DNA of 64,000 nucleotides from Candidatus Liberimonas magnetica (GTDB lineage Bacteria; Elusimicrobiota; Endomicrobiia; Endomicrobiales; JAFGIL01), in the NCBI GenBank assembly GCA_020523885.1, contig JAJAPY010000005.1:1-64000 (forward strand), in the 5' to 3' direction. The notes beneath the pieces are model-generated. The model searched no databases. It was not told the DNA's origin and was given only the letters and a program-made list of their open reading frames with translations. A program made the translations under genes and the position numbers. Shown here piece by piece: positions 1 to 64,000 of this stretch (positions are counted from its first letter, which is position 1; each line of letters begins with the position of its first letter).

Positions 1-220
1 TGATTTGTATGTGTTCATTAACACCTATTTTCACGTCTATTTGTATCTTTTGTCAATTTACTACTTATAACATTGACTATGGCCATGACCCAAACTCTGC
101 CAAAGGGGCTCGGAGAGCAAGAGCATTGGACGCGGTTTTCAGGGTAATTCTACCTCTTTTAATTGGCTTTGGCAAATAGAGTTGTTATGGGAGTTGTTAT
201 GGGACAAGTGGTTTGGTGAA

Positions 221-535
221 TTAATAGGCTTCGCTTCTGTTGTCGGCGGTAAGCATGAAAACTATTCTATTTTTCTCATCAATTGAATAAAAAAACCTGT
301 AATCGCCGATCCTGTAACGCCAGGTTTCAGGGTGGTAATTAACTAATTTATTAATGTTTTTTCCGTAAAAGGGTTGTGCTTTCAACTGAGGGTACACATA
401 ATCTAATAGTTTTTTACAAATTCTTTTCTTTTGGCCGGAAAAGTCTTTTTCTAGATCATTTATAAACTGGCCGGTTTCAAAAATCCTGTATTGGTTAGTC
501 AACGAAATGCCCTTTTCTGTTTTTTGCGTTTTCAT
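221..535 (-). CDS. RelE/ParE-family toxin
   Basis: A 104-residue protein with the compact RelE/ParE fold pattern: an N-terminal helical part, then LVNYHPETWRYRIGDYRFFY and a hydrophobic strand, as in type II mRNA interferases. It would cleave mRNA or block gyrase, depending on subfamily, when free of antitoxin. The start overlaps the end of the upstream antitoxin gene by 41 bp, the usual layout for coupled antitoxin-toxin expression. The RYRIGDYR segment carries the basic residues typical of the ribosome-binding surface. The family call is firm; the target is not known. Confidence 0.85.
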   Translation of the reverse strand: MKTQKTEKGISLTNQYRIFETGQFINDLEKDFSGQKKRICKKLLDYVYPQLKAQPFYGKNINKLVNYHPETWRYRIGDYRFFYSIDEKNRIVFMLTADNRSEAY

Positions 536-737
536 GGCCTTTTTTTATTCTTTCTACTAAACCCTGGTCATTTTTGATCTGTGCCATTTCTACTGAATCA
601 ACAGACATAGACTCTTCAATATTATTTATGATGGTATGTGTTATAAAATTAGAAATAGGCCTGTGCTGAGTTTTTGCACACTTAGTAATCAATTCGTATT
701 CCTTATCATCCAACCGTAACGTTATTGTTCTTGACAT
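495..737 (-). CDS. Ribbon-helix-helix antitoxin
   Basis: An 80-residue protein starting MSRTITLRLDDKEYELI, the ribbon strand of a CopG/RHH DNA-binding fold, followed by two helices and a charged C-terminal tail that would bind the toxin. It is the first gene of a two-gene operon with the RelE-like toxin. An AGGAGG site lies just before the ATG, and a good promoter with a short palindrome sits upstream, consistent with autorepression. Confidence 0.85.
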   Translation of the reverse strand: MSRTITLRLDDKEYELITKCAKTQHRPISNFITHTIINNIEESMSVDSVEMAQIKNDQGLVERIKKGHENAKNRKGHFVD

Positions 738-775
738 AAGAACCTCCTGCCATGCATTCGTTTGTATTCGCTATT

Positions 776-804
776 ATTCTAATAGATACTATTGTGTTTG
801 TCAA
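776..804 (-). promoter_or_regulatory. Promoter of the toxin-antitoxin operon
   Basis: On the minus strand a consensus -35 TTGACA (799-804) is followed by a 17-base spacer and TAGAAT (776-781). The spacer overlaps the small palindrome AATAGATACTATT (781-793), a plausible operator for the RHH antitoxin. Confidence 0.7.
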
Positions 805-896
805 GTAGCTCTGTGGCTAAGCCACAAGCAATTAAAATTTGAATGTAGCTTCTTCGAAAATGGCACATTTTAGCGATTAAATCTATTGTCTTTTAT

Positions 897-1502
897 CTAC
901 TTCATGCCGAGGATGGCGGAAACGGATTTTTCGGGCAGCATTTGAAAGTTCGGGTTCAGTTTTATCCCGATCTGTTCTGCGCCAAGCCACAAAAGAAAAT
1001 CTTTCTGGCCGGAAAGCGCCCAGTCCCCGTAGCCTGGCGAAAAACGCTTTGTCATTTTGTTTTTTTTGTGTTCATTGTTTATCTGTTTATTCGTTATCTC
1101 GGCAAGCTCCTCAGCTATTACTGAGCCTATGGCATCCAGGATTAAAGCCCTGGAAGGTTCTTTTTCGTTTATGTATTTGTTCCTTTTTTCTTCCAAACCA
1201 GGCCCGATGGTTACGGCAAACCCGTAAGCTGTTGAACAATCCTTAAGAAGTTCATATATCTTAGAGCTTATTATTTCAAGGCCAGGTTCAAGGGCAATAA
1301 TAGCGTTATTTATTAAGCTGATTTTTGAAGATGAGATAACCTGTTTCGGAGTTATAAGTTTTATGGCAAGTTCGAGAGCTTCATTTATGCTTTGTTTTGC
1401 ATTGTTGTCAAGCTTCGTTTTGCCGTGGGCAAAGCCTATCCTTGCAAGGACTTTATTATAAGGAATTTCAAAACTTTCAAATTGGTTCGGGTTAATATTC
1501 AT
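897..1502 (-). CDS. MetH activation-domain-like protein
   Basis: About 201 residues. The C-terminal RFSPGYGDWALSGQ and the following LNPNFQMLPEKSVSAILG match the conserved core of the vitamin B12-dependent methionine synthase activation domain, which binds S-adenosylmethionine to remethylate oxidised cobalamin. No other MetH domain is present. Free-standing copies occur near corrinoid methyltransferase genes, and here the gene is divergent from a cluster holding a core-MetE-like protein and CODH/ACS. It may reactivate or bind a corrinoid protein; this is inference. ATG at 1502 is preferred over TTG at 1517 because a -10 box ends 6 bases before it. Confidence 0.75.
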   Translation of the reverse strand: MNINPNQFESFEIPYNKVLARIGFAHGKTKLDNNAKQSINEALELAIKLITPKQVISSSKISLINNAIIALEPGLEIISSKIYELLKDCSTAYGFAVTIGPGLEEKRNKYINEKEPSRALILDAIGSVIAEELAEITNKQINNEHKKNKMTKRFSPGYGDWALSGQKDFLLWLGAEQIGIKLNPNFQMLPEKSVSAILGMK

Positions 1503-1508
1503 TTGTAG

Positions 1509-1537
1509 AATATACAAAAAATAAAAGCTAATGGCAA
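1509..1537 (-). promoter_or_regulatory. Promoter giving a leaderless transcript
   Basis: Minus strand TTGCCA (1532-1537), 17-base spacer, TATATT (1509-1514). The -10 box ends only 6 bases before ATG at 1502, so transcription should start at or next to the start codon; no Shine-Dalgarno site is visible. Confidence 0.55.
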
Positions 1538-1681
1538 GTTAATAAATTACAATGAGTTCTAAGGCAGATTACTGTGATTACAAACCAAAAGAAAGGCTAT
1601 TCCAAAATGTTAAAATGTTATAATTATGTCGTTACTGGAAATTATGATATAATTAAAATAATTAATTAAACGGAGAGATTA

Positions 1682-3037
1682 GTGGAAATTGTAATAGAAA
1701 AGATCGTTTATCCGGGTAATGCGCTTGGCAGGGGCAGTGACGGGATTGCCACCTTTGTTGAAGGCGCTCTTGTCGGGGAGGTTGTAGAAGTTGAAGTCTT
1801 TAAAAATAAAAAGACGTTTAAAGAAGCGCGGCTTTTAAATATAATAAAACCTTCCCCTTTAAGAATAATCGCAAAATGCCCTTCTTATGGGGTTTGCGGT
1901 GGGTGTTCATTTCAGCACGTAGGGTATGAAGACCAGGTAAAGATAAAAGAAGAAAATGTAAAAGAGCTTATCCAACTCTTTAATGTGCCGATGGAGCCTA
2001 TAATAAAAAGCCCGGAACAGTGGGGCTACAGGAACAAGATGGAATTCAGCTATGCGAATGACAAAAACGGGTTGCTCCTTGGGCTTCATAAGAAAAAACA
2101 ATTCAATCAGTATTGTTCTGTGCCTCCTTGTTTTATCGCTGACCCTGATATGATGAAAGTTGTTAAACAGGCAGTTGATTTTTCTGTTAATTCAGACCAA
2201 ATCAGTTATGATAAAAGAACACACGAGGGGGTTTACAGGCACTTCGTGATACGTAAAGCAAAACATACTGGCCAGATCCTTGTAAATATCGTTACCAACA
2301 AGGTAAGCGGTATAGATGAGAGTTTCTTTTCAAAGCTTATCGAAGAGTTAAAAGATAAGGTAACGAGTATTTACTGGACAATAAATAGTTCGGTTTCCGA
2401 TGCGGTAAAAGCCGATAAGCTTATACTTTTGCAAGGGAAAAAAGCAATAGAAGAGAAACTCGTAGTAAACAATAAAGAGTATTCGTTCTTGATCTCGCCA
2501 TTTTCATTTTTTCAAACAAATACTTTCGGCACGGAAAAACTTTACCAAACTGTTTTTGAGCTTATGGAATGCAAAGTGACAGACAGCGTTCTTGACCTTT
2601 ATTGCGGTACAGGCACTATTGGTCTTGTTCTTGCGCCGTATGTCAAGAACGTGTATGGAATTGATTCGAACGAAGCAGCGATACTCGATGCATCATTAAA
2701 CAGTAAAAACAATGGAATAAAGAATATTGATTTTAAACCTGTAATAGTAGAAAAATGGGTCAAGGAAAATGCTATGCCGTTTTTTAATGCTCTGGTAGTA
2801 GACCCGCCGAGGAACGGCCTATCAGGAAAAGTCCTAGATTTCATTATTGATAAGAAGCCTGAAAAAATAGTGTATGTTTCCTGCAACCCCTCAACCCTTG
2901 CAAGGGACCTTAATGACCTTACAAAAAAATCCTGTTATAAGATTAAAAGGATAGTACCCCTTGACATGTTCCCTCAGACTTTCCATATAGAAACCGTGGT
3001 TTCGCTTGAAATTGACAAGAACCAAATAAAGGTATAA
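1682..3037 (+). CDS. rlmD: 23S rRNA (uracil-5-)-methyltransferase RlmD-like
   Basis: A 451-residue TrmA/RumA-family m5U methyltransferase. It has an N-terminal TRAM domain (about 1-55), iron-sulfur cysteines C66, C72 and C75 in CPSYGVCGGC with a later CSVPPC supplying the fourth, the SAM site DLYCGTGTIGL, DPPRNG, and the catalytic YVSCNPSTLARD. It methylates a uracil in 23S rRNA; the cluster cysteines favour RlmD over TrmA, although RlmC is not excluded. The start is GTG with GGAGAG placed just upstream. It heads the run of genes leading into the CODH cluster, but has no known role there. Confidence 0.9.
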   Translation: MEIVIEKIVYPGNALGRGSDGIATFVEGALVGEVVEVEVFKNKKTFKEARLLNIIKPSPLRIIAKCPSYGVCGGCSFQHVGYEDQVKIKEENVKELIQLFNVPMEPIIKSPEQWGYRNKMEFSYANDKNGLLLGLHKKKQFNQYCSVPPCFIADPDMMKVVKQAVDFSVNSDQISYDKRTHEGVYRHFVIRKAKHTGQILVNIVTNKVSGIDESFFSKLIEELKDKVTSIYWTINSSVSDAVKADKLILLQGKKAIEEKLVVNNKEYSFLISPFSFFQTNTFGTEKLYQTVFELMECKVTDSVLDLYCGTGTIGLVLAPYVKNVYGIDSNEAAILDASLNSKNNGIKNIDFKPVIVEKWVKENAMPFFNALVVDPPRNGLSGKVLDFIIDKKPEKIVYVSCNPSTLARDLNDLTKKSCYKIKRIVPLDMFPQTFHIETVVSLEIDKNQIKV

Positions 3038-3088
3038 AATATCTGTCCACTCATATATTGTAGATTTTTTTGGAGGTTACTTAAAACT

Positions 3089-4126
3089 ATGATAGAAAAA
3101 GGAACGATTACTGCAATTGGGAGCTGGCCCCATAAAGATGTTGAAAAAATAACTGATATAATTATCGCAAATTTCAAGGATATGCCAGTATGGCCGCAGC
3201 TGCCTAAAACAGGTTTTTTAGAAAACATGTATGTACAGTACAGCGAAGGGCTGCCGTGCATTGTAACGGATGCTGAAAACGAAAAGATATATTTTGATAC
3301 CTCAAAAGACATTTTTGCACCTATACAAACTGTGTATGAGAATTACATTTCAGAAAATTATGATTATTTTGCCATAAGCGAACAATATGCGAAAGGGTTG
3401 TATGCTTTTAAGAAAAAAATTGGGGCAAAAGGGAAAATACCTTTAGTTAAAGGGCAGGTTTTAGGCCCTGTAAGCCTGGGCTTGTCTTTGACAGATGAAA
3501 ACAAGCGGTTAATACTCTACAATGAACAGTTATCAGATGCTGTCCTTAAGGCTTGTATCTGCAAGGCTGCCTGGCAGGCAAAATATCTAAAGGATATTGC
3601 TGAAAAGGTGGTAATTTTTTTGGATGAGCCTTATCTTGTTTCGTTCGGTTCAGCTTATGTGAGCCTGTCCCGCGAACAGGTTATAAAAATGCTAAATGAA
3701 GTTATAGATAAACTGCATGAACTGGATGTTATAACCGGCATACACTGCTGCGGTAATACAGACTGGTCAATATTAATGGATAGTAACGTTGACATAATTA
3801 ACTTTGACGCTTATGACTATTCAGGAAGTATACTGCTTTACCCTGAAAAAACGGAAAAATTCTTAAGCAAAGAGAAATATTTTGCCTGGGGCATTGTCCC
3901 GACCGCTGAAGATAAAACATTTTCCCAAACCCCGGAACGGTTGTTTGAAAAGCTAAAATCAGCGCAGGATAAGCTGGCATCTACAGGCGTCAACAAACAA
4001 AATATATCAGAAAAAACAATCCTGACCCCTGCCTGCGGAACAGGTTCTTTGTCAGAAAAAGCAGCAGAGAAAGTAATTGAACTCCTTAAGGGAGTATCAG
4101 AGATATACAGAAAGACGGAGCGATAG
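3089..4126 (+). CDS. Core-MetE-like (UroD superfamily) methyltransferase
   Basis: A 345-residue single-barrel protein resembling the C-terminal half of cobalamin-independent methionine synthase. Putative zinc ligands are H219 and C221 in GIHCCGNTDW and C316 in TPACGTGSL, matching the His-Cys...Cys set of MetE. The substrate-binding N-terminal barrel of full MetE is absent, as in the short core-MetE enzymes that take the methyl group from a methylcorrinoid rather than from folate. Its place directly before cooC-cooS suggests it makes methionine from the methyl-corrinoid protein of the Wood-Ljungdahl pathway. A related methylcobamide methyltransferase role is possible. TTGGAGG precedes the ATG. 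Confidence 0.75.
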   Translation: MIEKGTITAIGSWPHKDVEKITDIIIANFKDMPVWPQLPKTGFLENMYVQYSEGLPCIVTDAENEKIYFDTSKDIFAPIQTVYENYISENYDYFAISEQYAKGLYAFKKKIGAKGKIPLVKGQVLGPVSLGLSLTDENKRLILYNEQLSDAVLKACICKAAWQAKYLKDIAEKVVIFLDEPYLVSFGSAYVSLSREQVIKMLNEVIDKLHELDVITGIHCCGNTDWSILMDSNVDIINFDAYDYSGSILLYPEKTEKFLSKEKYFAWGIVPTAEDKTFSQTPERLFEKLKSAQDKLASTGVNKQNISEKTILTPACGTGSLSEKAAEKVIELLKGVSEIYRKTER

Positions 4127-4130
4127 AAAT

Positions 4131-4916
4131 ATGAAAACAATCGGATTTGTAGGTAAAGGCGGGACAGGGAAAACAACGCTTACCGCTCTTTTCTTAAAAT
4201 ATTGGCTAAGCAAAAACAAAAGGCCAGTTCTAGTTATTGATGCAGACCCCAACAGCTGCCTGGGCGACCTTTTGTCACTAAAAATAGACTCAACGATCGG
4301 CAGTGTACGCCATGAACTGATAAAAAAAAAGGAATATCTCAACCAAACAGCTATTCCTAAGCCCGATTACTGCGAATACGCAATAAATAACGCTATAGTT
4401 GAATCACAGGGCTTTGACATGATTACCATGGGAAAATCAGACGGGCCGGGCTGTTATTGTTATGTTAATAACATAGTCAAGATGGTAATAGAAAAACTAC
4501 AGAAAAATTATGAGCTTATCCTGGTAGATTGTGAGGCAGGGCTAGAGCATTTCAGCAGAAAAACGCTCGGCGATATGAATACCGCTTTTATAGTATCTGA
4601 CTTATCCAAGAAAGGCATTTTAACCGGCATAAAACAGGCAGGCATGATGAAAGAACTCGGCATAAATACCCGGAATAATTACCTTATTATAAACAACGTA
4701 AGAAAAGATGAAAAAATAGATTCGTATGTGGAATTTATAAATAAAAATGCAGGCAACAGCCTTAAATTTGCCGGTATAATAAGGAATGACGAAAATATCC
4801 CCGAATATGAATTTAAAAGAAAATCGTTCCTCGATTTGCCGGAAGATTCAGTAAGTTATCAGAATTTAAATTTAATATTAAATAAAATTGATGTAATCAA
4901 AGCGGAGCTTATATGA
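4131..4916 (+). CDS. cooC: CODH nickel-insertion ATPase CooC
   Basis: A 261-residue MinD/ParA-type P-loop ATPase with the deviant Walker A GKGGTGKTT (residues 8-16), VLVIDADPN, and the paired cysteines C108 and C110 in GPGCYCYVN that bind metal between the two subunits in CooC. It matures the nickel cluster of CO dehydrogenase. The ATG at 4131 has ACGGAG before it, just after the stop of the preceding gene; a longer frame from 4077 would only overlap that gene. Its stop overlaps the cooS start by 4 bases (ATGA), so the two are translationally coupled. Confidence 0.9.
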   Translation: MKTIGFVGKGGTGKTTLTALFLKYWLSKNKRPVLVIDADPNSCLGDLLSLKIDSTIGSVRHELIKKKEYLNQTAIPKPDYCEYAINNAIVESQGFDMITMGKSDGPGCYCYVNNIVKMVIEKLQKNYELILVDCEAGLEHFSRKTLGDMNTAFIVSDLSKKGILTGIKQAGMMKELGINTRNNYLIINNVRKDEKIDSYVEFINKNAGNSLKFAGIIRNDENIPEYEFKRKSFLDLPEDSVSYQNLNLILNKIDVIKAELI

Positions 4917-6808
4917 ACGAAAAACTAAGCATAGATTCAGCTTCAAACAAAATGATTGATAAGGCAGAAAAGGAGAACATTGAGCTCGTATGGGACAGGC
5001 TTAAAAAAATGATGCCCCAGTGCGGGTTTGGCACGCTTGGAATATGCTGCAGTATATGCAATATGGGGCCTTGCAGCATTGACCCTTTCAGCGATGAAAA
5101 ATCCAAAGGCGTATGCGGCGCGGATGCGGATTTAATCGTTGCAAGAAACCTTGCCAGGAAAGTGGCTGCGGGCTCAGCCGCGCATTCAGACCACGGCCGC
5201 GAAATAGCGCTTGCGCTTCTTGAAATGGCAGAAGATAAAACCATTGATTTTAAAATATCCGATGAGGAAAAAACAAGGAAACTGGCCAGTGAGTTTGGCA
5301 TCAAAACAGAAAAAGTTGATTTAAAATCAATAACAAAAGCCCTTGCCGTAAAAATGCTTTCTGAATTCGGTAAGTATGAAGGAAACCTCACAATGGCAAA
5401 CCGCGCGCCTGCGCATCAGAAAGAGGTATGGAAAAGGCTTGATATTATGCCAAGAAGCATAGACAGGGAGATAGTTGAAATTCTGCACCGTACGAACATG
5501 GGCGTGGATTCAAATTATAAATCGGTGCTGTTAAGCGCGATGCGCACAGCGCTTTCTGACGGCTGGGGCGGATCTATGATAGCCACTGAGCTGACAGATT
5601 CAATAGTCGGCTCGCCTGCGCCTGTAAGGGCAAAGGTAAATTTAGGCGTGCTTAAAAAAGAAATGGTAAATATCGTAGTTCACGGGCATGAACCCCTGCT
5701 TACAGAAGCAGTGTATCAGGAGATGAAAAACCCGGAACTTATTAGTGAAGCAAAAGCAGCAGGCGCACAGGGGATTAATGTGGCAGGGATATGTTGTACT
5801 GCCAACGAAGTGCTTATGAGGCACGGTATACCAGTAGCCGGAAATTTTTTGCAGCAGGAACTTGCTCTTTTAACCGGCGCTGTTGAGGTTATGATGGTTG
5901 ATGTTCAGTGCGTTATGCCGTCGCTGTCAGATATAGCAGGGTGTTTCCATACGGAAATTATAACTACTTCGCATAAAGCAAAGTTTCCGGATATTGTAAA
6001 ACACATCGAGTTTCAGCCGAGTAAAGCAAAGGCTGTAGCAAGGGAAATAATAAGAAGAGCAATAAACAATTTTAATAAGCGCGAAAAAAGCAGGGTTTTT
6101 ATACCTGATGAGACAATGGACCTTGTTGCTGGATTTACCACGGAAAACGTAAAGTATTTGTTAGGCGGCACTTTCAGGGGCTCGTACAGGCCGCTGAACG
6201 AGGCGATCGTTTCCGGGCGCATAAAAGGAATTGCTGGCGTAGTGGGCTGCAATAATCCCAAAGTGGTGCATGATTTCGAACATGTCTCGCTGGTTAAAGA
6301 GCTTATTAAGAACGATATACTTGTTATCCAGACAGGCTGCTCCGCGATAGCCTGTGCAAAGGCTGGGCTTTTAAGGCCTGAGGCAAGCATTGAGTCAGCA
6401 GGGCCCGGACTTAGAGAGGTGTGCGAAGCTACGGGCTTGCCGCCGGTGCTCCATTTCGGTTCGTGTGTTGATAACAGCAGGATCCTTACCGCTGCTGTAG
6501 AGCTGATAAATGAAGGCAAGATCGGCAAGAGTTTTGACGAGCTGCCTGTAGCAGGCGCAGCGCCTGAATGCTGGATGAGCGAAAAAGCAGTTGCTATAGG
6601 CTGCTATTTTGTTGCATCAGGCGTATATACAGTTATGGGGATGCCTTTTCCGATACTGGGCAGCAAGAACGTAGAAAACTTTCTGTGTTCAGAGATTGAA
6701 AGCCTTACAGGCGGGAAATTCGCATTTGAGCCCGACCCGCTTAAAGCAGCAGCTATGATAATAGCGCACATTAATAACAAGCGCAAAAAATTAGGGTTGA
6801 AAAGTTAG
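4913..6808 (+). CDS. cooS: Anaerobic CO dehydrogenase catalytic subunit CooS
   Basis: A 631-residue Ni-Fe CO dehydrogenase that interconverts CO and CO2. The B/D-cluster cysteines are complete: C37, C45, C46, C49, C54 and C68. The C-cluster ligands are also present: a histidine in VVHGHEPLL, and cysteines in GICCTANE, DVQCVMPS, VVGCNNPK, QTGCSAIAC and HFGSCVDNS. It sits between cooC and a CooF-like ferredoxin, separated from the acetyl-CoA synthase genes by about 3.5 kb. It could feed CO to AcsB or send electrons to the ferredoxin and flavoprotein downstream. Length and residues argue for an active enzyme. Confidence 0.95.
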   Translation: MNEKLSIDSASNKMIDKAEKENIELVWDRLKKMMPQCGFGTLGICCSICNMGPCSIDPFSDEKSKGVCGADADLIVARNLARKVAAGSAAHSDHGREIALALLEMAEDKTIDFKISDEEKTRKLASEFGIKTEKVDLKSITKALAVKMLSEFGKYEGNLTMANRAPAHQKEVWKRLDIMPRSIDREIVEILHRTNMGVDSNYKSVLLSAMRTALSDGWGGSMIATELTDSIVGSPAPVRAKVNLGVLKKEMVNIVVHGHEPLLTEAVYQEMKNPELISEAKAAGAQGINVAGICCTANEVLMRHGIPVAGNFLQQELALLTGAVEVMMVDVQCVMPSLSDIAGCFHTEIITTSHKAKFPDIVKHIEFQPSKAKAVAREIIRRAINNFNKREKSRVFIPDETMDLVAGFTTENVKYLLGGTFRGSYRPLNEAIVSGRIKGIAGVVGCNNPKVVHDFEHVSLVKELIKNDILVIQTGCSAIACAKAGLLRPEASIESAGPGLREVCEATGLPPVLHFGSCVDNSRILTAAVELINEGKIGKSFDELPVAGAAPECWMSEKAVAIGCYFVASGVYTVMGMPFPILGSKNVENFLCSEIESLTGGKFAFEPDPLKAAAMIIAHINNKRKKLGLKS

Positions 6809-6883
6809 CTTCGCTAACTTGATTTCAGTGATTTTATTAAAGGTGTATCACTGTAATCTCTGTAAAAATCACCGTAATCAAAA
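6802..6883. repeat. Small palindrome and inverted repeats after cooS
   Basis: AAGTTAGC-TTC-GCTAACTT (6802-6820) is a perfect 8-bp hairpin that includes the cooS stop codon. It runs into three diverged copies, one inverted, of a 12-base word like ATCACTGTAATC up to 6883, of which the outer pair can form an 18-bp imperfect stem. There is no T tract. This looks like a dispersed palindromic element rather than a terminator. Confidence 0.55.
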
Positions 6884-6905
6884 GTCGAACGTAGTGAGAC
6901 TTTAA

Positions 6906-7337
6906 ATGAAAAAAATATTTTGTGATATTAAAAAATGTATGCACTGCAGAAGGTGCGAATTGGCATGTTACATAAAAAATGCAGATGTGCGCGATATTTT
7001 TGAAGCTGTAAAGCTTGCCGAGCCGCCTGTCAAAAACATTGAGCTCATTCAGATGAGCGACAACTCAATGCCGTTTATATGCAGGCAATGCGATGAGCCG
7101 TTGTGTGTGGATGCATGCATATCCGGCGCGCTGTATATTGATAAAAAACTTAACTACGTATGCCTTGATAAAACCAAATGCGTAGGGTGCTGGTCGTGCA
7201 TAATGAGGTGCCCTCACGGCTCGATAAGGGTATCCAAACATACCGCGCTTAAGTGCGATAACTGCGTATCAAAAGAAAAGCCTGAATGCGTCAATGCCTG
7301 CCCCACAGGAGCTTTGGCGCTGAATGAAAATGACTGA
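6906..7337 (+). CDS. CooF-like 4Fe-4S electron-transfer protein
   Basis: A 143-residue protein with four cysteine groups: CMHCRRCELAC, CRQCDEPLCVDAC, CVGCWSCIMRCP and CDNCVSKEKPECVNACP. This is the four-cluster pattern of the CooF/HycB/DMSO-reductase-B family. It is placed between cooS and a flavin oxidoreductase, an arrangement seen in other CODH clusters, so it probably carries electrons from CooS to the flavoprotein. It is shorter than most CooF proteins but has all four motifs. Confidence 0.88.
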   Translation: MKKIFCDIKKCMHCRRCELACYIKNADVRDIFEAVKLAEPPVKNIELIQMSDNSMPFICRQCDEPLCVDACISGALYIDKKLNYVCLDKTKCVGCWSCIMRCPHGSIRVSKHTALKCDNCVSKEKPECVNACPTGALALNEND

Positions 7338-7376
7338 AAAAAACATACATGGTTAGGAGACTTTTCCCAACTATTG

Positions 7377-7449
7377 TGTCATTCCCGAATGTTGTTATCG
7401 GGAATCCATTCTTAATAATTTATAGATTCCTGCCTTCGCAGGAATGACA
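7377..7449. repeat. Dispersed inverted-repeat element (about 73 bp)
   Basis: Begins TGTCATTCC and ends GGAATGACA, with internal hairpins ATTCCCG...CGGGAAT and ATTCCTGC...GCAGGAAT. This matches the common bacterial family of short palindromic repeats with GTCATTCC ends. Its right end supplies an ATG in frame with the next gene, which can mislead start prediction. Confidence 0.75.
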
Positions 7450-7467
7450 TTTAAGGAGCATTTTCAA

Positions 7468-8757
7468 GTGAAACGTTTTATTATAATCGGAAACAGCGCC
7501 GCAGGAGTTGCCGCTGCAGAGGAAATAAGAAAAATAGACAATTCATCAGAGATAGTCATTGTTTCTGACGAAAAAGGTAATGCTTATTCAAAGTGCCTTT
7601 TAACATATTACATAATGGGAAAGATCAGCCGCTCACAACTGGAGTTTAAGGATACAGGGTTTTATGAAAAAAATAACATAAAATTAGTATCAGGCATAAA
7701 AGCAGTAAGCATAAACAGGAAAGACAAAAAAATAGTGCTTGAGAATAAAGAAGATATCTCTTATCACAAACTGCTTATTGCAACAGGCTCATCTGCAAAA
7801 GTTCAGAATATTTCGGGCCAGAAAGAAGGCGCAGCATATACTCTCAGGGTAATAGAGGACGCAGATAAAATCGCCGAAAAACTTAAAACCGTTGATTCAG
7901 CAGCTGTTTTAGGCGCAGGTTTAATAGGAATGAAGATAGCACACATGCTAAAGGAAAAAGGCAAAAAGGTTTTCATAATCGCAAGGTCAAACCAGATTTT
8001 GTCGCAGATGCTTGACGCTGAGTCCGCAGGCTTCCTGACAGGGCATATAGGAAAGGAAGCCACAGTATTAACCGGGCAGGATGTAAGCGAAATACTTTAC
8101 AGCAATAGTAAAATGGCTGGTTTGCGTTTGTTGAATAATGAAAAAATAGATTGCGGGATGGTTATTACAGCAAAAGGTGTAACTCCTAATACTGAACTTG
8201 CCAGAGCAGCCGGGCTTGTGGTAGATAAAGGAATATCCGTAGATGAAACAATGAAAACCTCAGATAACGATATTTATGCTGCAGGGGATGTTGCTGAATC
8301 AACGGATTTACTGAGCGGAAAAAAAGAGATTAAGGCTTTATGGACTACCGCTGTTGAACAGGGAAAAATCGCAGCCAGGAACATGGCTCGACTCGATTCG
8401 GCGGAGCAGGCCGGCCAGGAAATAATATACGCAGGCGCTGTTTCAATGAATTCCATGGAATGCTTCAGCATACCCTGCATTTCCGCTGGCAGTATGCATG
8501 GAGAAACTACCGAGGTGTTTGATTACAGAAAGCCTGGCCAGGCTGTTTTAAGAAGAATTTTTGTTAAGGATAACAGGATATTCGGTTTTGTAACAATCGG
8601 AGACATAAGGTTTGCAGGGATATTGAACCGCTTGTTATGTGAAAAAAAGGATATTTCATCAATTAAAAATGTATTTAATTCAGCGAAACTGACCAGAGCA
8701 AACCTGCTGGAATGCATAGGCGAGCAAGGGATTATTTCATCAATGGAGAAACAATGA
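7468..8757 (+). CDS. FAD-dependent NAD(P) oxidoreductase, CODH-linked
   Basis: A 429-residue pyridine nucleotide-disulfide oxidoreductase-like flavoprotein. Features are the N-terminal FAD site RFIIIGNSAAG, the NAD(P) site VLGAGLIGMKIA, and the second FAD motif IYAAGDVAES. C43 in AYSKCLLTYY is at the position of the redox cysteine of NADH oxidase and CoA-disulfide reductase. Following cooS and a CooF-like gene, it likely transfers electrons between the ferredoxin and NAD(P)H. GTG at 7468 is chosen because AAGGAG lies 9 bases before it; the ATG at 7444 belongs to the repeat element. Confidence 0.85.
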   Translation: MKRFIIIGNSAAGVAAAEEIRKIDNSSEIVIVSDEKGNAYSKCLLTYYIMGKISRSQLEFKDTGFYEKNNIKLVSGIKAVSINRKDKKIVLENKEDISYHKLLIATGSSAKVQNISGQKEGAAYTLRVIEDADKIAEKLKTVDSAAVLGAGLIGMKIAHMLKEKGKKVFIIARSNQILSQMLDAESAGFLTGHIGKEATVLTGQDVSEILYSNSKMAGLRLLNNEKIDCGMVITAKGVTPNTELARAAGLVVDKGISVDETMKTSDNDIYAAGDVAESTDLLSGKKEIKALWTTAVEQGKIAARNMARLDSAEQAGQEIIYAGAVSMNSMECFSIPCISAGSMHGETTEVFDYRKPGQAVLRRIFVKDNRIFGFVTIGDIRFAGILNRLLCEKKDISSIKNVFNSAKLTRANLLECIGEQGIISSMEKQ

Positions 8758-8831
8758 TGTCATTGTGATATAATCTCATTGCTTATGATGAGAAGTAAGA
8801 TATATTATGTCAAAAAAATGGGACGAATTAA

Positions 8832-9116
8832 GTATTATGTCCCCCGAATTCTTATGCATACGCTTTTACTCGTGATGGAGTTTCAATGCTGTCAAGCGTT
8901 CTTAAATCAGAAAAAGCTATTCAGATAAATATAGCTATCATGCGGGCATTAGGCGATTTATCCGAAAGTTTGGAAGATAGAATGATAACCAGAAAAGAGT
9001 TTGAAGAAGTCAAAAAGCAGGTTTTTATAGATAAAGACAGAATAACAGCAAACTATTGGTCAATTATGTATATCTTAAGAAATCTACCTAAACAATTGAA
9101 AGAAAACAACAAATAA
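8832..9116 (+). pseudogene. ORF6N-domain protein remnant
   Basis: The readable frame gives AYAFTRDGVSMLSSVLKS and AIQINIAIMRAL, the C-terminal half of the ORF6N DNA-binding domain common in phage-related regulators. The N-terminal half is missing: an in-frame TAA lies at 8829, and upstream bases resemble the expected sequence only in another frame. An internal ATG at 8886 could still give a 76-residue peptide, but no good ribosome site is seen. It lies between the two Wood-Ljungdahl blocks, with other phage-like sequence. Confidence 0.7.
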
Positions 9117-9199
9117 TAGTAGTTATAGTTTTATAATGCGGCTATTTATACAATATGACTAGAAATTGGGGAATAAACCGAATACCGTATTACCTAACT

Positions 9200-9259
9200 A
9201 CGTCCCCAAAGACGTCCCGTCCCCAAAGACGTCCCCAAAGACGTCCCCAAAGACGTCCC
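9200..9259. repeat. 12-bp tandem repeat, unit ACGTCCCCAAAG
   Basis: Five units run head to tail: three full ACGTCCCCAAAG, one fused shortened pair, and a partial last unit. An inverted GTAGGGGACAT follows at 9272. The array is only 60 bp, has no spacers and so is not CRISPR. It may be replication slippage or a regulatory binding array before the BRO-N gene. Confidence 0.85.
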
Positions 9260-9339
9260 ACATTATTATACGTAGGGGACATACTACAAAGACAAATAGA
9301 CCGTATAATACATTGGAGTGAAATTAAAAGAGGTTCGAA

Positions 9340-10161
9340 ATGGAACAGAATAAAATTGTCGTTTTTGAAAGCAAGAAAATAAGGCGCGTATGGCATGACG
9401 ATGAGTGGTATTTTTCGGTTGTGGATGTCGTTAGTGCGCTTACAGACAGTAATAAACCGCGTGTTTACTGGAATGCGATGAAAACAAGAGTAAAAGCTCA
9501 AGATGGAATTGAACTGTCTACAATTTGTAGACAGTTGAAACTTAAGGCTTCAGATGGCAAAATGCGTGAAACCGATTGTGCAAATACTAAAAACATGTTT
9601 CGTATAATTCAATCCATTCCTTCCCCAAAAGCAGAGCCTTTCAAACAGTGGTTGGCACAGGTTGGCTACGAAAGAGTACAGGAAATAGAAAACCCTGAAT
9701 TAGCACAAGAACGGATGAAAGAATTATATGAGAAAAAGGGTTACCCTAAAGATTGGATTGATAAACGTCTAAGAGGAATTGCAATTCGACAAAACCTTAC
9801 GGATGAATGGAAAGAACGGGGTATCATAAGCGAACATGATTATGCCATACTCACCGCAGAAATATCAAAAGCAGCTTTTGGTATTACTCCATCAGAATAT
9901 AAAGAATTAAAAGGATTAAGCAGAAAAAATCAGAATTTACGTGACCATATGACAGATTTAGAACTGATTTTTACCATGCTTGGCGAAAGAGTAACAACAG
10001 AAATATCACATAAAGAAAAACCTGACACTTTTAATGATAATAAAAAGGTAGCTGTGCGCGGCGGAAGGGTTGCAGGCACTGCTCGCAAACAAACTGAAAA
10101 AGAACTTGGCAGAAGTATAGTCACCGGGCAAAACTATTTGCCTAAGCCTAAAAAGAATTAA
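9340..10161 (+). CDS. BRO-N / DinD-like phage antirepressor-type protein
   Basis: A 273-residue protein. The N-terminus (about 5-110) fits the BRO-N domain: VFESKKIRRVWHDDEWYFSV followed by DVVSALTDSNKPRVYW. The C-terminal part, ending with ARKQTEKELGRSIVTGQNYL, matches DNA-damage-inducible DinD-like relatives. Such proteins bind DNA and are spread by phages and mobile elements. It is an isolated gene beside an ORF6N remnant and repeats, and it splits the CODH genes from the acetyl-CoA synthase genes. The specific role is unknown. Confidence 0.82.
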   Translation: MEQNKIVVFESKKIRRVWHDDEWYFSVVDVVSALTDSNKPRVYWNAMKTRVKAQDGIELSTICRQLKLKASDGKMRETDCANTKNMFRIIQSIPSPKAEPFKQWLAQVGYERVQEIENPELAQERMKELYEKKGYPKDWIDKRLRGIAIRQNLTDEWKERGIISEHDYAILTAEISKAAFGITPSEYKELKGLSRKNQNLRDHMTDLELIFTMLGERVTTEISHKEKPDTFNDNKKVAVRGGRVAGTARKQTEKELGRSIVTGQNYLPKPKKN

Positions 10162-10391
10162 AAATTTATCCCGCAGTCTTGAAAACCACGGGCAGGCCCC
10201 CGCCAAAAAGAACTGGCGGGCAGGCGTGGATGTTGAAAATCCACCGGTAGTTTGGTGGAAAGCGGGATTCCGCTCCACCGAAAGTGGTAGAGGTGTTGAT
10301 ACCACCTGCATGCACGTGGAGCTTCATAACATTAAGGGGTCGAATTCGACTCTTTTAAGTCAAAAACAGTCAAAATAGAGAGGAAAATAAT
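10162..10391 (+). promoter_or_regulatory. Structured region upstream of acsB
   Basis: This gene-free stretch is unusually rich in hairpins. A palindromic repeat (10189-10226) contains CCCGCCA...TGGCGGG. It is followed by GTGGAT...ATCCAC, CCACC...GGTGG and AGCGG...CCGCT arms, and by a 9-bp stem with loop AATT (10334-10355) ending in TTTT, about 40 bases before acsB. It could be the end of the BRO-N transcript or a leader RNA with attenuation. The cobalamin-riboswitch core was not found. GAGAGGA is the likely acsB ribosome site. Confidence 0.4.
10189..10226. repeat. GC-rich palindromic repeat
   Basis: CCCGCCA-AAAAGAAC-TGGCGGG with GGCAGGC words on both sides. It shares GGCGGGCAGGC with the element inside the RACo gene at 15137-15168, so both are likely members of one dispersed family. 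Confidence 0.6.
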
Positions 10392-12569
10392 ATGTCAAAA
10401 ATAGTAGCTACAGCGGTAATGAGCGGCGCGGCAAAAATATTGGCGGACGTTAAAGAAAAATATAAGGTTATTTTAAACGCAAAGGGGCCGGAATTTGAAA
10501 CAGTGTTTCCCGGGACAGCTTACTACCTGCCCATGATTTTTGCGCTTACAGGCGTTAAGATTCAGAAACTAAAAGACATCGGGAATTTTCTCAGCTATGC
10601 GGAAAAGTTGATTCATAACCCGCCGCTTGAAAAAAACTGGCTGCCGTACCTGGGCGATGCGCTTGACAGCGGCCTTTCTACCCTGATGCTTGAAGAGATA
10701 CTTATGATGTTGAAGTACATTGAAGGAACAGAACCAAAAGAAGGCTACCTCGGGTTTCTTTCAGATACACAGATGAGGACTCTTGGCATACAGCTTGTAG
10801 ACGGCAGGATGCCCGGGTTTGCGGCGATACTTGGCGCGCCGAAGGATGCCAAGGCTGCGGTAAAGATTGTGCGCGAGCTGCAGGAAAAAAGTATCCTTAT
10901 ATTTTTAAGCGGCTCAAGCAATGGCTATACCATGAAAAAGCATCTTGAAGCTGAAGGTGTGGAAATGGGCTGGGATACGTATATCGTGCCGTTAGGTGAA
11001 GATACTGAAAGCACAATATATGCGCTTGACTGGGCTATCCGTTCAGCGCTTACTTTCGGAGGGCTTCACGGCGGTGCAGGCCAGAAATGCCTTGAATACT
11101 GCCGCGACAGGGTATTTGCGTTTGGGCTGGCGTTTGGCGAGCTAGATGATTTAAAATACGCTACAGGCGCAGGGGCTATTGCAATGGGTTTTCCCATTAT
11201 CGCTGATACGGATATACCTGAAATACTGCCCACAGGCGTGTGCACTTATGAGGAGCTTGTAAAAGAAAAAGATTTAAACAAAATGGTTAGCCGCGCAATT
11301 GAAGTGCGCGGGGTGAAAATAACTGTTTCAAAGCCCCCCATCCCTGTGCTGTACGGGGCTGCCTTTGAAGGCGAACGTGTAAGGGCAGTGGACGTTGCGG
11401 TAGAGTTCGGCGGCAAATACACAAAAGCTTTTGAGTATGTTGAAGGAAAGGAGCTGTCTGAAATAACCGACGGAAAGATTGAAGTAATAGGCAAAGAAAT
11501 TGACGAGGTTGAAGAAGGCGGGAAATTGTATTACGGTATGGTGGCATACGTGGCAGGCAGAAACATGCAAAAGGATTTTGAGCCTGTAATAGAGCGCCAG
11601 ATGCACAGGCTTATTAACCAGGCAGCGGGCGTTATGCATATAGGCCAGCGAAATATCGTCTGGCTGAGGATAAGCAAGGAAGCCAGGAAAAACGGGTTTA
11701 AAATTTCCGACCTTGGCAGGATAGTGCATACTAAATTTAAAGACGAGTTCCCTTCAATAGTAGATAAAGTGGAAGTCCACATATATACCCAGAAAGAGGA
11801 AGCGGAAAAGTATTTAGGCAGGGCCATGGAGCTGTATACAGAGCGCGACAAACGGATGGGTGCTATGACGGATGAAAGCGTAGATACCTTTTATTCATGT
11901 ACGTTGTGCCAGTCCTTTGCGCCTAACCATGTATGTATTATTACCCCTGAACGGCTGGGCTTATGCGGCGCCTATAACTGGCTGGATGGAAAAGCCGCAC
12001 ACCAGATAAAACCCACCGGCCCTAACCAGCCTGTTGTTAAGGGGCACGTGATAGATGCGGTAATAGGAGAATGGAAAGGTATCAATGATTTTGTCTATAA
12101 GTCATCAAATAAGACCTTAGAACGGTTCAGCGCATATTCTATAATAAAGTATCCGATGACGTCCTGCGGATGTTTTGAGTGCATTCTTGCCGTATTGCCG
12201 GGCACGGGCGGCGTGATGGTGGTTGACAGGACTTTTATGGAAATGACGCCTTGCGGCATGACGTTTTCTACTCTTGCAGGTGTAGTAGGCGGCGGCCAGC
12301 AGACACCGGGATTTCTTGGGGTGGGCTTGAATTACCTTGTAAGCAAGAAATTTATTTCTGCTGAAGGCGGGTTGAAGCGCCTTGTATGGATGCCGGCCCA
12401 GATTAAGGAAAGGTTCAGGGCTGAACTTCTTGAACGCGCCACAGAGCTTGGCGTCCCTGACTTGCTGGATAAAATAGCAGACGAAAAAGTAACTAATGAT
12501 ATAGGCAAACTGATAGAGTTTCTTTCAGAAAAAAAGCACCCTGCCCTTGAGATGGGCGAATTGGTATAG
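10392..12569 (+). CDS. acsB: Acetyl-CoA synthase (CODH/ACS beta subunit)
   Basis: A 725-residue bacterial-type acetyl-CoA synthase, close to the 729 residues of the Moorella enzyme, with the N-terminal CODH-contact domain that archaeal CdhC lacks. It joins CO, a methyl group from the corrinoid protein, and CoA. A-cluster cysteines are all present: C503, C506, C515 and C525 for the cubane, and C592-G-C594 for the distal nickel; their spacing equals that of the known enzyme. It starts the second Wood-Ljungdahl block, with acsD 9 bases downstream. Confidence 0.96.
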   Translation: MSKIVATAVMSGAAKILADVKEKYKVILNAKGPEFETVFPGTAYYLPMIFALTGVKIQKLKDIGNFLSYAEKLIHNPPLEKNWLPYLGDALDSGLSTLMLEEILMMLKYIEGTEPKEGYLGFLSDTQMRTLGIQLVDGRMPGFAAILGAPKDAKAAVKIVRELQEKSILIFLSGSSNGYTMKKHLEAEGVEMGWDTYIVPLGEDTESTIYALDWAIRSALTFGGLHGGAGQKCLEYCRDRVFAFGLAFGELDDLKYATGAGAIAMGFPIIADTDIPEILPTGVCTYEELVKEKDLNKMVSRAIEVRGVKITVSKPPIPVLYGAAFEGERVRAVDVAVEFGGKYTKAFEYVEGKELSEITDGKIEVIGKEIDEVEEGGKLYYGMVAYVAGRNMQKDFEPVIERQMHRLINQAAGVMHIGQRNIVWLRISKEARKNGFKISDLGRIVHTKFKDEFPSIVDKVEVHIYTQKEEAEKYLGRAMELYTERDKRMGAMTDESVDTFYSCTLCQSFAPNHVCIITPERLGLCGAYNWLDGKAAHQIKPTGPNQPVVKGHVIDAVIGEWKGINDFVYKSSNKTLERFSAYSIIKYPMTSCGCFECILAVLPGTGGVMVVDRTFMEMTPCGMTFSTLAGVVGGGQQTPGFLGVGLNYLVSKKFISAEGGLKRLVWMPAQIKERFRAELLERATELGVPDLLDKIADEKVTNDIGKLIEFLSEKKHPALEMGELV

Positions 12570-12578
12570 GAGCGGTTT

Positions 12579-13505
12579 ATGCAATACGATGACGTAAAAG
12601 AGAAATGGAGCGGAGCTGTAAACGAGCTGGCGCTCTCTGATAAAATAAAAATCGGCGGAGAGACGGCATTTTCGTATCACAGGTTTGAAGGGAATTTCCC
12701 CAACGTTCCTTTAGTTGCAATGGAAATAAATGATGTATATCCAAAAGCCTGGCCGGTGTTTTTAAAGGATTCCATAGGCGAAGATGCACTGAAAAACCCG
12801 GTTACGTGGGCTCAAAAATGCGTGAACGAATTTGATGCTGACCTGATATTTTATGATATGCCCGGCACGCACCAGGATAAGGAAAATATCGGGCCGCAGC
12901 AGGCAGCAGAGGGCATGAACGCTGTTTTAAGCGCAGTTGAGTTGCCCGTTATAGTAAGGCCGGACGGCAATAACGATAAAAAGAATGAGGTTTTCTCCAA
13001 ATGCTGCGAGCAGGCAAAAAGGCAGATAATAATTGGTTCAGCCAAGGAAGATAATTACAGGACAATAACGGCTTCGGCTATGGCAGGAAAACACTTTATA
13101 ATTACAGAAGCGCCTATTGACGTAAATATATCCAAACAGACAAATATACTTGTAACACAGATGAACTTCCCGCTTGATAGGATAATTATGGACCCGCTGA
13201 CAGGCGCTCTGGGGTACGGGCTTGAATATACGTATTCCGTAATGGAAAGAATAAGGCTTCAGACTTTTAATGACGATAAAATGATGTCCCCGCCTCTTAT
13301 ATGCTGTGTGGGCCAGGACGTCTGGAAGGCAAAGGAAATAAAGATCGAAGCCCAAAACCTGGGCAGCAACCTGGAAAGAGGCATTAACTGGGAAACCACA
13401 ACTGCTATAAGCTTAATTTTATCCGGCGCTAATATAGTCGTTGTGCGCCACCCGGAATCGGTGAAATTGATCAAGAAGTTTATTAAGTCATTATATAATA
13501 GTTAA
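12579..13505 (+). CDS. acsD: Corrinoid iron-sulfur protein, small subunit
   Basis: A 308-residue TIM-barrel protein of the AcsD/CdhD family. It includes GETAFSYHRFEGNFPN near the start, ADLIFYDMPGTHQD, and MDPLTGALGYGLEYTYSVMERIR. It forms a heterodimer with the large subunit and helps hold the cobamide that carries the methyl group to AcsB. TAGGAGCGG precedes the ATG and the gene follows acsB closely, so they are one operon. Confidence 0.93.
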   Translation: MQYDDVKEKWSGAVNELALSDKIKIGGETAFSYHRFEGNFPNVPLVAMEINDVYPKAWPVFLKDSIGEDALKNPVTWAQKCVNEFDADLIFYDMPGTHQDKENIGPQQAAEGMNAVLSAVELPVIVRPDGNNDKKNEVFSKCCEQAKRQIIIGSAKEDNYRTITASAMAGKHFIITEAPIDVNISKQTNILVTQMNFPLDRIIMDPLTGALGYGLEYTYSVMERIRLQTFNDDKMMSPPLICCVGQDVWKAKEIKIEAQNLGSNLERGINWETTTAISLILSGANIVVVRHPESVKLIKKFIKSLYNS

Positions 13506-13571
13506 GGTCATGTATGTCCAAATTGGATAGCATAACCCGATGAAGACCGTAGTGGAGATTTAATTACAGCC

Positions 13572-13619
13572 CCCTCACCTCTTTCCTCTCCCTCGAGGGG
13601 AGAGGATTAAAGGTGAGGG
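13572..13619. repeat. CCCTCACC-type palindromic repeat between acsD and acsC
   Basis: CCCTCACCT at the left and AGGTGAGGG at the right flank CCTCTCCCTCGAGGGGAGAGG, giving a long near-perfect hairpin of 48 bp. It resembles a widespread REP-like family. It lies in the 140-bp gap inside the acs operon and may act as an mRNA stabiliser or be neutral. Confidence 0.75.
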
Positions 13620-13645
13620 TGAATTGATTATATGAGGAGAATGAA

Positions 13646-14974
13646 ATGGCATTAACAGGGCTTCAGATATTTAAATTATTGCCGAACAAAAACTGCAACG
13701 AATGCGGCGTACCCACATGCCTGGCTTTTGCAATGAAACTTGCAGCAAAGGCCGCTGAACCAAAGTCATGTCCGTACATTTCAGAAGAAGCAATGGGAGT
13801 CTTAGGAGCTTCCCAGACGCCGCCTATTAAAAAGCTTAGTTTTAGATTATCCGGAAAATCAATAGATATCGGCGCTGAGACTGTAATGTACAGGCATGAA
13901 AAAAGGTTTATTAATAAGCCAGTAATCGCTTTGGAGATAAGTGACGGGTTATCAAACGATGAGTTTGACAAGAAACTCAAAGAAATAATGTCTTATACGT
14001 TTAACAGGGTTGGCGAAGACCTTTTTTGTGAAGGCATATCGCTTCTAAACACTTCAAATAATATTGAAAATTACATAAATAGATATAAAGCGCTGACAGG
14101 CTTAGACAGGGTGATTATATTATCAGGGATTAATCCTGCCATATTGGAGCAGGTATTAAATACAGGGGGCACTCACGCAAATTTAATACTTAACAGTTGC
14201 AGGCTTGCGGATTTTGACGGATATGTAAATATTGCTTCAGGGAAGGATATTAAAGTTGTTGTTGAGGCGGAAAACCCGGAAGAATTATTTGACCTTGTTC
14301 TAAAAGCGGAAGGCAGCAGCATAAAAAACATTATATTGAAACAGAATTCAAATTCTGTTGCGGATTTGCTTAAAAATAATGTTACTTTAAGGCGCCTGGC
14401 ATTAAAAAGGAATTTTAAGCCCGCAGGATACCCCATTTTATCCGAAAGCAGCGACAGGCTGTTTGATTGTGTGACCGGTATCTGTAAATATTCATCAATT
14501 ATAATATTAAAAGATTACAACGGCGCTTCGCTTTTTCCCCTTCTTACCTTGAGGCAGAATATTTATACCGATCCGCAGAAACCTCTGCAAATACAGCCGG
14601 GTATTTATAAAGTCGGTGAACCCGCGGCTGATTCGCCGTTAATGGTTACTACAAATTTCTCCTTAACCTATTTTATAGTTTCAGGTGAGGTCGGCAATTC
14701 GCCTTACAGCGCCTGGCTGCTAATCGCTGATTCAGAAGGGATGTCAGTGCTTACAGCCTGGTCTGCTAATAAATTCTCTCCGGAACTTATCGCCCGCTCG
14801 GTCAGGGACTCAAAGATAGAAAATGAAATCAAGCACAGAAAAATTATAATCCCGGGTTATGTGGCGATCCTGCAAGGCGACCTGGAAGAGAAGCTTGCAG
14901 GCTGGGAAGTTAAGGTAGGCCCGCAGGAAGCAGTAGACATTCCGCAGTACCTTAAAGAAACGTGGAAGCAGTAA
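13646..14974 (+). CDS. acsC: Corrinoid iron-sulfur protein, large subunit
   Basis: A 442-residue AcsC/CdhE protein. The N-terminal 4Fe-4S domain has C17, C20, C25 and C42 in NCNECGVPTC and SCPY. This cluster reduces the cobamide. A TIM-barrel and a C-terminal cobamide-binding part follow, the latter including AWSANKFSPELIARSV. It partners the acsD product. GAGGAG lies before the ATG, and the stop TAA is directly followed by the RACo ATG. Confidence 0.93.
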   Translation: MALTGLQIFKLLPNKNCNECGVPTCLAFAMKLAAKAAEPKSCPYISEEAMGVLGASQTPPIKKLSFRLSGKSIDIGAETVMYRHEKRFINKPVIALEISDGLSNDEFDKKLKEIMSYTFNRVGEDLFCEGISLLNTSNNIENYINRYKALTGLDRVIILSGINPAILEQVLNTGGTHANLILNSCRLADFDGYVNIASGKDIKVVVEAENPEELFDLVLKAEGSSIKNIILKQNSNSVADLLKNNVTLRRLALKRNFKPAGYPILSESSDRLFDCVTGICKYSSIIILKDYNGASLFPLLTLRQNIYTDPQKPLQIQPGIYKVGEPAADSPLMVTTNFSLTYFIVSGEVGNSPYSAWLLIADSEGMSVLTAWSANKFSPELIARSVRDSKIENEIKHRKIIIPGYVAILQGDLEEKLAGWEVKVGPQEAVDIPQYLKETWKQ

Positions 14975-16531
14975 ATGAAAAAGCTTACGCTCATCTCAGG
15001 TAATTTTAACAAAACCATCCTTGTAAAAGAAAATTCCAATTTATTAAGCATAATACAACAAAGCGGGCTCTTTATTGATGCTCCGTGCGGCGGCAACGGA
15101 ACGTGTAAAAAATGCACGGTTTTTATTGATGAAAAACCCCGCCTCACCGGCGGGCAGGCCTGCCTGGCATGTAGGGTAAGCGTTGAGAATGATATGATTG
15201 TAAGGGTGCCGGAATATGCTAACCTTGAATTGAAAAATGAAAAAACGCAAATCGCCAAATATTTTAAAGGGCATTGTATTGAACCTGCGGTTAAAACCGA
15301 TGGGCCGAACAACCTGGGTGCTGCCATAGACCTTGGCACAACTACAATATGTATAGAGCTTTTAGAATTAAACAAGGGCAAAATAGTTGATTCTATTACT
15401 TTCTATAATCCGCAGATAATTTATGGGGCTGATATTATCCACCGCATTGTTTTTGCCCAAAAAGGCGATAATGCGCAATTGCTTCAAAAAAATGTAATTG
15501 ATGAAATAAGAATGGCGATCAATGATTTATGCCTGAAAAACAATTTCAGGCTTGAAGATGTAAAAGCCGCAGTCATAGCCGGAAATACAACAATGATTCA
15601 TCTGGCAATGGGGCTTCCGACAAAAGATATAAGGGAAAAGCTTTATTTGCCGGCACCGGATAAATATCCTGAGGTTAATATTTTAAAAGATGGTAAGATA
15701 TTTATAATACCCTGGGTAGCTAATTATCTTGGAGGGGATATAGTCTCAGGTGTAATTGCGAGCGGGCTGCATAAAAAAACAGGGATTAACATCTTGCTTG
15801 ACATAGGGACAAACGGCGAAATTATAATCGGAAACAATGAGTGGATGGCCGGGTGCGCCTGTTCAGCCGGCCCGGCATTTGAAGGCATGGGACTTAACTG
15901 CGGCATGAGGTACAAAGCCGGCGCAGTAACAAGTGCAACTTATAATAACGGCAAGTTTGAATACTCTGTAGCAGGGGAATCAAAGCCCGGCGGCATATGC
16001 GGGACAGGAGTTATCAGTTTATTAAAACATTTAAGAGAACAGAATTATATTGATAAACGGGGCAAGTTTACAGATAAAGTTACCGATAAAATCAACGGCA
16101 GAAAATCTTTTATACTGTTTAAGGCAGATGACTCGTTTAATAATGAGGTTATTTACATCGACGAAACGGATATTGACAATATTCTAAGAGCTAAAGCGGC
16201 GATATACTCAGGAATGAGCCTTATAATGAAAAAGCTGGATATTCCATTTTCAAATATCAATAATTTTTACATAGCCGGAGGCATCGGGAATGCATTAAAT
16301 ATAGAAGATGCGTTATACATAGGATTGTTCCCTCCCATGGACAGGAAGAAAATTAAATTTATCGGGAACTCGTCGCTTACAGGGGCGGTTAAATATTTGT
16401 TATCTCAAGAAGCAAGAAGCGAAACTTATGATATACAGAAAGCAATCACTTATCTAGATTTAAGCAGTGAGCCAAAATATATGGATGAATACCTGGCAGC
16501 CTTATTTATCCCACATACAGATCAACCTTAA
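14975..16531 (+). CDS. acsV: Reductive activator of the corrinoid protein (RACo)
   Basis: A 518-residue protein with an N-terminal 2Fe-2S ferredoxin domain and a C-terminal ASKHA-type ATPase (AIDLGTTT, IAGNTTMIHLAMG, LLDIGTNGEI, GPAFEGMG, YIAGGIGNALN). It uses ATP to reduce inactive Co(II) corrinoid protein back to Co(I). The first three cluster cysteines are C38, C44 and C47. The last is C63 or C66, only 15-18 residues later, where the family usually has about 30. That shortened loop is encoded by a palindromic repeat. Total length is shorter than the roughly 630 residues of characterised RACo. Confidence 0.9.
   Translation: MKKLTLISGNFNKTILVKENSNLLSIIQQSGLFIDAPCGGNGTCKKCTVFIDEKPRLTGGQACLACRVSVENDMIVRVPEYANLELKNEKTQIAKYFKGHCIEPAVKTDGPNNLGAAIDLGTTTICIELLELNKGKIVDSITFYNPQIIYGADIIHRIVFAQKGDNAQLLQKNVIDEIRMAINDLCLKNNFRLEDVKAAVIAGNTTMIHLAMGLPTKDIREKLYLPAPDKYPEVNILKDGKIFIIPWVANYLGGDIVSGVIASGLHKKTGINILLDIGTNGEIIIGNNEWMAGCACSAGPAFEGMGLNCGMRYKAGAVTSATYNNGKFEYSVAGESKPGGICGTGVISLLKHLREQNYIDKRGKFTDKVTDKINGRKSFILFKADDSFNNEVIYIDETDIDNILRAKAAIYSGMSLIMKKLDIPFSNINNFYIAGGIGNALNIEDALYIGLFPPMDRKKIKFIGNSSLTGAVKYLLSQEARSETYDIQKAITYLDLSSEPKYMDEYLAALFIPHTDQP
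15137..15168. repeat. Palindromic repeat inside the RACo reading frame
   Basis: CCCCGCC-TCA-CCGGCGGG followed by CAGGCCTG, embedded in frame and encoding PRLTGGQACLA next to the final 2Fe-2S cysteine. It shares GGCGGGCAGGC with the intergenic element at 10189-10226. Local GC content is far above the surrounding gene. Confidence 0.65.
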
Positions 16532-16540
16532 GAAGTTCCC

Positions 16541-16569
16541 TTGAAATATAATTAAATATCGTATAAAAT
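16541..16569 (+). promoter_or_regulatory. Promoter of rmuC
   Basis: TTGAAA (16541-16546), 17-base spacer, TAAAAT (16564-16569). The ATG follows after 7 bases with no Shine-Dalgarno site, predicting a leaderless transcript. Confidence 0.6.
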
Positions 16570-16576
16570 ATAACCA

Positions 16577-17680
16577 ATGAATATATTTGTTCTTGTAATC
16601 ATACTTCTTGCTGCGGTAATAATTATATTAGCCTTAAGAAAATCAAAAACTTCTGACCAGTCATTTCTTTTACTGCAGCAGCAGCTTGAGAATTTGAGAC
16701 TTCAAGTCTCGGAAAGCCTTAAAAACAACACGGATGTAGTAAACAAACAGCTTTTTGGAATAATGAGCCAGGTGAATAATCAGCTTGACAAAGTTACAAA
16801 CCAGCTTTCTACATCCCAGAAAAACATGGGAGAAAGGCTCGATAACACGACAAACATCATATCAAAGGTAGAAAAAGAGTTAGGCTCTCTTTCCGTTGCT
16901 ACAGAGAGGGTCTTTGAAGTAGGAAAGGATATATCAAGCCTTCAGGAGATACTCCAGTCACCAAAACTCAGGGGTAACCTCGGTGAGCTTTTTCTGGGTG
17001 ACCTTCTTGGTCAGATGCTTCCGAAAGAAAATTTTACAACCCAGCATAAGTTTAAAAGTGGCGAGGCTGTGGACGCGGTAGTGCAGCTTAGCGGTGGGCT
17101 TGTACCTGTGGATTCGAAGTTCCCCCTTGAAAACTTTAAGAAGTACGTGGAGACACAGGGCGAAGAAGAGAAAAAAGCCGTAAGAAGAAAGTTCGTATCT
17201 GACGTTAAAAAGCATATTGATGCGATAGCTGCCAAATATATAGTGCCGGATGAAGGCACGTTCGATTTCGCTCTCATGTACATACCTGCGGAGAATGTTT
17301 ACTACGAAACGATAATAAAAGATGAAGATAACTCAAGTATCTCGGAGTACGCGGTTTCAAGGCGGGTCATCCCTGTATCCCCGAACTCTTTTTACGCTTA
17401 CCTGCAGGCTATAGTGCTTGGGCTTAAAGGAATGAAGGTTGAAAAGACCGCTGGCGAGATAATCCAGCACCTTGCCCGTTTAAAAGGCGATTTTGAACGT
17501 TTTAAATGTGAGTTCGATATTTTAGGCAAGCATATAACAAACATAAAAACAAAATTTGACGAAAGCTCAAAGCGTCTTGAAAAATTTGAAGATAAGCTTA
17601 TTGGTTCTGAGCTCGGCGACCTGAAAGCACCTGGAAAAACAACCGAAACCTGCGAGCTTGAGAATAAAACATTAGTTTAA
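16577..17680 (+). CDS. rmuC: DNA recombination protein RmuC-like
   Basis: A 367-residue RmuC-family protein: N-terminal membrane helix (residues 2-21), a coiled-coil region to about 115, then the conserved nuclease-like core with LQSPKLRGNLGELFL, VDSKFPLENFKKY and FALMYIPAENVYYE. The family limits certain DNA rearrangements and has been linked to removal of foreign DNA. It is the last clear host gene before the att scars. Confidence 0.9.
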   Translation: MNIFVLVIILLAAVIIILALRKSKTSDQSFLLLQQQLENLRLQVSESLKNNTDVVNKQLFGIMSQVNNQLDKVTNQLSTSQKNMGERLDNTTNIISKVEKELGSLSVATERVFEVGKDISSLQEILQSPKLRGNLGELFLGDLLGQMLPKENFTTQHKFKSGEAVDAVVQLSGGLVPVDSKFPLENFKKYVETQGEEEKKAVRRKFVSDVKKHIDAIAAKYIVPDEGTFDFALMYIPAENVYYETIIKDEDNSSISEYAVSRRVIPVSPNSFYAYLQAIVLGLKGMKVEKTAGEIIQHLARLKGDFERFKCEFDILGKHITNIKTKFDESSKRLEKFEDKLIGSELGDLKAPGKTTETCELENKTLV

Positions 17681-17687
17681 TGCTGTA

Positions 17688-17737
17688 ATATAAAAGCTCC
17701 CGCCATCGTCTATTGGTCCAGGACATCGCCCTCTCAA
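17688..17737 (+). tRNA. Truncated tRNA-Glu(CUC) 5' half, att scar 1
   Basis: Bases 17699-17737 match the 5' half of tRNA-Glu: acceptor arm CCCGCCA, TC, D arm GTCTATTGGTCCAGGAC, anticodon stem TCGCC and loop CTCTCAA with anticodon CTC. The sequence then departs from any tRNA. About ten bases of 5' flank are also shared with the second copy at 19723. The break in the anticodon loop is a common crossover site for tyrosine recombinases. It is not a functional tRNA. Confidence 0.8.
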
Positions 17738-17770
17738 ATCTAAAATCGCCCCAGCTGTAGTGGCTTTATC

Positions 17771-17810
17771 GTCGGAACGTTTCGGACTGTTTCGGGTCAT
17801 TTCGGGCTGT
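17771..17810. repeat. 10-bp phased tandem repeat, TTCGG units
   Basis: Four units at exact 10-base steps: one diverged (GTCGGAACGT) and three of TTCGGNNNNT. The spacing equals one DNA turn, so it could be a binding array near an element end; slippage is equally possible. Confidence 0.5.
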
Positions 17811-17866
17811 TTTTGGCTATTACCCGTCAAACAGCTGTCAAACTTATTGAATCTGTTTTTTGAAAG

Positions 17867-17906
17867 CAATATTCTATATGCAACCATACTTGCATATAGA
17901 ATATTG
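17867..17906. repeat. Perfect 17-bp inverted repeat
   Basis: CAATATTCTATATGCAA and its exact reverse complement are separated by CCATAC. There is no T tract on either side, so a terminator is unlikely. It lies between att scar 1 and the ATPase promoter and may be an operator or a recombinase-arm site. Confidence 0.85.
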
Positions 17907-17985
17907 TGAAATGGAGTTGGAAGATATAATTGGATAGTGCGATGTTCGCCAGTTCTCTCCAATAGCCTCCCGGTTTGCAAATACC

Positions 17986-18014
17986 TTGCAAAATAGAAAT
18001 ACAATTGCTACAAT
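17986..18014 (+). promoter_or_regulatory. Promoter of the AAA/DUF4143 gene
   Basis: TTGCAA (17986-17991), exactly 17 bases, TACAAT (18009-18014). ATG begins 6 bases after the -10 box, again predicting a leaderless transcript. Confidence 0.65.
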
Positions 18015-18020
18015 GCATAC

Positions 18021-19187
18021 ATGATTAAAAGATTATTTTCCCAAAAACTAAATCATTACCTGAAGCTATTTCCTATTGTTTCTGTTATCGGGCCGAGGCA
18101 AGCCGGCAAAACGACTTTTATAAAAAAGGAGCTGTTTTCATGGAAATACTTTGATCTGGAAAAACCTTCCGATTTTCGAAGAATTGAATCCGATATGGAG
18201 TATTTTTTCAATGAGTATGGCAATCAGTGCATAATTGACGAAGCTCAAAACATGCCTGTATTATTTCCTTTTCTACGCAGTTTTGTAGACACAAACCGCA
18301 AAAAGAAGGGGCGTATAGTTCTTTTGGGTTCAATAAACCCACTGCTAATGAAAAACATATCCGAATCGCTTTCTGGAAGAATTGGATTTGTGGAGATACC
18401 TACTTTCTTATTTTCTGAAATAAGCAAAAAGCTGAAACTAAATTTAGAGAGTTTCTGGCTTAAAGGCGGATACCCCGAGCCCATTAAATGGAAAACAGAA
18501 GACCATATTATATGGCTGGAAAGTTATATCAAAACATTTACGGAAAGGGACGTATTCCGGTATAACCAGATAGACATAACGGCGCAAAAGCAAATTCAGC
18601 TTTTGACAATGATCGCCCATACTCACGGCAAGTTATGGAATGCATCCCAGATTTCGTCCGCTTTCGGCACGAGCTACCATACCATTAATAATTATATTGA
18701 TATACTTAATAAATATTTTATTGTCCGCAGATTGATGCCATATTTTGCGAATGTCGGCAAAAGGCTCATGAAGCACCCCAAAATATATTTTCGGGATGCA
18801 GGCATACTGCATTATCTTCTTGGCATAGATTCATTGGAAATGCTACGGACTTCCCCTTACCGTGGTTTCAGTTTTGAGGGCCTTATAATAGAAAACATAA
18901 TACAGAATCTCGATGCAGTGCCCAATGCCCGTAATGAATATTATTTTTACCGCACTGCCCAGGGAGACGAGATTGACCTTTTAGTAAAAACCGGCAGCAA
19001 GCTTACCGCCTTTGAGATTAAAACATCATCTTCCGTGGGTATCAGCGATTTGTCAGGGTTTCAACGCTGTATGCAGCACCTCAAGATTGAAAAGGGCATA
19101 GTAATTTACATGGGCAAAGAGGACTTCTCTTTAACATCAAACATAGAAGTCAAATCTGCGTGGAAATATTTGATAAATCCTGCATAA
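18021..19187 (+). CDS. AAA_14 / DUF4143 ATPase
   Basis: A 388-residue protein with Walker A GPRQAGKT, Walker B-like CIIDEAQNMP, and RIVLLGSINPLL. A winged-helix region and a C-terminal DUF4143 restriction-endonuclease-like domain follow, with D and EIK in GDEIDLLVKTGSKLTAFEIK. These ATPases are common in bacteria and archaea, often on mobile DNA, but their role is not established. It is the only sizeable gene between the two tRNA-Glu scars. Confidence 0.85.
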   Translation: MIKRLFSQKLNHYLKLFPIVSVIGPRQAGKTTFIKKELFSWKYFDLEKPSDFRRIESDMEYFFNEYGNQCIIDEAQNMPVLFPFLRSFVDTNRKKKGRIVLLGSINPLLMKNISESLSGRIGFVEIPTFLFSEISKKLKLNLESFWLKGGYPEPIKWKTEDHIIWLESYIKTFTERDVFRYNQIDITAQKQIQLLTMIAHTHGKLWNASQISSAFGTSYHTINNYIDILNKYFIVRRLMPYFANVGKRLMKHPKIYFRDAGILHYLLGIDSLEMLRTSPYRGFSFEGLIIENIIQNLDAVPNARNEYYFYRTAQGDEIDLLVKTGSKLTAFEIKTSSSVGISDLSGFQRCMQHLKIEKGIVIYMGKEDFSLTSNIEVKSAWKYLINPA

Positions 19188-19287
19188 TCAAATATGCAAA
19201 CTCCCTCTACGAAGAGAAAAGTAAATTTAAGCAGACGATTGAAATATATGATACTTTATATATGTTATTTTATTGTGAGCCAAGACA

Positions 19288-19548
19288 TTGAAAAACCCCA
19301 AAGAAACCACATGCCTTGATTGTTTATATTGTAAACAATATCAAAATAAAGTAAATATTTATTGTTATTTTCGTGGGATAGAAAAAGAACCCCTAAAAAC
19401 ATGTGGCGAGCTTAAAATATGGGACAAAGATGAACTTGGGATTTCAGATGCAGAGATTGATAAAATGATTGCAGATAGAAAAACACAAAAAAGATGTATA
19501 CAAATGATTTGCTTGAAAATAGGGTTAGGATTGATACCTATAATCTGA
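19288..19548 (+). CDS. Small cysteine-rich protein, unknown
   Basis: An 86-residue frame with TTG start. Cysteines in TCLDCLYCK, YCYF and TCGEL could bind a metal, and the C-terminus is hydrophobic (ICLKIGLGLIPII). No family is recognised. It lies between the AAA gene and att scar 2, near TTGAAA and AT-rich promoter-like sequence. The ribosome site is weak, so expression is uncertain. Confidence 0.5.
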   Translation: MKNPKETTCLDCLYCKQYQNKVNIYCYFRGIEKEPLKTCGELKIWDKDELGISDAEIDKMIADRKTQKRCIQMICLKIGLGLIPII

Positions 19549-20331
19549 GCAATATTTGCTATCGCAAATTATTTAAGACAGAAATGAACATCGCCTCTTT
19601 GCGGCGATTACTGGAATATGATATAATCTTTAAAAGCAGTCAATAAACCGTCAAACATTTAGAATTTACCAAAATATAATATAAAATAGTAGAGCATAAA
19701 TCATATTGTAATATCAATAAGAATATATAAGCTGCCGCCATCGTCTAGTGGTCCAGGACATCGCCCTCTCAAGGCATATATTATATTAAAATCCTGTTTT
19801 GAACTTGTGAACGAAAATCTATAAATTGCCCTCCACCTCTCTCTTCCTTATGACGATAATTAATAAAATAACCTAAAATATTAATTGCTATCCAATGCTT
19901 CCTATTTCCTTTTGTTTCCTGATGCAACAGGACAACTTTTGGACAACATTTGATTTTTACTTTTGTGCCGCAATGTTTATGTGGCCAACAGAATCCCAAA
20001 GTACCAGCTATGCTCCCCTTTACGCAGATTACTCTTCTACCTATTGTATTCGGGCCCTTATGGACCTCAGACCACCTAAAAACCCTGTTAAATGGTTATC
20101 TTTATGATATACTTCGAACCTCTTCACCCGCCTTGCGGCGGGATAGAACACTACTAATCATCGGAATAGTGTACTTGAGTGTGTTTTTAGTGAGTAATCT
20201 CAATGCGTTTTTAAAGGTGACCGTCTTCTATATAATAAAGACTTATAGGGCTTGGTCACCTTTGGCGGGCTATACATACTCAAATACCGTATTCTGATGA
20301 TTCTATTGCCCGTTTTTGGGTGCGGCACCGC
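19549..20331. other. Gene-poor junction region
   Basis: About 780 bases without a convincing gene. It holds short hairpins (ATTTGC...GCAAAT near 19565, ATCGCC...GGCGAT near 19589), att scar 2, and CCCGCC-TTGC-GGCGGG (20127-20142). Open frames such as 19950-20297 lack ribosome sites and family features. It is the boundary between rightward host genes and the leftward-transcribed element. Confidence 0.6.
19723..19775 (+). tRNA. Truncated tRNA-Glu(CUC) 5' half, att scar 2
   Basis: GCCGCCA-TC-GTCTAGTGGTCCAGGAC-A-TCGCC-CTCTCAA-GGC (19734-19775) is a better copy of the tRNA-Glu 5' half than scar 1 and continues three bases into the 3' anticodon stem before diverging. It shares about 50 bp with scar 1, including 5' flank, with about three differences. 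No 3' half follows, so the gene is not functional. It marks the probable left end of the large element. Confidence 0.85.
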
Positions 20332-23247
20332 TTAAGCAACAGCGGCATCCGATACCGCACCGTTACCTAGTGATATCCCATGGTTCTCAGCTATAAGCCT
20401 GTTCTGTTCCATATAATCTATAACTAGCCGGTTTTTTAGTAGGTTTATCAAGATTTGTCGCTTTGTTACTCCAAGCTGATCCAATATCTCGGCTTTGCTG
20501 ATAGACCCCTTTCCTGAGCCAACGAAAGCCCTCAAGATAGACAATAACGATGGAATCCGTTTGTCCAGGGTGTTAGCGTACTCAACCTTTATCCCGGGTA
20601 ACACTGCCTTCATCAGCCTGACAACCTCTGCATCCCTTGAGAATACATATATGTTAAAACGTTCCTTTGTATGATTCCTTATCCCGATCCGGCAGACCTC
20701 TTGGTAGAAGTTCTGGATGAAGTCCATAATTCTTACTGACTCTACATCATTATCTTTAAACCGAACTGTCTTATCTTTAAGAGCTACAGCGAAATCATTA
20801 ATATCAGGATTGATACCCATAGACAGTGCCGAATAGTACCCGCTTGGTTTCCTGAAGTTCCCGTAAAGTATTATTGACTTGCAATCACGCATCTCGTTTG
20901 ATCCGCGTGTCTTTCCATAATGCTTGATAATGTATTTATCCTTCAGGCCCTTACTGTTTAAATATTCTCTAATTTTTTCTTCATTCTTTTTTATCTTCAA
21001 AGTAACAAGATAGGTTTTGTCTTCCCCGGCCTGGATCAGTTCTGCTATATTCGGAAGAGTCTCATAAAGGGTCTTTTCTTCTTCAAGTGCTGTCCTGCTT
21101 AGATTCCTACTGTCGCATACAACCGCCGTTACGTTCTCATAAGAAGGCCGCCAGGACATCTTTAGGTACTTACTCTTTATTAACCGGTATCTGGGATCTA
21201 TTAACGCGGAACCGTCTAAAATAGTAGTCCTAAACGGCAAATCCTCAAGCTCTAAGTGCTTGCCTACGAATACTCTGTTGCCGTTACTGTCTATCATGCC
21301 GCCGTGAGATATCAGCGACTCTATTTTCTCAAGGATGCCATACATATCCGGGAGCTTCTTAATAAACCGTTTTTTAAAATGTTCCGTAACCTTATACCCA
21401 CTGCATACGGGGGGAAGAAATCCTTTATTCTTATCTTCATATATTTTCTTGATAATATTTTTTAATTTATCTATTTTATTGAAACGCAGATTTTGCTTGA
21501 TACATGCATCTCTGAAGGTAACAATTTCAGGAACGGTGAGCTCTTTTATCAGCATTAGGTGAGGAGCCTCGTCAATTATTAAATCCGCACGTGAATACTT
21601 CCTGCCTGCATCATCGTGAAAAGCACACAACCCTGATGATATTCCAAACCGTGCCAAGCGTTCAGTGGTTATACCTATAATCCTGTGACTTTGTGCCTGT
21701 CTATAGTTTTGTTTAACATGGCACATAGCCGCTTTACATGTATGGCAAAGTTCACAGCTATACTCCTTATATCCCTGCCGTTTTGAACAACCTTCACATT
21801 TATGTTCGTTTTGGCATTGTGAAAAGCATTTTGCGATACATCTGTCTTCATCATAACCCAGAACGGCGTAGGCATCTTCTCTGCCGATAAGTCTGTTTAT
21901 CTCGTCAACATCACGCGTAACATCATCAGCATATTCGCCAACGAATATACATCCAAAATACTTGTCTCTCTTCGCTTTTTCAGCGATATATTTACGCTTT
22001 AAAAATGATTTATAGGTTCCTGGATCCATAGCAACAGTAACGATATCCTTATTAGGACGCACTAAAGTTTTAAGTATGTCCCCGCCGTTTTCTACTAGGC
22101 CTTCTGTCGTTGAGGCATCCAGACCAGGCTGTGCTTGAATTGTATGTCTTAAATCCATTACAAGGCTATCTACGATATCGCAATCTATGCCTATAGGTTC
22201 TTCAGGGATATATGTTTCATATCCAAGTAATGCCGGATCACCCTGCATCAATGCGGTAACTACTCCAGAAGGTACTATATCGCTGTAGTCATTGTTTTTG
22301 CCGCGATCTAAGGATCCGCCCATACGATAAATAAGTTCATCAATAGATATTGTTAAATTATCTTCAGTAAAACAATGAAACAACCCTTTCTTAAGATTAA
22401 TACCAGCACTGGTAGTAGTGTCTTCTCCGCTTTTATGGCTTGGTAACGGACAGCACAGCCTATACCAGCCATCTTTACTGGGCTTACTAGAAAACTTTAT
22501 CCCAAGAGATGCCAGATAAGCAGGATCTATCTTCAATCCCTGATTTGACAGGGTAGGATCAATCGGAATATCAGGTTCTTTATGTGGGTTTATCTTGCCG
22601 CCGATTACAGTATATTCCTTGAAATCTGAATACTCGTAATACGTTCGCTTGTTTTGATTCAGTATTCTTACTTCTTTCTCAGGGCACTCTTTTTTTCTAC
22701 AGAAAGTCCCTGGTATACGTAAAATTTGGGCTATTTGACAAGCACTGGTGTCGCTATCCAGGGAAATACTAATACCCATTAAGGTATTCTCAAAATCTTC
22801 CTTAATATCTTTCACAGAGAGAAATTCATTAAAAACCCAGTACAGATGAAACCCATGTCCTGAGTCTATGATATACGTCGGTCTTAGTGGAAACTTCAAT
22901 ATCGCACGGAGAGCGTCTTTTCTTGTAGCATAGTTATTGGGTTTTGTATGTCCTTTCTTGCCGTAGTCAAGGTCACACCAAAGCGTTTTTAAATAATAAA
23001 CAGATTCCTTCCCGCCAAAATCATTAAGATGTCTTGGGGCAACTCCGAAATAGAGATTGCTTTTATTATCTGTTCTCCTTAAGCTCTCTATCCTGAAGCT
23101 TTCGATATCCCTGAAGTATCGTTGCAGTATTGGACCATTCAAAAATATTTCCCTTAACTCAACGTACTCGCCGTTTAGCAACCCTGGAGCGTGAACATCT
23201 TCATAAAACTTATGCCGTAATTTTTCTTCTTCATTTATCAGCTTCAT
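20332..23247 (-). CDS. AEP primase fused to Cys-rich superfamily 2-like helicase
   Basis: A 971-residue replication-type protein. The N-terminal archaeo-eukaryotic primase domain has D92-x-D94 in WCDLDYG, SGHGFH (129-134) and D166 before ILRIPGTF. A zinc-ribbon follows with C265, C266, H271 and C292, like DnaG CHC2. Residues 400-860 look like an XPD/DinG-type helicase: a deviant P-loop DPGTYKS (408-414), nine cysteines between 470 and 509, LIIDEAPH (557-563), and later RGSNEMRDCKSIILYG. The C-terminus resembles a winged helix (SISKAEILDQLGVTKRQI). It probably primes and unwinds element DNA. GAGGAGG precedes the ATG. Whether the altered P-loop hydrolyses ATP is open. Confidence 0.75.
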   Translation of the reverse strand: MKLINEEEKLRHKFYEDVHAPGLLNGEYVELREIFLNGPILQRYFRDIESFRIESLRRTDNKSNLYFGVAPRHLNDFGGKESVYYLKTLWCDLDYGKKGHTKPNNYATRKDALRAILKFPLRPTYIIDSGHGFHLYWVFNEFLSVKDIKEDFENTLMGISISLDSDTSACQIAQILRIPGTFCRKKECPEKEVRILNQNKRTYYEYSDFKEYTVIGGKINPHKEPDIPIDPTLSNQGLKIDPAYLASLGIKFSSKPSKDGWYRLCCPLPSHKSGEDTTTSAGINLKKGLFHCFTEDNLTISIDELIYRMGGSLDRGKNNDYSDIVPSGVVTALMQGDPALLGYETYIPEEPIGIDCDIVDSLVMDLRHTIQAQPGLDASTTEGLVENGGDILKTLVRPNKDIVTVAMDPGTYKSFLKRKYIAEKAKRDKYFGCIFVGEYADDVTRDVDEINRLIGREDAYAVLGYDEDRCIAKCFSQCQNEHKCEGCSKRQGYKEYSCELCHTCKAAMCHVKQNYRQAQSHRIIGITTERLARFGISSGLCAFHDDAGRKYSRADLIIDEAPHLMLIKELTVPEIVTFRDACIKQNLRFNKIDKLKNIIKKIYEDKNKGFLPPVCSGYKVTEHFKKRFIKKLPDMYGILEKIESLISHGGMIDSNGNRVFVGKHLELEDLPFRTTILDGSALIDPRYRLIKSKYLKMSWRPSYENVTAVVCDSRNLSRTALEEEKTLYETLPNIAELIQAGEDKTYLVTLKIKKNEEKIREYLNSKGLKDKYIIKHYGKTRGSNEMRDCKSIILYGNFRKPSGYYSALSMGINPDINDFAVALKDKTVRFKDNDVESVRIMDFIQNFYQEVCRIGIRNHTKERFNIYVFSRDAEVVRLMKAVLPGIKVEYANTLDKRIPSLLSILRAFVGSGKGSISKAEILDQLGVTKRQILINLLKNRLVIDYMEQNRLIAENHGISLGNGAVSDAAVA

Positions 23248-23270
23248 CTTTTTTTCCTCCTCATTTAAAT

Positions 23271-23501
23271 TTAAATTCTGAATAACATGCTTTTTATACT
23301 CCTTATAGATTCAGCAAAACTGTGTGCCTTCACTTTCAAATCATTTGAATAGTACTTTTTTAGAGTAGCTTCGCATTCGAGCTTATCCCCAAATTCAAAA
23401 CTTATCCTTCCGTTTGTCCTCTCAGTATTCACCAGCTTGTAGCCTAAAGCGTATAGCAAGCTTGACTCATATAAGTCATTAGTTCTATAGACATCCATCA
23501 C
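23271..23501 (-). CDS. DUF5659-like small protein
   Basis: A 76-residue protein with the DUF5659 pattern: YRTNDLYESSLLYALGYKLV, then FEFGDKLECEATLKKYYS, ending with a helix FAESIRSIKSMLFRI. These small proteins occur on phages and plasmids beside replication genes; the function is not known. It lies 23 bases upstream of the primase-helicase gene and is probably co-transcribed with it. Confidence 0.65.
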   Translation of the reverse strand: MMDVYRTNDLYESSLLYALGYKLVNTERTNGRISFEFGDKLECEATLKKYYSNDLKVKAHSFAESIRSIKSMLFRI

Positions 23502-23561
23502 AGGCCTCCTTGTTACTTAAGATATACCCTACAGAATCGATTCCTACGTTAAAAAGCAGGC

Positions 23562-23954
23562 CTATATAAGGCCAACCGGCGAGTTATCTGTTCTGGCTAG
23601 TGGTTTCCTATGGCAAAACAAAGAACAGTCATCACAAAGGCAGTTTTTGACCTCTTTTCTTTCAGAGCCTGAACAATTAAGGCACCGGGCACGTATTGCC
23701 TGAATTGGTGTAAGGTCGGTAGTCCCACTTTGGGGTCTCCTACCTGATCTATAGTGCCACAAAGGACAAGCAGTATCTAAACATTCCTTAACTCCTGCCG
23801 AGCTGCCTTTATGGCACCATAAACAATAAAGCCTGATCGCACGTAAAGGCGTCAACTTCCTTTCTTGGAGTTTGATGCTAAATGCTGGTACTACTGATAA
23901 GCTTAAAGCGGGTACTTCAGATGGGGTTACTGCTGGCTGGTAATAAATATCCAT
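23562..23954 (-). CDS. Protein with two tandem zinc-binding motifs
   Basis: A 130-residue protein with an internal duplication. LTPLRAIRLYCLWCHKG with CLDTACPLWHYRSGRRP is repeated as LTPIQAIRARCLNCSGS with CLCDDCSLFCHRKP. Each copy has two CxxC-like pairs and fits small zinc-finger proteins seen in phages and mobile elements. The first 35 residues are low in charge and probably disordered. It may bind nucleic acid. It is the first gene of the leftward replication operon. Confidence 0.6.
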   Translation of the reverse strand: MDIYYQPAVTPSEVPALSLSVVPAFSIKLQERKLTPLRAIRLYCLWCHKGSSAGVKECLDTACPLWHYRSGRRPQSGTTDLTPIQAIRARCLNCSGSERKEVKNCLCDDCSLFCHRKPLARTDNSPVGLI

Positions 23955-23973
23955 ATCGATCCTCCGTTCATCT

Positions 23974-24230
23974 TTATTTTAATCTTTAGGAGCATTTTAT
24001 TGCCCCATATTGAATTATATACAGAAATATTATATTTTTTAACGTTTTGAACTGGTTATTTTAAAAATAGTTTGAAATTTATTTTAGGGTCAAAAGTACA
24101 TAATTGCCCTACATAATTATTTTATACAAATATCCTTGCAGAATATTCATTTATTTTTAGCTTTTATTTTGAGGCCTTATTTTAGGGCAAAACCACATAC
24201 TTGCCCATATTAGATTATATACAAAGATTT
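23974..24230. repeat. Three long direct repeats (candidate iterons)
   Basis: Three diverged copies of a roughly 55-bp unit start at 23974, 24079 and 24177, about 100 bases apart. Each begins TTATTTTA, has TTGCCC in the middle, and ends near ATTATATACA or TTTTATACAAA. The region is extremely AT-rich and lies just upstream of the replication operon, as expected for an origin or an autoregulated promoter array. No gene is seen in 23955-24427. Confidence 0.6.
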
Positions 24231-24266
24231 CAGAAAAATAGTTCATCAGCAGGCTATTTTAGAAAT

Positions 24267-24304
24267 AAAAAAAAGGCCTAACCATGCTTACGCACGATTA
24301 AGCC
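24267..24304 (-). terminator. Intrinsic terminator after the lipoprotein gene
   Basis: On the minus strand a 13-bp stem, all paired when G-U is allowed, closes a GUAA loop (24275-24304) and is followed by eight Ts. It lies about 125 bases past the lipoprotein stop. Confidence 0.85.
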
Positions 24305-24427
24305 GATCAGAGGGGATTATTCGAATGAAGATAAAATGATGTGTAAATACTAAAATTGACAATCAGGGCCTACCGGCCCCTTAACGCTTCAACAAAGACA
24401 AAGTATACTAACACCTATTTAATAAAT

Positions 24428-25789
24428 TTACTCAGATAACAGCAATGACAAAAACAACCACTTATCTATACTTATATAATCTTGACTGAACATATTCTTT
24501 CTAAATACATACACTAATTTATCCTTCATTCCAATAGTCAGGCCTTGTATTTTATGATCCTTAAACATAAAAATATAGTACAAGTTCATAACATCTTCAT
24601 ACGAGCTTTTATCAGGGTTTTCTACAATACTTTTTGCTACATTAATAGTAATTGAATTTATTTTATTTTGACCGTACTCAACATTAAATCGCTTCATTAT
24701 TTTTGCGTACTCAACAATTTTATAAGAACTTACATTGTCATGTTCCTTATTATATTCCTCTAATAAATCATCAAATATTTTATACCCTTCAGGATTATCC
24801 TCACCATCCCTTTTTGTTAACATTAATAACTCACAATAACTTAAAGGTGATGCTGAATTATTTATATTTATGTACGGATTATAATCAATATCGATTCTTT
24901 TACTAATATATATTATATTTTCCTTTACTACTGGTACTACTGTTTTATCTTCCATCTTTAACAATGTTAATGCGGCTACATATTTCAAATCTTTTAACTT
25001 ATCTATTGAATCAGAGGGGTAAGAGCGATAAAACAAATTACTTAATTCCTTCTTTTTTAGACGATTATCTACCATTTTAAATTGTTCATGGATCGATTCT
25101 GATTCTTGATATATTCTTTCAATAATTTTTTGACATTTCTGATCCTTTATATAACCTGCAAGATAAACATAGTAAGCACATTTAAAAGAAGCTTCGTTAA
25201 TATGATTTATCAAACTTTCTTCAAAAGCGTAAAAGTTCCGATTGTTAGACATATCCGTAGTCAGCAATTCCTTTGTGTTTGCCTGGACTATTTGATAATA
25301 GTGTTGATAATCATGCAATATTGTTTCGGCTAAAATATCTCTTCCTTTTTTATCGTCACTTATTAGTAAATACTTTAGCATTTTCCAATTACCGTCTTTT
25401 TTATAATTGTTAAGAAACCAAGAAGTAATTTCGGGTATCTTAAATTTTGAGATTTCTTCCATCAGAAGAGTATCGTCTTCACGATAAGCATTTTTTACAT
25501 AATTTATATAAATATCCTTTGCGACTATTCCTTTAGTGCGTATTAAATATAAAATATATTCTCTGCCTTTATCGTTTTTTAGAACACCCTCACATATTGT
25601 TTTAAGAACTTCTTTATCATCTTTTCCTTTACGCATGCTAAGTAATATTGTATATTCATTGACGGCTTCCTGATATTTTCCATTACTTACTAAGCTCAAT
25701 ATTCTTTCCTTCTGCTTATTCTGAGCACATCCTGTTAAAAGAAATATAATTGACAAGAAACATACGCATAATTGTTTGTTTTTTGACAT
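24428..25789 (-). CDS. Predicted lipoprotein, alpha-helical
   Basis: A 453-residue protein with a signal sequence ending in the lipobox LTGC (cysteine 21), so it should be lipid-anchored after export. The first part resembles a TPR-like hairpin (ILSLVSNGKYQEAVNEYTIL); the rest is helical and rich in lysine and tyrosine, perhaps with HEAT-like repeats. No family is recognised. It has its own terminator and is separated from the DnaJ-like gene by 121 bases. Confidence 0.6.
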   Translation of the reverse strand: MSKNKQLCVCFLSIIFLLTGCAQNKQKERILSLVSNGKYQEAVNEYTILLSMRKGKDDKEVLKTICEGVLKNDKGREYILYLIRTKGIVAKDIYINYVKNAYREDDTLLMEEISKFKIPEITSWFLNNYKKDGNWKMLKYLLISDDKKGRDILAETILHDYQHYYQIVQANTKELLTTDMSNNRNFYAFEESLINHINEASFKCAYYVYLAGYIKDQKCQKIIERIYQESESIHEQFKMVDNRLKKKELSNLFYRSYPSDSIDKLKDLKYVAALTLLKMEDKTVVPVVKENIIYISKRIDIDYNPYININNSASPLSYCELLMLTKRDGEDNPEGYKIFDDLLEEYNKEHDNVSSYKIVEYAKIMKRFNVEYGQNKINSITINVAKSIVENPDKSSYEDVMNLYYIFMFKDHKIQGLTIGMKDKLVYVFRKNMFSQDYISIDKWLFLSLLLSE

Positions 25790-25910
25790 AAATTCTCCTA
25801 TTTTAGGAACATTTTATTCTATCTATATAAAATCCAGCGATTTTCAGTAGCAACCAGCTAAAAAGTCGCGGGAGATAAAAAAGACAATGAAACTTCTGAT
25901 CAATAATAAT

Positions 25911-26765
25911 TTATTTTAATTCTAATATTTTCAACATCTCTTCACCATATTCATTTTTAACAGCAGATTTTCCCCAGAATCTGCCAAGAGCATACCCTAT
26001 TGGGACTGTAACTATTAAACCTAATCCTGCTGTAAATATGCCAGATAATACACCCAAAACAATTGCAATCCAAAAACATATTGAATAACTTTCTTTTGCC
26101 CTTTTTACCTGTTCAAATGAATAATTACTTTTACCAATTTCCCATGCTTTGTTTTCTTGGCTATTTTTATTATTAGCAATCACTAATGCTTCAAGATACT
26201 CTGTTTTTTCGCCATCAATTTTAATTGCTCTATTTATCATATCTATGGCTTTTGAAAAGAATCCGGTTGCAATTAAAGCTATTCCATAGTTATAGTAAAC
26301 AACCGCCTCAATAACACTTTTTGAAAGTGCTTCTTCAAAAATCGGAATAGCTTCAACATACTCGTTTGCTTTTACATATATAATCCCTCTAGCCGCACTC
26401 ACATATGGATTGTTGGGATTCATTTTTTCAGCAATATCTAATTCTTCATGTGCCTCATCAAACATCTGCTGTAAACAATACTGCAAAGCTGTTTCTATAT
26501 GCTTACGACATTCTTCTTCAATATTATTGTTATCATAAGTGGAAGGATTCGGATTATATGCTTTACGCTTATCATCATCTATTAAAACATCATAGGCTTC
26601 TTGTATTTCTTTGTATTTTTCAGCAGCAAGATAAGCTAATTCATTATTAGGATGTCGATCAGGATGGTATTTTAAAGCAAGTAGTTGCCACGCTTTCTTT
26701 ATTTCTTCAGGGGAAGCATTTCGTGGTATTCCCAGTATTGAATAATAATCTTTTGTTTCTGACAT
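25911..26765 (-). CDS. DnaJ-domain protein with TPRs and C-terminal membrane segment
   Basis: A 284-residue protein. Residues 5-70 form a J domain with the HPD motif (LKYHPDRHP), so it should stimulate an Hsp70. Residues 85-200 contain TPR-like repeats ([36 protein letters not shown]). Residues 230-270 are two hydrophobic segments rich in glycine, a membrane anchor. It lacks the zinc and C-terminal domains of true DnaJ, so it is a specialised co-chaperone with unknown client. Confidence 0.8.
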
Positions 26766-26794
26766 TAATCATCCTTTTGAACTATAGGGATATC

Positions 26795-27445
26795 TTAGTT
26801 CGTTTTAATTATTACACTACTAATCATTTTAACCATCATATTAATAATTATTTTAAATATCCTATTAATGACAATATACTTGTTAGATATTTTTGCAATG
26901 CTCGGACCATATACGTTATAATATTTTATCAACACTTTCCCTATTTGATTCTTAATGAGTATATTATTTCTGAATTCCCTTAATATTTCAATTTTATATA
27001 GTTCCTTACTGTCTGAGTATACAGTTGAAGCAATATAACAACCTGAGACATTTTCGGCCTTTTTTACACCAGACAAACCAATTTCACCTTGATCACATGA
27101 CTTTATTTTATTATAGCATGATTCACAAAAATACCACCCTTCTGTTACTTCTCCTAAATTATACATTTGACTACTAAACTTTTTCATGTTTCCCCATGTT
27201 TCTGGATGCAGCTTATTAAGACGCAGTTTATCTACAAGCTTCCTCATCTCTGGGATAGTCACATGTTCATTATGCAATTTTACAGCTTCCTGTTGTTCAG
27301 TAAACCCTGCATCTGTGCGAATAGCAACATAATGCTTCTTTGGGGCATAAAACAACAAATCTCTTTCATGTTCATAACAAAAAGCTTTTTTGCACTCGGG
27401 ACAGTAGCTATCGGCTGGTGAACTACACGTAGAACAATTTCCCAT
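26795..27445 (-). CDS. Zinc-finger protein with CFI-box-like C-terminus
   Basis: About 216 residues. The N-terminus has CSTCSSPADSYCPECKKAFC with nearby histidines, like a B-box or AN1-type zinc finger; a second CxxC (FCESC) is near 115. The C-terminal GCYIASTVYSDSKELYKI, LREFRNNILIKN and YYNVYGPSIAKI follow the CFI-box pattern, found before a terminal hydrophobic stretch. Function is unknown. ATG at 27445 is chosen because GGGAGG lies before it. It is close to a DnaJ-like gene and a small membrane protein. Confidence 0.6.
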   Translation of the reverse strand: MGNCSTCSSPADSYCPECKKAFCYEHERDLLFYAPKKHYVAIRTDAGFTEQQEAVKLHNEHVTIPEMRKLVDKLRLNKLHPETWGNMKKFSSQMYNLGEVTEGWYFCESCYNKIKSCDQGEIGLSGVKKAENVSGCYIASTVYSDSKELYKIEILREFRNNILIKNQIGKVLIKYYNVYGPSIAKISNKYIVINRIFKIIINMMVKMISSVIIKTN

Positions 27446-27535
27446 AATTAATTTACCTCCCATAAATATGACAACCAATATATTTTATTAATATTTATTG
27501 CCTTCTCGAATAATTCAATATCTTTTTCTAACATA

Positions 27536-27736
27536 TTAGTCTCCTTTATTTTGACTTTTTATAATTAACGTGTATAAGCCTACAATAGCTAAAAAGGGAA
27601 TTTGAATAAATAAAACACATATTAATAAAAATGATGCTGTAGTTTCTCCAAATACGATAAAGGATGTTATTAGTACAATTATATCTGCAATAACAAACCA
27701 CTTAAGCAACAAGGTAAATAATCCATCAACTTCCAT
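27536..27736 (-). CDS. Small two-helix membrane protein
   Basis: A 66-residue protein made almost wholly of two hydrophobic segments (LLLKWFVIADIIVLITSF and FLLICVLFIQIPFLAIVGLY), with a short charged tail KSQNKGD. No family recognised. GGAG precedes the ATG. Confidence 0.55.
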   Translation of the reverse strand: MEVDGLFTLLLKWFVIADIIVLITSFIVFGETTASFLLICVLFIQIPFLAIVGLYTLIIKSQNKGD

Positions 27737-27798
27737 TATGTTTCTCCTTTATTATCATATAGACACCTCAATCCTTGTCTATATTCTGTTTTTTAAAA

Positions 27799-28725
27799 TT
27801 ATAAATCTTCCCTAGCGTCTATAACATTTCCAAATTTATAATAAAATGATATTTTTTGCGTATTTCCAAGCCACTGTGAAGGTGTAAAGGAGTAACTAAT
27901 CTCATAATTATTCAGGCATATTCCCACACCGAAAGAAGTATTTAATTCATTGTCATAAAGCTTTTTATTAAAAAAGAAAGAAATTGGCCACTTACCTGCT
28001 TCGACAGTGATTTCAGGTGTCATCTTTTGTTCGTTGAATAAGTAAGAGGAGTTCGCATTCCCTGTCAAATATATTTCCCCAATCGGTTGCCAGTAATTTA
28101 AGCCCAAGTTGATGGCAGAAGGAAGATTCTCTGATTTATCAATGAATTTTGATGTCACACCTATATTCTGACACGCTATTGTTAAGCTCATGGATGAATC
28201 ATTTTTAACAGTAAATCCTGCATCAAATGCAATAGCATAGGCGGATGCTGTTTCTGCAATATTTGAATTTATGTATTTAATGTTAAGACCGCAGGAAGAA
28301 TATTCACTTAATGGTCTGGCAAGTGTAAAACCTATAAAACTGTCTTTTTGAGCGGACACATTCCTGCTTACTATTGTATTGTTTTCTATCCAGCTAAGCT
28401 CTGCGGTTCCATAATCAAAACTAAAATAACTTATAGCAAACGGCAAAGTTTTAGAACTGTTTGCATATATGAACCCACCGCTATTTTGTTCACTTCCTTC
28501 AGCTTTTGTCGCTGTGAAGTCTAAAGAATTGTTTTTTAGAAATGATAACTGAGCAGGATTGTAAAGTATCCCTGTGAGACTGCTTTGGAATATATGATTT
28601 GTGCAAATTGAACTTGGCCGTGCAGACTCAATATTTGATAATATTTGCCAACCGTCCGATGCATTGACAATACCAATAACCAGGAAAGTAAAAGATAAAT
28701 AAAGGATGATTGAATGTTTTTTCAT
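27799..28725 (-). CDS. PorV/PorQ-like outer-membrane barrel
   Basis: A 308-residue protein with signal peptide. The opening after cleavage (SARPSSICTNHIFQSSLTGILYNPAQLSFL in shape) resembles PorV/PorQ/UPF0164 proteins, with alternating strands throughout and an aromatic end (KISFYYKFG). PorV-type barrels assist export or surface attachment of secreted proteins. It lies 3 bases after the subtilase gene and is probably its co-expressed partner. Family assignment is by pattern only. Confidence 0.65.
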   Translation of the reverse strand: MKKHSIILYLSFTFLVIGIVNASDGWQILSNIESARPSSICTNHIFQSSLTGILYNPAQLSFLKNNSLDFTATKAEGSEQNSGGFIYANSSKTLPFAISYFSFDYGTAELSWIENNTIVSRNVSAQKDSFIGFTLARPLSEYSSCGLNIKYINSNIAETASAYAIAFDAGFTVKNDSSMSLTIACQNIGVTSKFIDKSENLPSAINLGLNYWQPIGEIYLTGNANSSYLFNEQKMTPEITVEAGKWPISFFFNKKLYDNELNTSFGVGICLNNYEISYSFTPSQWLGNTQKISFYYKFGNVIDAREDL

Positions 28726-28728
28726 AAA

Positions 28729-31700
28729 TTATCTTAAAACTACCATTTTTTTTCTTTGGTCAACACCTGGTCCTTGAACGCATACAATATATACCCCACT
28801 TGCAATATCCTTAGGTATCCATTCAAAATACCCATTATTTACATCACTTTTTGTTTCTTCAAAAAGTAAATTCCCTGAAACTGAAAATATTTTACATGTG
28901 AACTTACCTCTAAGATTACTGTTAAAATATATCTGAGCCTTATCTCCTTTGTCAGGATTTATTACCCCTTTGCTTCTTGCTGGCCCAACAACACTTACAT
29001 TTCCAGATTGAGGTAATGTTAAAGCAGAAACAAAAGGTCCAGCTAGCAAACTACTGGCAGAACCTGTAGCAGAGGTACCGAAAACATCATAACATTCAAT
29101 GAAATAATTATAGGTACATCCTTTTGACAAAGTTATGTATTCTTTATAAATAACACCTCTCTTGTAATCTGTTAAATCTGATTCTTCTTTTCTTAAAACA
29201 AAAGGGCTCCCTTGTATTTCTGAGCTATCTTGAAGTATATGAAGTTTCGGATAATTTACCAAAGGCTCATCTGCTACCGCGTTTCTGTATTTTATACGAA
29301 AAACAAAATTTGTTGTTTCAAAACCATCTTTGGGGTATACAGCACTTTTTTTGTAGTTTAAGTCATCTGCCCAGAGTAAAGTTGATTTTCCTATTTGTCT
29401 AACAAAACATTGAGATGATAGATTGCCGGCATAATATGAGTATGTACAAGACGAGGGAAGAAAGGAATAATTAATTGATGTAGGAGTTATGACATATGAT
29501 TTATCAAGCATAACATCTTCAAATAAGTAGCTACCTCCACTATCCGTTGTTGTTGTTTTAAATTTATACCCAGATAAATTTACACTGATCCCGGGCACAC
29601 CGTTTCCTTTTTTATCTAATACAAATCCCTGTATATCAGCAGAATTTGAGTAAGAAGGCCCTGTACCTGAAACGGAAGTCACAGAATCCCCATAATAATC
29701 ATAAGCTTGTATTTTATAGGAAATAGACCTGTAGTCTCCGATATGTGAAATAGTTGTTGTCGCACAATAAATAGCCCCTGTAGCATAGCTACCTGATGAA
29801 TACATCATTTCTATTGGTGTATTACCTAAGACAGTTAATTTGGGATACCCGGCTGCCGCCGGTTTGTTAAGGGGATCTATATATTTAACTTTAAAAGTAA
29901 ATATTGTTTTGTTATTTCCTTTATTAGGATAAACATAATCCGAAACATAGTTATTTACACCAGCAAAAGTTAATGTTGGCAAACTTCTGTTAACCATTAG
30001 AGATCTAATGGCTCTGTACGCATTAATTCTGCCGTTAGATACAACTTTGTTTGTAAGCGATGCTTTTTGATCACATTTGGCAATAATAATACTTTTTATT
30101 ACAGAAGGTGCTAATGACGGGTTTGTTGATAACATGAAAGCAGCAAGACCGGCAACATAAGGTGCTGCCATTGATGTACCATTTAAATAATCATAAGAAT
30201 GGCTTCCCAGTGATATTGGTTCTTTTGTTATACTAAAATCGTCAATATACACGCCGTCTTCATTTGTTCCGGCGTCAGAAGTTAGAGCAAAACCAAAATA
30301 ATAGCCAGAAATGAAATTTGTAATATTTATTGACCTATTAATAAACGCCCCATTGCTGGTGCCTGTCATGGATGAAGAAATAAGCCTATACCAGATTTTT
30401 TTGTTTTGAGATAGAACTAGATATGAGTAATCATAAGTTTTCTCCAAAGAATATTTAATTTTATAATTTGCTTTATACCTATTGTAGTTCTGGTATGTGA
30501 ATGTTGAGTTGTAATAGATGTAGGATGATGAATTCTCGTAATAATTTCTGCCAGGGCTATCTTCAAGACAGTTTGGCGATGATGTGTATGAAGAACTTGA
30601 TGCTTTCCAGTCAGAAGAGGTATTGCTTATCCAACCTGTAGGTCTTTGACCTACAGTAGTAGAATCAAAGTTTTGACTGTAAACAGCAAAAGGCGAGCCA
30701 TAACTAAATGCAGGTATAGTGCTATAAATATTTACACCCGGAGCTGCTACATCAACTGAATTTATTCCATAATTTGAAAAACTTGCAAGATTGTCGTTCT
30801 GGTCTGCTGCTGCGACTGATATGATATTTGGTAAGTTATAACTACTTGGATATGTAGGAGTATCATCATTACTATCTCCAAGTATATCCGAACCACCATT
30901 ACCCGCTGCTGCAATAAATAGAACATTGTTATTATTAGCATATAAAATGGCATTGTATACAAGCGTATCGTATTCACTGCCGCCGAAACTTGCATTGATG
31001 ACTTTTGCTCCGTTTGCAACAGCATATCTAACACCTTTATAAATATCTAATGACCTAAATTCTCCTAACACATTCCCAGCTCGTACCGGCATAATCTTTA
31101 TTTTTGATGAAAACCCAGTTACACCAATTCCATTATTATTAATAGCTCCTATAATACCTGCAACATGAGAGCCGTGTTCATTATAATCTCTAGTTTCATT
31201 GTTATTTTCAACAAAATTCCATCCATTTATATCATCAATATACCCATTATCATCATTATCAGTGCCGTCACCTGCTATTTCTTTTGAGTTTGTCCATATA
31301 CCATCTTCCAGATCAGGGTGATTAATGTCAACACCTGTGTCAAGAACAGCAACAATAATAGTATTAGTACCTGTAGCCGCATCCCAAGCTTCAGGCATAT
31401 CAATATCTGCACCAGGCGTTCCAGTAATATTGTTTACAGTTTGTCCGGTATTCTTAAGACCCCAAAGTTTTGGGAAATCCGTATCATTTGGCATTGAACA
31501 TAAATGGTAAATATAATTTGGCTGTACGTAATCAACGGATGGGTCGTCTTGTAGTTCAGAAACCGCAGTTTCAACAGATTTGTCAGCTTTTAACTTCATC
31601 AGGCAGGCTTCTTGTTTTTTATTATTGGTTACTATGAAAGATTCAGTCACGACTGCATTTTTACTTAGTGCAAGAGGGACTTTTTGATTTGAGACAACAC

Positions 31701-31866
31701 CGGATTTAAAAACAACTATTACTTCCCCCCGCACATATTTTAGATCTTCTGAAGATTGAGGAGACTGATTTGAATTATTTAAAGAATCTAGTGGTTTTGC
31801 GTAAACGGAAAGTGAGCTGGTTAAGAATGAAATACCTACAAATAAGAAGATGCATGTTTTTTTCAT
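28729..31866 (-). CDS. Secreted S8 (subtilisin-like) protease, multidomain
   Basis: A 1045-residue protein. Signal peptide (1-24), inhibitor-I9/fervidolysin-like prodomain ending VDYVQPNYIYHL (about 118), and a catalytic domain with D176 (AVLDTGVD), H231 (HGSHVAG), the oxyanion Asn in AAAGNGG, and S565 (NGTSMAAP). The H-to-S gap of 334 residues includes an extra domain of about 150 residues, beginning YSQNFDSTTVGQRPTGW, likely a jelly-roll. A carboxypeptidase-regulatory-like domain (VPGISVNLSGYKF) and a C-terminal sorting-type beta domain ending ASGVYIVCVQ follow. It probably degrades extracellular or surface protein. It sits between a propeptide-like gene and a PorV-like gene. Confidence 0.88.
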   Translation of the reverse strand: MKKTCIFLFVGISFLTSSLSVYAKPLDSLNNSNQSPQSSEDLKYVRGEVIVVFKSGVVSNQKVPLALSKNAVVTESFIVTNNKKQEACLMKLKADKSVETAVSELQDDPSVDYVQPNYIYHLCSMPNDTDFPKLWGLKNTGQTVNNITGTPGADIDMPEAWDAATGTNTIIVAVLDTGVDINHPDLEDGIWTNSKEIAGDGTDNDDNGYIDDINGWNFVENNNETRDYNEHGSHVAGIIGAINNNGIGVTGFSSKIKIMPVRAGNVLGEFRSLDIYKGVRYAVANGAKVINASFGGSEYDTLVYNAILYANNNNVLFIAAAGNGGSDILGDSNDDTPTYPSSYNLPNIISVAAADQNDNLASFSNYGINSVDVAAPGVNIYSTIPAFSYGSPFAVYSQNFDSTTVGQRPTGWISNTSSDWKASSSSYTSSPNCLEDSPGRNYYENSSSYIYYNSTFTYQNYNRYKANYKIKYSLEKTYDYSYLVLSQNKKIWYRLISSSMTGTSNGAFINRSINITNFISGYYFGFALTSDAGTNEDGVYIDDFSITKEPISLGSHSYDYLNGTSMAAPYVAGLAAFMLSTNPSLAPSVIKSIIIAKCDQKASLTNKVVSNGRINAYRAIRSLMVNRSLPTLTFAGVNNYVSDYVYPNKGNNKTIFTFKVKYIDPLNKPAAAGYPKLTVLGNTPIEMMYSSGSYATGAIYCATTTISHIGDYRSISYKIQAYDYYGDSVTSVSGTGPSYSNSADIQGFVLDKKGNGVPGISVNLSGYKFKTTTTDSGGSYLFEDVMLDKSYVITPTSINYSFLPSSCTYSYYAGNLSSQCFVRQIGKSTLLWADDLNYKKSAVYPKDGFETTNFVFRIKYRNAVADEPLVNYPKLHILQDSSEIQGSPFVLRKEESDLTDYKRGVIYKEYITLSKGCTYNYFIECYDVFGTSATGSASSLLAGPFVSALTLPQSGNVSVVGPARSKGVINPDKGDKAQIYFNSNLRGKFTCKIFSVSGNLLFEETKSDVNNGYFEWIPKDIASGVYIVCVQGPGVDQRKKMVVLR

Positions 31867-31869
31867 AAA

Positions 31870-32184
31870 TCATTGTTCAATTTTATATTTATAATTTGGC
31901 TGAACATACTCAACATCCTTGTTTAGTTTTAATTTATTTATTGTGTCAAATAAATCATGGCGTTTTGTTTTATCAATAATCTTTAAATGGTACAAGTTGT
32001 TTTCAGTAGTTACGCGTTCGATTATTTGCAGGGAGTATTTTTTTATTATTTTATTTATGGTTTTACTTGTTGCTGTAGACTTAAATTTCACAATAAACTC
32101 ATTATTAACATAATTTTGAGTTTCGGCGGTTAATATTATTGGGTAAGTTACAAGTATAAACAAAAAGAGTTTGGTGACTTTCAT
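31870..32184 (-). CDS. Stand-alone subtilase propeptide-like protein
   Basis: A 104-residue exported protein: signal peptide, then NEFIVKFKSTATSKTINKII and, at the end, VEYVQPNYKYKIEQ, matching the prodomain of the adjacent protease (VDYVQPNYIYHL). There is no catalytic domain. It ends 3 bases before the protease start. It may be an in trans chaperone or inhibitor, or the remnant of a second protease. Confidence 0.75.
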   Translation of the reverse strand: MKVTKLFLFILVTYPIILTAETQNYVNNEFIVKFKSTATSKTINKIIKKYSLQIIERVTTENNLYHLKIIDKTKRHDLFDTINKLKLNKDVEYVQPNYKYKIEQ

Positions 32185-32207
32185 TTTTATGTAATGTAAT
32201 CTTCATG

Positions 32208-32432
32208 TTATCTGGTCTTTCTAAATGCTTTCTCAACAGCTTCTTCAATTTCAGCTTCAGTTGTAGCTGAGCTAAGATCAACATTGCTGGCTCTGACTGC
32301 TTTGAGTATATAGTTAATAACCTGTCCATGCGTTATGTTTACACCCTTCTTTTTGAACTGCTTAATGTACTTTTCAATAAATTTAAACTCTTTTTCCTTG
32401 AGTTGTATATTATATTTATTCTTAGTGGCCAT
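32208..32432 (-). CDS. Small RHH-like DNA-binding protein
   Basis: A 74-residue protein with strand YNIQLKEKEFKFIEKYI, helices, and the end EAEIEEAVEKAFRKTR. It shares layout with the protein encoded at 32515-32769, so the two are likely paralogues of one RHH-type family used for copy control, partition or repression. The target is unknown. Confidence 0.5.
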   Translation of the reverse strand: MATKNKYNIQLKEKEFKFIEKYIKQFKKKGVNITHGQVINYILKAVRASNVDLSSATTEAEIEEAVEKAFRKTR

Positions 32433-32481
32433 GATTCCTCCGTGTTTGTGTTATGCTGTTATGTGCTTATCAAAGGCATCT

Positions 32482-32509
32482 AAAAACCCCGTGGCAGTTG
32501 CCACAGGGT
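32482..32509 (-). terminator. Intrinsic terminator
   Basis: Minus strand ACCCTGTGGC-AACT-GCCACGGGGT, fully paired with one G-U, then TTTT. It lies just after the RHH-like gene at 32515. Confidence 0.85.
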
Positions 32510-32514
32510 GATAG

Positions 32515-32769
32515 TTATTTATATTTCTTTATAGCAGTTATTATGCGTTTCTCAAGTTCCTTTTCATCTTTAATTTCATTAAGGTCGAGCTTGAGCTTCA
32601 TCGCTGCCCGGACTATACATCTGATTATATAAGTACGAGGAAGTTTATATCCGCCGCGGCTTTTCATCTCGGAACTTATATGATAAAGCCATTCGTCGAC
32701 TTCCTTGCTTAGAGTCAAAGGAATCCGGTGCAACCCTTTTTCTACGTTGGTTCTAAATTTTTCTGCCAT
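32515..32769 (-). CDS. Small RHH-like DNA-binding protein, second copy
   Basis: An 84-residue protein: HRIPLTLSKEVDEWLYHISS, then YKLPRTYIIRCIVRAAMKL and a C-terminal EKELEKRIITAIKK. The pattern (strand, helix, turn, helix) and tail match the neighbouring 74-residue protein. It ends the module that starts near 43 kb and has its own terminator. Probably a regulator of the element. Confidence 0.55.
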   Translation of the reverse strand: MAEKFRTNVEKGLHRIPLTLSKEVDEWLYHISSEMKSRGGYKLPRTYIIRCIVRAAMKLKLDLNEIKDEKELEKRIITAIKKYK

Positions 32770-32876
32770 AGCACAATAATTATAGATAATTTGATAACTA
32801 TAATCAAATTAAACTCTATTCTGTTCATAAGTGCTTTTCACCTCCTCTTATCACTGAAATAATTGCAGTGATCTTA

Positions 32877-34253
32877 TTAACTCTTAACTCCAACAAACAC
32901 TCCCTCCAGGGATACCTTCCGGCTAATCAATGCCTTTGCCAGGTCACTGACAGAATAAGCATCGTTCTCATATCCAGTATCAAACATCACGTTACCGCGT
33001 AAATGCTTGATAAAGTACATGGTAAGTATCAGGTTCTTAATCGGATTGTCTTTGAGGACTACAAATTCCTGGCCATCCTCATCGTTTGAAGAATTAACCT
33101 TTACATATTTCCTGCCCGCAAAATATTTATCCAGCTTAGGCAATAGTTTGTTATATTCCTGCGTTGCATTGTCTGTATACCGGTCAATAATTTCGACCTT
33201 GTTCCCTGAGATTTTCTCGTCGAACTGCTTTAGTATCTCCCGCAACTTTTTGGCCGGGGCAGTTTCGTTGAGAAAATTCTCAATCATATAGTATTTAACC
33301 GCTTCCTTTTTAACTCCCGCATAGGATTCCAAAGCATTGTCTTCCTGTTCATAATTTATATTCGCAAAATAAACGCGAAGAACATTTTGGTTTTGTAATT
33401 CCTCTATAGTGCTTAAAGGTACCAAAGGGCAATACTTGGTGTCCGTTCCATATTTCTCTGCGAATTCTATTGCCAATACCCTATGCCTTTCTGAGTGAAC
33501 ACTTAATTCCGGATAGCAAGTCACAGTATCTCCTGATAACAGGGCATTATAGACTATGCATTCACCTTTTACAGGATATCTAAACTGAAACTCTGATATA
33601 CTAGGTTTCAGTGATAAATAACCTTCCTGTGTGCAAATACCTTTAAGATAGTCACTATACCTGAAATTATGTACTTCAAGCCCATGTGAAATAAGCACCT
33701 TTTCAAAGGCTAGAAAGTCCTCAACTTTCAGGATTTTCTCAAGCGGAATATCACTCAGGTCCTCATAGCTTGTAATTTTCACATTCTCATCTTTGCTTTT
33801 AACAAAGGAACGCAACTCATTGAATTCCCTGTAACAACTTAAAAGAATATCCTTGGCTGCTTCCCTACCCCACTTCTTTTTGAGTTGTACTTTAGCAATT
33901 TCAAGCAGCTCCTGGAATTTAATGTCCGCGTCAACAAAATAGATATTATCCCGGATATCTTCAAGCAGAAGTTTTAGTTTATCCTTTTCGGAATAATCAT
34001 ATGCAGAATGACTAAACTCGTTAGAATAATCCATCTGTTTTAATTCCGGCGGCAGATATTTATCCTCATTCGTTATTTCCTGCAACCTGCTCCTGATTTT
34101 AGAACCGTCACTACAATCTTCCAGATTGAATCCCGGATGAATTCCTTCTCGCAGGACCTTTGAAAGTGGTACAGGCTCGCTTTTAAAACTCAACCTCTTG
34201 AAACTGCTGATTTCATTATCCGGCTTTAATGACAATTTATACACGCCAAGCAT
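32877..34253 (-). CDS. MoxR/VWA-associated protein of unknown family
   Basis: A 458-residue protein, mainly helical, with no signal or membrane segment and no motif I recognise. It follows the MoxR ATPase gene after 10 bases, and that follows a VWA/metallopeptidase gene, so the three are one operon. In known MoxR-VWA systems the third partner is often the substrate or effector, so this is the most likely place for the specific activity. Compare with VMAP-type partners; I see no clear match. Confidence 0.6.
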   Translation of the reverse strand: MLGVYKLSLKPDNEISSFKRLSFKSEPVPLSKVLREGIHPGFNLEDCSDGSKIRSRLQEITNEDKYLPPELKQMDYSNEFSHSAYDYSEKDKLKLLLEDIRDNIYFVDADIKFQELLEIAKVQLKKKWGREAAKDILLSCYREFNELRSFVKSKDENVKITSYEDLSDIPLEKILKVEDFLAFEKVLISHGLEVHNFRYSDYLKGICTQEGYLSLKPSISEFQFRYPVKGECIVYNALLSGDTVTCYPELSVHSERHRVLAIEFAEKYGTDTKYCPLVPLSTIEELQNQNVLRVYFANINYEQEDNALESYAGVKKEAVKYYMIENFLNETAPAKKLREILKQFDEKISGNKVEIIDRYTDNATQEYNKLLPKLDKYFAGRKYVKVNSSNDEDGQEFVVLKDNPIKNLILTMYFIKHLRGNVMFDTGYENDAYSVSDLAKALISRKVSLEGVFVGVKS

Positions 34254-34263
34254 AACACCCTCC

Positions 34264-35736
34264 TTAGTCTATTAGTTTATTAAACGTTTCTATCTCTGAC
34301 TGTATTCTTGCTTTTGTGGCCGTTATGTCTTCGGGTTTAAGCGTTTCTTTCTCAACTAAATCCCGGATGCAGGCATAGGCAACTATTTTACCCAGGTCTG
34401 TCTCCTGGCTAAACAGTTTCTCTATCTCTTCAACAAAATCTATCTGCTGATTCTTGAGCTTTGGAATACTCCCAGAAGTTAGGTTGCTGAAGTTAATCCG
34501 TTCGCTTAAGGATTCAATCATTTCCTTTGGCACAGTACCGGGCCTATTAGCTTCAACCTGCAAGGCAGAATAGGCAAGTAACGTAATATCTCCTTCAGAA
34601 TTTACCATGTCATTCCATGCCTTGGTTTTTGCTAATTCTGAGAGATCGTACTTGATAAGCAACTCAGCCTTACGCATTACGTCCGTTGTAGTGAACAACT
34701 CATAGATCATATTGACCCTAGATATTTCAGAATCCTCCTTGAAATAGTCGCTTAACAGGTCAAAACAGACCTCAAACTTGTGCAGGATTTCTTCACGTTT
34801 GATTGAAGCATCGTTTAATCCTACAGGAATAGAGCTCTCTATCACATACTTTGCTCCATCAAGCAGGGCAGGCGATGCAGAACCGCAGATTCCTGCTTTT
34901 GCAAGTTCAACCGCACGATTTGCGAGTATATTTCTATAGATAAATCCTAGCCGCCTGCCATCAAGTGAGAGCGTCCCATTTGTCTCCTTAAGCACAAGCT
35001 CTGAAAACTTTGCCAGGAATACTGGTAATGTACTCATGTGTTCCCGCAGTTTCACGAAATGCTTGCCGGATTTCTTTAGAATCTTGCTTAATTCTTCACC
35101 GGTCAGCCTTGTATCGTTTTCAGTGACTGTTTTACAGTTCTTGCCTGAAGTCCATTCACTGATTGCAAGTGCATCATCTCCATTGACATGGGTTAATACC
35201 TTTATTCTGTCTTCTTCGCTCATCTTAAGAACTTCCGGCGGATATACAAACAATGCAAACCTGCCAATCAGGGCTTCATCTAACTGCTGGGCACCGGCAT
35301 AGCTTGAAAAATTCATCGCGGAAAATACCCATTTTACTTTTGTGCTGATTCCCATGATTTTCCTGGACCGGATTATCTCAAGCCACTTGGACTGCATCTC
35401 AGGCAACGCCCTGTTTAACTCATCTATTAGTATAAACTCTTTATCCCAGATCGTGACTGTGCTCGGGATGTATTCAACCTGGCCTTTCTTAAGCAACTGG
35501 ATATTTGGATACCCAAGAACGTCTTCAAACAAAGCCTTGCTTGCATCATAAGCAATAAACTTCTTTGCCAGCGATTCAGCAAGTTTGTAGATCACCTGTG
35601 TCTTAGCGGTCCCGTGGCTTCCTATGAGTAGAAGCGGATCCCCGGTAAGCAAACTTGATAGCAACAAATTCTCATCTTTTTCCTGCCAACCATAAATACC
35701 TAACTTTTCTAATAACATGACTACCTCCGTAGACAA
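34264..35736 (-). CDS. MoxR-family AAA+ ATPase
   Basis: A 490-residue AAA+ protein with Walker A GSHGTAKT (39-46), Walker B FILIDELNRA (D105, E106), sensor WVFSAMN and the arginine-finger region ALIGRFALFVYPP. The C-terminal half is helical. MoxR ATPases act with VWA-domain proteins as remodelling chaperones; the partner is encoded directly upstream. The ATG follows a GGAGG-type site and a terminator-like hairpin lies across its start. Confidence 0.88.
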   Translation of the reverse strand: MSTEVVMLLEKLGIYGWQEKDENLLLSSLLTGDPLLLIGSHGTAKTQVIYKLAESLAKKFIAYDASKALFEDVLGYPNIQLLKKGQVEYIPSTVTIWDKEFILIDELNRALPEMQSKWLEIIRSRKIMGISTKVKWVFSAMNFSSYAGAQQLDEALIGRFALFVYPPEVLKMSEEDRIKVLTHVNGDDALAISEWTSGKNCKTVTENDTRLTGEELSKILKKSGKHFVKLREHMSTLPVFLAKFSELVLKETNGTLSLDGRRLGFIYRNILANRAVELAKAGICGSASPALLDGAKYVIESSIPVGLNDASIKREEILHKFEVCFDLLSDYFKEDSEISRVNMIYELFTTTDVMRKAELLIKYDLSELAKTKAWNDMVNSEGDITLLAYSALQVEANRPGTVPKEMIESLSERINFSNLTSGSIPKLKNQQIDFVEEIEKLFSQETDLGKIVAYACIRDLVEKETLKPEDITATKARIQSEIETFNKLID

Positions 35737-35764
35737 AAAAATAGAGAGGTTTATTTTCCTCTCT
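35735..35764 (-). terminator. Intrinsic terminator between VWA and MoxR genes
   Basis: Minus strand AGAGAGG...CCTCTCT (7-bp perfect stem) followed by ATTTTTTT. It stands between the VWA-protein stop and the MoxR start, so downstream expression would need read-through. Confidence 0.8.
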
Positions 35765-35796
35765 TTTGCATCTTAAAACTTAACTGAAATTGAATC

Positions 35797-37068
35797 TTAG
35801 GCTACCACCTCCTTTATGTCATCAAGTTGTACAACATCCCCGAATGGTTGAAATTCAAGGCAGTTGTCTTTACCGTCAAATAGTATTGTCAGTATTTGCG
35901 GTTTAAAATTCTTTAGCTTTTCAAGAAGTTCATCTTCCAGGCTCGCGAAACCATCAGTAATCACTATAACGTGCTCATGCCTGTGTTCCAGTATGGAATT
36001 CGCAATACAATCAAAATCAGTCCCGCCTGTAGTTTCCACCTCGCCTTTCACCAAGTCAGTAAAAGGGATTTCCTTCACAGCATTTGAAAATGCGTAGATC
36101 TTGCCTATTTTATCCTTGATAGTCATAAGTATTCCCACAATGTCAGGTAATGCATTTTCAACACTGCCTGACACATCAAGATAAACTATTATCCCTTTAT
36201 TCGGCCTTAAACTGCTTTTAGGGATGTAATATCTTACCGGATAAATCCCGCAGGATAGAAGCACAGCTGCACGCCTTAATCTGCATCCTGATAACAAGAC
36301 AGGGGAGACTCTTTCAGCGTCGTTGCCTACAAAACTTTTAAACCTGGCTTTGACGCTGTTTGAGGCATACTTTTCAAGCATCTGCTTCCTCAATGTAAAC
36401 TTACTTTTAAGAATCTCAATGAACAAATCTACCATGTTATCGTAGCATCCCGCATTCTTAAATTTTTCAAGAAGTTTTTCTTTGAGTTCGCTGGCTATCC
36501 TTTCAGCCACATCTGCCGGTATTCCATCACCGCCTGTATGAGATCCAATGAGTGTTACATTAGACGGTACGGTATCAGCAAGTATCCTGAGTGTCTGGAT
36601 CACCTCGCCTGTAGTAAGTTTTGGCGATCTATAATATAGATTGGAATATAGGTTTTCAAATCTTGTTTCAGAAAGACTACTTTTTGGCCGCAATAGACCC
36701 GTCAAGCCTGTAGCAGGATAGAGTTTAGTAAAGAATTTACCACCGTCAGATTGCTCAGAGTACAATTTGCTTATCACAGCGTTGATTATACTGTCCGCGG
36801 CAAAGTTGTCAATCTTTCCTGAGCGGTAGATAAAGTGATTAAACATAGGATGGAGCAGCTCATGGAATACAACACAGAATAAATCTTGCTGAGTGTTTAC
36901 ATACTTATCAAGAAACTCAGGATTGTATTCCAATACACCATCCTTGTTAATGCACACCGTAGGCAAATCTCTATTTTCAACTGTCCTGCTAATAAACCTT
37001 GCTACAAATGATTCCCAACCGAGGGCTTTTCTCAATACGTCTCTTACTGTTTCAAGTGTTATCTGCAT
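35797..37068 (-). CDS. DUF2201-type metallopeptidase/VWA protein
   Basis: A 423-residue protein. The N-terminal part has a zinc-protease-like HELLHPMFNHF (H69, E70, H73); the C-terminal VWA-like domain has the MIDAS sequence YLDVSGSVEN (D298), TGGTDFD and VIVITDGFASL. This is the architecture of the putative metallopeptidase plus VWA-like families found beside MoxR ATPases, as here. Whether the metal site is catalytic is unknown. Confidence 0.82.
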   Translation of the reverse strand: MQITLETVRDVLRKALGWESFVARFISRTVENRDLPTVCINKDGVLEYNPEFLDKYVNTQQDLFCVVFHELLHPMFNHFIYRSGKIDNFAADSIINAVISKLYSEQSDGGKFFTKLYPATGLTGLLRPKSSLSETRFENLYSNLYYRSPKLTTGEVIQTLRILADTVPSNVTLIGSHTGGDGIPADVAERIASELKEKLLEKFKNAGCYDNMVDLFIEILKSKFTLRKQMLEKYASNSVKARFKSFVGNDAERVSPVLLSGCRLRRAAVLLSCGIYPVRYYIPKSSLRPNKGIIVYLDVSGSVENALPDIVGILMTIKDKIGKIYAFSNAVKEIPFTDLVKGEVETTGGTDFDCIANSILEHRHEHVIVITDGFASLEDELLEKLKNFKPQILTILFDGKDNCLEFQPFGDVVQLDDIKEVVA

Positions 37069-37089
37069 AGTGGCCTCCTAAAATAGATA

Positions 37090-37124
37090 GGGGAACAACT
37101 CTGATTAGAACAGAATTGCTCCCC
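37090..37124 (-). terminator. Hairpin terminator, 14-bp stem
   Basis: Minus strand GGGGAGCAATTCTG and CAGAGTTGTTCCCC pair over all 14 positions with G-U allowed, then TATCTATTTT. It lies in the gap before the VWA gene. The T tract is interrupted, so it may be leaky. Confidence 0.65.
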
Positions 37125-37180
37125 TTGTTAAAGTTTCCTTCTTACGTTCTTCTACAACTTCAGGGCCTATAGTACCGTTT

Positions 37181-37495
37181 CTAACGGACCTCCGTGAAAT
37201 AGTCTTTTATCCCGTGTGATGTGCACCACGCAGAGAGTTCTGCCGGTTCTATTTTTTTTGCTGTGAAATAGTAGCCCAATCTATTTATAAAGTGGCAACC
37301 CTGGATGACCAGACTTTTGCTTTCCGCATCAATATAGGTACAGGCCTTCCATTCAGGATTCTCTCGATGAAAACTTTCGGCTTCTTTGTAATCATCAAAG
37401 AACCTGTACTTTATCCTGTTATCCTTACAATATGCTTCAAAGTCCCAAGGACTGACTTCAAAGTATTTCTTCTTATCAACTTTATCTATCTTCAT
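37181..37495 (-). CDS. Hypothetical protein
   Basis: A 104-residue protein with many aromatic and charged residues (DKKKYFEVSPWDFEAYCK, YRFFDDYKEAESFHRENP). A tail WCTSHGIKDYF echoes the N-terminal AYCKDNRIKYRF, hinting at an internal repeat. No family recognised. GGGAGG precedes the ATG; it is 12 bases after the zinc-ribbon gene. Confidence 0.55.
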   Translation of the reverse strand: MKIDKVDKKKYFEVSPWDFEAYCKDNRIKYRFFDDYKEAESFHRENPEWKACTYIDAESKSLVIQGCHFINRLGYYFTAKKIEPAELSAWCTSHGIKDYFTEVR

Positions 37496-37507
37496 CTTAA
37501 ACCTCCC

Positions 37508-37720
37508 TTAGTAACCGAGTTCATCGGCATATTGCTGGTCAATTTTTGCATAGCATTCTCCGCACTTAGGATCTTCAGCGTCTCCACCCTGGGATTTCAC
37601 ATACTGCTTTGTTTTAATATCCCAGGTCCATGTAATGTCGTCATACATTGTCTGGATAACGCTGTTCATCGGCTTATTACATGCCGGACAGATATACCTG
37701 CCCTGTTTATCTTTTTGCAT
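37508..37720 (-). CDS. Small zinc-ribbon protein A
   Basis: A 70-residue protein starting MQKDKQGRYICPACNKPMNS, with a second pair in DPKCGECYAKI. The two CxxC pairs should hold one zinc. It is a clear paralogue of the protein at 39807-40037, with the same first residues and spacing. Both lie in the small-gene operon, each followed by a short unrelated protein. Function unknown. Confidence 0.65.
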   Translation of the reverse strand: MQKDKQGRYICPACNKPMNSVIQTMYDDITWTWDIKTKQYVKSQGGDAEDPKCGECYAKIDQQYADELGY

Positions 37721-37729
37721 GACAGCCTC

Positions 37730-38497
37730 CTATAACCCGAACGCACGGGCAACAATTTGTCCGACCTGATCTTTACGCTCATAACTCATCTTATCTGCAT
37801 CATGGGTAAGCAAGTGCGTAAATTCTGAATACAAATCCCAGTTTGTTCGTACATTCGCGTTCCCTATAACTCTCTCTGAAACCCTGTCAGTAAGTCTCAG
37901 AGGTACGTGCTTTTCTAAAACGAGGTTTTCCAGGAATTCCTTAGGGCTGTCCATTGGTGTTTCGCTTAATTCTACATACCGTGGATATGTCTTTTCCTTA
38001 AAATAATCCATGGCCGTAGATGCATTCTTGAATATCCCATCTAACTCTAGGCCAGCGGTATGGCGATGAATTATCTCGAAAATATCGTGACCTATCCGGA
38101 GCCCATTTGAACATATAAACTGGTATGCTCCGAGTATAAACCCAAATTTAAGTAAGCCATCATAACTATTACTTAATGTGAGTGTTGGGGCCACGCTATC
38201 TATCTCGCCGTTTCGTGCTGTAACTTTGAAGGCCATATCCAAAAACGCGTACTTGGCATATAGCCTGGCACCGTTCTTTGTAACCTCCATTGACACCCGT
38301 TTATACGTTCCTATCTGTGCCAGAACCTTTTCAGCACTTTCTACAGCGTTCTTGTGCTCGATAAGCCGGTAGTTCTCACCGACAACACCTAATAACGAAA
38401 GGTCATCAGCTCGCCTGATCGCATGTTTACCGACGTACATACCATCAGCTGTAAATACCTGTTCTCTTTTTACTGCAAAATCAATTGTATTGTTCAT
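37730..38497 (-). CDS. DUF932 (phage/plasmid-like TIGR03299) protein
   Basis: A 255-residue protein with the DUF932 signature: LGVVGENYRLIEHKNAVE, TLTLSNSYDG, and FICSNGLRIG. The family is widespread on plasmids and phages and its role is unknown. AGGAGG precedes the ATG. It supports the mobile-element nature of the module. Confidence 0.85.
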   Translation of the reverse strand: MNNTIDFAVKREQVFTADGMYVGKHAIRRADDLSLLGVVGENYRLIEHKNAVESAEKVLAQIGTYKRVSMEVTKNGARLYAKYAFLDMAFKVTARNGEIDSVAPTLTLSNSYDGLLKFGFILGAYQFICSNGLRIGHDIFEIIHRHTAGLELDGIFKNASTAMDYFKEKTYPRYVELSETPMDSPKEFLENLVLEKHVPLRLTDRVSERVIGNANVRTNWDLYSEFTHLLTHDADKMSYERKDQVGQIVARAFGL

Positions 38498-38524
38498 TGT
38501 TTTATTCCTCCTATAAGATATCCT

Positions 38525-38920
38525 TCATTCTGCGACCTGCATGTACTGCTCTCGAGAATATTCAGGAACTTCTTTCTCAATAAGCGATTCAGCTAACACT
38601 AAAACGTCATCGAGATAACGTTCATAAAGTTCACCTTCTTCAACTGACTCATAGCGATATGTTTCTTGTAAATCTCCAACGGAGTTCGCTACAAATAGTT
38701 TTAATTCAGCAGACAGTATGATTTTCTCTTGGATGTTTAAGCGGTTAGCTTTTGTGGTGAGTGATTTTATTGAGAGACCGTCTTGAAGTAAGTCATAAAT
38801 CCTTTCTACTTTCTTCGAGCCAATTGGAGTATCAGGTTCCTCTGGGATTTTCAATACTTCAAAATACTTGGCGTAAACATATTTTTCTATAGCGTCTAAA
38901 TTTTCGCGGATCATAGACAT
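38525..38920 (-). CDS. Hypothetical protein
   Basis: About 131 acidic, helical residues (MSMIRENLDAIEKYVYAKY, then YEYVE-like acidic stretches). No family recognised. ATG at 38920 is preferred since GGGAGG stands 10 bases before it; a longer frame to 38947 lacks this. Confidence 0.5.
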   Translation of the reverse strand: MSMIRENLDAIEKYVYAKYFEVLKIPEEPDTPIGSKKVERIYDLLQDGLSIKSLTTKANRLNIQEKIILSAELKLFVANSVGDLQETYRYESVEEGELYERYLDDVLVLAESLIEKEVPEYSREQYMQVAE

Positions 38921-38959
38921 AAACCCTCCCATTGTTAAAATTGGCACTACTTGTACTTC

Positions 38960-39418
38960 TTATTTAACCACATAACCCCATTTATCTGCTAAACTTTTAG
39001 CAACACTTATATCATTCTCTTTTTCGCTATTTCGCAGCCTTTCGTATAGCAGTTTCTTGTATTTATCAATTGCTATACACATCTCCCGGTTAAGGTCCTC
39101 GAAGTCGCCATTCAGCCACCAATTACCGCCATATTCAACGCTCTTAGAGCCAAGTTCACAGTCAAACTGCCGGATGAACTCTACTGTCTTGGCAGGATCG
39201 TCAAAATACGTACTGTAGAAGCCATTGCGGTCATAATGAGCAATGAACGAGCAATGCAAATGTAAATGCTGATATAACCTCTTTGTAAATTTACTGAAAA
39301 GATCCGGCTTCTCTTTGCATTTATTGGAAGCCAATGCTCCAATAAATCTTATCCAGTCTTTTAACACCAGCTGTTTTTCATGTGCCGTCATAAACTCTAC
39401 ATCTTTGAAATTGTTCAT
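38960..39418 (-). CDS. Hypothetical protein
   Basis: About 152 residues, rich in aromatics and histidine (LYQHLHLHCSFIAHYDRNGF, YGGNWWLNGDFEDLN). The HLHLHC and HYDRNGFYSTYF stretch is unusual and could bind metal, but no family is recognised. ATG at 39418 has GGAGG before it. Confidence 0.5.
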   Translation of the reverse strand: MNNFKDVEFMTAHEKQLVLKDWIRFIGALASNKCKEKPDLFSKFTKRLYQHLHLHCSFIAHYDRNGFYSTYFDDPAKTVEFIRQFDCELGSKSVEYGGNWWLNGDFEDLNREMCIAIDKYKKLLYERLRNSEKENDISVAKSLADKWGYVVK

Positions 39419-39440
39419 TTGTTTTAGTCCTCCCATAAAT

Positions 39441-39478
39441 AAAATAGAGCAGCCCCTGGATTGAACAGGAACTGCCCT
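39441..39478 (-). terminator. Hairpin terminator, 12-bp stem
   Basis: Minus strand GGGCAGTTCCTG and CAGGGGCTGCTC pair at all 12 positions with G-U, loop TTCAATC, followed by TATTTTATTT. It follows the DUF6573-like gene. Confidence 0.65.
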
Positions 39479-39499
39479 TACAAGTGCTAACCCTGAGAC

Positions 39500-39817
39500 T
39501 TAATAGTCTTCGGGCTTCATAAAAGTAATCGCCTGAGTATCTGCAATTACCCAGATTTTGTCCTTCTCCAGCACACGGAGCTTCATGTCCGGTGTATCTT
39601 CAGGATCAGACTTCTTCAAGGCCTCTAATCCCTTGTTTACAAGCTTTACCCGTGTTTCTTGATCTTCATAACCGTCATACAAAAGGTTTGAAGTAAAAAT
39701 AACCGGATAACGCCCGCAAAAACCGACCTTTGCAAGAACTCCATCTTCTATCGCTTCTTCAAGCGTGTAAGTGGAAATTACTTCTGCCTCTTCAAACAAT
39801 CCTTTTTCATTTGTCAT
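39500..39817 (-). CDS. DUF6573-like protein
   Basis: A 105-residue protein with the DUF6573 pattern: EAEVISTYTLEEAIEDGVLAKVG then a (P)VIFTSNLLYDG segment and a short C-terminal strand. Family members are small proteins of plasmids and phages without known role. ATG at 39817 has GAGGAGG before it; the start overlaps the preceding gene by 11 bases. Confidence 0.7.
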   Translation of the reverse strand: MTNEKGLFEEAEVISTYTLEEAIEDGVLAKVGFCGRYPVIFTSNLLYDGYEDQETRVKLVNKGLEALKKSDPEDTPDMKLRVLEKDKIWVIADTQAITFMKPEDY

Positions 39818-40037
39818 GGCTATCCTCCTCGATAAGTTCAGTTGCAAACTCCATATCCAATGGAATGTCGCATTCGCCGCACTTTGGATCATCAGCATCC
39901 TCATGCGTTGACTGAACATATCTCTTTACCTTAGAATCCCAATCCCAGCGTATTGAGTCATACGTTGACCAGGTTATGGAATTCATTGGCTTACTGCATA
40001 CCGGACATACATACTTTCCGTCTTTATCTTTTTGCAT
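39807..40037 (-). CDS. Small zinc-ribbon protein B
   Basis: A 76-residue paralogue of zinc-ribbon protein A: MQKDKDGKYVCPVCSKPMNS, then WDWDSKVKRYVQ and DPKCGECDIPL. The ATG at 40037 has AAGGAGGG before it; the frame extends upstream to 40127, but that part lacks a start with a ribosome site. Two diverged copies in one operon suggest duplication inside the element. Confidence 0.65.
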   Translation of the reverse strand: MQKDKDGKYVCPVCSKPMNSITWSTYDSIRWDWDSKVKRYVQSTHEDADDPKCGECDIPLDMEFATELIEEDSHDK

Positions 40038-40049
40038 TGTACCCTCCTT

Positions 40050-40091
40050 AAAATAATAAACCAGAGACAGCAAGTATCTGCCATCCCTGGT
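40050..40091 (-). terminator. Hairpin terminator, 13-bp stem
   Basis: Minus strand ACCAGGGATGGCA and TGCTGTCTCTGGT pair at all 13 positions with G-U, then TTATTATTTT. It lies between the Cas4-like gene and zinc-ribbon gene B. Confidence 0.7.
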
Positions 40092-40127
40092 CTTTATGAA
40101 CATGTGAACTTTGTGTACTTTGTACAA

Positions 40128-40895
40128 CTACCATTTCCTACAGTGATCCTTGAAATCACAATACGAACAGACCATACTGCCTTCCGCTGGATAAAACAAC
40201 CCGGATTTCATAGCTTCGGAAACGGATCCGATTAACTTCAGGAACCTGTTCAGCTGTTGTTCACTCCTTGGCCCACAACTCACAGAATTGACCTTAGGAA
40301 CTTTGGTCTTGACCATACAGTCAAATACCAAACCTGTAGGCTCCTTGCCTTTTAAGAATTTAAATGCCAAATTGTAGCCCGTTAGCTGAATGTCCTCCTC
40401 AGCAGCGTTGACTGCATAACTCCTTTTCACGCATTTATGATCTCTGATAAAACCTTGTTCATCGATAATATCTATGTATCCCTGGAATGCATAAGGCACG
40501 TTTTCAAACTCTAGGATGAAGTGACTTTCGACTTCTACAGGGAATATTGTCGGAGCAATCTCTTCATAGTAGGCCTTCAAACAAGCAATCCCACAATCCT
40601 TCAGCTTTCCGGGATCCTCAGCCTCATCAAAGATGACTTCCTCAGCCTTTGTAAGCTCATCAAACGAGGTTGAATGGATTTCATAAAGCAGATCTAAGGG
40701 AAGATCTTTCCTCGACTTCACTTTTTCCTTATAGTTGACCTCCAGTGCTTTGTGAACGCTTTTTCCTAACAATAATGCCCCATTAGAAGGTGTTTTAATT
40801 CCCTCTACATACTTGAAGTAGTACTGCAAAGGACACCTGAGGAACATCTTTATACGGCTGATAGACAGCATTTCCTTCTCTATTACATTGACCAT
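40128..40895 (-). CDS. Cas4/RecB-like PD-(D/E)XK nuclease with Fe-S cysteines
   Basis: A 255-residue PDDEXK_1-type nuclease. It starts with SISRIKMFLRCPLQYYFKYV (C21) and ends with three cysteines in CSYCDFKDHCRKW, the Cas4/AddB-type four-cysteine iron-sulfur set. The active-site residues lie in GYIDIIDEQGFIRDHKCVK (D...D-x-K) with Q and Y in IQLTGYNLA. No cas genes or CRISPR repeats are near, so a replication or recombination job, as in phages, is more likely. It has its own terminator. Confidence 0.85.
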   Translation of the reverse strand: MVNVIEKEMLSISRIKMFLRCPLQYYFKYVEGIKTPSNGALLLGKSVHKALEVNYKEKVKSRKDLPLDLLYEIHSTSFDELTKAEEVIFDEAEDPGKLKDCGIACLKAYYEEIAPTIFPVEVESHFILEFENVPYAFQGYIDIIDEQGFIRDHKCVKRSYAVNAAEEDIQLTGYNLAFKFLKGKEPTGLVFDCMVKTKVPKVNSVSCGPRSEQQLNRFLKLIGSVSEAMKSGLFYPAEGSMVCSYCDFKDHCRKW

Positions 40896-40907
40896 GATAA
40901 ACTCCTA

Positions 40908-40972
40908 TAAAAAAAAGATAAGCGGCAGCTTTGAGCTGGTTACAGCACTGAATTTTCATTCTGCCGCCGCTT
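40908..40972 (-). terminator. Terminator with branched stem
   Basis: Minus strand AAGCGGCGGC pairs with GCTGCCGCTT; inside are small hairpins GAAT...ATTC and GCTG...CAGC. Eight Ts follow. It lies after the DUF3820-like gene. Confidence 0.8.
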
Positions 40973-40979
40973 TTACAGA

Positions 40980-41387
40980 TTAGTGCGTTAGTTTTGGCTG
41001 GGGAATAGTAAACTTCCTGCCGACCACAGGACTTTCTGCAAGAAGCCGTTTGCTCTCAGACTTTATTGCTTCGTCTTTACTCTTGTCCGCGAGCCAAGCT
41101 ACATACCCACGATCTGTCTTCACTACCTCCAGGACAGTTTTTCCTTTGTACTTTCCAAAACCAATTAATACAGCTTTTGTATCCTTGTCTTTCCCATTGC
41201 CTCCGTCAGGTTTACGGTAAATATCGCTAGGACCATTCCCGTTTTTGCTGATTTGTATGTACAGGCTAATGGCCAGCTTCACGATGTCTTCTGATGAGAA
41301 GACTACGCCCCGCTCCTTCTGCACTTCTTGGAATACGTCTATTGCAGTCAAAACCACTTCTTTGAGTTCCTTCTTTGAAATGTTCAT
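40980..41387 (-). CDS. Exonuclease X C-terminal / DUF3820-like protein
   Basis: A 135-residue protein. The N-terminal half is helical (LKEVVLTAIDVFQEVQKERG). The C-terminal half has VLIGFGKYKGKTVLEVVK and YVAWLADKS, the FGKYKGK motif of the DUF3820 and exodeoxyribonuclease X C-terminal family, thought to bind DNA. There is no nuclease domain. ATG at 41387 has AAGGAGAT before it. The neighbour downstream is a Cas4-like nuclease. Confidence 0.7.
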   Translation of the reverse strand: MNISKKELKEVVLTAIDVFQEVQKERGVVFSSEDIVKLAISLYIQISKNGNGPSDIYRKPDGGNGKDKDTKAVLIGFGKYKGKTVLEVVKTDRGYVAWLADKSKDEAIKSESKRLLAESPVVGRKFTIPQPKLTH

Positions 41388-41413
41388 TGTGATCTCCTTG
41401 CCCATTTGGGCAT

Positions 41414-41443
41414 AAAAAAACAACCCTATATTTTATAAGGTTG
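41414..41443 (-). terminator. Intrinsic terminator, 10-bp stem
   Basis: Minus strand CAACCTTATA-AAA-TATAGGGTTG, all paired, followed by seven Ts. It ends the small membrane-protein cluster. Confidence 0.85.
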
Positions 41444-41471
41444 CGTGTTAATACTTTCTTCTTAACTTCTG

Positions 41472-41648
41472 TTACTTTTGTAGCATGCTTTTGTTGCTCT
41501 GCCGGACAGCACGCCTGGCCATCAGAAGCCCAAGCTTCTTAAGCAGCGTACCCCAGACTTTGACTGTAGCCAGCCCAACTACAATAAAATCCGTCGCCAC
41601 TAACCCTACTGTCACCACTTTCCGAAATACCGTGTACGGTATCTTCAT
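41472..41648 (-). CDS. Small membrane protein (58 residues)
   Basis: Begins MKIPYTVFRKVVTVGLVATD, continues through one hydrophobic helix and ends with a basic tail (LLMARRAVRQSNKSMLQK). GGGAGGTGATGACAA precedes the ATG. It is one of several tiny genes in 41.4-43.2 kb, each with a strong Shine-Dalgarno site and most with one membrane helix. No family recognised. Confidence 0.55.
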   Translation of the reverse strand: MKIPYTVFRKVVTVGLVATDFIVVGLATVKVWGTLLKKLGLLMARRAVRQSNKSMLQK

Positions 41649-41683
41649 TTGTCATCACCTCCCATTTGTTCGCGGATAAACAA

Positions 41684-42025
41684 CTAATACAGCCAGTGCT
41701 CAAATGGATTGGCTTCTTCAATGTACAAACCGCATGGAATTCCGAATCTGTGCTTAACCTTTAATCCAGATATCCCATGTTTGTTCTTGTACATTGCCAA
41801 ATAGGCTCCAAATCCAATTGACCCGGCCAAATTACTTATACCAGCCAGAAAGCCAATACCTGTGAACGCTAAGATAACGGCACTGAGCAGATAGTTCAAA
41901 ATCATTCCGCCAAGTATTGAAGCACAGAATAACTTCTGTACTACATGGGGAAAGGCCTTAAACATGGAAATTTGCACGACCGCCATAATCGCGGACAGAA
42001 ATACAATAAATGTAATACTAAACAT
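41684..42025 (-). CDS. Small multi-helix membrane protein
   Basis: A 113-residue protein with about three hydrophobic segments (FSITFIVFLSAIMAVVQ, LGGMILNYLLSAVILAF, GFLAGISNLAGSIGFGAYLA) and a soluble tail ending NPFEHWLY. No family recognised. It is the largest protein of the small membrane-gene cluster. Confidence 0.6.
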   Translation of the reverse strand: MFSITFIVFLSAIMAVVQISMFKAFPHVVQKLFCASILGGMILNYLLSAVILAFTGIGFLAGISNLAGSIGFGAYLAMYKNKHGISGLKVKHRFGIPCGLYIEEANPFEHWLY

Positions 42026-42104
42026 GTTTCTTCACCTCGCTTTTTTACGTACAGGATTGTTTCTCGACTTTAGGCATGTGTTTGGGTAGGATTTACTGCG
42101 GAAA

Positions 42105-42278
42105 CTACTCTTGTGTGACTGCTTCTTTCTGTGTTGCATAATCAAGCAGATCTTCAATCACTTTCATCTGATCTCCAGGATGCAGATATGCCATCAACGA
42201 ACGGAATAGGAATTTCGTTGTATCTATATCCGGAATCCTTTCTACTAACTCTACTGTTTTGTCAAATGTTCTAGCCAT
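42105..42278 (-). CDS. Small soluble protein (57 residues)
   Basis: Begins MARTFDKTVELVERIPDIDT and continues as an amphipathic helical peptide with YLHPGDQMKVIEDLLDYATQ, ending KEAVTQE. AAGGAGGAC precedes the ATG, and the start overlaps the end of the next upstream small gene by 8 bases. It is the one non-membrane member of the tiny-gene cluster. Confidence 0.6.
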   Translation of the reverse strand: MARTFDKTVELVERIPDIDTTKFLFRSLMAYLHPGDQMKVIEDLLDYATQKEAVTQE

Positions 42279-42417
42279 TGGTTTTGTCCTCCTTTTTTAG
42301 ATTAACTTCATTGAGCTTTACCAACTCGTACACGCCCGAAACGATCAACGCGTCAATAATTAAGAGCGTTAATACCGTCGCTGATACGTTTTCTACTTTA
42401 CTAATGAACTTACGCAT
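42271..42417 (-). CDS. Small membrane protein (48 residues)
   Basis: Begins MRKFISKVENVSATVLTLLI, with one membrane helix, and ends KLNEVNLKKEDKTNG. AAGGAGGCATATC precedes the ATG. Its end overlaps the start of the 57-residue protein gene by 8 bases, indicating coupled translation. Confidence 0.55.
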   Translation of the reverse strand: MRKFISKVENVSATVLTLLIIDALIVSGVYELVKLNEVNLKKEDKTNG

Positions 42418-42447
42418 GATATGCCTCCTTTTTGATTTTTTACTTCC

Positions 42448-42588
42448 TTAAGCTTTTCTTTTACCAGAAAATATTAAGCCAGCTCCGTATTTTCCGGCAA
42501 GTAAAATAACAAACCACTGTAAAATTTCCAATACAATAAATGCTACAGTTAGCACTATTGCAATCCACAATGGATGTTTGTGATCCAT
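42448..42588 (-). CDS. Small membrane protein (46 residues)
   Basis: Begins MDHKHPLWIAIVLTVAFIVL, nearly all hydrophobic, and ends LAGKYGAGLIFSGKRKA. AAGGAGGGCCT precedes the ATG. An overlapping longer frame at 42461-42649 lacks these features and is a shadow. Confidence 0.55.
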   Translation of the reverse strand: MDHKHPLWIAIVLTVAFIVLEILQWFVILLAGKYGAGLIFSGKRKA

Positions 42589-42615
42589 AGGCCCTCCTTT
42601 TAGTTATTTTCCAGA

Positions 42616-42717
42616 CTAAAATACCTGGAATGACACCTTGACTGCCCACACCAGAGATCTAAGAGAATAATCCCCAGATCTGACGGTGTGCCTGTAAACA
42701 AATTTAATCCGATTCAT
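42616..42717 (-). CDS. Possible 33-residue peptide
   Basis: Begins MNRIKFVYRHTVRSGDYSLR and ends VKVSFQVF, with AAGGAGGTGAAGG before the ATG. Part of the frame lies in a hairpin (CACACC...GGTGTG with AGATCT arms), so the sequence may serve as RNA structure instead. The ribosome site is the main support. Confidence 0.35.
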   Translation of the reverse strand: MNRIKFVYRHTVRSGDYSLRSLVWAVKVSFQVF

Positions 42718-42731
42718 ATACCTTCACCTCC

Positions 42732-42938
42732 TTAGAGTATGCTCAAGGCAACCTGTTTAAATTCTTCGGAATCAACGTCTAAAGTGCCGATATATCCCGT
42801 GAGAATCTTGTCGCCTTTTTCTGTGCTGAATTGCAGGAAAGTTAATTCCCATGTTTTGGGATTAATCTTCCTGAATTCTTTCAGTCGTAAGTCTACTGTC
42901 CACCCTTGAAAGACTGGAAGTATTCTTATGCTAATCAC
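42732..42938 (-). CDS. Hypothetical protein (68 residues)
   Basis: Contains FRKINPKTWELTFLQFST, GDKILTGYIGTLDVD and a final EEFKQVALSIL, a soluble beta-rich small protein. The GTG at 42938 overlaps the GGGAGG motif, so the true start may be a non-standard ATA or ATT codon a few bases on; no ATG is in frame. No family recognised. Confidence 0.5.
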   Translation of the reverse strand: MISIRILPVFQGWTVDLRLKEFRKINPKTWELTFLQFSTEKGDKILTGYIGTLDVDSEEFKQVALSIL

Positions 42939-42985
42939 CTCCCGTTATAGATTTAACTACGTGTAAATCTCACATCATTTGTTTC

Positions 42986-43198
42986 TTACTTCTCCACTAA
43001 TTCGTTCTTTACTTCTACTACTTTAATCTTCACTTCTTTTACTAATTCATCTTCTTTTGATAGATATTTATCTATCATTGTATGTTTACCAATGATGTAT
43101 TTATCTAGCTTGAAGATTTTCATAATTACTCTCGTAATGATAAACATTACAATAGTAATTACGACGAACCTTACAACGTCTTCAAATAATTTAATCAT
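42986..43198 (-). CDS. Small membrane-anchored protein (70 residues)
   Basis: One N-terminal membrane helix (VVRFVVITIVMFIITRVIM) followed by a charged, helical tail of about 40 residues with repeats of lysine and glutamate (LVKEVKIKVVEVKNELVEK). GGGAGGTGATATCAAC precedes the ATG. It is the first gene of the tiny-gene cluster, downstream of a region with a palindrome. Confidence 0.6.
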   Translation of the reverse strand: MIKLFEDVVRFVVITIVMFIITRVIMKIFKLDKYIIGKHTMIDKYLSKEDELVKEVKIKVVEVKNELVEK

Positions 43199-43232
43199 GT
43201 TGATATCACCTCCCTTTTAGAAATTTGGCAAT

Positions 43233-43264
43233 AAAAAAAAGACCATCGTAACTTTGATAGTCTT
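43233..43264 (-). terminator. Bidirectional terminator
   Basis: AAGACCATC...GATAGTCTT (9-bp stem with one G-U) with T tracts on both sides: eight Ts on the minus strand and CTTTTT on the plus strand. It stands between the HEPN gene and the tiny-gene cluster. Confidence 0.75.
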
Positions 43265-43527
43265 CTTTTTAGACCCCGGCTTGGCGTAAATTAGAACTTA
43301 CTTAAGATATTTATACAGTAAGTGACCCCCGCGACTGTCTAATAAAAAAGGCCACTATAGGAAACTTTTATTCTGTATAGATTTTCTCGTGGGAATTTTG
43401 TGATTTTTTTCGAGCTAATAGGAAATTTCTAAAATCTGGAAAATCCTGTGCGGATATTTTGGGATATTTTTGAGGCTATAGGTGTTTTTTAAGGGGAAGT
43501 AAGGGCACAGCGTCTAATAATGAAGAG
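43265..43527. promoter_or_regulatory. Regulatory gap with palindrome and direct repeats
   Basis: No gene is seen. ACTTACT (43296-43302) and AGTAAGT (43317-43323) form a palindrome around TATAAATA-like sequence on the minus strand, a possible operator and promoter for the tiny-gene cluster. Two imperfect copies of a roughly 34-base unit, near 43389-43422 and 43451-43484, contain GGA-ATTTTG-GAT-TTTT and end in a CTATAGG-like word. Confidence 0.4.
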
Positions 43528-45258
43528 TTAAAGGACTAAATTATTTTGTTCTATTTTAATTCTAATATCTTCTATTTTATTAATTGTTTTATCCTTATTT
43601 ATTGCTAAACCTGATATGTAAAGAGCTTTTCTTAACATGTTAGAAAGCAATTCATTTAGTATACTTATTGATGTTTCTGATAAAGCTTCATTTTTTTGAT
43701 TATGTATAATATAATTTGAACGTATTACAATCAAATGCAATATTCTCTTTTGAATAATATTCAATTGCTCGGCCCACTTAACTTTATACTTTGGGTCATT
43801 ATCATAGTACGTAATTATTGTAGTCAAACTTGAAGCAAGGTCCTTCCCTTCGGCACTACAGCCAAGAGTTTCGAGACCTAGCCATAAAAAGATATACTTA
43901 TCAATCTCACTATTACTTTCTATTCCTTTTCTATACATACTTAAAGATCTTAACCATGTATAGCATATTCCCCTATTATCATTATTTAAGATTCCTAATA
44001 AATTCTTAAATATTTCATTAAAAGAATTATTACTTATGCTTACTCTTGGGTATTTTTCTCTTCTCCCATAGACAGACCATTCCAAACCTTCATTACTAGA
44101 CACACAGTAATTGTTTAATTCCACTTCATATTCCAGTTTTTCTCCCATTGAGAAAATAACAGTATCGAAAAATTGGCTTATCTTTTCCTTGCATTTAGTT
44201 TTTGCCTGGTCAACCCCTAACGATTTCACTTTGTCAAATATTGCTATATATTTACCTTTAAATAACTCGACCGGAAACTTAGCAAATTCTTTTGAAATGC
44301 TATCTTTTTCTACTATTCTAAATCCGAACACAGAATCTGTGTTCGGAATCTCTTCATTAAAAACAATATCTATTCCGAAAGCTAGCAGTAGTTCCTGTTC
44401 ATTCGTTATTATATCGATAAAAGATTTAATGTATTCGTGGTAATTTGCTTCATCTTTAAAATAATTCAATAATTCTTTTTCTTCTATTGTGATATTGTTT
44501 TTAATAAGAATATTGCCAATAGTATTTGCTATTGGGTAAAATATCCATTTTTTTCCAAGCCAAATTATGTTTAAAGTGCCTAATAGAGTACAGATTTTAT
44601 CAGTAACTGCATCAACTGTTATATTACTTGCATCCATTTCACCAATTAAACTATGTAACTGTGCATTTTCCAGGCTATCACTTTTATTAATAAAAGTTGC
44701 ATAATCTAATACTGCCCCTACTATTATTTCAGGTAATACTACTTTCAAATTAATTTGATTTTTACTCTTTAGTATATTGAACAATAATTCCAAATATATA
44801 TCTTCGGAGGTATTATTAGCAATATTTTCCCAATATTCACTAGTTTTCGTGACTACTTTCACATCAAACAAACATTCACAGATTCTTTCCAATAAATCTC
44901 TTTCGGGATCTTCAGGCAAATCATCTTTAGCAGGTGACTTTCCTAATGGATAAGTAAAATGAGACTTTAATAACAACCTAATTAGATTTTGGGCAATTTC
45001 ATAAAGCAACGGTTTTGGAAGCTGCTTATTTTCGAAATGCTCTACATCACCACACCTCTGTTTCAGCTTATCAACATATTCTAAAACTAATATTTGCTGA
45101 AGTAATTTCCCATTGTCTGCTTTTGTTTTACTATCATACCAGTTTTGATCTGTACTACCAATAGTTTGAAACACTTTTAAGAAAAGAATCTCATAAAAGC
45201 ATTGCTGGGTGACTAACTGAAGTTCTGATACACTCGTAGTATGAATATTTTTATACAT
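43528..45258 (-). CDS. HEPN-domain protein beside type III restriction genes
   Basis: A 576-residue protein with a C-terminal HEPN/ApeA-like region: YIFLWLGLETLGC, then HLIVIRSNYIIHN with the R-x5-H signature of HEPN nucleases, and a final helix. The first 400 residues are helical and not recognised. HEPN proteins often act as RNases in abortive infection. It starts 23 bases after the Res gene, so it may be the third gene of the restriction operon and a back-up when restriction fails; this is inference. Confidence 0.65.
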   Translation of the reverse strand: MYKNIHTTSVSELQLVTQQCFYEILFLKVFQTIGSTDQNWYDSKTKADNGKLLQQILVLEYVDKLKQRCGDVEHFENKQLPKPLLYEIAQNLIRLLLKSHFTYPLGKSPAKDDLPEDPERDLLERICECLFDVKVVTKTSEYWENIANNTSEDIYLELLFNILKSKNQINLKVVLPEIIVGAVLDYATFINKSDSLENAQLHSLIGEMDASNITVDAVTDKICTLLGTLNIIWLGKKWIFYPIANTIGNILIKNNITIEEKELLNYFKDEANYHEYIKSFIDIITNEQELLLAFGIDIVFNEEIPNTDSVFGFRIVEKDSISKEFAKFPVELFKGKYIAIFDKVKSLGVDQAKTKCKEKISQFFDTVIFSMGEKLEYEVELNNYCVSSNEGLEWSVYGRREKYPRVSISNNSFNEIFKNLLGILNNDNRGICYTWLRSLSMYRKGIESNSEIDKYIFLWLGLETLGCSAEGKDLASSLTTIITYYDNDPKYKVKWAEQLNIIQKRILHLIVIRSNYIIHNQKNEALSETSISILNELLSNMLRKALYISGLAINKDKTINKIEDIRIKIEQNNLVL

Positions 45259-45281
45259 AAAGTTATTTTTTAAACTATTAA

Positions 45282-47891
45282 CTATTTCTTTACTTTGTTC
45301 TTAATCTGTGTTGTAATATCTCTGCCTTTGTCATCTGTTTTATATACTATTAAGAACAGGCATTTGCCGTTACTTTTTGACTCCCAAAGTCTACCGATAT
45401 TATCTTTTTCTTTTGTATCATCTGACCCAGTCAATTGACCGCCTTTATATTCGACCGCAAGTATTCTGCCGTCTTTTAATTGAATCATGAAATCCGGATA
45501 GAACTTGTCTGTTGAGGTAGGCAGCCAAAATGAAAACTCCGGCTGCCTGGGCAGATTTTTTACCCAATAATCAACTTCGCCAAGAGTATCTATAATCTGA
45601 GCACATTCAAACTCTTCACCATCAGATTTTAAATCGCCAATATTTACGTAGAAATGTTTTTTAAATCTGTATGCTCCCTGGTAATAGTTATCGTGTACTG
45701 GATAGTTATTGGGATCAAACTGCATGGAATATTTAAAATCTACTTCCATTTTTGAATTATTGCTAAAAAGAAGATCCTGAAAACCCCTTTTCATCGCCGC
45801 TTCTCTGGACATCTTAATCTTTTTTTCGATTTCTCGCTTTAATAAGTATCTTCCTATAACTACCGCATCTATGGGCAGCTTTCTTGTGTCTAAAAGATGC
45901 TCTACCACTTTCCTTATGTATTCGATCATTTTTATTTGAGGCACATCTACTTGTTGCAGCTGTTTATCAAACCATATAACAAGCTGAAACTTATCCCAAT
46001 TGGAATGCAAATTATCAACCTCAAATTCAGGATGCTCTGCTGTCTCATAGACAATTTTCTTATTTTCAATATCAAATTTATATGCCCTTGCTTCCTGAGA
46101 TAAATTGAACTCGCTTTCGCTTAATTCAGCAGAGTAATCCAGAATATTCCATTGAGAGGATTCTAAAAACAATGAAGGTTCGGGAAGTTCAAAATATCCT
46201 TGATAAAAAACGGATAATTGCGGGACTTTGAATATTTTGCCTTTTTCTGCGGGCGATAAACTTACATCTTGCTGTGCCTTAAATAAATGGAGACTATTAA
46301 CTATCCTATTTTGTTCATTCTTATCCTTTGAAAAAAGGGATGCTATATTGGTCTGCATTGTATCTGTTATGGCACATTCAAGTTTTATGATAGTGCCTTT
46401 TTCATTTACTTTTATATCAATCTGCTTTTTCACCTCATCGAGAAGTTTTGTTGTGTCAGCTTTAACTGGTGATTCTATTATGAAAGAAATGTTTTTCTTA
46501 TTCTCCGGTAAGTCATCTCCAAAAAATAGCTTTGGTTTCAGGTAAGCATCCGCTTCCAGTTCCTCAAAACCCATGTTTATGAGTTTATCTTTTAAATTAT
46601 TAGCTGCCTCTAAAAACCTTTCGGATATTACATAAGCATACGCATAATTTAATTCCGGCACTTTTCTTTTGACTGCATAAGGCATACGAAGTACCCTTCC
46701 AAGTATCTGCTCTACATCCGTACTAGAGCCTATATTAGCTACAGAGCAAAATACATAAGCAAACGAGCAGTCCCAGCCTTCTTTCAAGGCTTCAATGGTA
46801 ATAATATATTCTATCTTACATTTTGGATCAAACAGGTCTATTCCATCAATCTCCCGCTGTGTGCCTGTTGCAATCGCTACTTTATTAGCAGTTATCTTTT
46901 CTTCTTCAATCAAATACTGTTTAATAATATCTACTGTAACTTCATGGTTTTTGCTTTCCGCCTGTATTAGAGCCATGGGCCTTATATACTCATTTTCATT
47001 TTTAGCTAGTTCAGACAGTTTATTAAGCATAATTACAGTTTCGTGCAAGGCATTCTGCCAGTTTTTATGCTCTGTAAGCATTATTGGCAGTTTAATCATG
47101 TTCTCCGCTTTTAATTCTGATGCTGTTACACTGTAGAGTATGTTGCTTCCATTTTCATCTGTTGTATTAGGTGTAGCCGTAAACTCAACAATACAGGCAG
47201 GGCTTACCCTTTTAAGCGTTTCAAAAGTAAGGGATGTCCTTGCATTATGTGCCTCATCCATAATCACTAAAGGTTTATGGAAATGACATAGATTAGCAAA
47301 CGATTGAATAACCTTATTTTCACTGTCTTTATCTAACCCCGGATAATTATCCGGTATTTTTTTAAAATGACTGTCAAACCAGTCCGGACGAGAAGCATAT
47401 ATCTTCCTTCCTGTCTTATCTTCCACGCGTAAAGTAGCCAAAGTACCAACTACAATACAAACAGTATTCTCAATATCTTGAGTGCGAATATTATCAACAT
47501 CTCCTATATCAAAAACAGACACCTTCCCATTAAAATGTTCATCTATCACCTGCCTATAAGAGTTGTCCTTAGATTGCAATGCTTTTAATGTCTGATTGCG
47601 TATAGCGTTTGTAGGAACAAGCCAAAGAACTAGGGGAAACTCTTTTTCCAAGTAATTCTTTGATGCTATGTTTATAGTATGTGCAGCAAGCAGGGTTTTA
47701 CCACCGCCAGTAGGAAGCCTTAAACACGCATACGGAATACTCCCTAGTCCATAAGTTTCATATCTTGTTGCAATACCCTGCTCTTGCTTAATTTTTAGAT
47801 ATGCTTCAGATGGCAGACCAAAGCGAGCTTCAGTTAGAAACCTTGTAAGTACATCTAAAGTGTCTTTTTGATATTTCTTTAGCTCATGCAT
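45282..47891 (-). CDS. Type III restriction enzyme, Res subunit
   Basis: An 869-residue DEAD-like translocase/nuclease. Walker A LPTGGGKT (59-66), LVLWLVPTNAIRNQ, the DEAH-type LVIMDEAHNAR (about 215), EFTATPNT, and the motif VI region VEQILGRVLRMPYA. The C-terminal endonuclease site FYPDFMIQLKDGRILAVEYKGG (split: PDF...D...EYK) has the PD...(D/E)xK pattern. It cuts DNA away from unmodified sites together with Mod. The start codon overlaps the Mod stop (TAATG). Confidence 0.93.
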   Translation of the reverse strand: MHELKKYQKDTLDVLTRFLTEARFGLPSEAYLKIKQEQGIATRYETYGLGSIPYACLRLPTGGGKTLLAAHTINIASKNYLEKEFPLVLWLVPTNAIRNQTLKALQSKDNSYRQVIDEHFNGKVSVFDIGDVDNIRTQDIENTVCIVVGTLATLRVEDKTGRKIYASRPDWFDSHFKKIPDNYPGLDKDSENKVIQSFANLCHFHKPLVIMDEAHNARTSLTFETLKRVSPACIVEFTATPNTTDENGSNILYSVTASELKAENMIKLPIMLTEHKNWQNALHETVIMLNKLSELAKNENEYIRPMALIQAESKNHEVTVDIIKQYLIEEEKITANKVAIATGTQREIDGIDLFDPKCKIEYIITIEALKEGWDCSFAYVFCSVANIGSSTDVEQILGRVLRMPYAVKRKVPELNYAYAYVISERFLEAANNLKDKLINMGFEELEADAYLKPKLFFGDDLPENKKNISFIIESPVKADTTKLLDEVKKQIDIKVNEKGTIIKLECAITDTMQTNIASLFSKDKNEQNRIVNSLHLFKAQQDVSLSPAEKGKIFKVPQLSVFYQGYFELPEPSLFLESSQWNILDYSAELSESEFNLSQEARAYKFDIENKKIVYETAEHPEFEVDNLHSNWDKFQLVIWFDKQLQQVDVPQIKMIEYIRKVVEHLLDTRKLPIDAVVIGRYLLKREIEKKIKMSREAAMKRGFQDLLFSNNSKMEVDFKYSMQFDPNNYPVHDNYYQGAYRFKKHFYVNIGDLKSDGEEFECAQIIDTLGEVDYWVKNLPRQPEFSFWLPTSTDKFYPDFMIQLKDGRILAVEYKGGQLTGSDDTKEKDNIGRLWESKSNGKCLFLIVYKTDDKGRDITTQIKNKVKK

Positions 47892-49405
47892 TAATAAGAC
47901 CTCACATCATAAGGAATTTGTTTAAATACTATATTCAACCGCTTTAAATAATCCTTACTCAAAGTAGATATTTCACCGTAAATAACCTTCGGCCCGTCAT
48001 ATTTCGGAAGCTCCCTTAAGATGTTTCTAGTAAGCACATTTCCGCCTTCAGGCTTTTTGTCTCCAAGTATTCCATTATAAAGAAGATAATATCCTGTTCC
48101 TTTATAACTTCCCAAAAATGGACTGTTTTTAATGCTTCCCGCTGGGGTTTTTGTTTCATAAAACCAAATATGAGATGCAAGAGTTTTAAACCGCACATCT
48201 GGATTGATAGTACCATCAGAATTAAACACAGGAGCTCCAAGCTTAAAGAACCTGAAACCTCCACCACCTTTCCAGTTTTCGATTTCAGATATACCACCTT
48301 CTTCTCCATCTATAACTTTTTTAAGTCTTGGCACACAATGAGTAACCGCATGTTCACCCATTTCTACGCCAATCCAATTTCTTTTCATTTTATGAGCAAC
48401 CGCAGCAGCGGTGCCTGAACCAAGGAAAGAATCTAGAACCCAATCACTTTCTTTGGAAGCCAATGTAAATATCCGCTGGATTAAACGCTCTGGTTTTGGC
48501 GTGGAAAACACTTCATCTATATTAAATACTTTCATTTCCTTTTTTGCTTCTTGATTGTCTCCAACTTCTGTCCTATACCAAATAGTTTTAGAAACACTTC
48601 CTTCTTTAACTTCTGAAAGAAATCTTTTAATTCTAGGGACATTATTTCCTTTTTCGCCAAACCATATTCTATTGTCAGCTATCATTTCCTGTAACTTATC
48701 TTTTGACAATCTCCAACAATAACCAGAAGGTGGGTTTACTTTTCTACCTGAGGGTGTAACAATTGTATAATCTGTTGCAGCAGAATATGTTTTCACTGAC
48801 ACATCTCCTGATGTCCAAATCCCTCTTGGATCATTGTCAGGATTTTTATATCTTGCGTCCATATCATCTGTCCGCGGCAATAAATTAGGTCTCCATTCTT
48901 CCTTATTTTTTGCGTACACAAAAATATGATCATGGCTATCAGACAACCATTTTGCATCATTCTGTGGTGAAAACTTCTTTTCCCAAATAACATTTGCTAC
49001 AAAGTTATTTCTGCCGAATACTTCATCACAAAGCACCTTTAAATAATGCCCTTCTTCATCATCAATAGAAATCCAAAGAGTACCTTGCTCATTATCCAAT
49101 AACCTATGTAAAAGTTCAATACGTGGCTGCATCATGCTTAACCACAAAGAATGTTCCAATCCGTCATCATAATGCTTAAATGCATTGCCAGTGTTATACG
49201 GGGGGTCAATGTATACACACTTTATCTTACCAGCAAAAACCGGCAGGAGCGATTTTAATGCATCCAGATTATCTCCTTGAATTAGCATATTGGAAGCATC
49301 CTTATTGCCATAAGAATGCTCTTTATCCTCATCAAGCAATCTAAACGGTACTTTATTAGCCGCCAAAATCGCTTTATCTTTATTTGACCATTCTATTGTT
49401 GGCAT
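47891..49405 (-). CDS. Type III DNA methyltransferase, Mod subunit
   Basis: A 504-residue beta-class adenine N6-methyltransferase. DPPYNTG (67-73) precedes the SAM motif DSFLGSGTAAAVAHKM (about 315), with the recognition domain between, including SPQNDAKWLSDSHDHIFVYA. It gives the site specificity and protects host DNA. Complete in length, with no sign of homopolymer phase variation. Confidence 0.92.
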   Translation of the reverse strand: MPTIEWSNKDKAILAANKVPFRLLDEDKEHSYGNKDASNMLIQGDNLDALKSLLPVFAGKIKCVYIDPPYNTGNAFKHYDDGLEHSLWLSMMQPRIELLHRLLDNEQGTLWISIDDEEGHYLKVLCDEVFGRNNFVANVIWEKKFSPQNDAKWLSDSHDHIFVYAKNKEEWRPNLLPRTDDMDARYKNPDNDPRGIWTSGDVSVKTYSAATDYTIVTPSGRKVNPPSGYCWRLSKDKLQEMIADNRIWFGEKGNNVPRIKRFLSEVKEGSVSKTIWYRTEVGDNQEAKKEMKVFNIDEVFSTPKPERLIQRIFTLASKESDWVLDSFLGSGTAAAVAHKMKRNWIGVEMGEHAVTHCVPRLKKVIDGEEGGISEIENWKGGGGFRFFKLGAPVFNSDGTINPDVRFKTLASHIWFYETKTPAGSIKNSPFLGSYKGTGYYLLYNGILGDKKPEGGNVLTRNILRELPKYDGPKVIYGEISTLSKDYLKRLNIVFKQIPYDVRSY

Positions 49406-49465
49406 TATTACCTCAGGATATCTTTCTCTGTATTTATTATTAGTTCTATTGTATCATTTTTAGCA

Positions 49466-50191
49466 TTATTTCCTTAATTCGTTAAGTAAAACCCATTCAC
49501 CAGGAGACCTTTGATATTGCCAGCACGTCCAGCCATTCCTACTTCTTTTTGACGCGGCCGCCGCAGCTGCAAGAGAAGGTGAATAGAATGTTTTATTTTT
49601 TAGTCTTTTGTAATCGGCACTTGTTCTGTCAAAAGTAATTGTCCCATCCGTACGAACATGTGCAATAAAAAGCTTTTTTTTCAGTTTATATCTGATGTGA
49701 AATCTTTTTTCAACAAAAGGTGCCAAAACTGCAACTTTGCCTTTTTTATTCAATATCTTTTTATTCAATTCTTTTAACTGTTTCTTTTTACCACAAAATA
49801 TATTTTCCAACTCAATATTCAATGCTTTTTTCAAATCATTGCGAAGTTTTCTTTTCAGATCTTCTGCTTTACCAAATTTACCACGTTGTTTGTTGCCTTT
49901 TCTGTCTATTATCCTTAGCAGAAGAGCTTCGAGTTCATGCAGGTGTTCTCCGCTAGTTGTAAGGTATATACTAAAACTATCCCAAGCATTGGCATGTCTA
50001 TCTCGTAGATGACGTTTTAATCTAGTTCTTAAATTGGAAGCTAGTCCAACATAATACAGCTTGTTATTTTTATATAAGCTATATATACCATGTCTGTGAC
50101 GCACATACTTTTTAATTACATTTTGATATTTTTCAAAAGCTCCTCTAGAAATATTTTCTAGATACTGGCATACTAAATTATTTTTTAACAT
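49466..50191 (-). CDS. GIY-YIG nuclease fused to RAMA domain
   Basis: A 241-residue protein. The GIY-YIG domain has HGIYSLYKNNKLYYVGLAS, LRTRLKRHLRDRH and a late E in HLHELEALLLRI. The C-terminal TDGTITFDRTSADYKRLK, FYSPSLAAAAAASK and RNGWTCWQYQ match the RAMA domain, predicted to read DNA modification. It lies 60 bases upstream of Mod in the same direction. It could be a modification-sensing nuclease tied to the type III system or an independent modification-dependent restriction protein. Confidence 0.8.
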   Translation of the reverse strand: MLKNNLVCQYLENISRGAFEKYQNVIKKYVRHRHGIYSLYKNNKLYYVGLASNLRTRLKRHLRDRHANAWDSFSIYLTTSGEHLHELEALLLRIIDRKGNKQRGKFGKAEDLKRKLRNDLKKALNIELENIFCGKKKQLKELNKKILNKKGKVAVLAPFVEKRFHIRYKLKKKLFIAHVRTDGTITFDRTSADYKRLKNKTFYSPSLAAAAAASKRSRNGWTCWQYQRSPGEWVLLNELRK

Positions 50192-50255
50192 TTGGAACTC
50201 CTTTTAAAATAATAATTTCCGTCATTCCTATTATATTTATTATCTTATTCCTGAC

Positions 50256-50714
50256 TTATATCATCTTCAACGCTTCACGCAGAGTTTTACATGTCTTCTC
50301 ATAAATCCCAAGTTCTCCGCTTTCCCTTGGACCAGCAATATTCAATGCTCTAGGCTTCAATATTTTAAGCCACTTGGCTATATTTTTAACGTGGTCCTTC
50401 TTTTTATCTTGAAAGTCAATAATCAGATAAGGTTTATGTAGTTTTTCGCATATTTTAATAGTTAAAGCTGTTCCTTTCCCTATCTTACCATCTACAAACA
50501 TCAATGTTCCATCGCTGTCTTTAACATTCTTTTCTGTCCGTGCTGGATAGTTATCCGTAGATAGCTCAGTCATTGACTTGTATTTGAGATCAAGCGGGCC
50601 ATCTTCTGTCTTCCTGCCCTTTGGCAGGGCACCGCCATACTCTAATCCTAAGGCAATAGCTACATCTAAACCTGCCCTATCTGCCCCTGTTTGTCCACCT
50701 GATATTATTTTCAT
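50256..50714 (-). CDS. SLOG-like putative molybdenum carrier-type protein
   Basis: A 152-residue Rossmann-like protein beginning MKIISGGQTGADRAGLDVAI, with the GGQTGAD loop and DGTLMFVDG and GKGTALTIKICEK. This is the putative molybdenum carrier (YpsA/SLOG-related) family, predicted to bind nucleotides. In defence islands SLOG proteins can sense nucleotide signals. No ribosome site is obvious; TATAAT lies 13 bases before the ATG. Role here unknown. Confidence 0.75.
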   Translation of the reverse strand: MKIISGGQTGADRAGLDVAIALGLEYGGALPKGRKTEDGPLDLKYKSMTELSTDNYPARTEKNVKDSDGTLMFVDGKIGKGTALTIKICEKLHKPYLIIDFQDKKKDHVKNIAKWLKILKPRALNIAGPRESGELGIYEKTCKTLREALKMI

Positions 50715-50818
50715 TTTTTATTTGATTATTATAGAATATGAATTAAAATCATTTTTTAAAGTTAGTGTAGTTAGGGAAACCTGACTTCGAATTTAATTAC
50801 AAGAACTCTGATTTAAGC

Positions 50819-53791
50819 CTAAGAATTGTAATTAATTATTTCATACTTTTGTTGTCGATTTCCAAAGGCATATTTTGTTCCTTCTAAGATATTAATTATT
50901 TTCTCCTTAATTATTTTATTTTCGATACCTCCAGTTATGTACGATGCTTTGAATTTATTTTTTTTATCTAAATCGCAATATACGACCTGCTCAGCATCGC
51001 AGACCACTGCAAGATTAGGATTATGAGTAACGATAATAATTTGTCTTCTTTTCTTTGCGTCTTTAATATATTTTACTAGCAAGTAATAAACCGATTCATT
51101 ATCCAAGTTTTCTTCTGGCTGATCTATTACTAAAGGAATATTACTTTGATCAATTAATAAATAAAATATAAGTAAAACAGTCCCCCTTTCCCCTGGCGAC
51201 AGATCTTCAAGCGTTTTATCACCCCATCTTAACTGGTAATCGATCTTAAGAAATCTAAGTAAAAACATAAATGCATATAAAGACCCTTTACTTTTCCCTT
51301 TCACCAATTGTTCCCCTATATCAGAATTATTTCTTATTGCCCCATTAATTTCGTCCAAAAATGATATTACATTTTCGCATTTGTTAAAATCATATTTTTG
51401 AATTATCTCTATTAGTCGCTCTCTCCCTTTTTCAACACCTTGAAAATAACCCTTTCTTCCTTGGTCAACAAAAGATAATAAATTATCTACAAAACCATTA
51501 TCCATCAAAATACCAGGTGAGAAATCTAGCTCCATGCGTTCATTTTTGACTTTTTCTTTACTAATGAAATTTATTACTGGCCTATAAAGATCTTTATATA
51601 CTTTTATTTTTTCCTCATATTTGTTAAATATCTCTTTAATCGAATTATTTCTCCTATCAACAACCCCTTCAATATCTTTTCTTAGAACATTTTTAACATA
51701 ATCTACATTTTTTCTAATTTCACCTATCTCTTTTTTCTTAGATGTAAGTAATGTTTCCCAATCCTTGTATTTATCTAACGATTCCTGATACATTTTAGTA
51801 GGCTCATTCAGTTTCTTTTGTTCATTTGTTTTACTTTCGATTTCATTTTTCAATTGCTCTAAAAGACCAACTTTCTTTTCACTTTTCGACGTCTCACCTT
51901 CAACCTCACATTTTAATGAAGATTTCAAACCTTCCAGTTCTTTTAATTTATTTTTTATTAACAACATTGAATTTGTTAAATCTAGTTTAACAACATCTTC
52001 AAACTTATTTTTCAACTGTCTCTCAAAACTCTCTCCAATATCTTCAATTATTGCCTTGTAAGTATTTTTCAAAGCATTGATTTTGCCTTCTATTATTTTA
52101 ACTTCTTCTAAATCCGAATTAATGGCTAACTGACTTTTCTTGTTCTTATCAATTTTCTTATTTATTGCCTCAATTACTTTGTTTATTCTTTCAATGTTTT
52201 CTAAGCATACTTTCTGCTTCTCCACTATCTTTTCGTCTTGCTTTGGATGTTTAGGCTTTCCAGGTTTTTGTTTAACCAACGCTATCAACTCGCTGCTTCT
52301 AAGTTCTAACTCTTGATTTATTTTATTCTTGTATGCTGGCTTATCCTTTTCTTCAAGTTCAATAATAGCAGTATTAAGCTTAACTATTTTATCTCTTTCC
52401 ATTTCAATAGCATCATCTATTGTCTTTGTTCTATATTCAACTAATTGCTTAAGATTATTAGCATTCAACTTTTCTGAAATATCGATATGCGAAAATATTA
52501 CATTATCTACCTCTTCTTGAAAACTTTTATCTATATTATTACAAACCCTCTCTAAATAGTATTGCGGAATACACTTAACTCGCTCTGGCTCGCCTAGCTC
52601 TGGTTTGTAATTTAAGCTGTGAGAATATGTTTTATTATTTTTCCATTTTATTGTTGCTTTAAAATTATCTGCCAGCTTGTTTCGATTAAATTTATTTTTA
52701 TGCAAGAATGAAAAGTCTTCACTGTTCTTAGTATACCCCATTAGTCCTATTGTTTCTATTAAAGCACTCTTTCCTTTGCCCTTGTTTCCGATGATTGCAA
52801 CAAGCCCTGTGTTTAAATCGATTTTGCTATCAAACCACAAATCACTTATTTTCGAATTTTCATTTTTATGTATTTCAATATTATCTATATATTTTGTGGT
52901 ATTCTTTTGAATAAATTCTAAAATCGGAGGTGTTTGACCAATATAAACCCTATCTTCTGGTTCCCTAACAATCTGTTTTAGGCCTTCGAAAGTAGGATCT
53001 GCCTTTATCCAGCAATATTTTTCTATCGGTTTTGAATTTTTATCTTTTAAAGCCCCAATTGGATAGTTAGCATTATGAGAATCACTTCCCTTTATACATG
53101 GTTTTCTTTTTTCAAAATGCTCATAATACTCCTTTGTCGCCCCTAAAAAATAAGTTATTTCTTTGCTATTTGCAGACCCTATGATATGTGCACTATTGAT
53201 TAATGCAGGTTTGAAAGGAAAATTTTTCGATACTATTCCATCAATTCCGCCGTATTCGTCGTAAGGAAGAAGAATTAAATAGTTATTACTTAGTTCTTCC
53301 AATCTGTTAAGCTCATGCAAAACATTATCAAAATCCACTGTCACATCATTCAGTAAAGCCGTTTTGTTATTATAAATATCACCTATTTTACCATCTTGTC
53401 CTGAAGCTTTTTTATAATTAAGTGATTTTACAAATACCTCTATAGCTGGAACTAAATCTACATTACCTTCTTCTCTTAAAGGATTAAATATTATATGAAA
53501 ATTTATTCTAACCCCAGAATCTTCTCTTGCACGATTTGCCAACACATTATTCATTCGCATTTCGACCACTGGAAGAAGCATCTTTTCCTTAATATCTTTT
53601 AATTCATCTCTTATCTTCTTATACCCATCTACAGTAAAATAATCATTTATTCCTACTACAGCACAATCACTATTTCTAATTTGCTGAAGTAATTTAGCAT
53701 ATGTACCCACATAACCTTCGGAAGCTGGAGAATGCACATGCAAATCCCATTTCCTCCACTCTGACCCACGAGGAAACATATTATTACTCAT
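50819..53791 (-). CDS. TrlF-family PHP domain plus SMC-like ATPase
   Basis: A 990-residue protein. A PHP phosphoesterase-like domain opens with RKWDLHVHSPASEG and continues with IDEYF-like and DSHNANYP metal sites. An ABC/SMC-type ATPase follows: P-loop IGNKGKGKSALIE (about 335), a long coiled coil (about 440-760), signature LSPGERGTVLLI and Walker B IPLVIDQPEENLDN. TrlF proteins are associated with restriction systems. ATG at 53791 has GGAGGTATA before it. Confidence 0.85.
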   Translation of the reverse strand: MSNNMFPRGSEWRKWDLHVHSPASEGYVGTYAKLLQQIRNSDCAVVGINDYFTVDGYKKIRDELKDIKEKMLLPVVEMRMNNVLANRAREDSGVRINFHIIFNPLREEGNVDLVPAIEVFVKSLNYKKASGQDGKIGDIYNNKTALLNDVTVDFDNVLHELNRLEELSNNYLILLPYDEYGGIDGIVSKNFPFKPALINSAHIIGSANSKEITYFLGATKEYYEHFEKRKPCIKGSDSHNANYPIGALKDKNSKPIEKYCWIKADPTFEGLKQIVREPEDRVYIGQTPPILEFIQKNTTKYIDNIEIHKNENSKISDLWFDSKIDLNTGLVAIIGNKGKGKSALIETIGLMGYTKNSEDFSFLHKNKFNRNKLADNFKATIKWKNNKTYSHSLNYKPELGEPERVKCIPQYYLERVCNNIDKSFQEEVDNVIFSHIDISEKLNANNLKQLVEYRTKTIDDAIEMERDKIVKLNTAIIELEEKDKPAYKNKINQELELRSSELIALVKQKPGKPKHPKQDEKIVEKQKVCLENIERINKVIEAINKKIDKNKKSQLAINSDLEEVKIIEGKINALKNTYKAIIEDIGESFERQLKNKFEDVVKLDLTNSMLLIKNKLKELEGLKSSLKCEVEGETSKSEKKVGLLEQLKNEIESKTNEQKKLNEPTKMYQESLDKYKDWETLLTSKKKEIGEIRKNVDYVKNVLRKDIEGVVDRRNNSIKEIFNKYEEKIKVYKDLYRPVINFISKEKVKNERMELDFSPGILMDNGFVDNLLSFVDQGRKGYFQGVEKGRERLIEIIQKYDFNKCENVISFLDEINGAIRNNSDIGEQLVKGKSKGSLYAFMFLLRFLKIDYQLRWGDKTLEDLSPGERGTVLLIFYLLIDQSNIPLVIDQPEENLDNESVYYLLVKYIKDAKKRRQIIIVTHNPNLAVVCDAEQVVYCDLDKKNKFKASYITGGIENKIIKEKIINILEGTKYAFGNRQQKYEIINYNS

Positions 53792-53867
53792 TATACCTCC
53801 ATTCACTAAGTGCTCGAGCTGTCTCTTTGTAATTAAAAATAAATTATTTGTTTTAAAGGTGTTTTTA

Positions 53868-54035
53868 TCAATTTTTTGGTTTTAAACTAGCCGCTGCAAG
53901 ATTCTTTACTTCTTCCATGATCTCTTGTCGTGTTGCTATCTCTTTTCGCTCAAGTACGTTTATTATGGCTTCCTGGATATAAACAAGCGTTCTTGCAGTT
54001 TCTTCTAAAGTAACTTCTTTTATTTCTTCAGGCAT
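53868..54035 (-). CDS. Small acidic helical protein (55 residues)
   Basis: Begins MPEEIKEVTLEETARTLVYI, continues with an amphipathic helix containing ERKEIATRQEIMEEVKNLAA, and ends SLKPKN. Its start overlaps the end of the upstream gene by 8 bases. A decayed copy of its C-terminal part lies near 56230-56308. Possibly an antitoxin-like or regulatory peptide; no family recognised. Confidence 0.55.
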   Translation of the reverse strand: MPEEIKEVTLEETARTLVYIQEAIINVLERKEIATRQEIMEEVKNLAAASLKPKN

Positions 54036-54432
54036 TGTTCACTCCCTTCTTAACAAGTTCTTTTGTAGAAAAATTAGAACTGAGTATCATATCGATTTTT
54101 TTATGATTTGCAAGGTTATATTCGTCCCGTTTAAGATTTTTAATCTTTGCAAAACACTCCTTATTATATTTGTTTAACCTACGTTCATTTGCGATTAAAA
54201 ACTCTATTTTATTCTTCATTCTATCTACTATCCCGTTCAAATATTCCTTCTTGGTTCTAATGGCATTCCTAATATCGGTCTGGAATAATACTTTTATGCC
54301 AATTTTAATGATAGCATTATGAACTGCATCTTCATACTCGGAATAGTCATCATATCCGTTCGGATTAAGCAGCGGGATAACTTTATCAACAATATCTTCA
54401 ACATTGTATTTCTTGTGAATTTCGTATTCCAT
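54028..54432 (-). CDS. Hypothetical protein
   Basis: A 134-residue, lysine-rich helical protein (MEYEIHKKYNVEDIVDKVIP, then RTKKEYLNGIVDRMKNKIEF). No family recognised. Its end overlaps the start of the 55-residue gene, so the two form an operon that could be a toxin-antitoxin-like pair. GGCTTGTATACC precedes the ATG, without a clear ribosome site. Confidence 0.5.
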   Translation of the reverse strand: MEYEIHKKYNVEDIVDKVIPLLNPNGYDDYSEYEDAVHNAIIKIGIKVLFQTDIRNAIRTKKEYLNGIVDRMKNKIEFLIANERRLNKYNKECFAKIKNLKRDEYNLANHKKIDMILSSNFSTKELVKKGVNNA

Positions 54433-54461
54433 AGGTATACAAGCCTTTTATTTCTTAAACT

Positions 54462-54737
54462 TTATTCTGAACCAACCATATATTCAGTAAATTTATTGCT
54501 CCACAACCTATAATTTATCGTTCTACCTGTACTAAGACCACCATTATCAAGCGTCCAATAATAGCCCTCTGGGGCCTCAGGAAGGGGGGTCAGATCATCT
54601 GAGCGGAACCATATCCCTTGCCGGACTTCATTATCGAAGTCAGTTTCATCTTCGCTGTATTTGTTCCAAAAGGCTGATTTGACGTTCTTAAATTTTAATA
54701 TGGTTTTCCTGAGTTTTTTGATTATATTTAGAAACAA
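54462..54737 (-). CDS. Hypothetical protein, possibly truncated
   Basis: A 91-residue frame with a TTG start and no ribosome site. The second half (LPEAPEGYYWTLDNGG, TINYRLWSNKFTEYM) looks like a folded domain end, so the gene may have lost its 5' part. No family recognised. Confidence 0.4.
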   Translation of the reverse strand: MFLNIIKKLRKTILKFKNVKSAFWNKYSEDETDFDNEVRQGIWFRSDDLTPLPEAPEGYYWTLDNGGLSTGRTINYRLWSNKFTEYMVGSE

Positions 54738-54840
54738 TCAAAATCTTCTATTACGACAAAAGATTAGCCCTGATCCCAATTGCATTTAAATATCTTTTAA
54801 AGAAGAAACTTTACAAGTATTTTTAAGGCTTTAAAAGCGG

Positions 54841-56115
54841 TTATTGAAATTGGATAAAAATATGGTTAAAAATACTTATAATATCTTCCCAATCTTCGGG
54901 TGTTGTAACTCCTGACTGTTCAGATTTTCTTATCTTATTGGAAAATACTTCTTGTAATTCTCTTTTTTTTAATATTTCACCTTGATAACGGTTTAACTTT
55001 TCATCGAAACCTTTCCATTGAATTGGTACATAATCTTCAGAATCAAGAGATAATACGTCTTTTCCAAAATACAATTCAATACTACATGCTAAACCATTAA
55101 TGTTTTGTTTAATTAATCCATTTGGACCAATTGTAGGATATGAATTAGCTAATTCTATATCAGGATAAGTTGTTAATTTGATATTATTAGGAAGCTTTGT
55201 TTCCTTTAATCCGCTTATTGCTGAAAATGCTGCTGTATCATTATCAAACAATGCTATTATTCTATTCTCAATGCCAGCCGCAGCAAAGAACTTGATTGCG
55301 TTAACTAAATGACCTGTTCCTCCCGGATTGCCAAACGTGAAGTCAAGAAATGAGTAATAATTATATAAGTTGGGGTACAATAATTTTAATGCTTTTTCTA
55401 AAATGTGTGCGTCTGATTTCCCTTCAGTCAAAACTATTATTTTTGAATTAATAGCATATCCGCCATTCAAAGCATCTCTTGCATTGTTAGACACTTCATC
55501 ATCGGCATTGTAATAACCTGCATTTGTAACTTCTGTTAAATCTAACGTAACATGAGAACTAGGAGGAATAATGGATAGCATCGCTCGTAATAAATATCGA
55601 AAATCAGAACAAGGAAATCCATAAAAAGTATCATCATTATCACAAATATATTTTAATAATTCTGAACAATTATCAAGAGATTTTAATTTAGAAATTGGAT
55701 ATACCCCTTCTTTAAAAATAATTTTGAATTCAGTGATAAAATCATCATAATTGTTTTTTTCAAGAACTCTTAATTCGTTTGAGAAGTATCTATCTTCATC
55801 TAAGTATTCTTTTAAATTCATTATTTTGTCAGCTTTACTTTCTTCGAAATCTTGTTTTGTTTTCAATAAATTAAATCCCATTAGATCCAGGCGTTGACAA
55901 ATACAAGAAGCCTCTGCTGAATATTCTATTCTAGTTTCTTCCTCTTTAGAATCAGCTAAATCTTTACCCCATACAAGTTCGTTTCTTTCAGAAACATTTG
56001 CCAAACGCACTTTTTTATCCATTTCTTGGTAAATCGTCATTATTTCATCACTTACGTAGCTTTTCATGCTAATTATAGGATACCCGTTTAAGCTTAAATC
56101 CCAATAACTTCCCAT
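54841..56115 (-). CDS. HEPN/Toprim-associated domain protein with Toprim
   Basis: A 424-residue protein. The N-terminus MGSYWDLSLNGYPIISMKSY with QRLDLMGFNL matches the HEPN/Toprim-associated N-terminal domain found in predicted conflict systems. The C-terminal half has a Toprim core: IIVLTEGKSDAHILEKAL (acidic Glu) and IIALFDNDTAAF (DxD). Toprim of OLD-type nucleases cleaves nucleic acid with metal. No ATPase is fused. It is probably a defence effector; its partner may be the operon directly upstream. Confidence 0.8.
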   Translation of the reverse strand: MGSYWDLSLNGYPIISMKSYVSDEIMTIYQEMDKKVRLANVSERNELVWGKDLADSKEEETRIEYSAEASCICQRLDLMGFNLLKTKQDFEESKADKIMNLKEYLDEDRYFSNELRVLEKNNYDDFITEFKIIFKEGVYPISKLKSLDNCSELLKYICDNDDTFYGFPCSDFRYLLRAMLSIIPPSSHVTLDLTEVTNAGYYNADDEVSNNARDALNGGYAINSKIIVLTEGKSDAHILEKALKLLYPNLYNYYSFLDFTFGNPGGTGHLVNAIKFFAAAGIENRIIALFDNDTAAFSAISGLKETKLPNNIKLTTYPDIELANSYPTIGPNGLIKQNINGLACSIELYFGKDVLSLDSEDYVPIQWKGFDEKLNRYQGEILKKRELQEVFSNKIRKSEQSGVTTPEDWEDIISIFNHIFIQFQ

Positions 56116-56187
56116 GTTTTACACCTACTTTCTAAATTTTTAAGTTTTATCTGAATAAAACAGAAACTTTGTCTAAATTTAGTGAGT

Positions 56188-56234
56188 ACATAAACTATTT
56201 GGAGGATCAAACACTGACGCCATATCATTTTTTT
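56188..56234. repeat. Long direct repeat, copy 1
   Basis: A 21-base core at 56207-56227 is identical to 58636-58656. Extending to about 40 bases (starting ATTTGGAG) there are only about five differences. The copies bracket the deoxyribosyltransferase/TIR-like and RusA-like genes. Confidence 0.8.
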
Positions 56235-56308
56235 TGTAATTTTTACTGAAATTTTCTTTACTTCTTCCATTATCTCTAGCCTTGTTGTTATGCCTTTACG
56301 CTCATGTA
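56229..56308 (-). pseudogene. Remnant of a 55-residue small-protein gene
   Basis: The minus frame reads ICGIHERKGITTRLEIMEEVKKIS, close to INVLERKEIATRQEIMEEVKNLA of the protein at 53868-54035. The N-terminal part is absent and the end runs into direct repeat copy 1. It records a duplication and partial loss within the island. Confidence 0.6.
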
Positions 56309-56326
56309 TGCCGCATATGCTAATAC

Positions 56327-57577
56327 CTAATCATTTTTAACACACTCCTCTGCCTTGTCAATAATTCTTCGTGCTCTACCAAGTAATCCTTCATGTGTTT
56401 GCCAGTCACAAATACCAAGTGTAAGAATCCCATCATCATCATCCTTCTTTCTTGGTATCATAACTATCTCATATCTTTCCAATTGATATTTTATTGTTTT
56501 TGGAATTTGACACAAGTTTTTTTCAACTAACGAATCAAATCCAAGGGGAGGACTAAAAATCTCGTGAAATATCGGCACTATTATACGCATTAAATTGTCT
56601 AAATCTTTAAAAACATCTTTTGATTTTGTTTTTGTTGGCCTGTAAACAACTTCTATAGCAACGGGAAAATATAATTTATCTAGAAAAGGATTTTTGTTTT
56701 TGAATTCATTAAATTGTTTCCTTATGTTGTTTTTAAAATTATTTAAATAATCATGTTCAAATGTTACGTTAGGTAATTTAATTTTTACGAGATTCTTAAT
56801 ACTAAATTCAGCATTCTGCTTTCTAAATTCATTTAATTTATTTAATAGCTCATCTTTGTGATTTCTATTACGTTTCAACAATTCGTACACACTTGCAATG
56901 TCTTGTTTAGAATGTTTCAGTATGGACTTTTGAATATCCATTTTGTACAACCTTAGCATATTGTTATAAGATTTTCCCCCAATATTTTTTAGTATCAACT
57001 CTTTTTCTTTTACATGATCGCGATATCGTTCTACGAGATCAGATAAGTCATCTCCTTCATAATCTTCACATTTTCTTTCAAGCTCATTTTTATCAACGTC
57101 TTCCAATCTGCCATATAACGCATCTACTGCAAGCCTCATTGACTCTTTTAAACATTGCATTTTGTATATTTGAAATGTTATTTTTGGATTTTGATTATTT
57201 ACACTATAATATATGCATAAATGAGATATTTGATTATCATCTTCTAATATTAGGTCGTCTTTACTTATATTTTTATTAACTGGTTTATATAGTAAGTCTA
57301 TGTAATTTTTTGCAACAGTGTGTATGTGTGGTGGAGTTTTGCCACACGCTTCTATGTACATTTCTACCCCCACATTACCTACAAATGGCGTTTTTTCTTT
57401 CATTTCCTTTATTTTCTTTACTAGCTCCAATTGAAACGCATATTTAATAGCATCTTTCATTGTATTTTTTGAATGTGGTGCTCCTGGATATACAAAGTAT
57501 ACCCAATTACGATAAAACATACGTTGATATTTACCATTTCTCATTTTGAAGGTTTTGAATATATTTTTTGTATACAT
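56327..57577 (-). CDS. Tandem RusA-like protein
   Basis: A 416-residue protein with two RusA-like regions. The C-terminal copy has FPVAIEVVYRPT, then FKDLDNLMRIIVPIFHEIF, with the D-x-D of the Holliday-junction resolvase. The N-terminal copy has KNYIDLLYKPV followed by LEDDNQISHLCIYY, keeping the later DD but not the first pair. A helical linker of about 130 residues separates them. ATG at 57577 with AGGTG before it is preferred over TTG at 57598. It starts 10 bases after the deoxyribosyltransferase/TIR-like gene. Possible substrates are branched or replication-linked DNA. Confidence 0.6.
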   Translation of the reverse strand: MYTKNIFKTFKMRNGKYQRMFYRNWVYFVYPGAPHSKNTMKDAIKYAFQLELVKKIKEMKEKTPFVGNVGVEMYIEACGKTPPHIHTVAKNYIDLLYKPVNKNISKDDLILEDDNQISHLCIYYSVNNQNPKITFQIYKMQCLKESMRLAVDALYGRLEDVDKNELERKCEDYEGDDLSDLVERYRDHVKEKELILKNIGGKSYNNMLRLYKMDIQKSILKHSKQDIASVYELLKRNRNHKDELLNKLNEFRKQNAEFSIKNLVKIKLPNVTFEHDYLNNFKNNIRKQFNEFKNKNPFLDKLYFPVAIEVVYRPTKTKSKDVFKDLDNLMRIIVPIFHEIFSPPLGFDSLVEKNLCQIPKTIKYQLERYEIVMIPRKKDDDDGILTLGICDWQTHEGLLGRARRIIDKAEECVKND

Positions 57578-57587
57578 ATCCCTGCAC

Positions 57588-58544
57588 CTATCTCTCAATT
57601 ATGTTTATTGTCGCTTTTAGTCTTTTTACAAGTTTATCTTTTAAATCATCAGGCGTGTTATAAAATATTGTGTTTATTTGGTTTAAGTCAAAGTGTAGTT
57701 CTTTTCTAAAATCTTCCCTACACAGCTGTATTACTTCAATATTAAGTCCTCTCGCAAAACCTGCCTCAAAATAAACACCACCTCTATTATGTGTGAAGTC
57801 GGCAATTAATATTTTACTTTTCTTAATTTCTGACAAAATCTCTACCGGTATATGGTTATTATGTTCCTTCAAATCTATTTTCATAGGATCTAACTTTACT
57901 GATTCATCTATAATAGCAGGAAGAATACCATTTTCCCAAATAGGGATCATATCTTTATCGAAAAACATGGCAACAAAACACTGATTACCAAAAGGTTTTA
58001 TCTTACGAAGTTCATCAACATGTTCCCATCCTTTAAGAGTTAGAACATGAAGCATCCCAATTTCCTTATCCATTTCATCAAGACCTGTAGGGACACTGAT
58101 ATATCCTAATTTTTTCGCAGCCTCACATAATCCATTCATTTCATTAGGATTCTTTGCAAAACAAACAGGATATTGATTATCTGAACTAAATAAAACAGGA
58201 GCATCAAAATGATCGGATTCTTTATAAAAGTGATTTAAAAGCATGTCAATTTTCTCTAATGGGGTTTGAGGTATTTTAATCTGAGAAAGAGTTAAATTGG
58301 TTTTATCAAAATTACAAATATCCAAAGGTTCCATATCATTATCTTTTAAATATCTAGCTAATCCGGACAATATCCATTTTCCAGGCAGTACTTTTTTCTG
58401 TATTGCATCTTCTATAGTAAAATAGTTTAACCCAATGACATAATCCCCACATATTTGGCACTCTTTTCTAAGCAGTGTTATTCCTGGACGCAAATCTATG
58501 GTTTTACACTCATTTCCACACAATAGACAATTAAAATCCTGCAT
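57588..58544 (-). CDS. Zinc-ribbon protein with deoxyribosyltransferase/TIR-like domain
   Basis: A 318-residue protein. The N-terminal zinc ribbon has CLLCGNEC and ECQICG. The C-terminal domain (about 185-310) contains QCFVAMFFDKDMIPIWENGI, HNNHIPVEILSEIKKSK, ILIADFTHNRGGVYFEAGFA and a final HFDLNQINTIFY, the pattern of the nucleoside 2-deoxyribosyltransferase-like/TIR-related superfamily that acts on nucleotides or NAD. Related domains serve as effectors in antiphage systems. AAGGAGAT precedes the ATG. It forms an operon with the RusA-like gene. Confidence 0.72.
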   Translation of the reverse strand: MQDFNCLLCGNECKTIDLRPGITLLRKECQICGDYVIGLNYFTIEDAIQKKVLPGKWILSGLARYLKDNDMEPLDICNFDKTNLTLSQIKIPQTPLEKIDMLLNHFYKESDHFDAPVLFSSDNQYPVCFAKNPNEMNGLCEAAKKLGYISVPTGLDEMDKEIGMLHVLTLKGWEHVDELRKIKPFGNQCFVAMFFDKDMIPIWENGILPAIIDESVKLDPMKIDLKEHNNHIPVEILSEIKKSKILIADFTHNRGGVYFEAGFARGLNIEVIQLCREDFRKELHFDLNQINTIFYNTPDDLKDKLVKRLKATINIIER

Positions 58545-58616
58545 TTTATCTCCTTCTCAAGCAATATATGATATCTTCAATAATGACTGCTTAAATTTAG
58601 TATTTTACTGATTTAA

Positions 58617-58666
58617 CTTTCTGTCATTTGTAGAGTCAAACACTGACGCCATATCAATTTATTTGA
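58617..58666. repeat. Long direct repeat, copy 2
   Basis: Core 58636-58656 is identical over 21 bases to 56207-56227, with similar flanks starting ATTTGTAG. It is 2429 bases from copy 1 in the same orientation. Confidence 0.8.
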
Positions 58667-58673
58667 CCTAGTT

Positions 58674-58850
58674 TCAGCGTTTGCTACCTTTAACCGGATT
58701 AGATTGGGGCTTCTCTTTTTGTATTGAACTATCTCCCAGAAGCATATCAAATATTAAATCAAGTCTCTCCTTGGCTTCCCGGTCACTACAAGACTTAATA
58801 AATTCTACCTTCTCTATAATAAGCTCTCTATTCTTTTTTATTTTAACCAT
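58674..58850 (-). CDS. Small charged protein (58 residues)
   Basis: Begins MVKIKKNRELIIEKVEFIKS, continues SCSDREAKERLDLIFDMLLG and ends with a proline- and lysine-containing tail NPVKGSKR. It is helical and short like the 55-residue protein at 53868, and like it is followed by repeat or duplicated sequence. The ribosome site is weak. No family recognised. Confidence 0.45.
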   Translation of the reverse strand: MVKIKKNRELIIEKVEFIKSCSDREAKERLDLIFDMLLGDSSIQKEKPQSNPVKGSKR

Positions 58851-58867
58851 ATTATTTGTGCCATGAA

Positions 58868-59461
58868 TTACTTACTACTATTTAACCGTTTCACAGGTTT
58901 CTTTAAAATGGTCTTGCTTTTAGGAGTAGTAACTTTAACTGGTTCAGGATTATCAATCTTTGCTTCAATTTTCTTTACTTCTTTAGCTTTATTGTGACTA
59001 AACGGATATACAGTCAACCAAATATTAAATGTATATTCCGGGCCTGATAGTGAAGCATTGCCAGATTCAACACTTATTATGCTGTATCCAAGATCAGTAG
59101 AGATAGATATTTTCTTGTTCAGCGAATATGCAGCCCCTAAAAAAGGTGTTATTGCTGAACCTGTTCCAGTTATACCTTCACAGTCGAATGAAAAAGAACC
59201 ATAATCTAATCCGGCAAATATACTATATGGGTTCTTTTGCATGAGATCATAGCTTCCGCGAAAGTTTACAAGCTTCACTTCTGGATCTAATGAGTATCTT
59301 AATTCCAATCCAGTTCTTGAAAATAGGTTATACTGGAGACCTATCCACGGATTTCCCAGAGTGATTCCTAATTTCTCAATAGAATCATTAGCTAATATAT
59401 TTGAACCTATGCAAAGCATGAAAGATGCAGTAAAAAGTATTTTATATCTATTTAAGAGCAT
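58868..59461 (-). CDS. Predicted outer-membrane beta-barrel protein
   Basis: A 197-residue protein with a signal peptide (cleavage near ILA-NDS), followed by alternating strands (SIFAGLDYGSFSFDCEG, ISISTDLGYSIISVESG, YTFNIWLTVYPFSHN) and a basic periplasmic or cytoplasmic tail (KEVKKIEAKIDNPEPVK). It overlaps the upstream secreted metallo-beta-lactamase gene by 14 bases, so the two are coupled. No specific family recognised. Confidence 0.6.
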   Translation of the reverse strand: MLLNRYKILFTASFMLCIGSNILANDSIEKLGITLGNPWIGLQYNLFSRTGLELRYSLDPEVKLVNFRGSYDLMQKNPYSIFAGLDYGSFSFDCEGITGTGSAITPFLGAAYSLNKKISISTDLGYSIISVESGNASLSGPEYTFNIWLTVYPFSHNKAKEVKKIEAKIDNPEPVKVTTPKSKTILKKPVKRLNSSK

Positions 59462-60695
59462 CTTTATACCTTTTTAACTCTTTAATTTTCTTTTTAATAC
59501 CAGACGTTCCGCCAAAGCCTAACTCAGCTGGTTTTACATAATCATTTGCCTTAACATTTGTATTTGTTCCTGTATTTGAGCTAGTGGATGCTGCATTTGT
59601 AGTTGCTGTAGCAGTGTTTGACTGTGTACTTATGTTCCCGGCTGCATCATAGGCCTTCACTGTATAGCTGTAGGGGGTTGAAGGGGTAAGTCCAGTGTCT
59701 AAGTAGGTTAAACTAGTTGTAGATGCCAAATAAGAGCCATCACGGATGATCTGATAGCCTGTAACACCTACATTATCTGTTGAAGCCGCCCAGGTTAGAC
59801 TAATAGAGGTAGATGAAACAGCAATAGCGGCTAGGTTTGATGGAGTACTGGGGTCGGTCGTATCACTCGCGGGAACAGAGCTAATTACATATGACATTGT
59901 GCCACTGGTATCTGTTCTGTATATAGTTGCTCCCGCTGCTTGAAGTCTGCTTACTGTTCCTGAATCTGGATGTCCATAAGAATTGCCCGCACCTACTTCT
60001 ATATAGGCCCGGGTAGGCTTTACTTTATCCAGAAACGCTGTACTTGAGCCATAAGCACTGCCATGATGAGGTACTTTGAGTACCTTAGCAGCTAGGTTAT
60101 TGCCATAGGTTGATACAAGTGTCGCTTCAACATTCGTATCTATATCACCGGCAAATAGTATCGATTCGCCGTTGTAGGTCATTTTTAGGACAATAGAGTT
60201 TTGATTTATTGTAGTACCATCCGAACTGGAGGTTGTACTAGGGCAGGCATTTAATACTTTTACTGTAACGCTTGAATCCCAGATAAGCAGATCATTTGCT
60301 GAAGGATAAACGATAGTACATCCTGGCTCACTTGCTGATTTTGTACGGGTAGTCTCATCACCAACTGCCCCACTATTGTTCATCTTTGTATCATAGAAGT
60401 TATTGACCTGGCAATTGTCAAAAACCCACTGAAGACCTTTATAGTGATCATCGTGAGGATGCGTTAAAACTACATAATCAATAGTAGTTACATTGTGTGC
60501 GTTTAAGAAAGAGGCTGTATTAGATGATGTAGCACTTGAGGGCCCGCCGTCAATAAGAACGTTCTTGCCGTTGGGTAGAACTATGTATTCTGAGTCTCCT
60601 TGACCTACATCAATAAAATAGACAGTCATATCGGCATATAATTCACTTATTGAAAAGACAACAATAAAACTGATCAACAATAATACTTTTTTCAT
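59448..60695 (-). CDS. Secreted ComEC-like metallo-beta-lactamase fold with FN3
   Basis: A 415-residue exported protein. After the signal peptide, the MBL domain (about 22-265) has VYFIDVGQGDSEYIVLPNG, the metal site THPHDDHYKG, LFAGDID and VPHHGSAYGSS, like the hydrolase part of ComEC/Rec2. A fibronectin type III domain follows (TPSNLAAIAVSSTSISLTW to TATATTNA), then a Ser/Thr-rich linker and a basic tail. It may degrade nucleic acid or phosphodiesters outside the cell or in the periplasm. The partner is the overlapping barrel gene. Confidence 0.82.
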   Translation of the reverse strand: MKKVLLLISFIVVFSISELYADMTVYFIDVGQGDSEYIVLPNGKNVLIDGGPSSATSSNTASFLNAHNVTTIDYVVLTHPHDDHYKGLQWVFDNCQVNNFYDTKMNNSGAVGDETTRTKSASEPGCTIVYPSANDLLIWDSSVTVKVLNACPSTTSSSDGTTINQNSIVLKMTYNGESILFAGDIDTNVEATLVSTYGNNLAAKVLKVPHHGSAYGSSTAFLDKVKPTRAYIEVGAGNSYGHPDSGTVSRLQAAGATIYRTDTSGTMSYVISSVPASDTTDPSTPSNLAAIAVSSTSISLTWAASTDNVGVTGYQIIRDGSYLASTTSLTYLDTGLTPSTPYSYTVKAYDAAGNISTQSNTATATTNAASTSSNTGTNTNVKANDYVKPAELGFGGTSGIKKKIKELKRYKDALK

Positions 60696-60808
60696 GTTTT
60701 CCCTTACATATAGCTATTTAGACAAAATAAACTTCATCTATTTTGGAAAGCGATCCAATAATCATTGTGCTGACATTTAAAATCTGGCCTATTTTAAAAA
60801 CTATTGAA

Positions 60809-60910
60809 TTATCTGTTTTCTTTTTTTGCTTTTTTTATAAGCCTTTTCTCTTTCAATGTTTTTTCGGCAATCTTTTTTACTTCTTTTCTTGCCTTTTGGT
60901 CTTTACCCAT
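60809..60910 (-). CDS. Lysine-rich 33-residue peptide
   Basis: Begins MGKDQKARKEVKKIAEKTLK and ends KAKKENR; about half the residues are lysine, arginine or glutamate. AAAGGAGAAAAACC precedes the ATG. It resembles small RNA- or DNA-binding tails. No family recognised. Confidence 0.45.
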   Translation of the reverse strand: MGKDQKARKEVKKIAEKTLKEKRLIKKAKKENR

Positions 60911-61065
60911 GGTTTTTCTCCTTTACTTTATTTTAAGCCTAATACTAAATATTGTTTTTAATTATTCAAGTCTTAACATAAAATATGACTAAATTTAAAA
61001 TGATGTTAATCAGATTAGATCTGACCATTTTTTCTTTCAAGATAACAGCTTATTTACAGCACCTT

Positions 61066-62046
61066 TTATTTCGAGTTTCGAAAAGGCCAGTCAGTAACTT
61101 CAAAATCAGTGTTATTTTTTAGTTCATAAATGTATGGTTCATCAATAAACTTATACTTAATCAGTTTTGGCTCAAATAGAACCATATTATTATAATAATG
61201 ATGTTTACTTTGGAATATGATTCCTTGATAACCATTCATTTTTGCAACGTCTGCAATATATCTTGTTATAAAATACTCTGGTTTCCAGTTTTTCTTTCTA
61301 TCAACATCCTTTTGAAATAAATCAGACAGAATCAACCCCATAGGTATCACAGGTAATCCCCGATCTTCTCCTTCCCACCAATCTCTTAAATCTAATATAT
61401 TACTTGCCTTTTCAATAAGTATTTTTTGCATATTAACAAACACTTCTTCGTTATCCAATATTTCCTTTGCTGCTGCTTCCGGTTGACTTGATAAATAAAA
61501 ATGACTTTGACCAAAATGATTATATCTGCCTTCAAATATAGGATTTTCTAATGGGTTCGGTGGATCCATATCTTTTTTTGTTAATTTTCGACCTGACACT
61601 ATTTTCCTTGCTCGGCACCATTCTTCATTAATTATTTCTGTTGTTGGAAAAAGTTTAATGTTCTCACATATTATTTTACCAATCTTGTGTTGCCCTCCCA
61701 AGAAAGGATACTTTTCTAAATACAATAAAAAGTCACGAAAACGTTTTTCATAGTACTTTCGCCACTTTGCTAGTTTATCATGAAATTCTCTTTCTGCTTT
61801 TGTCATCAAACCAATCTCTATGCCTCGACTTAATTGTGTTCCACAATTATTACAAACCAACTTATCAGCCAAATCATTTCTTAAGTTATCAGGCACATCG
61901 TAATCACAAAACAATTCTTCCAAATCAGTTCTATCACCAAGAACCCAAACCCATTCTCCACTATCGCGGGCTTGGCAATTTAAACAATACTCTATTTGAG
62001 GTTGCACTATTTTACGATATTTTTCTATTTTATTATCTTTATTCAT
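61066..62046 (-). CDS. RES-domain protein with N-terminal zinc ribbon
   Basis: A 326-residue protein. The N-terminus has CLNCQ and CNNCG, a zinc ribbon of the HEPN/RES N-terminal type. The RES domain includes WCRARKIV, FEGRYNHFGQSHFYLSSQPE and the late S in IIFQSKHHYYNNMVLF. RES toxins degrade NAD. The usual Xre-type antitoxin gene is not adjacent, and the zinc-ribbon class is often found without one, so it may be triggered by infection. An anti-phage role is inferred. Confidence 0.82.
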   Translation of the reverse strand: MNKDNKIEKYRKIVQPQIEYCLNCQARDSGEWVWVLGDRTDLEELFCDYDVPDNLRNDLADKLVCNNCGTQLSRGIEIGLMTKAEREFHDKLAKWRKYYEKRFRDFLLYLEKYPFLGGQHKIGKIICENIKLFPTTEIINEEWCRARKIVSGRKLTKKDMDPPNPLENPIFEGRYNHFGQSHFYLSSQPEAAAKEILDNEEVFVNMQKILIEKASNILDLRDWWEGEDRGLPVIPMGLILSDLFQKDVDRKKNWKPEYFITRYIADVAKMNGYQGIIFQSKHHYYNNMVLFEPKLIKYKFIDEPYIYELKNNTDFEVTDWPFRNSK

Positions 62047-62195
62047 AAAACTCTATCCATTAAATAAATTACATCTACAAGGATTGTTTTTATAACATTT
62101 TGGAGGTTGTTAGGCAACAAAGTACGTTTTGTTCCCCATATTTTGAGACATATCTGAAGACTTATTCTTTAAGGATGCGACAAAGTTAAAATATG

Positions 62196-62984
62196 TCATA
62201 TTCTTTCATCAAATTTGGAATACAACAGACTTGCAAAAAAAAGGAAATGAATTGCTCTTTCTTTTGTAATATTTACAATTTCGTGTGCTTTTGGATTCCT
62301 TATAGCAGTCATAGCTCCTGCAAATATCTCCATATATCCTTGTTGAATATTTTTCCCAGTTTCAGTAGATAAATCATCTAAAGTTATGATAGGGTTGTTA
62401 GGTGAAAACGCTTTATGCATGAGGTCCGAACCATCTAATTCTTTTCCTGTCTTCTTTTTTACTACATCCTTAATCTTATTGTTTAAATCTTTCAATATGG
62501 TTTCTACCGCATCTGCATAATGTTTACTTTCAAAACGACTTTTTGCATTTGTTATTACTGAAGGATGTAACAAATCCCAGAAAGAAATTTCCTTATCTTT
62601 AGATTCAAAACTAATATATTCTTCCTTTTCCTTTAGTCTTTCGATGAGACCTTCCAACATTGATATTGTTTGAGGTATACCATCAACAAATCTTCTATGT
62701 CGTTCATAATCAGGCAGATTAAAAGCAACCCCACCATGCCAAATTGCATGATATTGATGTTTTTTGAATTCAGGAGAATTCGTGCCAAATATTTCACGAA
62801 TAGTTTCCCTAATATTCAACTCGATAGTTTCAATTGTTGCATCTGAATGCTTCGTGTTTTTTGAATCAATAGATTTTACATCATTAATTCTTTTATTCAA
62901 TTTACTTATTCCAACATCTATCTCTGTTTTCGTAAATTCCTTAATTTCAATGATTTCTCCTTCAACTTTTCTTTTCTGCGTCAT
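62196..62984 (-). CDS. TIGR02391 (Ymh-like) protein
   Basis: A 262-residue protein. The C-terminal half fits TIGR02391: LLHPSVITNAKSRFESKHYADAVE, LDGSDLMHKAFS, and IRNPKAHEI with the RN-x3-H element of HEPN-like folds. These proteins are common in defence islands and next to restriction genes; activity is not defined. The first half is helical. TTAAGGAGATAATA precedes the ATG. Confidence 0.78.
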   Translation of the reverse strand: MTQKRKVEGEIIEIKEFTKTEIDVGISKLNKRINDVKSIDSKNTKHSDATIETIELNIRETIREIFGTNSPEFKKHQYHAIWHGGVAFNLPDYERHRRFVDGIPQTISMLEGLIERLKEKEEYISFESKDKEISFWDLLHPSVITNAKSRFESKHYADAVETILKDLNNKIKDVVKKKTGKELDGSDLMHKAFSPNNPIITLDDLSTETGKNIQQGYMEIFAGAMTAIRNPKAHEIVNITKERAIHFLFFASLLYSKFDERI

Positions 62985-63103
62985 TATTATCTCCTTAAAA
63001 ATATATGCTATATATTAGTGTGATTTAGGGATGACCTTAAACTATTAAGTTAAACTTTAAGACATATTTCCGTTTAAGTCATAATGGTATCGTATGACAT
63101 ATT

Positions 63104-63562
63104 CTATTTGTCTTTGCTATACCTTTTAACCGCTAAATCCCTAATTCCATCTCTTAAAATGTCCTTTATCATGCCTTCCCAGCCCTTATTATCACACATT
63201 CCAAAGTAAGAGTACTGCCAGTATTCCTTTGTATAAAGGCTATCTCCGAGATCTTTGTCAAACCCAAAACCTATTAACCTAAGATAGAACTGGCAAGCAA
63301 ATATACCTTGAAGCTCTTTTGCCCGCTTTATATTGACCGAGAGTGTATATTTGCTGTCTTTGCTTATTTTCAGCTCAGGGATGCTTGTCTTTAAGATAGA
63401 TTGTATCTCTTTTTCTATCTTTTCGCTATTTCCTTCCCAGGATGTGTCAATATGCAGTTTTACGTCTTTAATAAGATAAAGTTTTACTCCCTTATCTTCC
63501 GCGGATACGTTACTTATTAATACGAAGCTTAACAAAATAAAGGCTAATCTTTTCATTGTCAT
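63104..63562 (-). CDS. Exported protein of unknown function
   Basis: A 152-residue protein with a signal peptide (MKRLAFILLSFVLISNVSA) and a mature domain with KLYLIKDVKLHIDTSWEG and an aromatic cluster EYWQYSYFGMC. Probably periplasmic. No family recognised. Start may be 63562 or 63556, both ATG in frame. Confidence 0.55.
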   Translation of the reverse strand: MTMKRLAFILLSFVLISNVSAEDKGVKLYLIKDVKLHIDTSWEGNSEKIEKEIQSILKTSIPELKISKDSKYTLSVNIKRAKELQGIFACQFYLRLIGFGFDKDLGDSLYTKEYWQYSYFGMCDNKGWEGMIKDILRDGIRDLAVKRYSKDK

Positions 63563-63592
63563 AAGATAAAACTATTATTTTCTAAAACACCG

Positions 63593-63769
63593 TTATCCTA
63601 AATCTCTTAAATTTTGAGTTGCTTTCTTAAGCCCTAACCCAGAAGCTTTTTTAAAGTTCTCTCCCTTTGATTTCAATGCCTTCATATACAACCCTTCAAC
63701 AGACGTGCTACTATGCACATTTATACAACAAATAACAAGAGCAATCACTATTAAATCGATTTTCTTCAT
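63593..63769 (-). CDS. Small exported peptide (58 residues)
   Basis: Begins MKKIDLIVIALVICCINVHS, a signal peptide, followed by a short basic mature part (LKSKGENFKKASGLGLKKAT). It lies between two other small genes on the same strand. No family recognised; ribosome site not clear. Confidence 0.45.
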   Translation of the reverse strand: MKKIDLIVIALVICCINVHSSTSVEGLYMKALKSKGENFKKASGLGLKKATQNLRDLG

Positions 63770-63781
63770 ATTAAATATGTA

Positions 63782-64000
63782 CTATTTTCCTATTTTATTC
63801 ATTTTACTCAACGTTTTGTTTGTTTCTTCAATATTTGAGTTTAATGTTTCAATGTGTTCCTTAAAAATAGATGGATCTGTTTTTAGTACCGCTAGTTCCA
63901 TTTTGTATAATGCTATTGCGTCATGAAGGTATTTTGTATTATTTTTAAGTACAGAAAGCTCACGAAAAGCAAATGCCGAATTATTTAATGCAAGGCAGTA
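63782..64000 (-). CDS. Partial helical protein cut by the window edge
   Basis: The last 72 residues of a gene that continues beyond 64000: AFAFRELSVLKNNTKYLHDA, AIALYKMELAVLKTDPSIFK, then KEHIETLNSNIEETNKTLSK. The spacing resembles TPR-like or coiled-coil repeats. No family recognised. Confidence 0.55.
   Translation of the reverse strand, partial: YCLALNNSAFAFRELSVLKNNTKYLHDAIALYKMELAVLKTDPSIFKEHIETLNSNIEETNKTLSKMNKIGK

Follow-up and report, generated by a model that had tools for sequence, protein, structure and literature searches.

A probable primase-helicase replication protein with an altered P-loop and a cysteine-rich insert at one end of an integrated mobile element in an Endomicrobia bacterium

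The stretch of DNA that we analyzed (the window) covers positions 1 to 64,000 of contig JAJAPY010000005.1 of Candidatus Liberimonas magnetica, and it contains an open reading frame of 971 codons (P0001) on the minus strand at 20332-23247, where the plus strand is crowded with stops. When the translation was checked, every motif that an earlier note on this DNA had named was found at its residue. The features of the gene and of its immediate surroundings are as follows.

20332..23247, minus strand: primase-helicase fusion protein (P0001), 971 aa, from the open reading frame and its translation
22603..23247, minus strand: AEP primase domain, residues 1-215, from PHROG 3123/2478, phage and plasmid tblastn matches and an AEP profile
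22966..22974, minus strand: AEP motif DxD (D92 and D94, in W-C-D92-L-D94), D94 being invariant with six AEP relatives
22846..22863, minus strand: AEP motif SGHGFH, residues 129-134, with S129, G130 and G132 invariant
22750..22752, minus strand: AEP catalytic-type D166, invariant
22318..22464, minus strand: CHC2-like zinc ribbon, residues 262-310, lacking the last Cys
22006..22026, minus strand: degenerate Walker A DPGTYKS, residues 408-414, from family alignments
21721..21840, minus strand: cysteine-rich insert, residues 470-509, nine Cys, from the translation and the family alignment
21562..21573, minus strand: Walker B-like DEAP, residues 559-562, with D559 and E560 invariant in the family alignment
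21205..21219, minus strand: motif III-like LDGSA, residues 677-681 (family LD[GA]TG), with D678 invariant in the family alignment
20860..20922, minus strand: motif V block HYGKTRGSNEMRDCKSIILYG, residues 776-796, from a profile match
20677..20703, minus strand: motif VI-like QEVCRIGIR, residues 849-857 (family QxxxRxR), read by eye, with a spacing that exceeds that of the family
20368..20535, minus strand: winged-helix-like C-terminus, about residues 905-960, from the sequence pattern alone
23271..23498, minus strand: DUF5659 protein, 75 aa, upstream of the primase (PF18903, E 1.8e-6)
23562..23954, minus strand: small cysteine-rich (CxxC) protein, 130 aa, preceding the primase, with no curated family above cut-off
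19698..19775, plus strand: attL-like repeat, the 5' half of tRNA-Glu(CTC), at the left element end
17687..17737, plus strand: second truncated tRNA-Glu copy (51-53 bp, 94%), from an older or tandem insertion

The gene lies in an integrated element of ~63 kb. An intact tRNA-Glu at about 82485-82561 of the contig bounds the element, a tyrosine recombinase/integrase (PF00589, E 2.5e-30) ends ~11 bp ahead of it, and the attL-like repeat matches contig positions 82449-82526 (79 bp, 90%). These boundaries place the primase gene ~0.6 kb inside the left end, with the integrase at the opposite end. The crossover seems to fall in the anticodon region, so that the tRNA regains its 5' half from the element. 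A second P-loop ATPase (GSGKS; contig 78408-79700) lies ~2.8 kb from the other end of the element, and the coordinates suggest that a circular form would bring primase, integrase and this ATPase within ~7 kb. The AT-rich stretch at 24000-24280, upstream of the small cysteine-rich gene, holds imperfect direct repeats (25 nt, 84%; 16 nt, 88%) spaced 100-200 bp apart, which make it a weak candidate for an origin.

The ends of the element also carry traces of other events. The three 5' copies of tRNA-Glu(CTC) additionally bound a segment of 2 kb that holds a DUF4143/AAA_14 ATPase (18021-19187), and the integrase 3' end recurs as a 30-bp copy (93%) immediately within the left end (19926-19954, matching contig 82387-82416), possibly the remnant of an earlier insertion. 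The cargo includes a MoxR-type AAA ATPase, a VWA/metallopeptidase-like protein, DUF932 and a PDDEXK/Cas4-like nuclease close together at 34264-40895, and reads as including a type III restriction-modification pair (Res 45282-47891, Mod 47891-49405). Beside the element, the host chromosome carries what read as Wood-Ljungdahl genes of the CO dehydrogenase/acetyl-CoA synthase type (10392-16531).

By family and by catalytic residues, both read from sequence, the N-terminus of the 971-aa protein is a true AEP primase, which bears out the proposal of the earlier note. The PHROG primase families 3123 and 2478 match residues 50-209 at E 6e-13 and 1e-10, annotated phage primases match by tblastn at E 9e-9, and plasmid primases match as well. 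The hallmarks of the AEP superfamily, DxD/DxE, SxH (here SGxGxH) and a third catalytic Asp, occur in that order, and D94, S129, G130, G132, D166 and R177 are invariant across seven AEPs that otherwise share little. Against a profile built from 14 viral AEPs, the protein scores 116 bits, while 1000 shuffles reach 4.8 at most; the 116 bits are somewhat inflated, because the seeds were pulled with patterns from this protein and one relative. The viral AEP relatives (L025-L054) have other types of ATPase attached, and the cysteine cluster was found in none of them. The zinc ribbon reported behind the primase is less secure: C265/C266, a His and C292 are present, but the match is weak (PHROG 360, a DNA-primase profile, E 0.047) and the final Cys of the pattern is missing (CFTE). 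Desulfohalobium L098 has a comparable ribbon ahead of its helicase (PF08273, E 0.004).

After residue ~390, SF2-like motifs can be read by eye (DPGTYKS, DEAP, LDGSA, RGSN and QEVCR). Direct searches with this half of the protein returned nothing of use: Pfam, NCBIfam and PHROG scans gave nothing above noise, residues 389-971 had no tblastn match among phages and plasmids at E up to 5, a search of 341 genomes of the phylum yielded noise, and the initial scans of genomes and viral sequences, with this one protein as query, gave no match. A search with the pattern DLIIDEAP returned unrelated proteins, and stricter motif V patterns gave no matches or chance ones. A degenerate DNA pattern for motif V led to three long viral open reading frames, one of which (L090) led in turn to seven plasmid proteins; the resulting family alignment then recovered four strong members in the same phylum, one in the same class and further viral contigs. 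Many genomes gave weak matches to the family profile, and those inspected were SF1 Smubp2-like helicases matching in the P-loop only, which we did not use. Since three of the profile seeds had been chosen by a motif derived from the window, the profile was rebuilt without those three and without L106.

The rebuilt profile matches the 971-aa protein with 24.5 bits (E 4.8e-7), where none of 1000 shuffles exceeds 4.3, over ~100 residues of RecA2 that include the conserved S(R)xxL stretch and the HxGxxRGxNxxxD...G block of the family. With the motif V block masked, the protein falls to 3.9 bits and no longer stands out. Thus the sequence match shows the second RecA domain to belong to an uncurated plasmid/virus helicase family, and the helicase of the earlier note is supported for this domain, whereas the first RecA domain, which by itself scores within the shuffle range, and the cysteine cluster are placed by motif order and spacing. 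Alignments put the P-loop, cysteines, DE, LDG, S(R)xxL block and RGxN in family order. The winged helix proposed for the end agrees with the sequence pattern, but Pfam and the other libraries give no match to it. AlphaFold models were too poor to use (pLDDT 35.7 for the protein alone, 41.0 with nine sequences); Foldseek on them found nothing below E 1e-3, with XPD and DinG recurring among the top matches.

That neither RecA1 nor the cysteine segment exceeds shuffles alone, and that nine cysteines make a four-cysteine alignment easy, would fit a protein in which the AEP is real and the part after residue 390 is a zinc-rich DNA-binding region followed by one RecA-like domain, the P-loop-like string being accidental. 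We consider this quite unlikely, as all motifs occur in family order at approximately family spacing and the significantly matched RecA2 implies a partner RecA domain.

This helicase departs from its family in Walker A. Wherever RecA1 is complete in the alignment, the P-loop reads GK[ST], within an expected GxGK[ST], except in the 971-aa protein, which has GTYKS with Y412 in place of the conserved Gly; the broken P-loop seen by the earlier note is thereby confirmed. Because K413 and S414 are kept, the P-loop is altered rather than erased. One possible consequence, which we rate as somewhat unlikely, is that the helicase half is dead as an ATPase and serves as a DNA-binding platform to position the AEP, while the second ATPase of the element or a host helicase does the unwinding. 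The restriction of the tyrosine to this protein speaks for such a platform, as does the second P-loop protein, which by the inferred distance would lie near the primase in the circular form. However, a dead ATPase need not keep K413, S414, DE559-560, RGSN and QxxxR, and the glycine also varies in another AEP-fused ATPase, L040 (DPSTKKT). The lost glycine could also be the first sign of decay of a gene in a remnant element, and no close homologue with the same change was found; yet the 971-codon frame is unbroken and the AEP, the other motifs and the integrase frame are all intact, and we give decay little credence.

The cysteine insert links the family to better-known helicases. The earlier note likened the protein to XPD/DinG on account of cysteines at the position of the Fe-S insert. 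Four cysteines, each invariant or almost invariant in the aligned family, lie between motifs Ia and II. A profile of the family's cysteine segment, built with the 971-aa protein excluded, matches DinG with up to 33 bits (E 2.5e-9), and the six DinG helicases drawn from the phylum of the host all score higher with it than shuffles and SF1 controls do (L131 is a DinG by Pfam). This comparison of sequences shows that the helicase family is related to DinG/XPD in the cysteine segment. The segment alone discriminates; whole-domain hhalign was set aside, as it gave similar probabilities for the family against DinG and against Smubp2. The 971-aa protein has cysteines at 470, 474, 478, 484, 487, 498, 501, 504 and 509, of which C478, C498, C501 and C509 align by position with the four of the family and the other five are extra. 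A PDB profile search gave weak matches (E 0.04-0.08), among them DinG 6fwr and XPD 4a15/5h8w, whose matches cross the cysteine segment. For the 971-aa protein the likeness is one of position, and a Pfam scan found no DEAD_2 or Helicase_C_2 in the 971-aa protein, so it is not a direct member of that group. PF02399 (herpesvirus UL9-type) had no match above cut-off across the phylum and none at the gene.

The earlier note also expected the fusion to be unusual; it is not unique, as further genomes of the phylum, viral contigs and plasmids have the same architecture. The helicase family is repeatedly joined to primases of different kinds, namely AEP, Prim-Pol, PriS-like and DUF3854. Rhodovastum (L102) has a Pfam Prim-Pol fused to the family helicase, a virus (L093) a PriS-like primase and Chlorohelix a DUF3854, while a Skermanella protein with the family helicase (L099) has a DNA-primase PHROG match. 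Two members from the same phylum, L110 and L109, carry an AEP by the same profile (60 and 27.7 bits), and viral contigs with relatives of their helicase (L135-L142) show the AEP-plus-helicase layout as well. In the same class, L134 (2433-5060) encodes an 876-aa protein with an AEP-like part and a helicase of the same family that has no cysteines in the segment, which indicates that members of this family can lack the metal site.

Taken together, the 971-aa protein is probably the DNA-copying protein of the 63-kb element, and we think it likely that the gene encodes its replication protein, a primase-helicase made of an AEP and a divergent SF2 helicase. That role is suggested by the AEP identity and the helicase kinship, and the remainder of the model is drawn by analogy with CyRepA and AEP-helicase proteins. 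Once the element has excised, opening of the origin and priming of its replication would fall to this protein. The N-terminal AEP would make primers, the C-terminal winged helix may recognize the origin, and the helicase half would open it. The cysteine insert probably would hold an Fe-S cluster or zinc and contact single-stranded DNA as in XPD/DinG, and the five extra cysteines possibly form a second metal site. Y412 is predicted to weaken ATP binding, so that the protein may unwind DNA slowly or leave part of the unwinding to the second ATPase near the integrase. A bolder reading, which we regard as unlikely, is a class of mobile-element replicases that couple an AEP to an Fe-S helicase derived from XPD/DinG; the present member would have acquired a second metal site and given up normal ATP binding, and its XPD-like part would provide the primase with a metal-dependent platform for binding DNA. 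The type III restriction-modification, MoxR/VWA and PDDEXK genes of the element could point to a role in defense or conflict, as part of a TOTE-like module, instead of replication; we hold this to be highly improbable, as the Pfam scan gave no match and no nuclease domain was recognized in the 971-aa protein, and the related genes of plasmids and viruses stand singly and are of the replication type.

What appears new is the DinG-type cysteine segment of the helicase family and, within the family, a protein whose P-loop is degenerate and which has five cysteines beyond the usual four. The DinG/XPD Fe-S helicases would thereby be connected with an uncurated family of plasmid and virus helicases in which fusion to primases recurs, a link that we did not find in the literature searched. 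If the reading is correct, some mobile elements begin replication with a single protein that combines a eukaryote-type primase with a metal-cluster helicase, and the Y412 variant offers a natural way to ask if ATP is required by such a helicase.

DinG and XPD have their cysteines at the same location, between motifs Ia and II (C..C.....CxY, then a strand and DE); the 971-aa protein differs from them in motifs III, V and VI and in its fusion to a primase, in addition to the Pfam domains noted above. Among its closest parallels are the plasmid/virus primase-helicases (L098 from Desulfohalobium, L099, L102, L093, L109-L111 and L135-L142), which share the primase and helicase layout, the motif III Asp (LD[GA]TG or IDAD), an RG-type motif V and QxxxRxR, and whose four cysteines between motifs Ia and II have counterparts by position in the 971-aa protein. 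Identity to them is about 13-19%, and they keep GK[ST] and four cysteines whereas the 971-aa protein has Y412 and nine. AEPs joined to remotely SF2-like helicases on mobile elements were reported in 2018 (PMC5862659), where the All3500-family AEPs of the PrimPol-PV1 supergroup, with SF2-like (UL9-like) C-termini, show the same order of domains; the text of that paper speaks neither of a link to XPD/DinG nor of a cysteine cluster in the helicase. Our comparison with All3500/PrimPol-PV1 draws on its description in the literature. The CyRepA proteins, DUF3854 joined to a DEXD/H-helicase, are working plasmid Rep proteins (PMC10079941). By domain layout, CyRepA1 and CyRepA2 likewise unite a primase-like part and a DEXD/H helicase in one protein that replicates a plasmid, with a Toprim-like DUF3854 where the 971-aa protein carries an AEP.
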